36,088 nucleotides of DNA. Origin: Bacteriovoracia bacterium (GTDB lineage Bacteria > Bdellovibrionota > Bacteriovoracia > Bacteriovoracales > Bacteriovoracaceae). The DNA lies in contig JAUIBX010000012.1 in NCBI GenBank assembly GCA_030427595.1, positions 1-36,088 on the forward strand, read 5' to 3'. Each line of letters opens with the position of its first letter. Positions within the stretch are counted from its first letter, which is position 1. The notes under the pieces are model-generated. The model saw only the letters and a list, made by a program, of their open reading frames with translations. It was not told the DNA's origin and ran no database searches. The position numbers and the translations under genes are program-made. Positions 1 through 36,088 of the stretch are shown piece by piece.

Positions 1-216
1 GAGTTGGCCAATGACCTCATCCTTATCGCCAAGAATAGCCCCACTGATAATCTTGAAAGGACCAATATTGTCCGCATTCGCTTTATTCATCCTCAAAAAC
101 AAGTCGATGCTATTACTGAGGGTAAATACTTGGTGAAGCTAAAAACATTAAGTGATAAGAAATTGATTGCTGAGCATTTAAAAGTGACTGTTCAAGTTCA
201 AGAATCAACGCCCTAA
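1..216 (+). CDS. C-terminal end of an unidentified protein (cut by window start)
   Basis: The frame is open from the first base and ends at TAA 214-216, so this is most likely the tail of a longer gene; a TTG at 4 could in principle start it, but no ribosome-binding site is visible. About 71 residues are seen. They are polar and predicted to be rich in beta strand (for example NIVRIRFIHPQ and GKYLVKLKTL), with no Cys or Trp and no membrane segment. I do not recognise the family. It converges with the pseudouridine synthase gene, and the two stop codons overlap by four bases (213-216), leaving no room for an intergenic terminator. Confidence 0.55.
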   Translation, partial: ELANDLILIAKNSPTDNLERTNIVRIRFIHPQKQVDAITEGKYLVKLKTLSDKKLIAEHLKVTVQVQESTP

Positions 217-1028
217 ACTTTTTTCAAAAAAGAGTCATCTTCAAAAGTCCCTTTCTCTGTTTCATAGCGAAAGCAGTGGAGACCAAAGAGGTTACTCGCC
301 TGACCACCATAGAGCACATCACCCACAATAGGGTAACCACTCAATGCCAGCTGTACTCTAATTTGATGGCGTAAACCTTCATTGAGTTGAACTTCAAGAA
401 GACTCATATTACTTTCAAGTTGATACTCACTTTTAAGAACTTTGAGATGGGCGTCTCTTCCCTTGTCACTTTCTTTGATGACTTTTCCCGTTGTTGTCAG
501 TTGGTGATGAAGTTCCTTAGGACCTCGATACTCTCCCTCCACCAAAGCATGATAGACCTTCTTCCTAAAAAAGCTACCAGAGCGGACCTCCTTAAGAAGA
601 GACTCATCCTTCGTTAAAAGGATGAGACCTGAAGTTTCATAGTCGAGGCGGTAGAGAAGTCCACGATCCATCTTGTCCTTATTCACGTTAAGAAAAGAGA
701 AATATTGACTCTCCCTTAAGAAACTAAGGAGGTTGTCGTTCTCTCCATAATGAAGAGGGTGACAATGAACCCCCGAAGGCTTAGAGAGTGCAAGTATATC
801 ACCCTCTTCTTTCAGAATGACTGGTCTTTCATGGTGAGGACTATACTTGGGATAAATGTCTCCCCTATTGAGAAGGCTTGCCGGTAAAGAAACTTCTCCC
901 TTATGAGAAATAACTCTTTCGAGGGTCTTCTTGGCCACTTCACTCTTTTTTAGACTCTGTCGGGAATGACCAAGCTGAAGCAAGATCTCTTTTAAGGGAA
1001 GGTCATCACCAAGCCAGCAAAAGCTCAT
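213..1028 (-). CDS. RluA-family RNA pseudouridine synthase
   Basis: A 271-residue protein that should isomerise uridine to pseudouridine in rRNA or tRNA. The sequence shows the RluA-family core: ILALSKPSGVHCHP around residues 78-91, the catalytic loop YRLDYETSGLILL with the presumed catalytic Asp at 129, and the C-terminal GLRHQIRVQLALSGYPIVGD block. The usual HRLD reads YRLD here, a substitution tolerated in several subfamilies. The first 60 residues are polar and may hold a reduced RNA-binding segment, but I cannot show a full S4 domain. The target nucleotide cannot be told from sequence. It lies 9 bases downstream of motB on the same strand, so it may be read from the motAB transcript. Confidence 0.88.
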   Translation of the reverse strand: MSFCWLGDDLPLKEILLQLGHSRQSLKKSEVAKKTLERVISHKGEVSLPASLLNRGDIYPKYSPHHERPVILKEEGDILALSKPSGVHCHPLHYGENDNLLSFLRESQYFSFLNVNKDKMDRGLLYRLDYETSGLILLTKDESLLKEVRSGSFFRKKVYHALVEGEYRGPKELHHQLTTTGKVIKESDKGRDAHLKVLKSEYQLESNMSLLEVQLNEGLRHQIRVQLALSGYPIVGDVLYGGQASNLFGLHCFRYETEKGTFEDDSFLKKV

Positions 1029-1037
1029 GATGACCTC

Positions 1038-1895
1038 TTAGCGTGACTCAACTTTATGACCCGGTGTTGTGATATCCCGTTTACGAATCACAAACTCCAC
1101 TCGTCTATTGAGATCCTGACGATCAGGTTTCTGCTCAGTGAGCTTATCCGGGCGGGTGTCTCCATAGAATGTCGTCGTTACCTGCTCTGGTCTTACCCCT
1201 CTTTTGATCAAACTGCGTGCAACGGCTGCGGCCCGAGAAGCGGAAAGCTCAAAAGCATCACGAGAGCCATCACTACTCACTTCACCACGACTTGAATGAC
1301 CAAGAACATAAACAGTCCAATTGGTATCAGAGAGCATTTTTACAAGGCGAGCGTAAACTTCAACATTCACACCATTTTGAATGGGAACAATGCTACCTTC
1401 TTTAAAGAAGACCTTATCCTTCACCATGACCTTAATACCTTCGGCCATCTCATAGACATGAACATTGTCGGCGAGTTCGTACTGGGAAAGATCAGACTTA
1501 ACCTCTCTGAGAGTTTCATCAGAATTTCTATTTACTTCTTGTTTATCAAGGATTCCTTCCATTGTGAGGAAGTCGATAGGGAAAGGTTTAATAGGGTCTT
1601 GAGATTCAAGCATCGTAGGTGAATTGTCGGGAGATTTACCACGCTCAATCACTTCACCATGCTTAAGAACGTTACCGCCGAAAGCATTTCTGATTGAACC
1701 AAGAGCTGCTTCATATTTAGCGGACTCTGTTTTAGCAAAAGAGAGAAGAAGCACAAAGAATGTCAAAAGAAGGGTCACCAGATCGGAGAATGTCGCCATC
1801 CACCCCGGCAACCCCGGGACGCATTCTGGACATTTTACTGGTGCGTCAGTGGCTTCGCCACCACCACCACCGCCGGCATCTGCTTCATCTGCCAT
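1038..1895 (-). CDS. motB: Flagellar motor stator protein MotB
   Basis: MotB anchors the stator to peptidoglycan and forms the ion channel with MotA. The 285-residue protein has a short Gly-rich N-terminus, a CPEC motif (residues 22-25), one membrane helix (MATFSDLVTLLLTFFVLLLS) with Asp38 at the place of the essential channel Asp of MotB, a plug/linker, and a C-terminal OmpA-like peptidoglycan-binding domain (VYVLGHSSRGEVSS, ELSASRAAAVARSLIKRG, NRRVEFVIRK). The start is supported by AGAGGA seven bases upstream of ATG. It follows motA by 43 bases. A CPxC pair just before the membrane helix occurs in MotB-like proteins of delta-proteobacterial type; its role is not known to me. Whether it uses protons or sodium is not decidable here. 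Confidence 0.93.
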   Translation of the reverse strand: MADEADAGGGGGGEATDAPVKCPECVPGLPGWMATFSDLVTLLLTFFVLLLSFAKTESAKYEAALGSIRNAFGGNVLKHGEVIERGKSPDNSPTMLESQDPIKPFPIDFLTMEGILDKQEVNRNSDETLREVKSDLSQYELADNVHVYEMAEGIKVMVKDKVFFKEGSIVPIQNGVNVEVYARLVKMLSDTNWTVYVLGHSSRGEVSSDGSRDAFELSASRAAAVARSLIKRGVRPEQVTTTFYGDTRPDKLTEQKPDRQDLNRRVEFVIRKRDITTPGHKVESR

Positions 1896-1938
1896 AGTTC
1901 CATCCTCTCGTTGTTATTATACTTATCACTTATTTTTA

Positions 1939-2709
1939 TTATTCTTCACCACCGCCATCATCGACTTCACGCTGAGCTGGTGGAAGGAAGCTATTGAGCT
2001 TTTCTTTAATAAGTCGTGGGTTTTCACCGGCAACGATACCTAAGGTACCCGCGATAACAATACTCATCTTAGTTATTTCAGCTTTTGAACGAACCGCAAG
2101 CTTATTTTTGAGCGGGTTACAAATAGCGTTGGCAATAACCGCTCCATAGAATGTCGTCAAAAGGGCAACCGCCATCGCAGGACCAATTGCGGCCTGATCA
2201 GAAAGGTTCCCAAGCATGATCACCAGACCAATAAGAGTCCCAATCATTCCGAAGGCAGGACCGTCTTCGGCCATCCCTGCGAAAATATCGGCACCTACTT
2301 TATGGCGTTCTTCCATAGCATCAATTTCAAGTTGAAGAATGGAGCTAATGACTTCGGGCGGACGGTTGTCAGCAGCGAGAGTCATGGCCTTCTTCATAAA
2401 AGGGTCATCAATGGGCTGTTTTTCAAGGGCGAAAAACGATTCTCTCCTTGCGGTTTCAGCAAGCTGGCCAATCTCTTCAATGGTTTCTTTTGGGTCCGCT
2501 GGAGTGAAGAAAAGCCCCTTCATCCCAACGCCGACAATATTTTTGACGACTTCCATGGGCCACTTAACAAAAGTGGCTCCAATCATCCCGAAGATCACAA
2601 CGATGACCGAGGGAATGTCGATAAATGCAACAATGTCTCCACCAACTAAGATTGATCCAATGATAGCCCCGAAGGCGAGTACCAAACCAATTATCGTAGC
2701 GATATCCAT
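1939..2709 (-). CDS. motA: Flagellar motor stator protein MotA
   Basis: MotA is the inner-membrane stator subunit that converts ion flow into torque on FliG. The 256-residue protein shows four hydrophobic segments: an N-terminal pair (DIATIIGLVLAFGAIIGSIL and IPSVIVVIFGMIGATFV), and the conserved third and fourth helices around GPAFGMIGTLIGLVIML and PAMAVALLTTFYGAVIANAI, followed by the typical NPLKNKL. Between helices two and three lies a charged cytoplasmic domain (AETARRESFFALE). Length is normal for the family. AAGGAAG five bases before ATG supports the start. It is first in a motA-motB unit. The C-terminus ends in a Gly/Glu run. The 227-base gap upstream should hold its promoter, but I find no convincing sigma-28 or sigma-70 match. 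Confidence 0.95.
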   Translation of the reverse strand: MDIATIIGLVLAFGAIIGSILVGGDIVAFIDIPSVIVVIFGMIGATFVKWPMEVVKNIVGVGMKGLFFTPADPKETIEEIGQLAETARRESFFALEKQPIDDPFMKKAMTLAADNRPPEVISSILQLEIDAMEERHKVGADIFAGMAEDGPAFGMIGTLIGLVIMLGNLSDQAAIGPAMAVALLTTFYGAVIANAICNPLKNKLAVRSKAEITKMSIVIAGTLGIVAGENPRLIKEKLNSFLPPAQREVDDGGGEE

Positions 2710-2936
2710 AACATCTTCCTTGAACGGTTGAATTCTTTTTCTATATTTCTAGAATCGGAGGTTTAGCGAGGAACCTTGTGGATAAGGTCTTGAGATTGCG
2801 ACGAAGGGTAAAAGTTGCCGGGCCTTTTAGAGAAATCCCCCCTTTCATATTTAAAATAGAGTTTCCCCTAAGCTTCCATCCTCATTTCAATCGAGTAAGT
2901 TGACCGAAGTTATTAATCAACTAATTTGGAGGTTGC

Positions 2937-3875
2937 TTGAATACTCTTAATACTTTTGTCCTATATCCCTTACTTTTAATCGCCTTCTTAACCTCTTGTG
3001 GTAACCCCAACACCACGGCACCTAACGACGCCCAAGAAGCTGGTCCAACTGTTAGTCCAGAGGATGTGAGAAGCCTCAAGATAGAAGAACTTAATAAGGA
3101 ACTCACCATCACCGGCAAGAGACTTGTTATCGATGAATTTGACATTCAAGGTCTTTATAAGAGACTTCATGGTAAGTCCGACCTAGAGAAGGTCACCTTT
3201 GATTGTGATGAGTTGGTCCTAAGCCGCAGTCTCTCACTACCAGGAACAGACGTTGAAATCACTGCTAAAAAGATGAGAACTCTTAGAGAGGGCCAACTTA
3301 TCTTAACTCCCCTTCCCTATAAAGAAGCCGCCAAAACTCTACAAGATGGACTTCATGGAAAACCAGGTAGGACTCTCACACTCAGGCTAGAAGAAGCGAA
3401 GTTTCATCACACTTCAAAACCTATCTTTGTGGTCACTGGAGGTAATGGTCAGCAAGCTGGTGCAGGACTAAACGGAGAGGATGGATTAAGTGTTCATCAC
3501 AAGAATGGTATTATCGCCGCCTATTCTTTTTCACGTGGGGAACCAAGACTGATCTCAGGAGGCCGCATTGAGCCGACAGCAGGTAGCAAACCTCAACTGC
3601 CAGGAAAGCCGGGTGAGCCTGGTCATGGCGGTGTTATTAAAACAAATCTCATCCTCAATGAAAGTGTCTACAATCTTTCAGGTGGTCTCCCGGGCCTTGC
3701 AGCAGATGATGTTTATTCAGGAAAGCCAGGCGCTCCAAATCCCTATCATATCGTAGAGGACGGTCAGAAGTTCACTCAAAGCTTGCCTGAGCAAACTCTT
3801 TACTACGCGCCAAAGGCACAAAGAGAAAAGGGTGAAGAGGGTCGGTTGATTTACTTGGAAGAAGGTGAGCAATAA
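2937..3875 (+). CDS. Putative lipoprotein with collagen-like Gly/Pro stretches
   Basis: A 312-residue protein of unknown function. A TTG start is chosen because GGAGG (2928-2932) lies four bases upstream and it gives a complete lipoprotein signal: a hydrophobic run ending in the lipobox LTSC (Cys about residue 21). No ATG would preserve the signal. The middle shows repeated Gly motifs, including GGNGQQAGAGLNGEDG, GKPGEPGHGG and GKPGAPNP, which resemble short collagen-like turns. The region before that (DVEITAKKMRTL, LTLRLEEAKF) looks like beta-helix or stacked-strand sequence. It should be attached to the inner or outer membrane. It is monocistronic: motA diverges from it on the left, and a shared terminator lies on the right. 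Family assignment is not possible by eye. Confidence 0.82.
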   Translation: MNTLNTFVLYPLLLIAFLTSCGNPNTTAPNDAQEAGPTVSPEDVRSLKIEELNKELTITGKRLVIDEFDIQGLYKRLHGKSDLEKVTFDCDELVLSRSLSLPGTDVEITAKKMRTLREGQLILTPLPYKEAAKTLQDGLHGKPGRTLTLRLEEAKFHHTSKPIFVVTGGNGQQAGAGLNGEDGLSVHHKNGIIAAYSFSRGEPRLISGGRIEPTAGSKPQLPGKPGEPGHGGVIKTNLILNESVYNLSGGLPGLAADDVYSGKPGAPNPYHIVEDGQKFTQSLPEQTLYYAPKAQREKGEEGRLIYLEEGEQ

Positions 3876-3909
3876 AAAAACCCTGCTAGACCTTTTGGGT
3901 TTAGCAGGG
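3874..3909. terminator. Bidirectional rho-independent terminator
   Basis: A 12-bp stem, CCCTGCTAGACC (3881-3892) with GGTTTAGCAGGG (3898-3909), one G-U pair and a 5-base loop. Seven A residues at 3874-3880 give a U-tract when read on the minus strand, so it is strongest for the 69-residue gene. It also lies directly after the stop of the plus-strand lipoprotein gene, where the downstream tract (CTCTTAAATTT) is weaker. Confidence 0.85.
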
Positions 3910-3955
3910 CTCTTAAATTTCCATAGTCCATCCTGACAGTGGAAAGCTTAATCCT

Positions 3956-4165
3956 TTACTTTGTCTCCTTAAGAGTAGATTCCAGATAACTGGCCATGCT
4001 CTTACGAAGAACTTCCATCGAAAGCTGATCCTCATTAACGAGAAGTTCAGACTTGATGAAATCAACAGGAAAACCTGTCATCTCAGATAGGGACGATAAT
4101 GGTACTGATTGAGTCTCGCCTAGGTCCGCCTCTGGACCTTGAGCAACCAAATTAGTCGCCTTCAT
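3956..4165 (-). CDS. Small 69-residue cytoplasmic protein, function unknown
   Basis: A short gene with strong expression signals: AAGGAG upstream of the ATG, a good sigma-70 promoter (4277-4306), about 105 bases of leader, and a strong terminator directly downstream. The product is acidic, has no signal peptide, membrane segment or Cys, and looks helical in its second half (SLSEMTGFPVDFIKSELLVN, then SMEVLRKSMASYLESTLKE). The segment LSSLSEMTGFPVDFIKSEL could form a small helix-turn-helix-like or adaptor domain, but that is a guess. I do not recognise a family. The dedicated promoter and terminator argue that it is a real, independently expressed gene. Confidence 0.75.
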   Translation of the reverse strand: MKATNLVAQGPEADLGETQSVPLSSLSEMTGFPVDFIKSELLVNEDQLSMEVLRKSMASYLESTLKETK

Positions 4166-4200
4166 TTCACACTCCTTTGTGTAACTCTCCCTAGGTCCAT
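4162..4200 (-). other. Possible 12-codon upstream ORF in the leader of the 69-residue gene
   Basis: Reading from ATG at 4200 gives MDLGRVTQRSVK and a TGA at 4164-4162 that overlaps the ATG of the next gene as ATGA. Such an overlap would couple translation of the two. A weak AAGAG lies upstream. It could be a leader peptide or chance; the only support is the overlap and the frame. Confidence 0.2.
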
Positions 4201-4276
4201 ATTCTGTCTCTTATCCTTTCATCCTTAAAAGGTCGTCATGGATGCCTAGAGTGCACATATCCTTGCGCTTTTAAAA

Positions 4277-4306
4277 AGCATATCTAGGACAAAATTTCTA
4301 TGTCAA
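4277..4306 (-). promoter_or_regulatory. Sigma-70-type promoter of the 69-residue gene
   Basis: On the minus strand a perfect -35 TTGACA (4306-4301) and a -10 TATGCT (4282-4277) are separated by 18 bases. Transcription would start near 4270, giving about 105 bases of leader before the ATG at 4165. It lies between the pabB stop and the small gene, so it separates the small gene from the dnaB-pabB unit. Confidence 0.65.
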
Positions 4307-4378
4307 CAAAATCAAGGGGGTCAGAGGTGTTTGTAAGAAGATTTTAGAAGTGTAAGTAACTGATTTTATTAAATTAGT

Positions 4379-5608
4379 TTAGTTTAAGGACAATGTAAGA
4401 AGGGAATTGAAGGACAAAAATTTGTTGTCCATTTCCTGATACTCATCTGTAAGATCGCTCTCCCACGTGATTCCACCGCCTGCATGATAGGTCAAACTCC
4501 CCTGAGAAAGGTCACCTTTTGCTGCCCGAATATTAATCGTACCGATTAGGCTATGGTCATAGGCCATCAGGGTTGAGCCACAGTAAAAGCCTCTTGGAGT
4601 TGTTTCGAGATCGTCGATAATTTCCATCACACGAATCTTAGGCGCACCAGTGATAGAGCCTCCGGGAAAGAGTGACTTCACAATTTTAAGAAAGGACGTC
4701 TCTTTAGCGAGCTCAACTCTTAAATGGGAATAGCTATGAATAAGACCGTGAACAACTAGCGGTGCCTTCTTTTCCACAATCTTAACAATAGGTTTCTCTA
4801 TACGGTTGAGATCATTTCTAATGAGGTCAGTAATCATATAGAGTTCTGATTCATTTTTTTCACTTTCATCTAAGAGCTGCCACTTTTCTTTGACTTCAAG
4901 ACTGTCACCTTTTTCTAAAAGAAGTGTGCCCTTAATAGGTCTCGATTCTAGCGATGTTGAATGCTCTCCCTTTTTCTTCCATTCAAAGAGGCATTCTGGA
5001 GTATTAGTAATATAGTATTCAGGGCCTAAGACCGTGAGATGGGCAAACTCCCCCACACTCTTTGACCTCGACCATAAACGCTTCACAAGAGAGCTTAAGC
5101 CACCTTGTAAGAGCTTCCCCTTGAAAGGGAAGGTTAAGTTGTATTGATAACAATCCCCTCTCCTAAGGTACTCTTTGCCACTCTCAAAAGCTCTTTGATA
5201 ATCCTTAAAGCTGGGCTTTTCCCATGAAACCTCAAGTTCCTCATCAGATAAAAGGGCAGGATCAAAAGGGGTTTCCTCTTGGTAGTCCACCACAACCGCT
5301 AGCACCTGGTCTGGGTGAAATCGAGGTTTCTCTTTCTTTTCGGTCTTATTCCAATAATGACCGACTTCATAGAAGAGATGAATAAGCCACTTGTCTTCTT
5401 TTATCAGACCTTCAAAATGATTTTGGTCGAGAAGATCCTCTAGGTAACAGAGACCATCACAAATTATCTCTTGATTACTAAGGAGATCCACAACTTTGTG
5501 AGAGTACACTTTGATCACTCGTTTGGGGTGAGTCAGTAAAGCGAAGTTACCTCGCCTGTGGACAAGACTCCAAAAAGGACTAGATGGAAGGGAATTAATC
5601 TCGCTCAT
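4379..5608 (-). CDS. pabB: Aminodeoxychorismate synthase component I (PabB-type chorismate-binding enzyme)
   Basis: Converts chorismate plus ammonia to 4-amino-4-deoxychorismate for p-aminobenzoate and folate. The 409-residue protein carries the chorismate-binding domain: RPIKGT (the Lys is typical of PabB, where TrpE has PIAGT), ITDLIRNDLNRIEKP, PGGSITGAPKIRVMEIIDDLE, and the end block YHAGGGITWESDLTDEYQEM. The N-terminal part is more divergent. I start it at the ATG at 5608 (MSEINSLPSS); the frame is open to 5701, but that would overlap dnaB by over 100 bases, whereas 5608 overlaps by 14. No good ribosome-binding site is seen, so coupling to dnaB translation is likely. No pabA (glutaminase) or pabC (lyase) partner is next to it. 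No clear terminator follows. Confidence 0.9.
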   Translation of the reverse strand: MSEINSLPSSPFWSLVHRRGNFALLTHPKRVIKVYSHKVVDLLSNQEIICDGLCYLEDLLDQNHFEGLIKEDKWLIHLFYEVGHYWNKTEKKEKPRFHPDQVLAVVVDYQEETPFDPALLSDEELEVSWEKPSFKDYQRAFESGKEYLRRGDCYQYNLTFPFKGKLLQGGLSSLVKRLWSRSKSVGEFAHLTVLGPEYYITNTPECLFEWKKKGEHSTSLESRPIKGTLLLEKGDSLEVKEKWQLLDESEKNESELYMITDLIRNDLNRIEKPIVKIVEKKAPLVVHGLIHSYSHLRVELAKETSFLKIVKSLFPGGSITGAPKIRVMEIIDDLETTPRGFYCGSTLMAYDHSLIGTINIRAAKGDLSQGSLTYHAGGGITWESDLTDEYQEMDNKFLSFNSLLTLSLN

Positions 5609-6977
5609 TGTCCGAGAAGGAGAGATTTTCAAAACTGGTGTAAGCACCAACCCACGCCAGCTTGGCCGTTCCCGTTTCACCACCACGGTTTTTACCGACA
5701 ATCACTTCGGCAACCCCCTGGTCTTTAGTATCAGGATTATAAACCTCATCACGATAAACAAACATCACGATGTCGGCATCCTGCTCAATCGCACCAGATT
5801 CACGAAGGTCAGCAGTTGTAGGACGTTTATTTGGTCTCGCCTCTACTCCACGGTTTAGCTGAGACAGTGCGATCACGGGACACTCAAGTTCTTTCGCAAG
5901 AGTTTTAAGTCCACGAGACATTTCTGAAATCTGCTGTTCACGAGAAATCGTTTTATTATGCGGATTCATTAGCTGAAGGTAGTCAATAATAATGAGACCT
6001 AGACCATGCTCGGCCTGAATCTTACGACATTGTGACTGGACATCAAGCACAGTCGTTTCACCATTATCATTGATAAAGATAGGGAAGCTTGAAAGGTCTT
6101 TAACGGCCTGACCAATATTGCGAAGGTCAGTATCAAGGAAGTTCTTCGTTCTTAAGCGCTTAGAATCAACCTTGGCCTTGGAGCTCAAGAGCCTCATGGA
6201 AAGTTCTTTATCAAGCATCTCCAGCGAGAAGATGGCAACAGGCTTCTTATGAAGTTCACAGACATTATTTGCAATATTCAAGGCCAATGAGGTTTTCCCC
6301 ATCGCTGGACGAGCAGCGAGAATAATAAGCTGCCCAGGTTGCATACCAAGAAGTAAGCTATCAAGTTTTGGGTAACCAGAACTTAAGCCCTGAATCTCTC
6401 CAGGGTTTCTCGACATATCTTCAAGCTCTTTAAGGTTTTCTCTCAAACAGCTATTTAGTTTTTGCATTTTTCCAGACTTGGCGTCATTGGTGAGCTTAAA
6501 AAAGCTCGCCTCAACTTCCTGGATGAAATCTTCGGCCTTCCCTTGAAAGCCAAGACCCCTTTCTGACACGCGCATTGCTGTGCGAACAATTTCTCTTAAA
6601 GACGCTTTATCTTTAACTGTTTTAGCGTAGTGATAAATATTAGCAGCAGAAGCTTGATCTTCAACAAGCTCCGTAATGGCAGTGGTTCCGCCAATTTCTT
6701 CCAGCTTTCCGAGTTCATTGAGTTTGGAACTTACGGTGACGTAGTCGACCGGGTTATTGTCCATGGCCATGTCACGAATGGCCTCGAAAATAACGCCATA
6801 CTTCGGGTGATAGAAGTCAGCACCTTGAAGTTTGAGGTCAGAAATATCATCAAAGGATTGACCATCAATAATAAGACAGCCAAGGAGAGAGCGCTCTGCG
6901 AGGAGGTCATGGGGAAGTTCACGATTACCCTTAGAAGGTGTGGATTCTCTGGGCGTGCCTTCACTCATGATGTCCAT
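5595..6977 (-). CDS. dnaB: Replicative DNA helicase DnaB
   Basis: The hexameric helicase that unwinds DNA at the replication fork. The 460-residue protein has the N-terminal domain (LPHDLLAERSLLGCLIIDG, about 21-120), then the RecA-like domain with Walker A at 221-230 (AARPAMGKTS), Walker B IIIDYLQLM, and the conserved SREQQISEMSRGLKTLAKEL, VIALSQLNRGVEAR and DLRESGAIEQDADIVMFVYR blocks. Length is normal and no intein is present. The start at 6977 is supported by GGAG nine bases upstream; a second ATG three codons later is less well placed. It follows the S6-S18/DUF2232/L9 genes, as in many bacteria, but a strong terminator (7021-7040) separates it from rplI. Confidence 0.97.
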   Translation of the reverse strand: MDIMSEGTPRESTPSKGNRELPHDLLAERSLLGCLIIDGQSFDDISDLKLQGADFYHPKYGVIFEAIRDMAMDNNPVDYVTVSSKLNELGKLEEIGGTTAITELVEDQASAANIYHYAKTVKDKASLREIVRTAMRVSERGLGFQGKAEDFIQEVEASFFKLTNDAKSGKMQKLNSCLRENLKELEDMSRNPGEIQGLSSGYPKLDSLLLGMQPGQLIILAARPAMGKTSLALNIANNVCELHKKPVAIFSLEMLDKELSMRLLSSKAKVDSKRLRTKNFLDTDLRNIGQAVKDLSSFPIFINDNGETTVLDVQSQCRKIQAEHGLGLIIIDYLQLMNPHNKTISREQQISEMSRGLKTLAKELECPVIALSQLNRGVEARPNKRPTTADLRESGAIEQDADIVMFVYRDEVYNPDTKDQGVAEVIVGKNRGGETGTAKLAWVGAYTSFENLSFSDNERD

Positions 6978-7010
6978 ATTGAGTCTCTCCTGTGTGTTGT
7001 TTTGTGATTT

Positions 7011-7040
7011 TAAATAAAAACGGCCCGCTTTAACGGGCCG
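7011..7040 (-). terminator. Rho-independent terminator after rplI
   Basis: A 7-bp GC stem, CGGCCCG (7021-7027) with CGGGCCG (7034-7040) and a 6-base loop. On the minus strand it is followed by TTTTTATTTA. It ends the S6-S18/DUF2232/L9 transcript, so dnaB depends on read-through or on a promoter in the short gap 6978-7010. Confidence 0.88.
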
Positions 7041-7069
7041 CTCTTTAGTGCGCCTATAGAGGCATTTTA

Positions 7070-7702
7070 TTAGCTTCTAAGAAGTTCGTCAGCTTCTTTA
7101 GCGAGTTTCTGCTCGTCAGTAAGAGGCTGATTTTCTTTGGCTTCGCCATTTTCTTCAGTGGCTTCACCAGCTTCTGCTTTCGCTGCGTCAGCTTCAGCTT
7201 TTGCCTTTTTCTTCTTGGCAGCTGCTTCAGCTTTCTTCTTAAGCTCTTCAGCTTGCTTAGGGTCCATTTCAACTTTAACAGTGAACTCAGACTCAACACC
7301 AGAGAAAAGCTTAGCTTTTACGTTGTAAGATCCAACAGCTTTGATTGGGTTATCAACGGTGAGAACACGTTTCTCAACATCAACACCTTTCTCAGCAAGA
7401 ATTTTAGAAAGTTCAGTCGTTGTTACAGTTCCGAAAAGACGGCCGTTTGATCCAACTTTCTTAATAAGCTCAATATTCATACCATTAAGCTTCTTCGCTG
7501 TAGCTTCAGCTGCTGCTTTTTCTTCAGCAACTCTCTTACCAAGCATTTTGTTATAGTGTTCCATCTGAGCTTTGTTTGACTCGTCAGCAAGCACCGCTTT
7601 GTTGTTGGGGATGAGGTAGTTTCTAGCGTGTCCAGCAGAAACATTAACAACTTCACCAACGTTACCTAGAGAGGCAACCTTTTCAGTTAATATAACTTTC
7701 AT
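7070..7702 (-). CDS. rplI: Ribosomal protein bL9 with long charged C-terminal tail
   Basis: L9 binds 23S rRNA at the base of the L1 stalk and helps hold the reading frame. The N-terminal domain is canonical (MKVILTEKVASLGNVGEVVNV, AGHARNYLIP), followed by the connecting helix and the C-terminal domain ending near residue 148 (SEFTVKVEMDP). The product has 210 residues against the usual roughly 150. The extra 60 residues are rich in Ala, Lys and Glu (KKKAEAAAKKKKAKAEADAA, then EEKxx-type acidic stretches), and the last 19 residues look like a separate short helix (LTDEQKLAKEADELLRS). AAGGAG before the ATG fixes the start. The start overlaps the DUF2232 stop by four bases (ATGA). The tail is in frame with no gap, so it is not an annotation artefact. 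Confidence 0.95.
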   Translation of the reverse strand: MKVILTEKVASLGNVGEVVNVSAGHARNYLIPNNKAVLADESNKAQMEHYNKMLGKRVAEEKAAAEATAKKLNGMNIELIKKVGSNGRLFGTVTTTELSKILAEKGVDVEKRVLTVDNPIKAVGSYNVKAKLFSGVESEFTVKVEMDPKQAEELKKKAEAAAKKKKAKAEADAAKAEAGEATEENGEAKENQPLTDEQKLAKEADELLRS

Positions 7703-8772
7703 AATGTATCTCCTTCATCATTTTTTTTATTAAAAAATCTGCGAAAATCGACCCAGGTATCAAGCACGCCAACTAAGGCCAAAATGTGATACGCCATAAT
7801 GACGGTGAAAAAGATCACCATGGATCGCAAAAATCCAAAAAAGTTCCAGTACGTTAACATCTCACTGAGAACTCCAAACCCTTGAAAGAAATAGAAAATT
7901 CCTAACATGAGGAGGATATTGAATCCTACAACCTCGGCCCAAGCACCAAACACCTCATAGAGATGACCAACTGATAGAACCAGTCCGCCAATGAGAGGCC
8001 AGATGACAGGGTAAGGGACTTTGAAAGTGGTAAGGGTTTTTGTGTCGTATTTGTAATCGTGAAAGGGCTTCCAAAGAGGAGCCATTCTCAACGCTACAAA
8101 TGTTCCCACCCAAAAGGATAGAAGAACACCGACAAAAATAAATCCCGTTCCATAATTCAAAATAGGATCAACAACCAGTGAGGGATCTCCCATTACGTCT
8201 TTAAGTTGTCTGAGTTGCTCTCCTGGCACCCCAACAGCGTCCACAAGATTATTGTGGTATTGAGTTGCCGTTTGCTGAACATACGGTGACAAGAAGCCAC
8301 GCAGTCCGCCTTCCATTGAAAAATGAGACCCTAGAACAATCATCATCAGCACAGCGAAAACACTGGCTCCATTGATGAAGATGGCACGAGCAGGATGATC
8401 CTTTCTTCGAATGGCCGCAGAGATGAGGTAACCGTAGATTACCGCCAGTGGAAAAGTTCCCATGGCACTTCCCTGGTAAAACTTCACTTGAATTAAAGCG
8501 AAGGCCAAGGCCGTTCCAGCGACTCCCATAAGAAAGGTCTTCATTTTCCCATAAAGCAAAAAGCTGATGGTAAATGGAATGGAAGCAAAAAGAGCAAAAG
8601 GCTCTAAACTTGAAAACAAAAACGCCAGCAGACCTAAGAAGGCCAGCTTACTCATATTCAATTCAGGAATCATCATGGCACGCAACTCTTTCTCCCCTAG
8701 ACTCTCAAGGTCTGGGTAGCCAGCTTTACCGCTTTCTGATTCTGATGAATGTGGCTTTTTGTCTTCAGACAT
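7699..8772 (-). CDS. DUF2232-type multi-span membrane protein
   Basis: A 357-residue integral membrane protein of unknown function. After about 40 polar residues there are about eight hydrophobic segments (such as LAFLGLLAFLFSSLEPFALF, FIFVGVLLSFWVGTFVAL and VIFFTVIMAYHILALVGVLD). Position and character match the DUF2232/YybS-like family, which is often found between rpsR and rplI. The assignment rests mainly on this synteny and on the pattern of helices, not on a diagnostic motif. The stop overlaps the rplI start by four bases, so translation is probably coupled. AAGGA lies 12 bases upstream of the ATG, which is rather far. The gene starts 25 bases after the S6-S18 stop. Confidence 0.85.
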   Translation of the reverse strand: MSEDKKPHSSESESGKAGYPDLESLGEKELRAMMIPELNMSKLAFLGLLAFLFSSLEPFALFASIPFTISFLLYGKMKTFLMGVAGTALAFALIQVKFYQGSAMGTFPLAVIYGYLISAAIRRKDHPARAIFINGASVFAVLMMIVLGSHFSMEGGLRGFLSPYVQQTATQYHNNLVDAVGVPGEQLRQLKDVMGDPSLVVDPILNYGTGFIFVGVLLSFWVGTFVALRMAPLWKPFHDYKYDTKTLTTFKVPYPVIWPLIGGLVLSVGHLYEVFGAWAEVVGFNILLMLGIFYFFQGFGVLSEMLTYWNFFGFLRSMVIFFTVIMAYHILALVGVLDTWVDFRRFFNKKNDEGDTL

Positions 8773-8797
8773 AATGATTAAAAATCCTTAAAACCGC

Positions 8798-9421
8798 TTA
8801 GGCGCGAACCTCAGCAGTTCTGTTAGATACGTAACTTGCAACACCAATTTGACGAGCACGCTTGATTGCAGTTGTTGCAAATCTTTGGTGCTTACGGCTT
8901 ACACCAGTGATACGAGCTGGAGAAATCTTTCCAAATTCGTTAATCAACCAAGTGAAAGTCGCAGGATCTTTCCAATCTGCTTTCACGCTGTTGGCCTTGA
9001 AGTAACAAGACTTACGACGAGCAAATTTCTTTGGATTTTCCGCTTCTTCGTCACCCTCTTTCTCAGTTACAGAACCTTTGTAGGTCTTAGAGAAAGGAGT
9101 TTTGTACTTCTTAACAACATCTTCGCGCTCAGAGTCTTCACCAAGAGCAACAAACATGTGACGAAGGTGGTGGTCGTTAATTTTAAGACGACGGATAAGC
9201 TCAACGTTGTTTTTGTTGTTCGCCTTAAAAATGAAGTAAACAAAGTGTCCGCCTGGAACACCTTCAGTTGTAGGTTGTGCAAAGTTCATTTTGCCCCACT
9301 CATCTTCGATGAAAACTTCACCGTCGTGAGCTTTAACAACTTCGTGCACAATTCCTTTGAGGGTCGCTACGTTTTCTTCAGTAGCATCCGGTTTCGCCAC
9401 TAGGGCCAACTCATAGATCAT
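8798..9421 (-). CDS. rpsF-rpsR: Ribosomal proteins bS6 and bS18 fused in one polypeptide
   Basis: One 207-residue frame encodes both proteins. Residues 1-112 are S6 (MIYELALVAKPDATEEN, GGHFVYFIFKANNKNNV, IRRLKINDHHLRHMFVALGE). Residues 113-132 are an acidic/basic linker (TYKGSVTEKEGDEEAENPKK). Residues 133-207 are a full S18 (FARRKSCYF, KDPATFTWLINEFGKISPAR, ITGVSRKHQRFATTAIKRAR). I translated the junction (9120-8981) base by base: no stop, no frameshift, and no in-frame ATG, GTG or TTG in the linker, so S18 cannot start separately there. The start at 9421 has AGGAGG five bases upstream; the frame extends 14 codons further up without a ribosome-binding site. S6 and S18 are direct partners on the 30S platform. 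In the usual order rpsF-(ssb)-rpsR, nothing is left between them. Confidence 0.95.
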   Translation of the reverse strand: MIYELALVAKPDATEENVATLKGIVHEVVKAHDGEVFIEDEWGKMNFAQPTTEGVPGGHFVYFIFKANNKNNVELIRRLKINDHHLRHMFVALGEDSEREDVVKKYKTPFSKTYKGSVTEKEGDEEAENPKKFARRKSCYFKANSVKADWKDPATFTWLINEFGKISPARITGVSRKHQRFATTAIKRARQIGVASYVSNRTAEVRA

Positions 9422-9488
9422 AAAAACCTCCTGGACTAAACGGCTTAGGGGCACCATGCCCAAAAGCGGGGTCTAGTGAATGTCAAAG
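9422..9488 (-). promoter_or_regulatory. Leader of the S6-S18 gene with a hairpin and CCG element
   Basis: Read on the minus strand, the leader holds a perfect 5-bp hairpin GGGCA-TGG-TGCCC (9461-9449), followed by AAGCCG (9446-9441) and then the ribosome-binding site. In many bacteria the S6:S18 dimer represses its own mRNA by binding a leader structure that mimics 16S rRNA and contains an exposed CCG. The CCG and hairpin here could be such a site, but I cannot show the full consensus fold. Confidence 0.35.
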
Positions 9489-9494
9489 CTCAGG

Positions 9495-9523
9495 AGGTTA
9501 GCACTGGCACGGACTTTTGACAA
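9495..9523 (-). promoter_or_regulatory. Candidate sigma-70 promoter for the S6-S18/DUF2232/L9 operon
   Basis: Minus strand: -35 TTGTCA (9523-9518, five of six consensus), a 17-base spacer, and -10 TAACCT (9500-9495, weak). Transcription would start near 9488, about 67 bases before the ATG. It lies between the subtilase stop (9585) and the ribosomal gene. The -35 and spacing are good, the -10 is not. Confidence 0.4.
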
Positions 9524-9584
9524 CTCGATAAGCCCTTGAATAAAGGTTTTTCATGCCAGTAATTTTAATGACTTAGACTACTGT

Positions 9585-12512
9585 TTAAAGTTTTAGAGGA
9601 AGTCTATGAAAGTCAGTTGTCCCATCTGGGTTTCTGCAAAGCATTAAGTAGTTGTAAATGCCTTCAATCTTAGCAGGTTTCATATGAATGCAATTCTCTG
9701 GAATATCCACTGAGAACTGGAGAGGTCTGAGAAATTCACCCTCTCTTTCCACCATTGTGTACAGGCGATTACCAAAAATTAGCGTGCTATTGATAAAGAC
9801 ACCTGGATGATTGATTCCCTCACCCACAACAGCAACAGGCTCAAGAGTTTCGGAAAACTGAACTCCTGGAAAAGAACTTTCTCGGTTGATGCGTAACTTT
9901 TGAGGGGCATTCTTTTGATCAAAGCTTTGGATAAAGTAACGAGTCTCTACAAAACGAGTGCGGTCTTCATTCTTAAAGCTAGCGATCATATTAAATACCG
10001 GATCACTCCATTTCTTTGTATCCAACAAGAGGGCCTGTCCTTGAAGAGACTTTGGACTCCAAACATAGGAGCGCACCTGATCCCTTTTGAGCTGGGCCAA
10101 GAACTCAACATCGCCGGTGGCCACGCCAAGGCTTTGTGAATTGAGACTCAACAATGGACGTACACTATTTCCCGAGACGAAACGGTCATCAAAGAAGACG
10201 CGGTTCATTTCAACGGAACGGGCTGAAACGTTATAAGAAAAGTATTCTCGCTCAAACTCTTCTCCCAGAGCGACGAGACCACTAACTGTACCTTGGCGTC
10301 TTTCTTCTTGGGATTGAGGAAAGGGTTTCTCAAGGGTGAGCGGCAACCATGAGGGGGCATCGATGTCTTCTCTAATTTGGTTAAGCTGATCAAGAGAATC
10401 CACCACTCTTAGTTCAAGCTCATTGGCATTGGACTTAGGGTTAAGAAAGTAAAGGTGATAGGCCCTAAAATCCTCAGGGACGCGATCAAGAATATCAAAG
10501 GTGTTGTCGGCCTCAGGCATAGTGTAGGCCTCGTAGAAAGCAGGTAGCTTCAAAAGCTTGCCCTCAACCTTTCTTGTTAAGAGGAGAAGTTCACCAAATT
10601 GGTTATATTCAACAGGGAATCTCTCATAATCAAGAAGAGCGAAACTATAAGTCTTTTTGAGGTCGGTTTTGCCATCCTTTTGAAAGAAGTAATCAAAAGT
10701 GATGCGGTCCTGATTTTTATTAACGGCAGTCACCAAGTAATCAGCAACACCGTCAAGGTTGAGGTCACTGATGCGAACTCCGACAACCTCATGCTTCTTG
10801 GCGACTTCGAGATCACGCCCTTGCCACTTTCCATCCTTTCTCTGAACGAGGGAGAGAACTGTTTTCTCCTCACTCTCATTCTTAGGTCTTTCTAAGTAAA
10901 AGGCAGGGGCCTTCATCCAGCCCTCTTGATCAAGGACTGGCTTTACACGAACAGCTTTTCTCACACCTCTAAAGAATGTGAGCTCTGGCGCATCAAAGCC
11001 TTCAACCCTTTCTTTAATAGCGCCACCCTCTCGAGAGAGGTCACGAGCAAAGATAAGAGTCGTTTCCGTTTGAGATTGAAAGGCGTGACTTTCAGAAGAG
11101 AGGTTCACTGTGAGCCTAAAGTGAGTGTCTTTTTTAAGATCTTTTAACTGACCTTTAAAAAGAACAGAGCGCTGCTGTCCAGAACTTAAGTTAAGAGGCT
11201 GCTCAGAATCCTCTAAAGCAATATCTTCACGATTAAATTTAACGGAGACTTTGAGATCTGAGAAGTCACCGACAAGACTTCTAATGGGTAAGCTAAAGAA
11301 GAAGCGACCGTCTTTAAGATCGTAATTAAGATCGAGGAGGTCTTTGTAAACGGGCATAGCAAAGGGCTTCACATCATTGAGATGAGCGGCTTTCATGTCC
11401 ACCATGCCATACTTAGAAAACTTTCCTTGGTCGCGTGAAAGCTCCATTTCCTTGGCACTTGAAAATAAGCGCGCCTTAAGCTCGTCATTAGTCATTTCAG
11501 GGTTTGTTAATTTTAAAGAGGCCGCAATGGCAGCGACAAAAGGAGAAGCCTGAGAAGTCCCATTCTTCGTCTCATAACCTATGATACGCAAAATTCGTGA
11601 CTCAACTCCTTCTCTTGGGTAGGTCGAAACAATGAATTCACCTGGGGCTAAAATATCAACCTTGCCACCAAAGTTAGAGAACTCAGTGATCTTGCCTTGA
11701 TTGTCGACGGCACCAACACAAATGACGAACTCATTCGTGCAAGGAAAGGTCGGAATCTCTTTGTTATTGTTTCCCGCAGCGGCAATCACCGCAACATTTC
11801 TCTCTTCCGCCAATTTGAGAGCGCGCCTGACCTTGGGGGTTTCAACGAGTTTGGGCCAACCAATGGACATATTGATAACCTGTGCCCCTCTTTGAATGGC
11901 GTAAATAATACCATCAGCGAAGATGTCAGTGATGAGGCGACCATTATAAATAAAGTCAGTGGTGTCCTGACTAAGAACTTTGATAGGCAGGATTTTAACA
12001 CGAGAGTCAGTAACACCATGGACACCAAGAGCGTTGTTGCCAACGGCAGCGATAATGCCAGCAACGTGGGTACCGTGACCAGTGTCATCAGTGAGGTCAG
12101 CATTTCTTTTAAGGACATTAATCCCACGACAAGGTTTATTAGAATTGTCCTCGCCATCAGGACAAATATTCTTATCAAAGTACACACGGTCTTTGAGGTC
12201 TGGGTGGTTAAGGTCAAGACCACTATCAAGAACAGCAACTACAATCTCGCGATCATTGGGAATTTCAAGTTTTTTAATTTCTGAGGGATTTAACCAATTA
12301 ATGTCTACACCAGGAGTTCCTTCTACACTTTCTCTGAAGAGTTCTCCTGAACGCCTCAGGATTGTCTGTCCTGTATTGGTAAGAGGCCACTGCTTGGAAA
12401 AGAGCGTGTCATTAAAAGAGAGTTCTCCAGCAGAGGTTGCGTTTACCAATTTTAAAAGGAAGAGGACGATTCCTAGGGAGGTCAATATTTTCTTCAACTT
12501 CTTACCTAACAC
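9585..12512 (-). CDS. Large secreted subtilisin-like serine protease (S8 family)
   Basis: An exported endopeptidase of 975 residues. A GTG start at 12512 is chosen: GGGAG lies eight bases upstream, it leaves a clean signal peptide (LKKILTSLGIVLFLLKLVNATSA), and it overlaps the preceding stop as TAGTG. An ATG seven codons earlier (12533) is possible but has a poor ribosome-binding site. The S8 domain spans about residues 40-350 with the catalytic triad Asp96 (VVAVLDSGLD), His146 (DTGHGTHVAG) and Ser320 (NGTSQASP), and the oxyanion Asn248 (AAAGNNN). The remaining 600 residues are not protease and look beta-rich; one stretch, DLNLDGVADYL, resembles an FG-GAP/calcium-binding repeat. No propeptide domain of inhibitor I9 type is evident. 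It is co-transcribed with the 1055-residue gene upstream. The target is unknown. Confidence 0.93.
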   Translation of the reverse strand: MLGKKLKKILTSLGIVLFLLKLVNATSAGELSFNDTLFSKQWPLTNTGQTILRRSGELFRESVEGTPGVDINWLNPSEIKKLEIPNDREIVVAVLDSGLDLNHPDLKDRVYFDKNICPDGEDNSNKPCRGINVLKRNADLTDDTGHGTHVAGIIAAVGNNALGVHGVTDSRVKILPIKVLSQDTTDFIYNGRLITDIFADGIIYAIQRGAQVINMSIGWPKLVETPKVRRALKLAEERNVAVIAAAGNNNKEIPTFPCTNEFVICVGAVDNQGKITEFSNFGGKVDILAPGEFIVSTYPREGVESRILRIIGYETKNGTSQASPFVAAIAASLKLTNPEMTNDELKARLFSSAKEMELSRDQGKFSKYGMVDMKAAHLNDVKPFAMPVYKDLLDLNYDLKDGRFFFSLPIRSLVGDFSDLKVSVKFNREDIALEDSEQPLNLSSGQQRSVLFKGQLKDLKKDTHFRLTVNLSSESHAFQSQTETTLIFARDLSREGGAIKERVEGFDAPELTFFRGVRKAVRVKPVLDQEGWMKAPAFYLERPKNESEEKTVLSLVQRKDGKWQGRDLEVAKKHEVVGVRISDLNLDGVADYLVTAVNKNQDRITFDYFFQKDGKTDLKKTYSFALLDYERFPVEYNQFGELLLLTRKVEGKLLKLPAFYEAYTMPEADNTFDILDRVPEDFRAYHLYFLNPKSNANELELRVVDSLDQLNQIREDIDAPSWLPLTLEKPFPQSQEERRQGTVSGLVALGEEFEREYFSYNVSARSVEMNRVFFDDRFVSGNSVRPLLSLNSQSLGVATGDVEFLAQLKRDQVRSYVWSPKSLQGQALLLDTKKWSDPVFNMIASFKNEDRTRFVETRYFIQSFDQKNAPQKLRINRESSFPGVQFSETLEPVAVVGEGINHPGVFINSTLIFGNRLYTMVEREGEFLRPLQFSVDIPENCIHMKPAKIEGIYNYLMLCRNPDGTTDFHRLPLKL

Positions 12513-15500
12513 TAGAGACTCTCCCTTATCCATTTGCCATGAAACTCGCCCCCTTGAATGCCCATAATTTCTTGGAGGCGCTCAAGAGGTCCATTCCAAA
12601 AGCGGCTACGGATACGGCCGATTGTATTGGACGGAATTGGTGCATTAAGAATCTCGGAGTCTTTCCTAAAACCGTTAATAACTCCGTAAACATAAACATT
12701 ATTTTCTCCGACAACACTGAGGAAGTCGTTAAACTCAAAATCACGTACCATTTTCTTTGCCAGCTCCATCGTACACTTGGCATGCTCTTTTGAGTCGCCT
12801 ACTTGTCTTCTCAGACGCTGACAATCACGGGCCTTATCTCTTAAGGTGTTCAAGTTTTGGCACTCACGGAAGCGACTAGGTGTGCGGATACGAAAATTTC
12901 TTCTTTCAGAGGCACCACAGCGCTGACTGCGCTCACGGGCATAGCGACGGCCAATTTGAGTAATGGTATCAGGGCTAACATTTTTAAGACGTTCAATGCC
13001 CTCTTCATAGATATTGGTGGATACCGTGATATCAAAGAGGCGAAGGGCCGAAGCATCATTAAGAGCTGTGGGATCAAAGAGAGTACGACCATATTGTTCG
13101 TTGACCTCTTTCACATAATTCTTTAATTTTTTACGACTTGCAGACCATCCCTCTCTTCTTGTCGTTAAGGCCATAAAGGGAGCGGATAGCTGGCCTTCCA
13201 TCTTTCTTGCTTCATAGCGGGCACCAATGGTTTCACTTACACCAAAGATACTTTGACCTGGATTTTTAAAACGCTCGGCATTGAGTTGTGGCGTAATCTT
13301 AAGGTCCTTTGTCAACTCCACAAGGTAGTAATTGAGAACGTCATAGACGAAAGCTTGATAATTAATACCGGACTGAGACTCACTTGTGAGACTGACATAT
13401 TCTGTGCGGCTCTCTTGGGGTGTTGTGACTTGAATCTCATTATCACCCTTAAGATATTTTGAGCGCCAAACAAGAAAGGCCATTTTCACAGAGCGATCTT
13501 TAAAGTCTCCTGATACCAAATAAGACTTCTTCTTGACTTCAAGAAGTTCACTAGAGCCCTCTTCAAGAAGGTAGTGAAGGGCCTTGGCATTGTAGAAAAG
13601 TTCAGGATTCTCAGAAACATCACTATTAATATCAACTGTATGAAATCTTACCTTGTACTTGCCATCTGTTTGGTCAACATTGAGTTTAAAGACGGGTATT
13701 TTATGATTAACACCCACTCCTGCGCTGATAGTGAGTCCACGCCCCTTGTCTTCATAGACGTGAATCGTAGAGGCATCCTTTCTATAAAGATGAAGTCTAC
13801 GTACCATTTGACCAGAAGTTCCAGCAGATAGAGAGACGCTGGTGTCCGTTAAATTAATTGTTGAGCGCATAAGAACATTGGGAGTCAAACGATCCGTGAT
13901 AAGAAGAGACTCGCCTACTCCCAATTGGCCGTTGATCTCATTGAGGATATCTTCAACCGCTTGCAGGCGAGGATCAATTTCCCCCTCATCAACATCAGAA
14001 TCTTGTGCTTGTTGATTGGGGATATTGGCCAACTCATCGAGCTTCTTTTTCAGTTTTCTCTTCATAAGAGGCACGATTATATTTTGGTAAGGCTCTTTAA
14101 AAGAGGCCTTAAGAGTTTTAACAGGCTTGAGGTGGGTGTAGGTTCTTACGGCACTCACTGTTGTCGTGGCAGAAAGGTTGGGAAAAGCTGAGATATTTTC
14201 GATACCAACAATAGCTCCTAAGGAAACAGACATGCCAATAGTATCAGCAAGCTGAACCAGGTTATCTGTACCTAAGTAGTTTCCAACAACAATATCACGA
14301 CTAAGGATAAGGTTACCGTTCACAATAGGGCTCACCCAAGTGCCTACGCCAAACTCTTTGAACTCACCCGTTTCCACAAAGTGCTCAAGTCCTTCTTTAA
14401 ATTGCTCTTCCATAAATTCGAGTTTCTTCTCACTTGGATCAAAGAGGGAAAGCTCTTCATTCACACGACCAAGAAGAGCCGAAATGGTTTCATTTTGAAG
14501 TTTAGAAAAAACAAAGTATTGAAAGTCTTTAAAAGGTGAATCGGGAGCCCCATGGGCAAAGCGGCTAGCAAAGCCTGGCCACTCTTCTTTTTGAAGCTGA
14601 CCTTTTTTAAGAAGCTCACCAGAGGAAGGCTTCTCATCAAATGCGATGGCCTCATATTCTTCTTCAAAGAGTTCTATTAAAGAGTTTCTTCTACTAATAA
14701 GTTTTTCAACTAACAACTTTCCCACTGGATCAGGAAAATGAGAGAGATTAACAACCTCTTCAAAATCTTTACGATCAAGGAGCGCCATTCTCCTTAAAAT
14801 CCATTGAGCGTCTTCTAAGGTGGTATTCATATTAGCGAAGCTAAAATGAGGCAAAATAATAGATTCATTATCAATACGCCCAACCGTCCAAAGAAGCTTA
14901 TTTATAGACTCTCCCACTTCTAAGAGGGCATAAGGAACAAGAAGAGAACGCAGGGTTCTTGAAGTTAACCTCTTTGGGGGAACACCCATGGCCAAGTTGT
15001 AGTGATCAGTCTCAGAAGGCATCAGCGCCACAACGTCATGAAAGGTTAAGGTTAGTTGATCGTCTTTAAGATCATTATGATCAAAACCTAACCAACGAGA
15101 AGGAGCCCCGTAGGTAGCCTCAGGTAGTTCGTTATTAAGAAAGCGGTCTCTTTCAAATCTATTGGCAAACTCAACTTTGATTTTCTTTAGATATTTCATC
15201 GCTGGCACTTTGTAGCCAAGCTTTCTTAGTAAATTCTTTCTTAAAAGCGCCGTGTGGAGGGTCTTTTCCATGAGAATCGTAAATACTCGGCCCTGATCTT
15301 TCTTCGGCAGAACATTAAAGCGAATAATTCCTTGGTTTGAAGTGAGAGTTCCCTTGAAAATCACCTCTTCTTCTTCGGTCAAAGGCATCTCATCAAGCTC
15401 AGGGGAAAGAACAGATTGGAGGGTATTCTCCCATACGGCCGAAGGCATAGGATCGAGCTGAGAAAGATCTAGTGGATTAGTCTCTGCAGTCTGTAGACGG

Positions 15501-15679
15501 TAGGCCTCTTCTGAAGTCAGAAGCTTTCCAAGATATACGAGATCGTTAGAAGGCTGACGTTTCTTTGTAAGAGGAATGCGCTCGTCCGCGCCGAGGACGG
15601 GCATTGTCCACAGCAAAAGAGCGCCTAAAGCTAGGTTTAAGAGCTTCTTAAATAGATTCAAACGAATAAGTTGTCTCAT
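12512..15679 (-). CDS. 1055-residue secreted protein of unknown function, partner of the subtilase
   Basis: I do not recognise this family. An N-terminal signal peptide is clear (LFKKLLNLALGALLLWTMPVLGA, cleavage likely after VLGA). Roughly the first 420 mature residues are mixed and polar (for example NTTLEDAQWILRRMALLDRK). The middle (about 450-850) has many short alternating strands (SVSLGAIVGIENISAF, TVSAVRTYTHLKPVK, GLTISAGVGVNHKIPVFKLN), as in a surface or beta-barrel-like domain. The end carries four Cys within about 50 residues (RCGASERR, RECQNL, DCQRLRR, KCTMEL), able to form two disulfides. AAGGA precedes the ATG by three bases. The TAG stop overlaps the GTG of the subtilase gene, so their production is probably coupled. 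The partner could be a substrate, inhibitor, or transport scaffold of the protease. Confidence 0.85.
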   Translation of the reverse strand: MRQLIRLNLFKKLLNLALGALLLWTMPVLGADERIPLTKKRQPSNDLVYLGKLLTSEEAYRLQTAETNPLDLSQLDPMPSAVWENTLQSVLSPELDEMPLTEEEEVIFKGTLTSNQGIIRFNVLPKKDQGRVFTILMEKTLHTALLRKNLLRKLGYKVPAMKYLKKIKVEFANRFERDRFLNNELPEATYGAPSRWLGFDHNDLKDDQLTLTFHDVVALMPSETDHYNLAMGVPPKRLTSRTLRSLLVPYALLEVGESINKLLWTVGRIDNESIILPHFSFANMNTTLEDAQWILRRMALLDRKDFEEVVNLSHFPDPVGKLLVEKLISRRNSLIELFEEEYEAIAFDEKPSSGELLKKGQLQKEEWPGFASRFAHGAPDSPFKDFQYFVFSKLQNETISALLGRVNEELSLFDPSEKKLEFMEEQFKEGLEHFVETGEFKEFGVGTWVSPIVNGNLILSRDIVVGNYLGTDNLVQLADTIGMSVSLGAIVGIENISAFPNLSATTTVSAVRTYTHLKPVKTLKASFKEPYQNIIVPLMKRKLKKKLDELANIPNQQAQDSDVDEGEIDPRLQAVEDILNEINGQLGVGESLLITDRLTPNVLMRSTINLTDTSVSLSAGTSGQMVRRLHLYRKDASTIHVYEDKGRGLTISAGVGVNHKIPVFKLNVDQTDGKYKVRFHTVDINSDVSENPELFYNAKALHYLLEEGSSELLEVKKKSYLVSGDFKDRSVKMAFLVWRSKYLKGDNEIQVTTPQESRTEYVSLTSESQSGINYQAFVYDVLNYYLVELTKDLKITPQLNAERFKNPGQSIFGVSETIGARYEARKMEGQLSAPFMALTTRREGWSASRKKLKNYVKEVNEQYGRTLFDPTALNDASALRLFDITVSTNIYEEGIERLKNVSPDTITQIGRRYARERSQRCGASERRNFRIRTPSRFRECQNLNTLRDKARDCQRLRRQVGDSKEHAKCTMELAKKMVRDFEFNDFLSVVGENNVYVYGVINGFRKDSEILNAPIPSNTIGRIRSRFWNGPLERLQEIMGIQGGEFHGKWIRESL

Positions 15680-15821
15680 CAGTCCTTGGGTTTGGTCTGT
15701 TCATGCCTAAATAAGATGCAAAGTTGAGACCAAAAAAGCCTTGTAGTTTCAATTAGTTAATAGATTTGAAGTGTTTAAAGTTTGGACACTCCCCCAGCTA
15801 TTAAGAAGGGAAAATGGCGAA

Positions 15822-15862
15822 ACCTCCTGCTGAATAACCTAGGGAGTAGTTCAGCAGGAGGT
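15822..15862. terminator. Perfect 13-bp inverted repeat, probable terminator of the polyglycine lipoprotein
   Basis: ACCTCCTGCTGAA (15822-15834) pairs perfectly with TTCAGCAGGAGGT (15850-15862) around a 15-base loop that contains CCTAGG. It sits 51 bases past the stop of the lipoprotein gene on the minus strand. The tract after it on that strand (TTCGCCATTTTCC) is only partly T-rich. It could also act on the downstream 1055-residue gene as a regulatory structure. Confidence 0.5.
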
Positions 15863-15912
15863 CAGCGCCTATGACGTGCGGTCAGACTTTTAAGCGATCA
15901 CAAGATGATCAA

Positions 15913-16800
15913 TTAGAGGCTGACCCCAAAGAGCTCAGGTAAAAGTTGTCCCTCAAGCTTTTGTGGTGTTGTTCCCACTTTTGCTGAAATTTTACCAAGC
16001 ACTTTTTCTTTTTCGATATTATCAACAGCAGCTTGCATGACCTCTTCAAGAGTTACCCCTGTGAGACTTTCGAGATCGTCCATGAGAACGGCCTGATCTT
16101 CGGGTGTAAGTTCACTCTTGCCATTGCCAAGCATATTCTCAACCTTATCTCCAAGAGTAACTAGAGACATTGCAGTTTCAAGTGATACGGAGTAGGCGTA
16201 ACTGACATTTGCAGCTTGTTGATAGAACTTCTTCTTTTCCGCTTCACCTGCCATAAGGTTTACATCAGTTGTTTCCATCTCATCTTCGTAAGCATAACCA
16301 GACTCACGTCCATAGAAGAAGCCATCCCCTGCGAGGTCTACGACTTCATAGTCATCACCAAACAAGTCGCCATCAAAGTAACCAGCGGCAATATCGTCGT
16401 TAACAATGTCACGAAACTCCCCTGCAGCGGAGTAATCATTGGCGTAATAATCATAGTAAACAATAGAGCGGATATACTGCAGGCTCACGGCCTTGTAGTT
16501 GGCTTCTTCAGCATCATAAATAACAAACCAGTCTTCTTGGCCTGCAATTGTAGAGCGTTCTGTTTCATCCGTATAAAGAATGATTTCGGATTCATCATAA
16601 ACAGGAGCACCATCAACATCATTGAGGGCATCAATAAAACGGTTGGCCGTGATCGTACTTGAAGTGTAAGCACCGTAAGTGGAGCCACCGCCTCCACCAC
16701 CTCCGCCGCCACCACAGCTGGATAGAAGGACCAAGGCCGATAGGCTCACAGTGAGTCCTAAATTTTTAACGATATTACGATTAGATTTTTTCTCAAACAT
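15913..16800 (-). CDS. Polyglycine lipoprotein, copy A
   Basis: A 295-residue lipoprotein of unknown function. The signal peptide ends in lipobox LSSC (VLLSSCGGGGG), and the mature protein begins with ten Gly in a row, a flexible tether. The first half is acidic and rich in Tyr and Asp (DVDGAPVYDESEIILYTDET, YFDGDLFGDDYEVVDL, FYGRESGYAYEDEMET); the second half is helical (VSLETAMSLVTLGDKVENML, LTGVTLEEVMQAAVDNI). AAGGAGAG lies directly before the ATG. It is a tandem paralogue of the gene at 16929-17786, with near-identical blocks. The Gly codons are mixed GGT/GGC/GGA, so this is not a simple slippage repeat. The protein is probably on the outer-membrane surface or periplasmic. No known domain is recognised. 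Confidence 0.85.
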   Translation of the reverse strand: MFEKKSNRNIVKNLGLTVSLSALVLLSSCGGGGGGGGGGSTYGAYTSSTITANRFIDALNDVDGAPVYDESEIILYTDETERSTIAGQEDWFVIYDAEEANYKAVSLQYIRSIVYYDYYANDYSAAGEFRDIVNDDIAAGYFDGDLFGDDYEVVDLAGDGFFYGRESGYAYEDEMETTDVNLMAGEAEKKKFYQQAANVSYAYSVSLETAMSLVTLGDKVENMLGNGKSELTPEDQAVLMDDLESLTGVTLEEVMQAAVDNIEKEKVLGKISAKVGTTPQKLEGQLLPELFGVSL

Positions 16801-16862
16801 CTCTCTCTCCTTACTTCGTGCTTGTGAGTACGTGATGAGAAAGTGGTGTGCAGACTTTGTGC

Positions 16863-16897
16863 CAAAAAAGAAAAGCCCCGCGTTATCCGCGGGGCTT
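16863..16897 (-). terminator. Strong terminator between the two polyglycine lipoprotein genes
   Basis: A 10-bp stem AAGCCCCGCG (16873-16882) with CGCGGGGCTT (16888-16897) and a 5-base loop. On the minus strand it is followed by TTCTTTTTTG. It ends the transcript of copy B, so copy A must have its own promoter in the 60 bases upstream of its ATG. TTGGCA at the left edge of that gap is a candidate -35, but its -10 is poor. Confidence 0.9.
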
Positions 16898-16928
16898 GAC
16901 TTGCATTAAAGCAGATTTTTTAAATTTC

Positions 16929-17786
16929 TTACTTAATTCCGAAAAGCTCAGGAAGAATTTTGTCTTCAAGCTTTTGAGAAGTAAGACCGCTGTCAGCATT
17001 CTTGTTAGCAATTTTCTTAAGAATTTCTTGCTTACCGTTAGCCTCGCTACCCGCAGCAATCACTTCCTCAAGAGTTACACCTGTGAGGTGCTCAAGGTCT
17101 TTGAGAAGAACTTCTTGATCAGCTTCAGTAAGTTCTTGCTGACCAGCACCTTTTTGAAGCATGTTTTCAACTTTTTCCCCTAGAGAAACAAGTGAAAGGG
17201 CCATTTCAGGTGATACTTGGTAGGCATATGAAATATTTGAAACTTTTTGAGCAAGCTTCTTCACTTGTTGTTCACCAGCAAGAAGGTTGACGTCCATTGT
17301 TTCCAATTCATCTTCGTAGGCGTAACCAGACTCACGTCCGTAGAAAGTTGAACCAATAAGATCTACGACCTCATAGTCATCGCCAAAAAGGTCGCCATCA
17401 AAGTAGCCGTAGAAACGGTCATCATCTTCGATATTTCTGAACTCTTCTGCTGTTTGATAAGAGCTTGAATAGTATGAGTAATAAGTGATAGCTCTAATAT
17501 ATTGAAGGCTTACGGCCTTGTATTGGTTGTATTCAGCATCCCAAATAACAAACCAGTCATCTTGTCCTGGCTGAGCCGAACGATAGGTCTCATCAGTGTA
17601 GAGGATGACCTCTGATTCATCGTAGTAAGGGGCACCATCAACGTCATTCAGAGCATTTACGAACTGCGTCGCTGAGATGTAAGGGGTGTTGTAATAGCCA
17701 TAAGTTACGCCACCGCCGCCGCCACAGCTTGAAAGAGCAGCAGTTGCTAGGAGGGACGCACCAATGAGAACATTTTTTAACTTCAT
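16929..17786 (-). CDS. Polyglycine lipoprotein, copy B
   Basis: A 285-residue paralogue of copy A with the same layout: lipobox LSSC, then five Gly, a Tyr/Asp-rich half (DVDGAPYYDESEVILYTDET, YFDGDLFGDDYEVVDL, FYGRESGYAYEDELET), and a helical end (LEHLTGVTLEEV, LPELFGIK). The ATG at 17786 is chosen over the frame's extension to 17843 because GAGGA lies just upstream and the signal peptide starts there. Compared with copy A the Gly run is half as long and the C-terminal third is more divergent. It is transcribed alone, since a strong terminator follows. Duplication with separate transcription suggests separate timing or partly different roles. The function is unknown. Confidence 0.85.
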   Translation of the reverse strand: MKLKNVLIGASLLATAALSSCGGGGGVTYGYYNTPYISATQFVNALNDVDGAPYYDESEVILYTDETYRSAQPGQDDWFVIWDAEYNQYKAVSLQYIRAITYYSYYSSSYQTAEEFRNIEDDDRFYGYFDGDLFGDDYEVVDLIGSTFYGRESGYAYEDELETMDVNLLAGEQQVKKLAQKVSNISYAYQVSPEMALSLVSLGEKVENMLQKGAGQQELTEADQEVLLKDLEHLTGVTLEEVIAAGSEANGKQEILKKIANKNADSGLTSQKLEDKILPELFGIK

Positions 17787-17840
17787 AGATTTCCTCGTCT
17801 GTTTTCTTGGTTTGTAGTTTAGGTTGGCGAAGTTATGGCA

Positions 17841-17854
17841 CATCTAAATAGATG
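17841..17854. promoter_or_regulatory. Palindrome CATCTA-AA-TAGATG in the copy B promoter region
   Basis: A perfect 6-bp inverted repeat around two bases, 55 bases upstream of the copy B ATG. On the minus strand it falls between TTGTGC and CATAAC, which would be weak -35 and -10 boxes about 17 bases apart. This could be an operator. I see no second copy upstream of the paralogue. Confidence 0.25.
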
Positions 17855-17930
17855 CACAAAGTCATCGTGAAATATTTCTAGGGGCAAATTGACTTTTAGG
17901 GCCAAGGTGACCCCGGCCAAACGGTGTAAA

Positions 17931-18626
17931 TCAGGTCGCCACGTGGCGCAGTCTTTGAAAAGGACGAAAGAAAACAGGTAGCTCTTCGGCATAGAAAACT
18001 GACTCAAGTTCAGCGCGGGCCTCAGGAAAAAACTCCTGGCATAGACCTTCTTTGAGGTGCTCAAGCTTGGCGTATCTTAAAGGCCATGGCCTATGAACAA
18101 CATCCCCACGCCACAACTGGTCGCCTTTTTGGGTAAACAGGCTATACCTCTCCACTAGCCAATCATGATAAGGGCCAGTCACCAGCGGAACTTGGGTGGT
18201 CTTGGCCTTGAGGGTACACGCCTCACCCCCATCAAAATGATAATCCATACCCTTTAAGCTCGCTCTCATGCTGCGAAAGCGATAGGGCAAGTGGAAGAAG
18301 TTGCGGGCCACCCATTCTCCTAATAAGTGATCAGTATCGAGAGTAAAAAAGTAAATCCCTCTGTGCTCGCCTACTTTGACATAGGTTCTCAAGTTGAGTT
18401 CCCAAAGAGAGGAAAACGGCAAGGTAGGACTCCAAGGAAAACGAATCCCCTCCATACGAAAAGGCACAACAGAAAGATAGGCGGCTCCTTCATAGATGTC
18501 TAGCTCTAAACCCGACGGCAGATTGCCTCTGATCGCACTAGGATCGACTCGATAATTAAGAAAGAGAATATGGCGCCAGACTTGGGATATCACCCATTTC
18601 TGATTTTGCGACTCGCTTCTTATCAT
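17931..18626 (-). CDS. DUF2071 (YqjF-like) family protein
   Basis: A 231-residue soluble protein. It shows the DUF2071 signature order: HILFLNYRVDPSAIRGNLPSGLELDIYEGAAYLSVVPFRM (split here into about residues 19-58), then LPFSSLWELNLRTYVKVGEHRGIYFFTLD, then the acidic and aromatic core, and HRPWPLRYAKLEHL near the end. The family has a beta-barrel acetoacetate-decarboxylase-like fold; its biochemical role is not known. No signal peptide. It is the last gene of the run that begins with the SleB-like gene, 20 bases after the lipoprotein gene. No terminator is obvious. Its link to the envelope genes before it is unclear and may be only positional. Confidence 0.82.
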   Translation of the reverse strand: MIRSESQNQKWVISQVWRHILFLNYRVDPSAIRGNLPSGLELDIYEGAAYLSVVPFRMEGIRFPWSPTLPFSSLWELNLRTYVKVGEHRGIYFFTLDTDHLLGEWVARNFFHLPYRFRSMRASLKGMDYHFDGGEACTLKAKTTQVPLVTGPYHDWLVERYSLFTQKGDQLWRGDVVHRPWPLRYAKLEHLKEGLCQEFFPEARAELESVFYAEELPVFFRPFQRLRHVAT

Positions 18627-18646
18627 GAAGCTACTTTAACAAAGAA

Positions 18647-19372
18647 TTAGGGACGACACTCCTCGCCCCTTTCAAAGAAAGGTAGACAAATATTCACCCC
18701 CTGAGAATGACCAACCCCATGAGTAAGAGTTTGCGGGCAAAAGCTTTTGTAACTGGAATCAAAGCGCTGATGATTATGATCTGTCACAAAGCCAAAGCAG
18801 GCAGACTTAAGGAATTCGCGATCAAAGTTGCGCTCAAGATCGTTAGCAAAACTTGCTCCGCCATAGTAATTGTCTAAAAGCCAAATACCGCTAACAACAC
18901 TCCAAAAGTCTAGTGGCATAGGTAAGATTGTTTGGCTCATCCCTTTGTAACCACCAGAGTGGGCAGCAAAAACAATTTCTTCAGCACCGCTTTCCTCCAT
19001 GAGCAAGAGGAGTTCCTCTTGAGATAAACCCAAATGAGCAGAGCCCACGACAAAGAGACTCGATTCAAGGGGAATCTCAGCTAAGGCGAGGTCTTCAAAG
19101 AGAAGGTCTTCGGCGGCCTTGGCCCAATCTCTTTGAGAAACTTGTTTGCGGCTGCCACCATAGCGATGGGCCATGGAGGGAGAAACCCAGCCTCTGAAAA
19201 AGATGATGAGGCGCTGAGAGTTTCTTTTAAGGAGACAGCCTTTTTCTATTAACTGACAATCAACGACTGCTCCCTCTTGAGAGGCCAGAACTCTACGATC
19301 TTTTTCGACTTTTTGATGACTACAGCCTAAGGCCATTCCTATAAGACAAATCGCTGCCAAAAACCTCAACAT
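18647..19372 (-). CDS. Exported lipoprotein-like protein with possible alpha/beta-hydrolase motif
   Basis: A 241-residue protein of unknown function. A short signal peptide ends in MALGC (Cys17), an imperfect lipobox because the usual Leu at -3 is Ala. The segment EEIVFAAHSGGYKGMSQ places a Ser (about 139) in a strand-turn-helix context like the nucleophile elbow of alpha/beta hydrolases, and QRLIIFFRGWVSPS earlier may be the first core strand with an oxyanion turn. A late His (LTHGVGHSQG) could complete a triad. Six or more Cys (residues near 39, 46, then SACFG, FCPQ, NICLP, EECRP) suggest disulfides. Its ATG overlaps the previous stop as TAATG. The hydrolase call is only a structural guess. 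Confidence 0.7.
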   Translation of the reverse strand: MLRFLAAICLIGMALGCSHQKVEKDRRVLASQEGAVVDCQLIEKGCLLKRNSQRLIIFFRGWVSPSMAHRYGGSRKQVSQRDWAKAAEDLLFEDLALAEIPLESSLFVVGSAHLGLSQEELLLLMEESGAEEIVFAAHSGGYKGMSQTILPMPLDFWSVVSGIWLLDNYYGGASFANDLERNFDREFLKSACFGFVTDHNHQRFDSSYKSFCPQTLTHGVGHSQGVNICLPFFERGEECRP

Positions 19373-19869
19373 TACTTTTTCTCCACGGCAGGAGTGAACC
19401 TCAAAGACTTTAAGAGTTTTCCTTTAAACATAATTTTCAATTGTTTATTCTCAACTTGATAAATAGGCTGCTTAAACCCTTTGGCCGGATTTTTGTCTTT
19501 TAAAATCTTCCAAGGGAAATCCCCTTCAAAGCGTTGTTCATTAAAGTTGTAAAGGGCACAGCGGTGCTCCTTTAAGATCACTTTGGTTCCAGATTCCCCA
19601 GCAAAGTAGACGACACAAAAGTAACCTGGAGCCTTAGGTATTTTTTCTACAGAAACCAAATGAGAAGAGGCGCCTGATACATTGAGCTTGATCACTTCGA
19701 GTTTCTTTTCCTTTTGAAAAAGAATCTTCTTAGCATCACGTTTCTTTATCAGATAGAAGTTGCGATCCGCCCTCTCGACAATCTTGAGTTGCTCCATAGA
19801 GAGGTTTGCCGCTATCACTTGAGAGCTGGCAAGAATCATCATAAGAGATAGTATTATTTGTGCTTTCAT
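19372..19869 (-). CDS. Small secreted protein, function unknown
   Basis: A 165-residue exported protein with a standard signal peptide (IILSLMMILASSQVIAA). The mature part is basic (many Lys) and looks like an all-beta domain (KLEVIKLNVSGASSHLVSVE, YFCVVYFAGESGTKVILKEH). Two Cys (YFCVV and HRCALY) could pair. I do not recognise it. It is second in a run of four tightly packed genes: eight bases after the SleB-like gene and one base of overlap with the next. The context points to an envelope role. Confidence 0.75.
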   Translation of the reverse strand: MKAQIILSLMMILASSQVIAANLSMEQLKIVERADRNFYLIKKRDAKKILFQKEKKLEVIKLNVSGASSHLVSVEKIPKAPGYFCVVYFAGESGTKVILKEHRCALYNFNEQRFEGDFPWKILKDKNPAKGFKQPIYQVENKQLKIMFKGKLLKSLRFTPAVEKK

Positions 19870-19877
19870 GCTCTTCC

Positions 19878-21467
19878 TTAAGGTAAATCTCTAAACTCAT
19901 GTCTGACGTTTCGACGCCAACCATCTCCACTCGCTTCTCCATACAAGTCATGATTAAAGTAGAAGACATGAGCGTCTGTTGGCTCAAGTCGACCTAACGT
20001 TTCATGTTGTCCACTAATTTGCAGCATTAAATTATCCCTGCGCCAAGCAGGACTTACAGCTGGCGTATGATAATGATAGATGCGATGAATGTCGGCATTG
20101 CCATTTCCCCCACGAATCTCAAATTCCTCCACTCCCTGATAAGCAAGAAAGGAATTGATGGCATCATCAAACTGGCCTGGTCTTTTATGACCAAACTTTT
20201 GGGTCCAATTCCCCCCCTCACCCTCGTTGTACATAGAGAACTGGAAACGATCGAGGGCCACATCAAGTAGATTGAAAGTCGAATTTTCGTTAACGTCACC
20301 AAAGCACGCTGAACGCTCAGCCAGGTCTGAAAAGCGATCGCGACAGTCTTGTAATTCATCTTCTACGCCATTTGCATTATCCCTTCTATTGGAAAGAACT
20401 TTTAAGACCATAATGCCTTCCATAGGGTTTTCTCGAGCATGATGGCCAGCTTCTCCATCCACGGTAAAGATGGCCGCCGCAAATTCTTGTTCATGATTGG
20501 GAAGATCAAAGAGCCTTCTAAAGACTAAGTCACGATCACTCGCTGAGGGCGGTTGAGAAACACCTTGAAGAATAAAATCTTGAATCCCTTCAATACAGGC
20601 CTGAAGATTATCCTGATTTATTTCAAGATCGGGATTTTCTTCACGCTCTTCGGCCGTCGCCCCCAGGGCTTCACAGCCCGGAGTCTCACGATTGGCGTTG
20701 GGGTCATTTTCTCGTCTGTTAATAAGTCCAGTGCCATCTCCTACTGCCGTTGTCCTACCTGTGGCAAAGAGCGCAGGATCGATTGAACCACCACCGTAAT
20801 AAGGCGCAGGGTCTCCTCCAGAGCGGGTTCCTCTTTCATAACGTTCTTCTGGTAAGGGTGGGTTTACCGGGGCTTGGGCCTGAGCGTAAGCGGCTTCTCT
20901 ATAAGTTTCCTCATTGGGATAACCCCCAAGAGGGTCACAATCTACATCGGCAATGACCCCACTGTTTCTAACATCTTCGATGGTAAAGGTCATCGCATTG
21001 ACGGCATTCTCACCAATAAACTGACGCAGTTGAGATTCAGTGAGAGCAAAAGTTCCTAGTGAGTACATATCTTGATCAAGGCCTGTTTCATCCGAACTTG
21101 GGGCAAAGAGTTCAATTTGATAGATACTCTCTGAACCAGTTTCACTTGCCGTAGCCACGAGGTCGCCAACAACGATTTTTCCATTTTGGTAGTGAGAAGC
21201 TGGAGGAGGTGCTCCCCCTTCTAAGGCCATAAGACCAGAAATATTTGAACGACCAATCATGAGTTCTTCGCCACTAAGTGGGCCTCTTATCCCTTGAGGT
21301 TCTTGAGACTCCTCTGGCGCTTCAGCTTCGGGAGCCTCTTCCGTTGTAGGAAGAACTGGTGCTGGTAGCGCTTGGTTGCGAGGGTCATTGGGATCACGAG
21401 GATCCTGCGCTTGCAGGTTTCCTAAAAGACTAAAAACAACAATCCCATAAAGAACTTTCGTTTTCAC
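19878..21467 (-). CDS. Secreted protein with SleB-like cell-wall hydrolase domain (candidate)
   Basis: A 529-residue exported protein. I chose GTG 21467 because AGGTG lies six bases upstream; a GTG three codons earlier (21476) has no ribosome-binding site. After the signal peptide (VLYGIVVFSLLGNLQAQ) comes a Pro/Glu-rich stretch with PQGIRGPLSGEE. The C-terminal 200 residues resemble the SleB/CwlJ hydrolase family: FAAAIFTVDGEAGHHAREN with a likely catalytic Glu (about 342), MVLKVLSNRRDN as the family's V-x-NR helix, LDRFQFSMYNEG for the FS turn, and AHVFYFNHD near the end. Members cleave peptidoglycan. The match is by eye and needs a profile search. It heads a four-gene operon and is divergent from the acidic 728-residue gene, which shares the PQGI motif. 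Confidence 0.75.
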   Translation of the reverse strand: MKTKVLYGIVVFSLLGNLQAQDPRDPNDPRNQALPAPVLPTTEEAPEAEAPEESQEPQGIRGPLSGEELMIGRSNISGLMALEGGAPPPASHYQNGKIVVGDLVATASETGSESIYQIELFAPSSDETGLDQDMYSLGTFALTESQLRQFIGENAVNAMTFTIEDVRNSGVIADVDCDPLGGYPNEETYREAAYAQAQAPVNPPLPEERYERGTRSGGDPAPYYGGGSIDPALFATGRTTAVGDGTGLINRRENDPNANRETPGCEALGATAEEREENPDLEINQDNLQACIEGIQDFILQGVSQPPSASDRDLVFRRLFDLPNHEQEFAAAIFTVDGEAGHHARENPMEGIMVLKVLSNRRDNANGVEDELQDCRDRFSDLAERSACFGDVNENSTFNLLDVALDRFQFSMYNEGEGGNWTQKFGHKRPGQFDDAINSFLAYQGVEEFEIRGGNGNADIHRIYHYHTPAVSPAWRRDNLMLQISGQHETLGRLEPTDAHVFYFNHDLYGEASGDGWRRNVRHEFRDLP

Positions 21468-21775
21468 AGCTTTCACCTAATGAACGAGGAAGAAAAACAC
21501 ATCAACTTCACTTCATTATCGGTAAAGACCCACTTTCAATGAAATTTTTGGGGAAATGAAAGGCTCATGAGGACATAAGTAGCAGAATTTAATGGGCTTA
21601 AAAGTCCTAATACCCTTCAAGCTCTTAGCCTCATATTTAGGTCACCTTCTGGGTTTTCAAGGATATGCCACAATAAAAGGGCACCCTAGCCTCTTGCAAA
21701 GCCCTGATTTTCTTAAGGTTTCTTCGAAATATTATACTCATCTTATAAGTTGATTATGTCGATAAGTTGTTAGTT
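21468..21775. promoter_or_regulatory. 308-base divergent intergenic region
   Basis: It separates the SleB-like operon from the acidic exported protein and should hold both promoters. On the plus strand TATACT (21733-21738) is a good -10 about 38 bases before the ATG, but no good -35 is placed for it. On the minus strand GATAAT (21520-21515) is a candidate -10, also without a clear -35. I find no ORF or strong hairpin in the middle. Confidence 0.4.
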
Positions 21776-23962
21776 ATGAAGTTGTTGTTGATCGTCACCC
21801 TATTCGCCCTTTCCCTTGGCCCCCTTGCCAAAGATCCTCCGCCCACTACCCAGGGGGCGCCTGCTGATGGCCAACCTCAAGTTTCCGGACCACAAGGCAT
21901 AGGAGAAGCCCCTCTCGATACATGTGACTGTCCTGAGATTGAGGCACTTTCCACTGACGTGCGTGCCATTTTAGAAGAGGCCTATCGCAATCAAGGAGAG
22001 GTTCCTCCCTTTTCCTTTGATGAGTTTACTGTCACTCTTGCCATTCAATTGATGAGTGAAGCCCAAGAAGATTGCTTGGGAGTCTTGTCAGGTTCTGGCG
22101 CAAGGGCCCAGCTTGAAGAGTGGGATGCCCTCGCTCAGGCCCTCCCTCAAGCCCAGCTTTTTGATAATAATGGTGTAGCTTTGCCAGGCAGTCACGTCTC
22201 TCTTTTTCGAGAAGCGACAACTGAAGGTCGCACCATGATTTACCACGCCACCATCAATGGGGAGAGGCGTGCCTTTATTTTAAGAAGGGATGAAAATGCC
22301 CAGGTCACTGTTGAGATGCTTTACTTACAAACTCCATTAGAAGAGCTTGACCTTAATGGTGAAGACCCAAATGCTCCTTTTACGCCACCGCCTTTTGATC
22401 CCCTCCTTCAGGTTCAAACAGGACCCCAAGGTATTCAAATGGAAAGAGGTGTTGTTACCGATGATGGCCACCTCTTACGTTTTCGGGCCGTAGCACATGA
22501 AATGCCTGGTTACCATCCTTCACAGGATAGCTACCAATTTAGTGCGGGTACGACTCTAACCTATGGACTTGATGGGCCGGCCTCTATTCCTCAAGGCCCA
22601 GGCATGCCTTCCAATCCGACAGGAAGAGAACTAGAGCTTGAGGCCAATGTCGGTCAACACCGCCATGCTGACGGTACCCTCCTCAATGAAACTTATGACG
22701 CCTCCTTTACTTATAGAGACCCAGATAGAGAACTGAGTTTTGGAGTTACAGGTGATGAGCGCCAAGGGGATCGCTACAATCTTTCCTTTGGCAATGCAGG
22801 TCCAGGTGGTCAAGGTATCCAACAGGTCGTCCAACAGGGGACAGTCACAAGGCCAGATCTTTTTCGCCTAGATGAAGATGAGCTTAGCTTTGGAGAACTC
22901 CCTACAGGTGTTTTCGGTCAAGAAAACCCCTTTGCTTCACCAGTGGCGGGCCTTCCAGAGTGCTCCGAAGAAAATACAGAAGAAATTGAAGGTGTTGATT
23001 GTGAAGAAACTTCTCCCTGGTCTTATCACCTTGAGGCTTCAGGGTCCATGGGCTCTGAGCTTGACCGCTACAGTTTTGGGGTTGCCCATGAAACTGAAGA
23101 GCGCACCAGCTTCTTAGTGGGAGACGCTGACCTCACCATGGAGCGCTACAATTTAAGAGGCGGCACGGCCACTGATGACACTCGCCTCTCTTTTAACCTC
23201 GATCAAAACCCCTACGCTGGTTTAGATGGCTCCGTTTTCCTAGAAAGGGACCATGAGACAGAGGAAGGCGATCAGCAGAACCTGACCTTTGGTCTTACTC
23301 GCGATGAAGATTTTCGAGGGGATGTCGTCCATGGTGCCAGTTTTGATTTCACAGAAAGATCAGCGGTAGAGGAAACTGACCTTGGAAATGGTTTTACTCT
23401 TTCAACTGAAGAGAGGCGCCAATATGGTATTGAAGCAACTGAGGATGGAGAAGTCACCTTGGGTGCTAGTACCTTTTATGGTGAAACTTACCACCTTGAT
23501 GTTCAAGGCCGTGGTCCTGCAGAGGTTGCAAGTTACAGCAATCAAACCTTAGCGACAGTCACCTTTAATAGAGAGGGAGATTACTCTGCCTTGGCCATGC
23601 TTGGTGAAGCAGAGATGGATCCATTTGGTGTGCGATCTTGGGAAATAGGGCTGATGCACACTGAAGAAGGTGATGGCAGGGCCACTCAGGGGCGTTTGAG
23701 AATCACAGACTCCGAGGGTGTCTTTGAGACCCCTTGCCAGGTCGTTGATTTAGAGGACCTCTACGTTCAAGAAGGTGGTCAAACTTTCAGATGTCGACTA
23801 AGAATTTCCGATGAAGAAGGTAGGCGCAGGGTTGAAATGGGCTTTAATGCCCAAAGACAACTTGGAGATCGAGGTCAGCTCAATCGAGAGGTTCTCTTCG
23901 TTATCAATCCCGATGGCACAACTGCGACCCGTGCAAGGTTAGGAGCTGAAATTCAATTTTAA
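21776..23962 (+). CDS. 728-residue acidic, beta-rich exported protein (possible outer-membrane protein)
   Basis: Unknown family. The ATG at 21776 gives a good signal peptide (LLLIVTLFALSLGPLAK); no clear ribosome-binding site is seen. An N-terminal region with SGPQGIGEAP and a Cys cluster (DTCDCPE) is followed by about 500 residues of repeated strand-turn units, such as DRYNLSFGNAG, LDRYSFGVAHETEERTSFLVG, ERYNLRGGT and NLTFGLTRDEDFRGDVVHG. The strands alternate hydrophobic and polar residues with acidic turns, and the protein ends LGAEIQF with a C-terminal Phe, as many outer-membrane barrels do. It is very rich in Asp, Glu and Gly. It ends three bases before a convergent stop. Alternatives are a surface adhesin or a beta-helix. 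Divergent from the putative wall hydrolase, with which it shares the PQGI motif. Confidence 0.75.
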   Translation: MKLLLIVTLFALSLGPLAKDPPPTTQGAPADGQPQVSGPQGIGEAPLDTCDCPEIEALSTDVRAILEEAYRNQGEVPPFSFDEFTVTLAIQLMSEAQEDCLGVLSGSGARAQLEEWDALAQALPQAQLFDNNGVALPGSHVSLFREATTEGRTMIYHATINGERRAFILRRDENAQVTVEMLYLQTPLEELDLNGEDPNAPFTPPPFDPLLQVQTGPQGIQMERGVVTDDGHLLRFRAVAHEMPGYHPSQDSYQFSAGTTLTYGLDGPASIPQGPGMPSNPTGRELELEANVGQHRHADGTLLNETYDASFTYRDPDRELSFGVTGDERQGDRYNLSFGNAGPGGQGIQQVVQQGTVTRPDLFRLDEDELSFGELPTGVFGQENPFASPVAGLPECSEENTEEIEGVDCEETSPWSYHLEASGSMGSELDRYSFGVAHETEERTSFLVGDADLTMERYNLRGGTATDDTRLSFNLDQNPYAGLDGSVFLERDHETEEGDQQNLTFGLTRDEDFRGDVVHGASFDFTERSAVEETDLGNGFTLSTEERRQYGIEATEDGEVTLGASTFYGETYHLDVQGRGPAEVASYSNQTLATVTFNREGDYSALAMLGEAEMDPFGVRSWEIGLMHTEEGDGRATQGRLRITDSEGVFETPCQVVDLEDLYVQEGGQTFRCRLRISDEEGRRRVEMGFNAQRQLGDRGQLNREVLFVINPDGTTATRARLGAEIQF

Positions 23963-23965
23963 GAG

Positions 23966-24916
23966 CTACTTCTTATAGAGCTGGCGCACAATTTCATCAC
24001 CAATATAGCGCCCAAACTTCCCGTAGAGTTTCTTAAGATCAGCAAGGTACTTATCGTTAATACCTTTATCTGAATAGCTGCTGATATATTGAGCAAGATC
24101 CTCAAGAGTCTCATTATCGACCTGGTCGAGACTCCACAGCAGAACATTTTCCATAACCCGTTCAGTTCCAGGTTGTTGGAGAGCAAGCATTTTCTTGGCG
24201 TAGGCCTCCATCTCTTGGCGGTTGGCCTTGGGGTTCTTGTGCTTATAGGTGGCCATAAGGACCGGCCCCACTATGGCATCTGAGATGGCCATATTCGCTT
24301 CTAGCATGTTGGTCTCATCAAAGATTTGCTCTATATACTCACTCTTGCTGGCATCAGCTTGATACTTACTCTTATCTTGAGCGATGGCCGTGAGTTCCTT
24401 TTGGTTTCTTTGCTGGGCCTCTTTCATCTTCCCTTGAGCAGGATGATTCATGTGACCCAAGATATAATCAAGTTCTTCCGCACTATAATTTTCGAGTAAT
24501 TTCTTAAATTCTTCACCAATGGGATATTCCGCAATAGACTCAGCGAATTTTTTAAATTTTTCCTTATCTAATTTCTTTTGGCCTTTTAATGAGGCCTGCA
24601 TGCCCCCAAGAACTTGATTTTTAAACTGACCAAATTGACTTACCTTTAAGATAGAATCAATGACCTTTGCTTTTTCTTTGGTGCTGGTAGAACCTCCCCT
24701 TACCTTAGGAGAGACTTTAGCTTGTTGAGAACTTACTTTTGATTCACTCTTAGGTGATTTTTGTAAGTCTTCTCTTTCCCCCTTTTCATTGAGGACCTCT
24801 TTCTTTGCAACAATGGACGCATCCTTGTCATTTGGGTCCTTCAAAAGGGAAAAGGTGGTCAACAAGACCACCGAAACTAAAGCCAAGGTAATTATTATTT
24901 TCTGATTCTTTTTCAT
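23966..24916 (-). CDS. Membrane-anchored or secreted helical protein, function unknown
   Basis: A 316-residue protein with an N-terminal hydrophobic segment (IIITLALVSVVLLTTFSLL) that could be an anchor or signal. A low-complexity Lys/Ser/Glu spacer (about 25-80) leads to an all-helical domain. The segment FKKLLENYSAEELDYILGHMNHPAQGKM resembles the ending of DUF2059-type domains (a helix, then an ELxxLxxFxxSPxGxK motif), but the match is weak. Its ATG overlaps the stop of the upstream gene as TAATG, so the two are coupled. The stop is three bases from that of the plus-strand acidic-protein gene. A periplasmic role is likely. Confidence 0.75.
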   Translation of the reverse strand: MKKNQKIIITLALVSVVLLTTFSLLKDPNDKDASIVAKKEVLNEKGEREDLQKSPKSESKVSSQQAKVSPKVRGGSTSTKEKAKVIDSILKVSQFGQFKNQVLGGMQASLKGQKKLDKEKFKKFAESIAEYPIGEEFKKLLENYSAEELDYILGHMNHPAQGKMKEAQQRNQKELTAIAQDKSKYQADASKSEYIEQIFDETNMLEANMAISDAIVGPVLMATYKHKNPKANRQEMEAYAKKMLALQQPGTERVMENVLLWSLDQVDNETLEDLAQYISSYSDKGINDKYLADLKKLYGKFGRYIGDEIVRQLYKK

Positions 24917-25707
24917 TAAGGCTCAAGGTCTTTGAGGGAAATATCAAAGTAGAAGGTCTCGCCTTTGTGGCGATAAGCGAAGCAGCCATTTTTTGAAGCA
25001 GAAATATTAAAGCCAGCTCCCCAGTAACGAAAGCCTTCATCATAATCTCTTGCCGTGTTGTATTTGTGCTCTTCTTGATGAAGAAGCTCAATCTTGCCAT
25101 CATCCTTGTTGTGACCAACGAGGTTACGCGTAAAGAAGCGCCACTGAACATGACGATCATCTTTGAAAGAGCCGTCTTCATTTTTCATATCAAGCTGTTC
25201 AGCGGTGTGATAGAGGAAACGAGTCTCCGGATGGTTGAGCATGAGTTCATACCTTTTATGACCTTCCTTTACAGGAATGTCTTTAACTTTCTCATTGTAA
25301 AACTTTTGATCCACAAAGAGATGGGAGTGACCCATATCGGGAAAGATAATGGCATCGACATAATTTCTCTTAAGACCATTTTCAACGTGGCCGATGACAC
25401 TTTTCACGAAGCGCTTGGATAGTTTAATTTTTTGTTCTTCTCCACCATAGGGAGTGTATGGAAGAAAAACCACGCCATTCTCTATAAAGGCACGTTCTTT
25501 TAAGCGGTAGCCTTTGGCGTAGACGTCTTTTTGCTTAAGTTTAATTTCATCGAGACTCATGCCCCAAGAAAACTCAGAGCTTCTCAGGTACTCTTCGACT
25601 TTATTGCTTTTGACACAATTTTCAGTGTTCACAATATCGGAAAAGTCTTCAGAGGCTTCAGTAGCAGCAAGAGCGCAAATCGCGAATAGAAAGAGCATCG
25701 TTTTCAT
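24916..25707 (-). CDS. Exported protein, function unknown
   Basis: A 263-residue protein. The ATG at 25707 is preferred to the frame's extension to 25752, because GGAG lies six bases upstream and the signal peptide (MLFLFAICALAATEAS) starts there. The mature part holds DAIIFPDMGHSHLFVDQKFY and RFLYHTAEQLDMKNEDGS, with several His and acidic residues that could bind metal (GHSH, YHTAE, LLHQEEHKYN). That is only a pattern observation; I do not recognise the family. Two Cys (NCVKS near the start and NGCFAYRHKGETF near the end) could form a disulfide. It is coupled to the next gene by TAATG. It follows RNase G on the same strand by about 85 bases. Confidence 0.75.
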   Translation of the reverse strand: MKTMLFLFAICALAATEASEDFSDIVNTENCVKSNKVEEYLRSSEFSWGMSLDEIKLKQKDVYAKGYRLKERAFIENGVVFLPYTPYGGEEQKIKLSKRFVKSVIGHVENGLKRNYVDAIIFPDMGHSHLFVDQKFYNEKVKDIPVKEGHKRYELMLNHPETRFLYHTAEQLDMKNEDGSFKDDRHVQWRFFTRNLVGHNKDDGKIELLHQEEHKYNTARDYDEGFRYWGAGFNISASKNGCFAYRHKGETFYFDISLKDLEP

Positions 25708-25792
25708 AAATTTCTCCAGTTTGGTTGCCACCCTTTTAGAGAGAAAATTCATTTCTGAAATGACGCTTTACATTTTTACAAAGTGTAAGTGC

Positions 25793-27373
25793 CTAATATT
25801 CCTGAGGAAAGATTTCGTACTGCTCGATATGATAGTTATTTTCAGATCTGATCACGAGCTGTTTGCCAAAAGTCTCCTCTAGAGTTTCCACCATTTCCGC
25901 ATCTTCTGAGCATAAACGGGCGGTCACCTCAGGGTGAGCATAGATAAAGACCTTAGGCCCTTCACTCTTTTTGATCACTTTCATCAGCTCACGAACAAGC
26001 TCATAACAAACAGTCACAGTAGACTTCACAACCCCTGTTCCTTCACAGTAAGGGCATCCGGTACACATCAGACGAGTCAAGGTATCGCGGGTTCTCTTGC
26101 GAGTCATCTCCACTAGACCTAGCCCGGAAATAGGAAGAACATTAGTTTTTGAGCGGTCTTTCTTGAGGGCCTCAAGTAGAGTGTTATAGACCTGCTCTCT
26201 ATGGTCTTCTTTTTCCATATCGATGAAGTCGATAATAATAATCCCACCACAATTTCTTAAGCGTAGCTGATAAGCGATTTCTTTTACGGCCTCTAGATTA
26301 GTACGAAGGATGGTTTCTTCAAGTGTCTTACGACCGACAAACTTACCGGTGTTCACATCAATGGAAACCAAAGCCTCTGTTTGATCGATATTCAAAGAGC
26401 CACCTGAGCGCAAGAAGACTTTATTAGAGAGCCCTCTCTCAATCTCCATATCAAGCCCCTCTTTTTCAAAGAGAGGGATATCATCTGTGTAGAGATTCGC
26501 TTTACCTTTAAGGGAGGGAAGAAACTTTGCAATGAACTTCTCAACCTCTTTGAGGTTTTCCTTACTATCGACGGTAATGGACTCAACATCCTCGTCGGTG
26601 ATGTCTCTAAGTACACGTTGAATAAAATTGAGATCTTTATAACAAAGGTTAGGGGCTTTGATATTCTCTGCCGACTTCATTACATCTTTCCAGATGCGAT
26701 TGAGCATATTGTAATCGGCCTTAAGTGTTTTGTAGGATTGGCCCTCGGCAACAGTTCTGGCAATAATCCCCTTGCCTTCCGGTCTGATGGTATCGAGGAT
26801 CTCTCTTAAACGTTCACGCTCCCCTTCATTTTCAATACGACGAGAAACACCTGTGTGCTCAATAAAGGGCATAAAGACCACATGACGACCGGCCAAGGTG
26901 ACATGACGAGTGACGCGCGGGCCTTTGGTAGAGATGGGTTCTTTTGCTACTTGAACCAGGATCTCATCGCCTTCTTTGAGAAAAGATTCGATAGAAATAT
27001 CGGGGCGGTAGCGCATATTCACGTGGTCAGACAGAGTGGAAAGTTCATCAGGGATAACCTCTCCCATCTTTTCACGCTTGGCCTCAAGTTCTTTTTGAGT
27101 GCGCTCAGCAATCTCACGTTGCTCTTCAAGAGTTGGGATGTAGGCGTCGTCTACATAGAGAAAAGCCGCTTTCTCATAGCCAATATCAACAAAAGCAGAT
27201 TGCATCCCGGGAAGGACTCTTAGCACCTTCCCCTTGTAGATATTGCCCACGGAGGGGTGATCGTCGCGGACCTGCTCTCCGCGCACCATGAGGAAATCCA
27301 AGATCTCCCCACTTTCAACCAACGCAGCTCTGGCTTCTCCCAGAGTCTGGTTGATAAACAGTTGTTTTGCCAT
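25793..27373 (-). CDS. rng: Ribonuclease G / Rne-Rng family endoribonuclease
   Basis: A 526-residue endonuclease that trims 16S rRNA 5' ends and degrades mRNA. Residues 1-130 form the S1 domain (VGNIYKGKVLRVLPGMQSAFVDIG, KAAFLYVDD). The catalytic core carries PRVTRHVTLAGRHVVFMPF, GVSRRI, the metal-binding Asp residues in SIDVNTGKFVG and IIIIDFIDM, and the zinc-link motif CTGCPYCEGTG. There is no long C-terminal scaffold, so it is RNase G-like and not full-length RNase E. An internal insert in the S1 part (EEQREIAERTQKELEAKREK) is a longer charged helix than in E. coli. AGGA seven bases before the ATG fits the start. Start and stop match the family. Confidence 0.95.
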   Translation of the reverse strand: MAKQLFINQTLGEARAALVESGEILDFLMVRGEQVRDDHPSVGNIYKGKVLRVLPGMQSAFVDIGYEKAAFLYVDDAYIPTLEEQREIAERTQKELEAKREKMGEVIPDELSTLSDHVNMRYRPDISIESFLKEGDEILVQVAKEPISTKGPRVTRHVTLAGRHVVFMPFIEHTGVSRRIENEGERERLREILDTIRPEGKGIIARTVAEGQSYKTLKADYNMLNRIWKDVMKSAENIKAPNLCYKDLNFIQRVLRDITDEDVESITVDSKENLKEVEKFIAKFLPSLKGKANLYTDDIPLFEKEGLDMEIERGLSNKVFLRSGGSLNIDQTEALVSIDVNTGKFVGRKTLEETILRTNLEAVKEIAYQLRLRNCGGIIIIDFIDMEKEDHREQVYNTLLEALKKDRSKTNVLPISGLGLVEMTRKRTRDTLTRLMCTGCPYCEGTGVVKSTVTVCYELVRELMKVIKKSEGPKVFIYAHPEVTARLCSEDAEMVETLEETFGKQLVIRSENNYHIEQYEIFPQEY

Positions 27374-27518
27374 GTGTAATTCCTAAATTTTAAAATCATA
27401 AATCCCTTTCATCCTAACAGCTCCCTGACAATTCCGGCAATTGGGCAAGGTGGTACAAAGAGCTTTGGGGACTCCTAGCGTTAGGTAGGTGACGCATTTG
27501 CTCCGTCAAAGAAAGGGC

Positions 27519-28715
27519 TTAGATGTTGAGCTTCTCGACTTCGATAAGAGCACTAAGAGCATGCTGAACATAGTCGATACGAATTTCTTGACGTCTGCGG
27601 TTGTGGTTTTTGACGTCGGCTCCCTCACCTTCAAGTTTAATGACGGCTCGAGTCCAACCACCAGCATAGGGGCCATCAATCACTTGAGCACGTACTAGAA
27701 AGTCAGCGGCGGCCTTGAGTTTAGTATCACGAATATAGGGATAGAATGCCGTTAGGCCCTCCATGCGAGTTGCTGTTGGGGTTGTTTTGCCCCAGTAGTG
27801 AAAAGCTCCAATGCCGATTGGAAGCTCATGGTTAACGACACGAGAAAGAAGAATACTTTGAATGACCTGATCACCATGATCGAGAAGTTTCTTTTTAAGC
27901 TCAGGATCGATATTAGGAGAGACCTTTAAAATTTTATCAGTGGCGATGAGGGCCCAATAATCCGCAGGCACCTTACCGGGATTGATGTCTTTACGGCTAT
28001 TGTAGAGAAAGGTCATCGCTTTAATCGCTGAGTCGAGGTATTTCTTTTTCTTTGTCAGCTTATAGAGCTCCACTAATCCAAAAACGGCTTCACCTTGGTA
28101 ATAAAGAGAAACCCAACTGGCATCTGGTCCAGGGCCTTTTAGATATTTTGAATAGAAACCACCATCATCTTTTTGCATAAAGATGATGAAGTCACCAATG
28201 GCCTCAAGCTCACTAAGAGGGACCTCTTCTTTAATCAGATTATAATTGCCACACATGCCAACAAGAACGAGACCAGCAGCTCCCAGTTTGATTTGATCAG
28301 GCATGCCCTTGCAGCCAGAAAGCTCCTCAGAAGACCACACCCCCATCATAGTTTTTTCTACCGGAGAAAAGGCCACTTTCTTGATATAGAGAAGAGATTT
28401 CTTAACACTCTTCATATCAACGGATCCAGGTCTAAAGTCCTCTAACATTTTCAATGAATAGAGAGATCCCATATGGCGTAGGATATTGTACTTGTTGGCC
28501 AATCTTCTCTCTTTGTTGGGATCTACCCAATAGATAAATTTACCAGAGGGAAGCATTTGCTTTTGTAGGTACTCACCGGCCAGGTCAATGGACTTTGAAC
28601 GAGAGCGACCAAGTTGGTCATTAGGAGTACTTACCGAATAACGAAGGTAAGCAAATATGGATGTAAGGATGATAAATCCCACGATAAAGAGGGCGTTCTT
28701 TTTCAATATTTTCAT
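27519..28715 (-). CDS. Membrane-anchored protein with six-hairpin (alpha/alpha) glycosidase/epimerase-like character
   Basis: A 398-residue protein. The ATG at 28715 overlaps an upstream stop as ATGA; an ATG three codons earlier (28724) has GGGGA nearby and is an alternative. One N-terminal membrane segment (LFIVGFIILTSIFAYLRY) leaves the rest outside. The body shows repeated helix pairs typical of alpha/alpha toroids (GFYSKYLKGPGPDASWVSLY, YQGEAVFGLVELYKLTKKKK, DSAIKAMTFLYNSR, GIGAFHYWGKTTPTATRMEG). Such folds occur in glucuronyl epimerases, unsaturated glucuronyl hydrolases and related enzymes acting on polysaccharides. I cannot name the reaction. Two Cys (SGCKG, GMCGN) are close. An envelope glycan is a likely substrate. 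Confidence 0.72.
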   Translation of the reverse strand: MKILKKNALFIVGFIILTSIFAYLRYSVSTPNDQLGRSRSKSIDLAGEYLQKQMLPSGKFIYWVDPNKERRLANKYNILRHMGSLYSLKMLEDFRPGSVDMKSVKKSLLYIKKVAFSPVEKTMMGVWSSEELSGCKGMPDQIKLGAAGLVLVGMCGNYNLIKEEVPLSELEAIGDFIIFMQKDDGGFYSKYLKGPGPDASWVSLYYQGEAVFGLVELYKLTKKKKYLDSAIKAMTFLYNSRKDINPGKVPADYWALIATDKILKVSPNIDPELKKKLLDHGDQVIQSILLSRVVNHELPIGIGAFHYWGKTTPTATRMEGLTAFYPYIRDTKLKAAADFLVRAQVIDGPYAGGWTRAVIKLEGEGADVKNHNRRRQEIRIDYVQHALSALIEVEKLNI

Positions 28716-28861
28716 AGGGAGCATTCTAACTTGTCCCCAAAAAAAGCACCCAATTCACCACAGATGAGTCGACCATCTACAACGACTTTCTCAATGATCT
28801 CATTCGTGCTTGCGATAAGATTTGTAAAAACCACTTTCGTGGGCGTAATAAGCTCTTTCAA
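28712..28861 (-). CDS. Candidate small ORF upstream of the alpha/alpha-barrel protein
   Basis: A frame of about 49 residues with protein-like composition (KVVFTNLIASTNEIIEK, VVVDGRLICGELGAFFGDKL). It ends in TGA overlapping the next ATG as ATGA. It has no ATG; a TTG at 28861 is the first possible start, only about 11 bases after the expected transcription start, and has no ribosome-binding site. It may be a tiny leader protein, a remnant of a larger gene, or chance. A second frame here (from TTG 28871, ending RKHE) is also open for 23 codons, which argues for caution. Confidence 0.3.
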   Translation of the reverse strand: MKELITPTKVVFTNLIASTNEIIEKVVVDGRLICGELGAFFGDKLECSL

Positions 28862-28878
28862 ATCTTTTCAAGTCGCGG

Positions 28879-28884
28879 ATTATA
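28879..28884 (-). promoter_or_regulatory. Perfect TATAAT -10 element
   Basis: TATAAT on the minus strand (28884-28879), 164 bases before the ATG of the alpha/alpha-barrel gene. The hexamer 17 bases upstream is GGCAAA, a poor -35 that lies inside an inverted repeat (28903-28928), as expected of an activator- or repressor-controlled promoter. Confidence 0.4.
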
Positions 28885-28902
28885 GGACCTTTTTGACTAA
28901 GT

Positions 28903-28928
28903 TTGCCTAGGCCTTAGCCCCTAGGCAA
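28903..28928. repeat. 9-bp inverted repeat between divergent genes, possible operator
   Basis: TTGCCTAGG (28903-28911) and CCTAGGCAA (28920-28928) pair perfectly with an 8-base spacer. It lies 35 bases before the ATG at 28963 and covers the -35 position of the minus-strand TATAAT. It could be a regulator site serving both directions. As RNA on either strand it lacks a following T-run, so it is a poor terminator. Confidence 0.45.
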
Positions 28929-28962
28929 CTCTCTGATAAACTAGGGAAAGGAGACTTTCCCT

Positions 28963-29523
28963 ATGCTTAAATTAACACTTCTTTTTACTCTACTTACTAC
29001 TCAATCCCTCTTTGCTGAAAAGCTTGAAGAGAATCAAGCCTTAAGAAGGTTGGTCTGCCTCACCTCAGCGGCAAGTCCGGTTCAAGATGCTCCCCCAGAA
29101 TTTAATTGTCCCGGTCAGTCTCGTCGCGGCGGAGCAAAGTTTGAACAATCCCCTGCTGCTGAACCTGTTGGTATTCGTGCCCTTAAAAGTCTCATTAGAA
29201 AAATTCGCTACGAACTCTTTGGCCCTGTTGTCGTCAATCGCTCCTCAGTCATCCAGCCTTGTGGCGATCAGGCCTCCACCACTCCTCTTGATCTTGAATA
29301 TAAACCAGGCGATCAACAAAAGTGCATGGCCGCTCTTTGGATAGATCTTAAAGAGTCTGTTCCAGGCCATATACCTATGACAAATCTCTTTCACTGCCAA
29401 AGATTCTTCAGTGGTGAAGAATCCCGCAATTCACTTCGCCTATATGTGGAGGAAGAGGGCATTGATCTTGGTCAAGATATCTCCCACACCCTCAATTGCC
29501 CCAACGCCATTATCGAAGTTTAA
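28963..29523 (+). CDS. Small cysteine-containing secreted protein, function unknown
   Basis: A 186-residue exported protein with a clear signal peptide (LTLLFTLLTTQSLFAEK, cut after LFA). GGAG lies nine to ten bases before the ATG. The mature protein has six Cys (LVCLTS, FNCPGQ, QPCGDQ, KCMAAL, HCQRFF, NCPNAI), enough for three disulfides, and a mixed alpha/beta look. I do not recognise it. It is the first plus-strand gene after the divergent region that holds the 28903 inverted repeat. The 147 bases after it contain only short overlapping hairpins and no gene. Confidence 0.75.
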   Translation: MLKLTLLFTLLTTQSLFAEKLEENQALRRLVCLTSAASPVQDAPPEFNCPGQSRRGGAKFEQSPAAEPVGIRALKSLIRKIRYELFGPVVVNRSSVIQPCGDQASTTPLDLEYKPGDQQKCMAALWIDLKESVPGHIPMTNLFHCQRFFSGEESRNSLRLYVEEEGIDLGQDISHTLNCPNAIIEV

Positions 29524-29670
29524 ACGCGACGCAACTTACTAAATTACAGCCCTCAAGGGCTTCCGAAGCCTCTCTAAAGACAAAGTCTCTTTTGTTTGAG
29601 AAGACCCTAGTCTCACCCAACTTTTAGAAAACGCATCAATAAAACGCATTAGAGAGCCGAGGGACACTGC

Positions 29671-30468
29671 ATGAGAAGTTTAATTACCTTAGTTTTGGTT
29701 TTAATGGCCTTAAAACCTGTTTATGCCACAGTTATTAGAAAAGAATTTTCAGAGAGAATGACCTTCCCCTTTGAAGGAGGCGGTTACAAAATCAGAGGCG
29801 TGCCTCGTAATGTCATCTACCTCACGATTGATGATGGACCTAGCCCTCAAGGGACACCGGCGATGCTCGATATTCTTGAAGACCATCAAGTTTCGGCTAC
29901 TTTCTTTGTCCACGGCAACCAGGCAGAACGCAGACCTCATCTCCTTGAGCGCATGTATAGAGAAGGTCACCTTGTTGCGAACCACTCTTATTCTCACGTT
30001 CTCGACTTCCCCTCATCAAGCTCCTTTGTGAACTCCTTAATGGTCACTCACAATATCATTACTCCCTATATTGCTCCTGAAGGAGTTCTTCTTTACCGTG
30101 CCCCTGGTGGCGTTTGGAATGATTGGCGTAGCCGAAATGGCAATAACCACTCCACTCTTCGCCGCTACGTCGGTCCTCTTTTTTGGAATGTAGGTGGAGG
30201 AAGTCCTAACCGCCAAGATGATGCTGATTGGAAGTGCTGGCGCCGCGGAAATGGCGTTACAGTTAATGCCTGTGCAGACTCATACTATCAGCAGATCCTC
30301 TCTAATTACAAAAAGGGCCAAGCTTCATTGGTTCTTCTTCATGACATTAGAGACCTTTCGGCCAAGCTCGTCGATCGTCTCGTCAGGCGTTTAAAAAGAG
30401 ATGGTATCGACTGGGAGTTTCGCCTCGCAGACGATATGCCCATCGTAAGAGAATACGCCAATAAATAG
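29671..30468 (+). CDS. Secreted polysaccharide deacetylase (NodB domain, CE4)
   Basis: Removes acetyl groups from N-acetylated sugars in peptidoglycan or chitin-like polymers. The 265-residue protein has a signal peptide (ITLVLVLMALKPVYA) and all CE4 motifs: TIDDGPS with Asp54/Asp55 (general base and metal ligand), metal-binding His105 and His109 in HSYSH, RAPGG, the WKCW region after DDADW, and LVLLHDI with the last catalytic His. Length is normal for a one-domain enzyme. GAGGGA precedes the ATG. It is transcribed in its own direction, between two unrelated genes. In a predator a deacetylase could modify prey or self wall so that other enzymes tell them apart; that role is inference, the enzyme class is not. 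Confidence 0.93.
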   Translation: MRSLITLVLVLMALKPVYATVIRKEFSERMTFPFEGGGYKIRGVPRNVIYLTIDDGPSPQGTPAMLDILEDHQVSATFFVHGNQAERRPHLLERMYREGHLVANHSYSHVLDFPSSSSFVNSLMVTHNIITPYIAPEGVLLYRAPGGVWNDWRSRNGNNHSTLRRYVGPLFWNVGGGSPNRQDDADWKCWRRGNGVTVNACADSYYQQILSNYKKGQASLVLLHDIRDLSAKLVDRLVRRLKRDGIDWEFRLADDMPIVREYANK

Positions 30469-30511
30469 ACAGCATTTGCCCAAGCCCATGGGGTTACCTA
30501 TTCTAGACTGA

Positions 30512-31492
30512 ATGAAAGAGAGTAACCCCAAATTTAAACTCATAGGTCTTATCACAATCATCCTTATTATCTGGGTGACTTCAATTGCGACGTTAGATAA
30601 GTTTGACCTCTTTAAAGAAAATTGGCCTATTTCCTTAACAATGATTTTTGGCTCCTTCATAGCGGGAGCCACCTCGGAAGGTGGCGGTGCCGTCGCATTT
30701 CCTGTGCTCACACTCTTCTTTAAAATTAGTCCTTCAGTGGCCAGAGACTTTTCTCTCATGATTCAAAGCTTTGGCATGATCGTCGCGGCAGCGGCCATCA
30801 CATTCTATCGCATTCCTATTGTTAAGAAAGTCATCCTACCCTCTTCTATGGCCGGTGGACTTGGTCTTTTAACCGGCCTTTACTTTCTTCAGGACAAGAT
30901 TGCTCCAAGCTACCTTAAAATGTTCTTCACTTCATTTTGGTTAAGCTTCTGCTTTGTGCTGTGGAAGAAAGATCATCAATCTTTTTCTAATGAGGTTAGT
31001 TTAGATGAACCCCTTAAAATCGGCCCACTGATTCTGGGGGCATCTTTTATTGGTGGGATTTTTTCAAGCTTATTGGGAACAGGTTTGGATATTGTGGTCT
31101 TCTCTACTTTGGTCCTCCACTTTAAGATAAACCCTAAAGTCGCGACACCAACTTCAGTTATTCTTATGGGTATCAACTCCATGCTTGGTTTTGGCCTACG
31201 CCTGATTATGTCTGGGGCAAGTATCTCCGCTCAGGCTTGGGACTTTTGGTCCGTCTGCATCCCCGTAGTCATTATTGGCGCTCCTGTAGGGACCCTCTTT
31301 ATTTCTCAGCGTTCACGAGTCTTTATCGAAAAGCTTTTGATGGCCTCCATCATTATTCAGTTCATTGCTTCACTGATTATTATCAATCAAAGCTTGAAGC
31401 TAGCTCTAACAACATTTGTGACCTTTTCACTTGGGTTGATTTTCTTTTTCTCTTTAATAGCTAAAGACGAGGTCTTTGTGGATCAAAAATAG
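30512..31492 (+). CDS. TauE/SafE-family membrane exporter
   Basis: A 326-residue integral membrane protein, likely moving sulfite, sulfonate or another small organic anion. Eight to nine hydrophobic segments are visible. The family's repeated glycine-rich motif appears in the first half (GSFIAGATSEGGGAVAFPVL) and again in the second (GASFIGGIFSSLLGTGLDIV), followed by VATPTSVILMGINSM. No ribosome-binding site is clear before ATG 30512, and a later start cannot be excluded. The last 32 bases overlap the end of the protease gene on the other strand. The substrate is not predictable. It starts 43 bases after the deacetylase and may share its transcript. Confidence 0.88.
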   Translation: MKESNPKFKLIGLITIILIIWVTSIATLDKFDLFKENWPISLTMIFGSFIAGATSEGGGAVAFPVLTLFFKISPSVARDFSLMIQSFGMIVAAAAITFYRIPIVKKVILPSSMAGGLGLLTGLYFLQDKIAPSYLKMFFTSFWLSFCFVLWKKDHQSFSNEVSLDEPLKIGPLILGASFIGGIFSSLLGTGLDIVVFSTLVLHFKINPKVATPTSVILMGINSMLGFGLRLIMSGASISAQAWDFWSVCIPVVIIGAPVGTLFISQRSRVFIEKLLMASIIIQFIASLIIINQSLKLALTTFVTFSLGLIFFFSLIAKDEVFVDQK

Positions 31493-32348
31493 GATCTAGC
31501 GGCTTAGGTCCTGGCACCAGGGTCGAAATATTAAAGAGTGGAACCACATCCTCGCCCTTACACTCTCCGTCGCCACAGTGGTGAGTTTCAACACAGCCTC
31601 TTTCTTGATTCATTTTGTAGTCAGTATCGCCATTAGTAAGAATGCCAAAGACTTTGCCACTATGAGCATCAATAACTGGGCTACCGGAGTTTCCAGCAAA
31701 GGTGTCACTATCAATTCTTATAATAAACTGACTTTCAAAAGGAATCTGAATAGCTCTTCCACTATGAATGAGGGGAAGACCTGATGGATGGCCAAGTACA
31801 AAGAAGTTTTTAGGTATCGTGGCCTTCTCAATAAAAGGATTGGTCTTTAAAAAATCAAAAGGTTGAAACTGAGCTGAAGCCGGCTCAATTTCAATAAGTG
31901 CATAATCATTGCGACTAAAGCGATTCTTCTTGTGCTCCACTAACCTCTTACACTTCACCACTTGATCCCTGGGGATAAAACTTCCCTCACTCAGAGAATA
32001 CTCCTCAGAAAAAATCCATCGCCTTTTTAAACATTCCTCTTGGGTGTTTACACAGTGGCCAGCTGTCACCATTAAAGTTTTAGAAACCATAAAGCTTGTG
32101 CACTTAGAGAAAGTCGCGTGGTCTTCAAACTTTTCCCCCTCACAAAGTAGGGGCAACTTTTCTTTAAGAGAAATGGGGTGGAGGGTGATGCCCTCTTCAG
32201 TTTCACGATAGCGAGACTCCTCAAGCTGAGCGAGAACGGCGACTCTCGGTAAGGAACCTGCAACCAAAGAACGGTCGTCTTCACCGTAGATTGCTCCATC
32301 AGAGGAACTCATGATCATAAATAGAGAAAAAAAAGAGAGAAGCTTCAA
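31461..32348 (-). CDS. Secreted trypsin/V8-like serine protease (S1 family)
   Basis: A 295-residue exported protease with a complete catalytic triad: His98 (VTAGHC), Asp148 (NDYALIEIEP) and Ser221 (FAGNSGSPVID). The DTFAGNSGSP context is of the glutamyl endopeptidase/V8-like branch. A TTG start (32348) is required: it gives the signal peptide (LLSFFSLFMIMSSSDGA), with AAAGGCGG seven bases upstream, while the first ATG would cut into it. Several Cys pairs suggest disulfides, one of them near ERGCVETHHCGDGECKG. The last 32 bases overlap the convergent exporter gene. Specificity cannot be read from sequence. Confidence 0.92.
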   Translation of the reverse strand: MKLLSFFSLFMIMSSSDGAIYGEDDRSLVAGSLPRVAVLAQLEESRYRETEEGITLHPISLKEKLPLLCEGEKFEDHATFSKCTSFMVSKTLMVTAGHCVNTQEECLKRRWIFSEEYSLSEGSFIPRDQVVKCKRLVEHKKNRFSRNDYALIEIEPASAQFQPFDFLKTNPFIEKATIPKNFFVLGHPSGLPLIHSGRAIQIPFESQFIIRIDSDTFAGNSGSPVIDAHSGKVFGILTNGDTDYKMNQERGCVETHHCGDGECKGEDVVPLFNISTLVPGPKPLDPIFDPQRPRL

Positions 32349-32482
32349 TTGACCGCCTTTGAGGGAATACTAGGCCAAATAATCCTCTAAATGGGGTTTT
32401 GAGAAGCTTTTACAGGCGAAGTTAGGAATTTAGACAGAGATAAACCCATTAGTTTCAACAACTTAGCTAAATTATTTCTAAA

Positions 32483-33697
32483 TTAGATAAAGAGACCCGC
32501 AATGGAGGCCGTCATCAGACAGGCCAGAGTCCCTCCAATAAGAGACTTCACCCCGAGAAGGGCCAAGTCCTTACGCCTTTCAGGAGCGATGGTTCCGATA
32601 CCGCCCACCTGGATTGCGATAGAGCTAAAATTGGCAAATCCACAAAGAGCATAAGTGGAAATGACAACAGAGCGCTCTTTTAATTGAGGAATCAATTGTT
32701 GAAGATCGAGATAAGCAACGAATTCGTTAATGATAAGTTTCTTTCCAAGAAGAGTCCCAACATTGAAAGCATCTTCCCACGGCACTCCCATGATAAAGGC
32801 CACGGGACTAAAGAGGTAGCCGGTCATTAGCTCTAGTGAAAGTTTAGGATAACCAAAGAGGCCACCGACCCAACCAAGGGCCCCATTTACGAGAGCAATC
32901 AAAGCAATAAAGGCCAAGAGCATGGCCCCAACATTGAGAGCGAGCTTAAGACCATCACCCGCGCCAGTCGCTGCTGCATCAATAAGGTTGGCCGTGGTTT
33001 TAGGAAGATCGAGTTTCACTTCACCTCGGGTCGCCGGATCTTCTATTTCAGGAACCAAAAGTTTCGCGCACACCAAAGCAGCGGGCGCCGACATTACCGA
33101 TGCGGCCAGAAGGTGACCAGCATCAATTCCCATGCCCACATAGGCGGCAAGAACCCCACCGGCCACTGTCGCCATTCCTCCGGTCATCAAGGCCATCAGT
33201 TCTGAGCGAGTCATAGCATTGATAAAGGGTTTTACCACAAGGGGGGCTTCCGTTTGACCGGCAAAAATATTGGCCGCAGCTGATAAAGACTCAGCACCAG
33301 AGGTTCCCATGATCTTCACCATAACTTTGGCCGTGGCCTTGATCACAATTTGCATAAGGCCCAAGTGATAGAGGATACTCATCAAAGAGCTCATAAAAAT
33401 AATCGTTGGCAGAACCATCACGAAGAAAATGAAGCCAAAGCGGTTGGTCTCCATCAAGCTTCCAAAAATAAACTTAGAGCCTTCATTGGTGTAAGCAAGA
33501 ATGCCAGTGAAGAAGGTACGCGCCCCTTCAAAGACTGCTTGGCCACCACTGGTCTTTAGAATGAGAAGACCAAGGGTGAGTTGAAGGGCAATGCCTGCGC
33601 CAACAGTTTTCCAATTGATTTTTTTTCGATCACTAGAAAGACCAAAAGCAATCGCCACCATGACGAGCAATCCAACTAAAGACATGAGCCTTTCCAT
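32483..33697 (-). CDS. nupC: Concentrative nucleoside transporter (NupC/CNT family)
   Basis: Imports nucleosides across the inner membrane by ion symport. The 404-residue length matches NupC. The family blocks are present: SAAANIFAGQTEAPLVVKPF in the middle, AASVMSAPAALVCAKLLVPE, NEFVAYLDLQQL, and ALCGFANFSSIAIQVGGIGTIAP near the end. About ten hydrophobic segments are seen. AAGGAGATT precedes the ATG. It lies next to deoA and punA on the opposite strand, so uptake and phosphorolysis of nucleosides are clustered. The 134-base gap after its stop has no clear terminator. Confidence 0.95.
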   Translation of the reverse strand: MERLMSLVGLLVMVAIAFGLSSDRKKINWKTVGAGIALQLTLGLLILKTSGGQAVFEGARTFFTGILAYTNEGSKFIFGSLMETNRFGFIFFVMVLPTIIFMSSLMSILYHLGLMQIVIKATAKVMVKIMGTSGAESLSAAANIFAGQTEAPLVVKPFINAMTRSELMALMTGGMATVAGGVLAAYVGMGIDAGHLLAASVMSAPAALVCAKLLVPEIEDPATRGEVKLDLPKTTANLIDAAATGAGDGLKLALNVGAMLLAFIALIALVNGALGWVGGLFGYPKLSLELMTGYLFSPVAFIMGVPWEDAFNVGTLLGKKLIINEFVAYLDLQQLIPQLKERSVVISTYALCGFANFSSIAIQVGGIGTIAPERRKDLALLGVKSLIGGTLACLMTASIAGLFI

Positions 33698-33742
33698 GTA
33701 ATCTCCTTAAAAGTGCCGAGGAAAACAATTCAAGAGGATTCT

Positions 33743-34186
33743 CTAGAATGTAAATTGGAAATTGACACCTGGCACGTTAGCTAAATTTTCTTTACCAAGG
33801 TTGCCATTGATTTGATAGTGATTTCTCTGATGCCATTGAGCACGCATGGCCGTGGACATTTCCGGATCGAGAACAGGACTGAGCTGAGTCGCACTTTCCT
33901 GATAAAGGTCTTTTGAAACATTGGCCTGCTTATAAGCAACAACCGCGACCCCAACGATGACACCAATTGCACCACCCACAACAATATTCTTAAGGTGCTC
34001 ACTAGGCTCTTCCACAAAAGATAAAGTAGAGAGTCCTAATACCGCACCAAATCCCCCAAGGGCTGCCACGGTAATGGCATCCGTCATAGAGGAAGCGAAA
34101 ATATCATTGTCTCCTCCACCTTGGGCATGAACGGTGGGAACGGATATTAACAACGTGCACAAAATTGAAAGCAAATATTTTTTCAT
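33743..34186 (-). CDS. Small exported protein with one central hydrophobic segment
   Basis: A 147-residue protein with a signal peptide (YLLSILCTLLISVPTVHA). The mature part has a Gly-rich hydrophobic region (TVAALGGFGAVLGLSTLSF, then NIVVGGAIGVIVGVAVVAY), able to span a membrane once or twice, and ends VNFQFTF with a terminal Phe, as in some outer-membrane proteins. I do not recognise it. It sits between nupC and deoA, upstream of nupC on the same strand by 45 bases, so it may be co-transcribed with nupC. No ribosome-binding site is clear. Confidence 0.7.
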   Translation of the reverse strand: MKKYLLSILCTLLISVPTVHAQGGGDNDIFASSMTDAITVAALGGFGAVLGLSTLSFVEEPSEHLKNIVVGGAIGVIVGVAVVAYKQANVSKDLYQESATQLSPVLDPEMSTAMRAQWHQRNHYQINGNLGKENLANVPGVNFQFTF

Positions 34187-34268
34187 AGCTTGCCGGTGTA
34201 TGATAACTTCTTAGCCTATTATTTACTGTGAAGCGAAAACGTCATTCCGTCAAGTTACAGGGGACTTC

Positions 34269-35594
34269 ATGTACAGCGCTTACGAAATTATCGCCAAAAA
34301 GCGTGATGGCGAGGAATTAACTCAAGAAGAAATTAAATGGTTCATCCAAAGCCTGATCGATGGCAAAGTTGCTGACTACCAAATGTCGGCCCTTCTCATG
34401 GCCATTTACCTCAATGGATTTTCTACCAAAGAAACGGCTTCTCTTACTGACGTCATGCTCTATTCCGGAGAGACCCTTAACTTCAATGTTGATCATGTTG
34501 TCGACAAGCATTCTACTGGTGGTATTGGTGATAAGACGAGCTTCATCTTGGCGCCCATAGCCGCCGCTTGTGGCGTGCGCGTTCCCATGATTGCTGGGCG
34601 CGGTCTCGGTCACACTGGTGGAACAGTGGATAAGGTTGAGGCCATTGAAGGTTTTAATACCAGTCTTACCCTCAAAGAATTTCAAAATACTTTAGAAAAA
34701 GAAGGTCTCGTTCTTATCGGTCAAACGGGAGAGATTGCTCCCGCTGATAAAATTATCTATGGCCTAAGAGATGTTACCGCCACCATCGAATCGATTCCCC
34801 TTATTACCGCTTCTATTATGTCCAAAAAACTTGCAGAAGGAGCACAAGGGATTGTGATGGATATTAAGGTGGGTAACGGCGCCTTCATGAGAAATAAGTC
34901 TCAGGCGAAGAAATTAGCCCGCTCTATTCGCAACACAGGCTTGCGCTTTGGTCGCAACATGATGACCGTACTCTCTGATATGAATCAGCCCTTAGGAAAT
35001 ACTGTGGGCAATTCTCTTGAGATTATTGAGTCCATTGAAACCCTTAAAGGCAATGGTCCTAAAGACCTTACCGACCTCTCCTTGCACCTCGCTGGAGGGA
35101 TGATCCATATTGCGGGGTTGGCGAAATCTCATAGCGCCGGAATTAGACAGGCAAAAGAGGCCCTCAAGTCTGGTAAGGCCCTTGAGGTCTTTCGCGACAT
35201 GATTAAAAGACAAGGTGGGAACCCTAAAGTTGTAGATGACTACTCTCTTCTTCCTCAGGCCACTCATCATCATGTGGTCACCGCTCCCCGTTCCGGCTAT
35301 ATCAAAAAAATGCAGGCCACTGAGATTGGTCTTCATGTAGTTTCTCTTGGTGGAGGCCGCCATAAGGCCACGGATAAAATCGACTTTGGTGTTGGCCTCA
35401 CCTTTCATAAGAAGGTTGGCGATAAAATCAAAGAAGGTGACCCTCTTGTCACCATCCACCACAATGAAGATCAAAAGGAAGACGTTCTTAAAATTTCGGA
35501 CTCACTTATTCAACAAGATATTCGTTTTTCCCCTAAGAAACCTTCTACTCTGCCTTCACTTATTTACGAAACAGAAACTTCTTGGTGTCATTAA
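34269..35594 (+). CDS. deoA: Thymidine / pyrimidine-nucleoside phosphorylase
   Basis: Splits thymidine, deoxyuridine and perhaps uridine with phosphate into base and (deoxy)ribose-1-phosphate. The 441-residue protein has the family blocks: AYEIIAKKRDGEELTQEEI at the start, VDKHSTGGIGDKTSFILAP (phosphate binding, about 78-96), MIAGRGLGHTGGTVDKVEAI, and the C-terminal swivel domain (GYIKKMQATEIG, HHKVGDK-type region). Length fits DeoA or Pdp; the sequence does not decide between thymidine-specific and broad pyrimidine activity. GGGGA lies before the ATG. It is first in a unit with punA, which starts 12 bases after its stop. nupC on the other strand would supply substrate. Confidence 0.95.
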   Translation: MYSAYEIIAKKRDGEELTQEEIKWFIQSLIDGKVADYQMSALLMAIYLNGFSTKETASLTDVMLYSGETLNFNVDHVVDKHSTGGIGDKTSFILAPIAAACGVRVPMIAGRGLGHTGGTVDKVEAIEGFNTSLTLKEFQNTLEKEGLVLIGQTGEIAPADKIIYGLRDVTATIESIPLITASIMSKKLAEGAQGIVMDIKVGNGAFMRNKSQAKKLARSIRNTGLRFGRNMMTVLSDMNQPLGNTVGNSLEIIESIETLKGNGPKDLTDLSLHLAGGMIHIAGLAKSHSAGIRQAKEALKSGKALEVFRDMIKRQGGNPKVVDDYSLLPQATHHHVVTAPRSGYIKKMQATEIGLHVVSLGGGRHKATDKIDFGVGLTFHKKVGDKIKEGDPLVTIHHNEDQKEDVLKISDSLIQQDIRFSPKKPSTLPSLIYETETSWCH

Positions 35595-35606
35595 TTAGGA
35601 AATCTT

Positions 35607-36088
35607 ATGGCCTCGCAACTTATCAGCTCGGATGAACTCAAAAAGCAACTCGAAGAAACGAGTGACTACATCAAAAGTAAATTACCTCAAGGAGTGCCCA
35701 CCTCGGCAGTAACTTTAGGCAGTGGTCTTGGAGACTTTGCCGAGCAGCTAAAAGACAAGGTCGTTATTCCCTATAGTGAAATTCCCCACTTCCATGGCAC
35801 AAGTGTCGTGGGTCATGCGGGTCAGCTTGTTTGGGGAAAGATTGATGATGAAACTGCTGTCCTGGCGATGCAAGGGCGCATTCATGCCTATGAAGGCCAC
35901 TCCTTTCATGAAGTCGTTTTTCCTACACGTGTTTTAAAAACTCTAGGTATTAAAAACCTCATTCTTACCAATGCTTCTGGTGGGATGAATCCTAATTATA
36001 AAGCGGGGGATCTCATCCTCATTAGAGATCACCTCAACCTCACAGGTAACAATCCTCTTATGGGAAAGAACCATGACTTTCTTGGTCC
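35607..36088 (+). CDS. punA: Purine nucleoside phosphorylase, N-terminal part (cut by window end)
   Basis: The visible 160 residues match the trimeric purine nucleoside phosphorylase class: LGSGLGDFAEQL at residues 36-48 (phosphate loop), HFHGTSVVGHAGQL, the GRIHAYEGH motif, and TNASGGMNPNYKAGDLILI with DHLNLTGNNPL near the cut. It cleaves inosine and guanosine (and deoxy forms) to base and sugar phosphate. It follows deoA by 12 bases and should be co-translated with it. The C-terminal base-binding part lies outside the window. Confidence 0.93.
   Translation, partial: MASQLISSDELKKQLEETSDYIKSKLPQGVPTSAVTLGSGLGDFAEQLKDKVVIPYSEIPHFHGTSVVGHAGQLVWGKIDDETAVLAMQGRIHAYEGHSFHEVVFPTRVLKTLGIKNLILTNASGGMNPNYKAGDLILIRDHLNLTGNNPLMGKNHDFLG

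Follow-up and report, generated by a model that had tools for sequence, protein, structure and literature searches.

The window, the whole stretch of 36,088 nucleotides analyzed here, carries on its minus strand a fused rpsF-rpsR gene (9421..8798; ATG start at 9421, stop at 8800-8798) that encodes a bS6-bS18 protein of 207 aa. The original prediction had placed this frame at 8798-9421 without naming a strand; these coordinates were right, but nothing is encoded on the plus strand of 8798-9421, and the 207-aa frame reads on the minus strand. Directly upstream on the same strand lie a Shine-Dalgarno sequence, AGGAGG (9427..9432), which is conserved across Bacteriovoracaceae, and a conserved leader hairpin (9422..9479), a candidate S6:S18 autoregulatory site. 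Downstream, also on the minus strand, follow in order a DUF2232 membrane protein, the next gene of the likely operon (7699..8772; Pfam match), bL9 (rplI; 7070..7702; Pfam and NCBIfam matches) and the replicative helicase DnaB (5595..6977; Pfam and NCBIfam matches). Elsewhere in the window (12512-15679, 15913-21476 and 21767-25752) most large frames, two of 1055 and 731 aa among them, lack any Pfam match; a DUF2071 frame at 17931-18626 is the exception.

Profile searches against the bS6 and bS18 families, the check suggested alongside the original prediction, recovered both domains. Pfam Ribosomal_S6 (PF01250) matched residues 3-91 (9149..9415, minus strand) over profile positions 2-89 of 90 (E 1.8e-15; 57.3 bits vs a gathering score of 27), and Ribosomal_S18 (PF01084) matched residues 146-193 (8843..8986, minus strand; E 3.7e-16; 59.4 bits vs a cut-off of 21). 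The NCBIfam model for S18, TIGR00165, was likewise passed (62.2 vs a cut-off of 38.75 bits), while the S6 equivalog TIGR00166 scored 36.5 bits, under its cut-off of 42.9. The S6 domain is diverged, yet it is the sole S6 of the genome: a separate rpsR, which would have spoken against the fusion, was looked for by profile search of the whole assembly (3.82 Mb, 99.8% complete), and no second S6 or S18 match appeared.

An AlphaFold2 model built on 50 aligned fusions (pLDDT 83.8, pTM 0.78) fell below a confidence of 50 only at residues 122-130 and 132-136, both within the linker. Its top Foldseek matches were S6 chains, many at a probability of 1.00, in line with a fold match of the S6 domain to solved S6 structures. 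Among the 60 PDB chains listed by profile search, S6 and S18 were matched separately and no chain covered both domains. We place the linker at residues 106-138 (9008..9106, minus strand) on the basis of pN/pS, low model confidence and the tails of relatives with split genes. A linker had been predicted, and it is present; its proposed length of 20 residues is a matter of definition, as the last S6 helix of the model ends at residue 105 and the first S18 helix starts at 140.

Distribution and origin of the fusion

In bacteria, a ribosomal protein is nearly always a chain of its own. In our survey of 129 genomes of Bacteriovoracaceae (phylum Bdellovibrionota), a family that includes predatory bacteria, 119 had a match, and 110 of these carried the fusion at full length in a single frame. 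Three more (G014, G070 and G140) agree with a fusion cut by contig ends, five (G007, G025, G031, G098 and G034) have separate, adjacent S6 and S18 genes, and one (G032) has a fusion-type gene with a TAA in the linker. Each family genome with an S18 match has exactly one copy. Where a stop was flagged at position 205, as in several genomes, it is the ordinary terminal stop, and open frames span both domains in the fetched loci. Many of these genomes are metagenome bins, which could favor an assembly or sequencing error that joined two genes; however, the same architecture recurs in 110 genomes, including six congeners of the window's genome and genomes of one or few contigs (for example, a 3.4 Mb contig in G008 and the single-contig genome G136), and the error reading is already refuted by these independent genomes.

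Outside Bacteriovoracaceae, S18 frames were listed for about 200 genomes of the phylum, and none was longer than 167 aa. In other classes of the phylum, rpsF and rpsR are neighboring but distinct genes, and rpsR does not lie beside rpsF in the Bdellovibrionaceae examined. Two apparent fusions outside the family (G039 and G048) were rejected upon finding a stop between two separate genes. For a one-contig, 99% complete genome of another family of the phylum (G193, family f6), even a loose threshold gave no match to S18; rpsR there may have diverged strongly or been lost. The fusion is thus genuine, conserved and lineage-specific, being found in most Bacteriovoracaceae, while S6 and S18 are separate in the other lineages examined. 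No description of an S6-S18 fusion was found in the openly licensed papers searched, which is weak evidence of novelty.

A tree of S6 plus S18 with the linker removed separated all fusions, together with G032, from the remaining sequences by a branch with support of 91. In trees of rpoB and of rpoB plus rpoC, the split genera G025, G031 and G098 fell near the base of or between two fused clades, and a single fused clade was not rejected by either data set (p-AU 0.28 for rpoB; p-AU 0.09 for rpoB plus rpoC). One fusion event is the simplest reading, with two fusions or one reversal possible. Adjacent ancestral genes were most likely joined through loss of the S6 stop, a short spacer and the S18 start. 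The linker of G032 (loci L028 and L057) contains an in-frame TAA with no ATG, GTG or TTG from there to the S18 core, and rpoB and rpoC of this genome read normally; the TAA could be an error, a case of readthrough or a recent split.

The split relatives suggest where the linker came from. Their S6 tail (VKNYKSPF..) and S18 N-terminal tail (DKDRRMFSRKKSCWF) each match one half of the fused linker; the S18 N-terminal tail runs ..DKDRRMFSRKKSCWFC, and 11-65 bases separate the S6 stop from the S18 start. The fused linker therefore looks like an S6 C-terminal tail joined to an S18 N-terminal tail, with no new sequence needed.

The linker and the state of the chain

Across seven congeners, including the window's genome, pN/pS was 0.192 in S6, 0.178 in the linker and 0.131 in S18, and third codon positions held most differences in all three segments alike. 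The linker in this genus is thus under strong purifying selection as protein. Measured between fixed anchors, the region spans 27 to 43 residues in the 94 distinct fusions and the frame is never lost, all differences in linker length being whole codons. Together with the single copy and the unbroken frame in 110 genomes, these patterns lend good support to the proposal of a single polypeptide for S6 and S18.

Whether S18 is additionally made alone, by internal initiation within the linker, can be judged from the codons there. The original prediction that the window's linker holds no in-frame ATG, GTG or TTG was confirmed by inspection of its codons, and the same is true of the six congeners and of 38 of the 94 distinct fusions overall. 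The remaining 56 have at least one such codon (e.g., in KKMHSKRKSC in one clade), so the argument against an internal start is strong for the window's genus and weaker elsewhere. Most linker start codons nevertheless lack an SD-like site, a loose SD-like 4-mer upstream being present in only 19 of the 56, and we regard separate production of S18 as very improbable.

It is also conceivable, though improbable, that the fused chain is a precursor whose charged linker is cut by a protease, so that the ribosome holds separate S6 and S18. The middle of the linker is predicted to be disordered, its length varies by lineage, and retropepsin-like proteases are encoded beside RimK in some genomes of the family, all of which would suit such processing. 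No single conserved motif runs through the linkers of the family, however, with YKTPFSKxYxGS in one clade and NPNH in the other, and the split relatives show that separate genes are viable and require no protease.

We consider the locus to represent, at a probability of roughly 0.87, a genuine rpsF/rpsR fusion in Bacteriovoracaceae in which one chain provides the two platform proteins. Each domain would keep its usual fold, S6 next to S18 on the 30S platform, with a flexible, charged tether of about 30 residues between them; a flexible stretch of that length should easily span two small, touching domains. The chain would stay uncut in the ribosome, S6:S18 dimerization would become intramolecular, and the two proteins would be supplied at exactly 1:1. 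The fixed ratio, a linker within the ribosome and an S6 C-terminus beyond the reach of RimK, as originally proposed, follow if the chain is uncut.

Most likely, the fusion works as ordinary S6 plus S18 held together. That the tether instead alters the platform, through assembly as one unit, a dispensable S18 zinc site, a conserved and charged linker close to where the mRNA exits and to the anti-Shine-Dalgarno region, and loss of the known RimK substrate with RimK acting on another, is a doubtful but not far-fetched extension. Where the linker lies on the platform might bear on initiation because, in Flavobacteriales, a pocket of bS6, bS18 and bS21 holds the anti-Shine-Dalgarno tail (PMC9976891). 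AGGAGG sites are strong in the fused genes, and Shine-Dalgarno use is probably intact in these bacteria.

Zinc motif and modification enzymes

The S18 domain of the window's protein lacks the C-C-C-H zinc motif, as do all distinct fusions (0/94), while the motif is present in 5/5 split relatives and 5/6 outgroup sequences. The split relatives (G007, G025, G031, G098 and G034) resemble the fused lineages in gene order and in their linker-like tails, and differ from them in having a separate stop and start and in the C-C-C-H motif, absent from the fusion. Only part of the bS18 family has this motif, so it is not required for membership, and S18 variants that do without zinc have been described among alternative ribosomal proteins (PMC5912738). 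Because as few as one or two events may underlie the association, we make no causal claim linking fusion and zinc loss.

The bS6 C-terminus in the fused chain is not free, as the chain runs on into S18, and the site used by RimK in E. coli would therefore be unusable unless the chain were cut. RimK nevertheless scored above the NCBI cut-off for S6 glutamate ligase in 12 fused genomes (G004, G010, G013, G015, G016, G018, G020, G022, G030, G033, G107 and G136). The orthologue in the window's genome, which has a TrkA_C tail, reached 326 bits, just under the cut-off of 331. A RimK-like ligase with a C-terminal TrkA_C domain is encoded at G000:C145:202-1383 (L212) and also in G008, and frames of similar length occur in G006, G013, G219 and G222. 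In G033 (L213, G033:C93:41500-43800), RimK lies between a RimB-like retropepsin and an AstE-like gene. A link between RimK presence and fusions with a Glu-ending C-terminus was sought, and none was seen. RimK may serve other functions in some bacteria (PMC11957791).

The retention of orthologues where the S6 C-terminus is not free makes the RimK model testable. For RimI, which acetylates the S18 N-terminus in E. coli, the model matches many acetyltransferases, and the cut-off was exceeded in only 3/42 genomes.

Leader hairpin and comparison with known systems

The hairpin directly upstream of the start codon is conserved in the family, with the consensus ACUCGCUC..GGGC(C/U), and ends before CCAGGAGG. 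Its seven stem pairs are 90.6% paired, vs 71.0% in shuffles, with 92 double-change cells vs 33.4 and a covariation score of 0.550 vs 0.203, while slid controls gave scores of at most 0.18. A covariance model scored 42.2 bits on the window's leader (9479-9422), which was a training member, and recovered 7/8 held-out leaders, all with an E-value of 0.0011 or better and immediately before a fusion start. Taken alone, the window's leader shows only a moderate advantage in folding over shuffles (z -1.72), and the case for the leader rests on covariation rather than on this fold. The split lineage G025, G031 and G098 (L049, L050 and L122) has a different hairpin, of the CGCACA..TGTGCG type, and its leaders gave no score with the family covariance model.

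Searches with the Rfam RpsF_leader model (RF02893) found no match at E up to 1 in the window or at 24 other loci, while the E. coli control scored 110 bits. Since it has no match to RpsF_leader, the hairpin is tied to S6:S18 by position only. By analogy with the S6:S18 complex of E. coli, the fused protein may repress its own mRNA via this leader. Repression through the E. coli leader requires overproduction of both S6 and S18 at once (PMC4647458), a requirement that the fused chain would satisfy alone.

The fusion, retained by most of a family, is a natural test of whether S6 and S18 ever must part during assembly, and of whether autogenous S6:S18 control needs two independent chains. It could also serve as a simple diagnostic trait within Bacteriovoracaceae, where software that expects each gene to encode a single protein may get the count of rpsF or rpsR wrong.

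Besides the split genes of the relatives, three known systems invite comparison. The first is the S6:S18 heterodimer of the 30S platform: both domains of the fused protein are complete and match bS6 and bS18 chains of solved ribosomes, but here they are covalently joined. The second is the bacterial rpsF-(ssb/priB)-rpsR-rplI operon. The window shares with the rpsF-priB-rpsR-rplI operon of E. coli the order S6, S18, L9 and a hairpin leader before rpsF; unlike the E. coli operon, it has DUF2232 before rplI, and whereas the bacterial operon has separate genes, no stop, start or gene stands between the two domains of the fusion. The third is RpsF_leader, which resembles the hairpin described here in lying directly upstream of the S6 start codon, although its covariance model fits E. 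coli and not the loci searched here.
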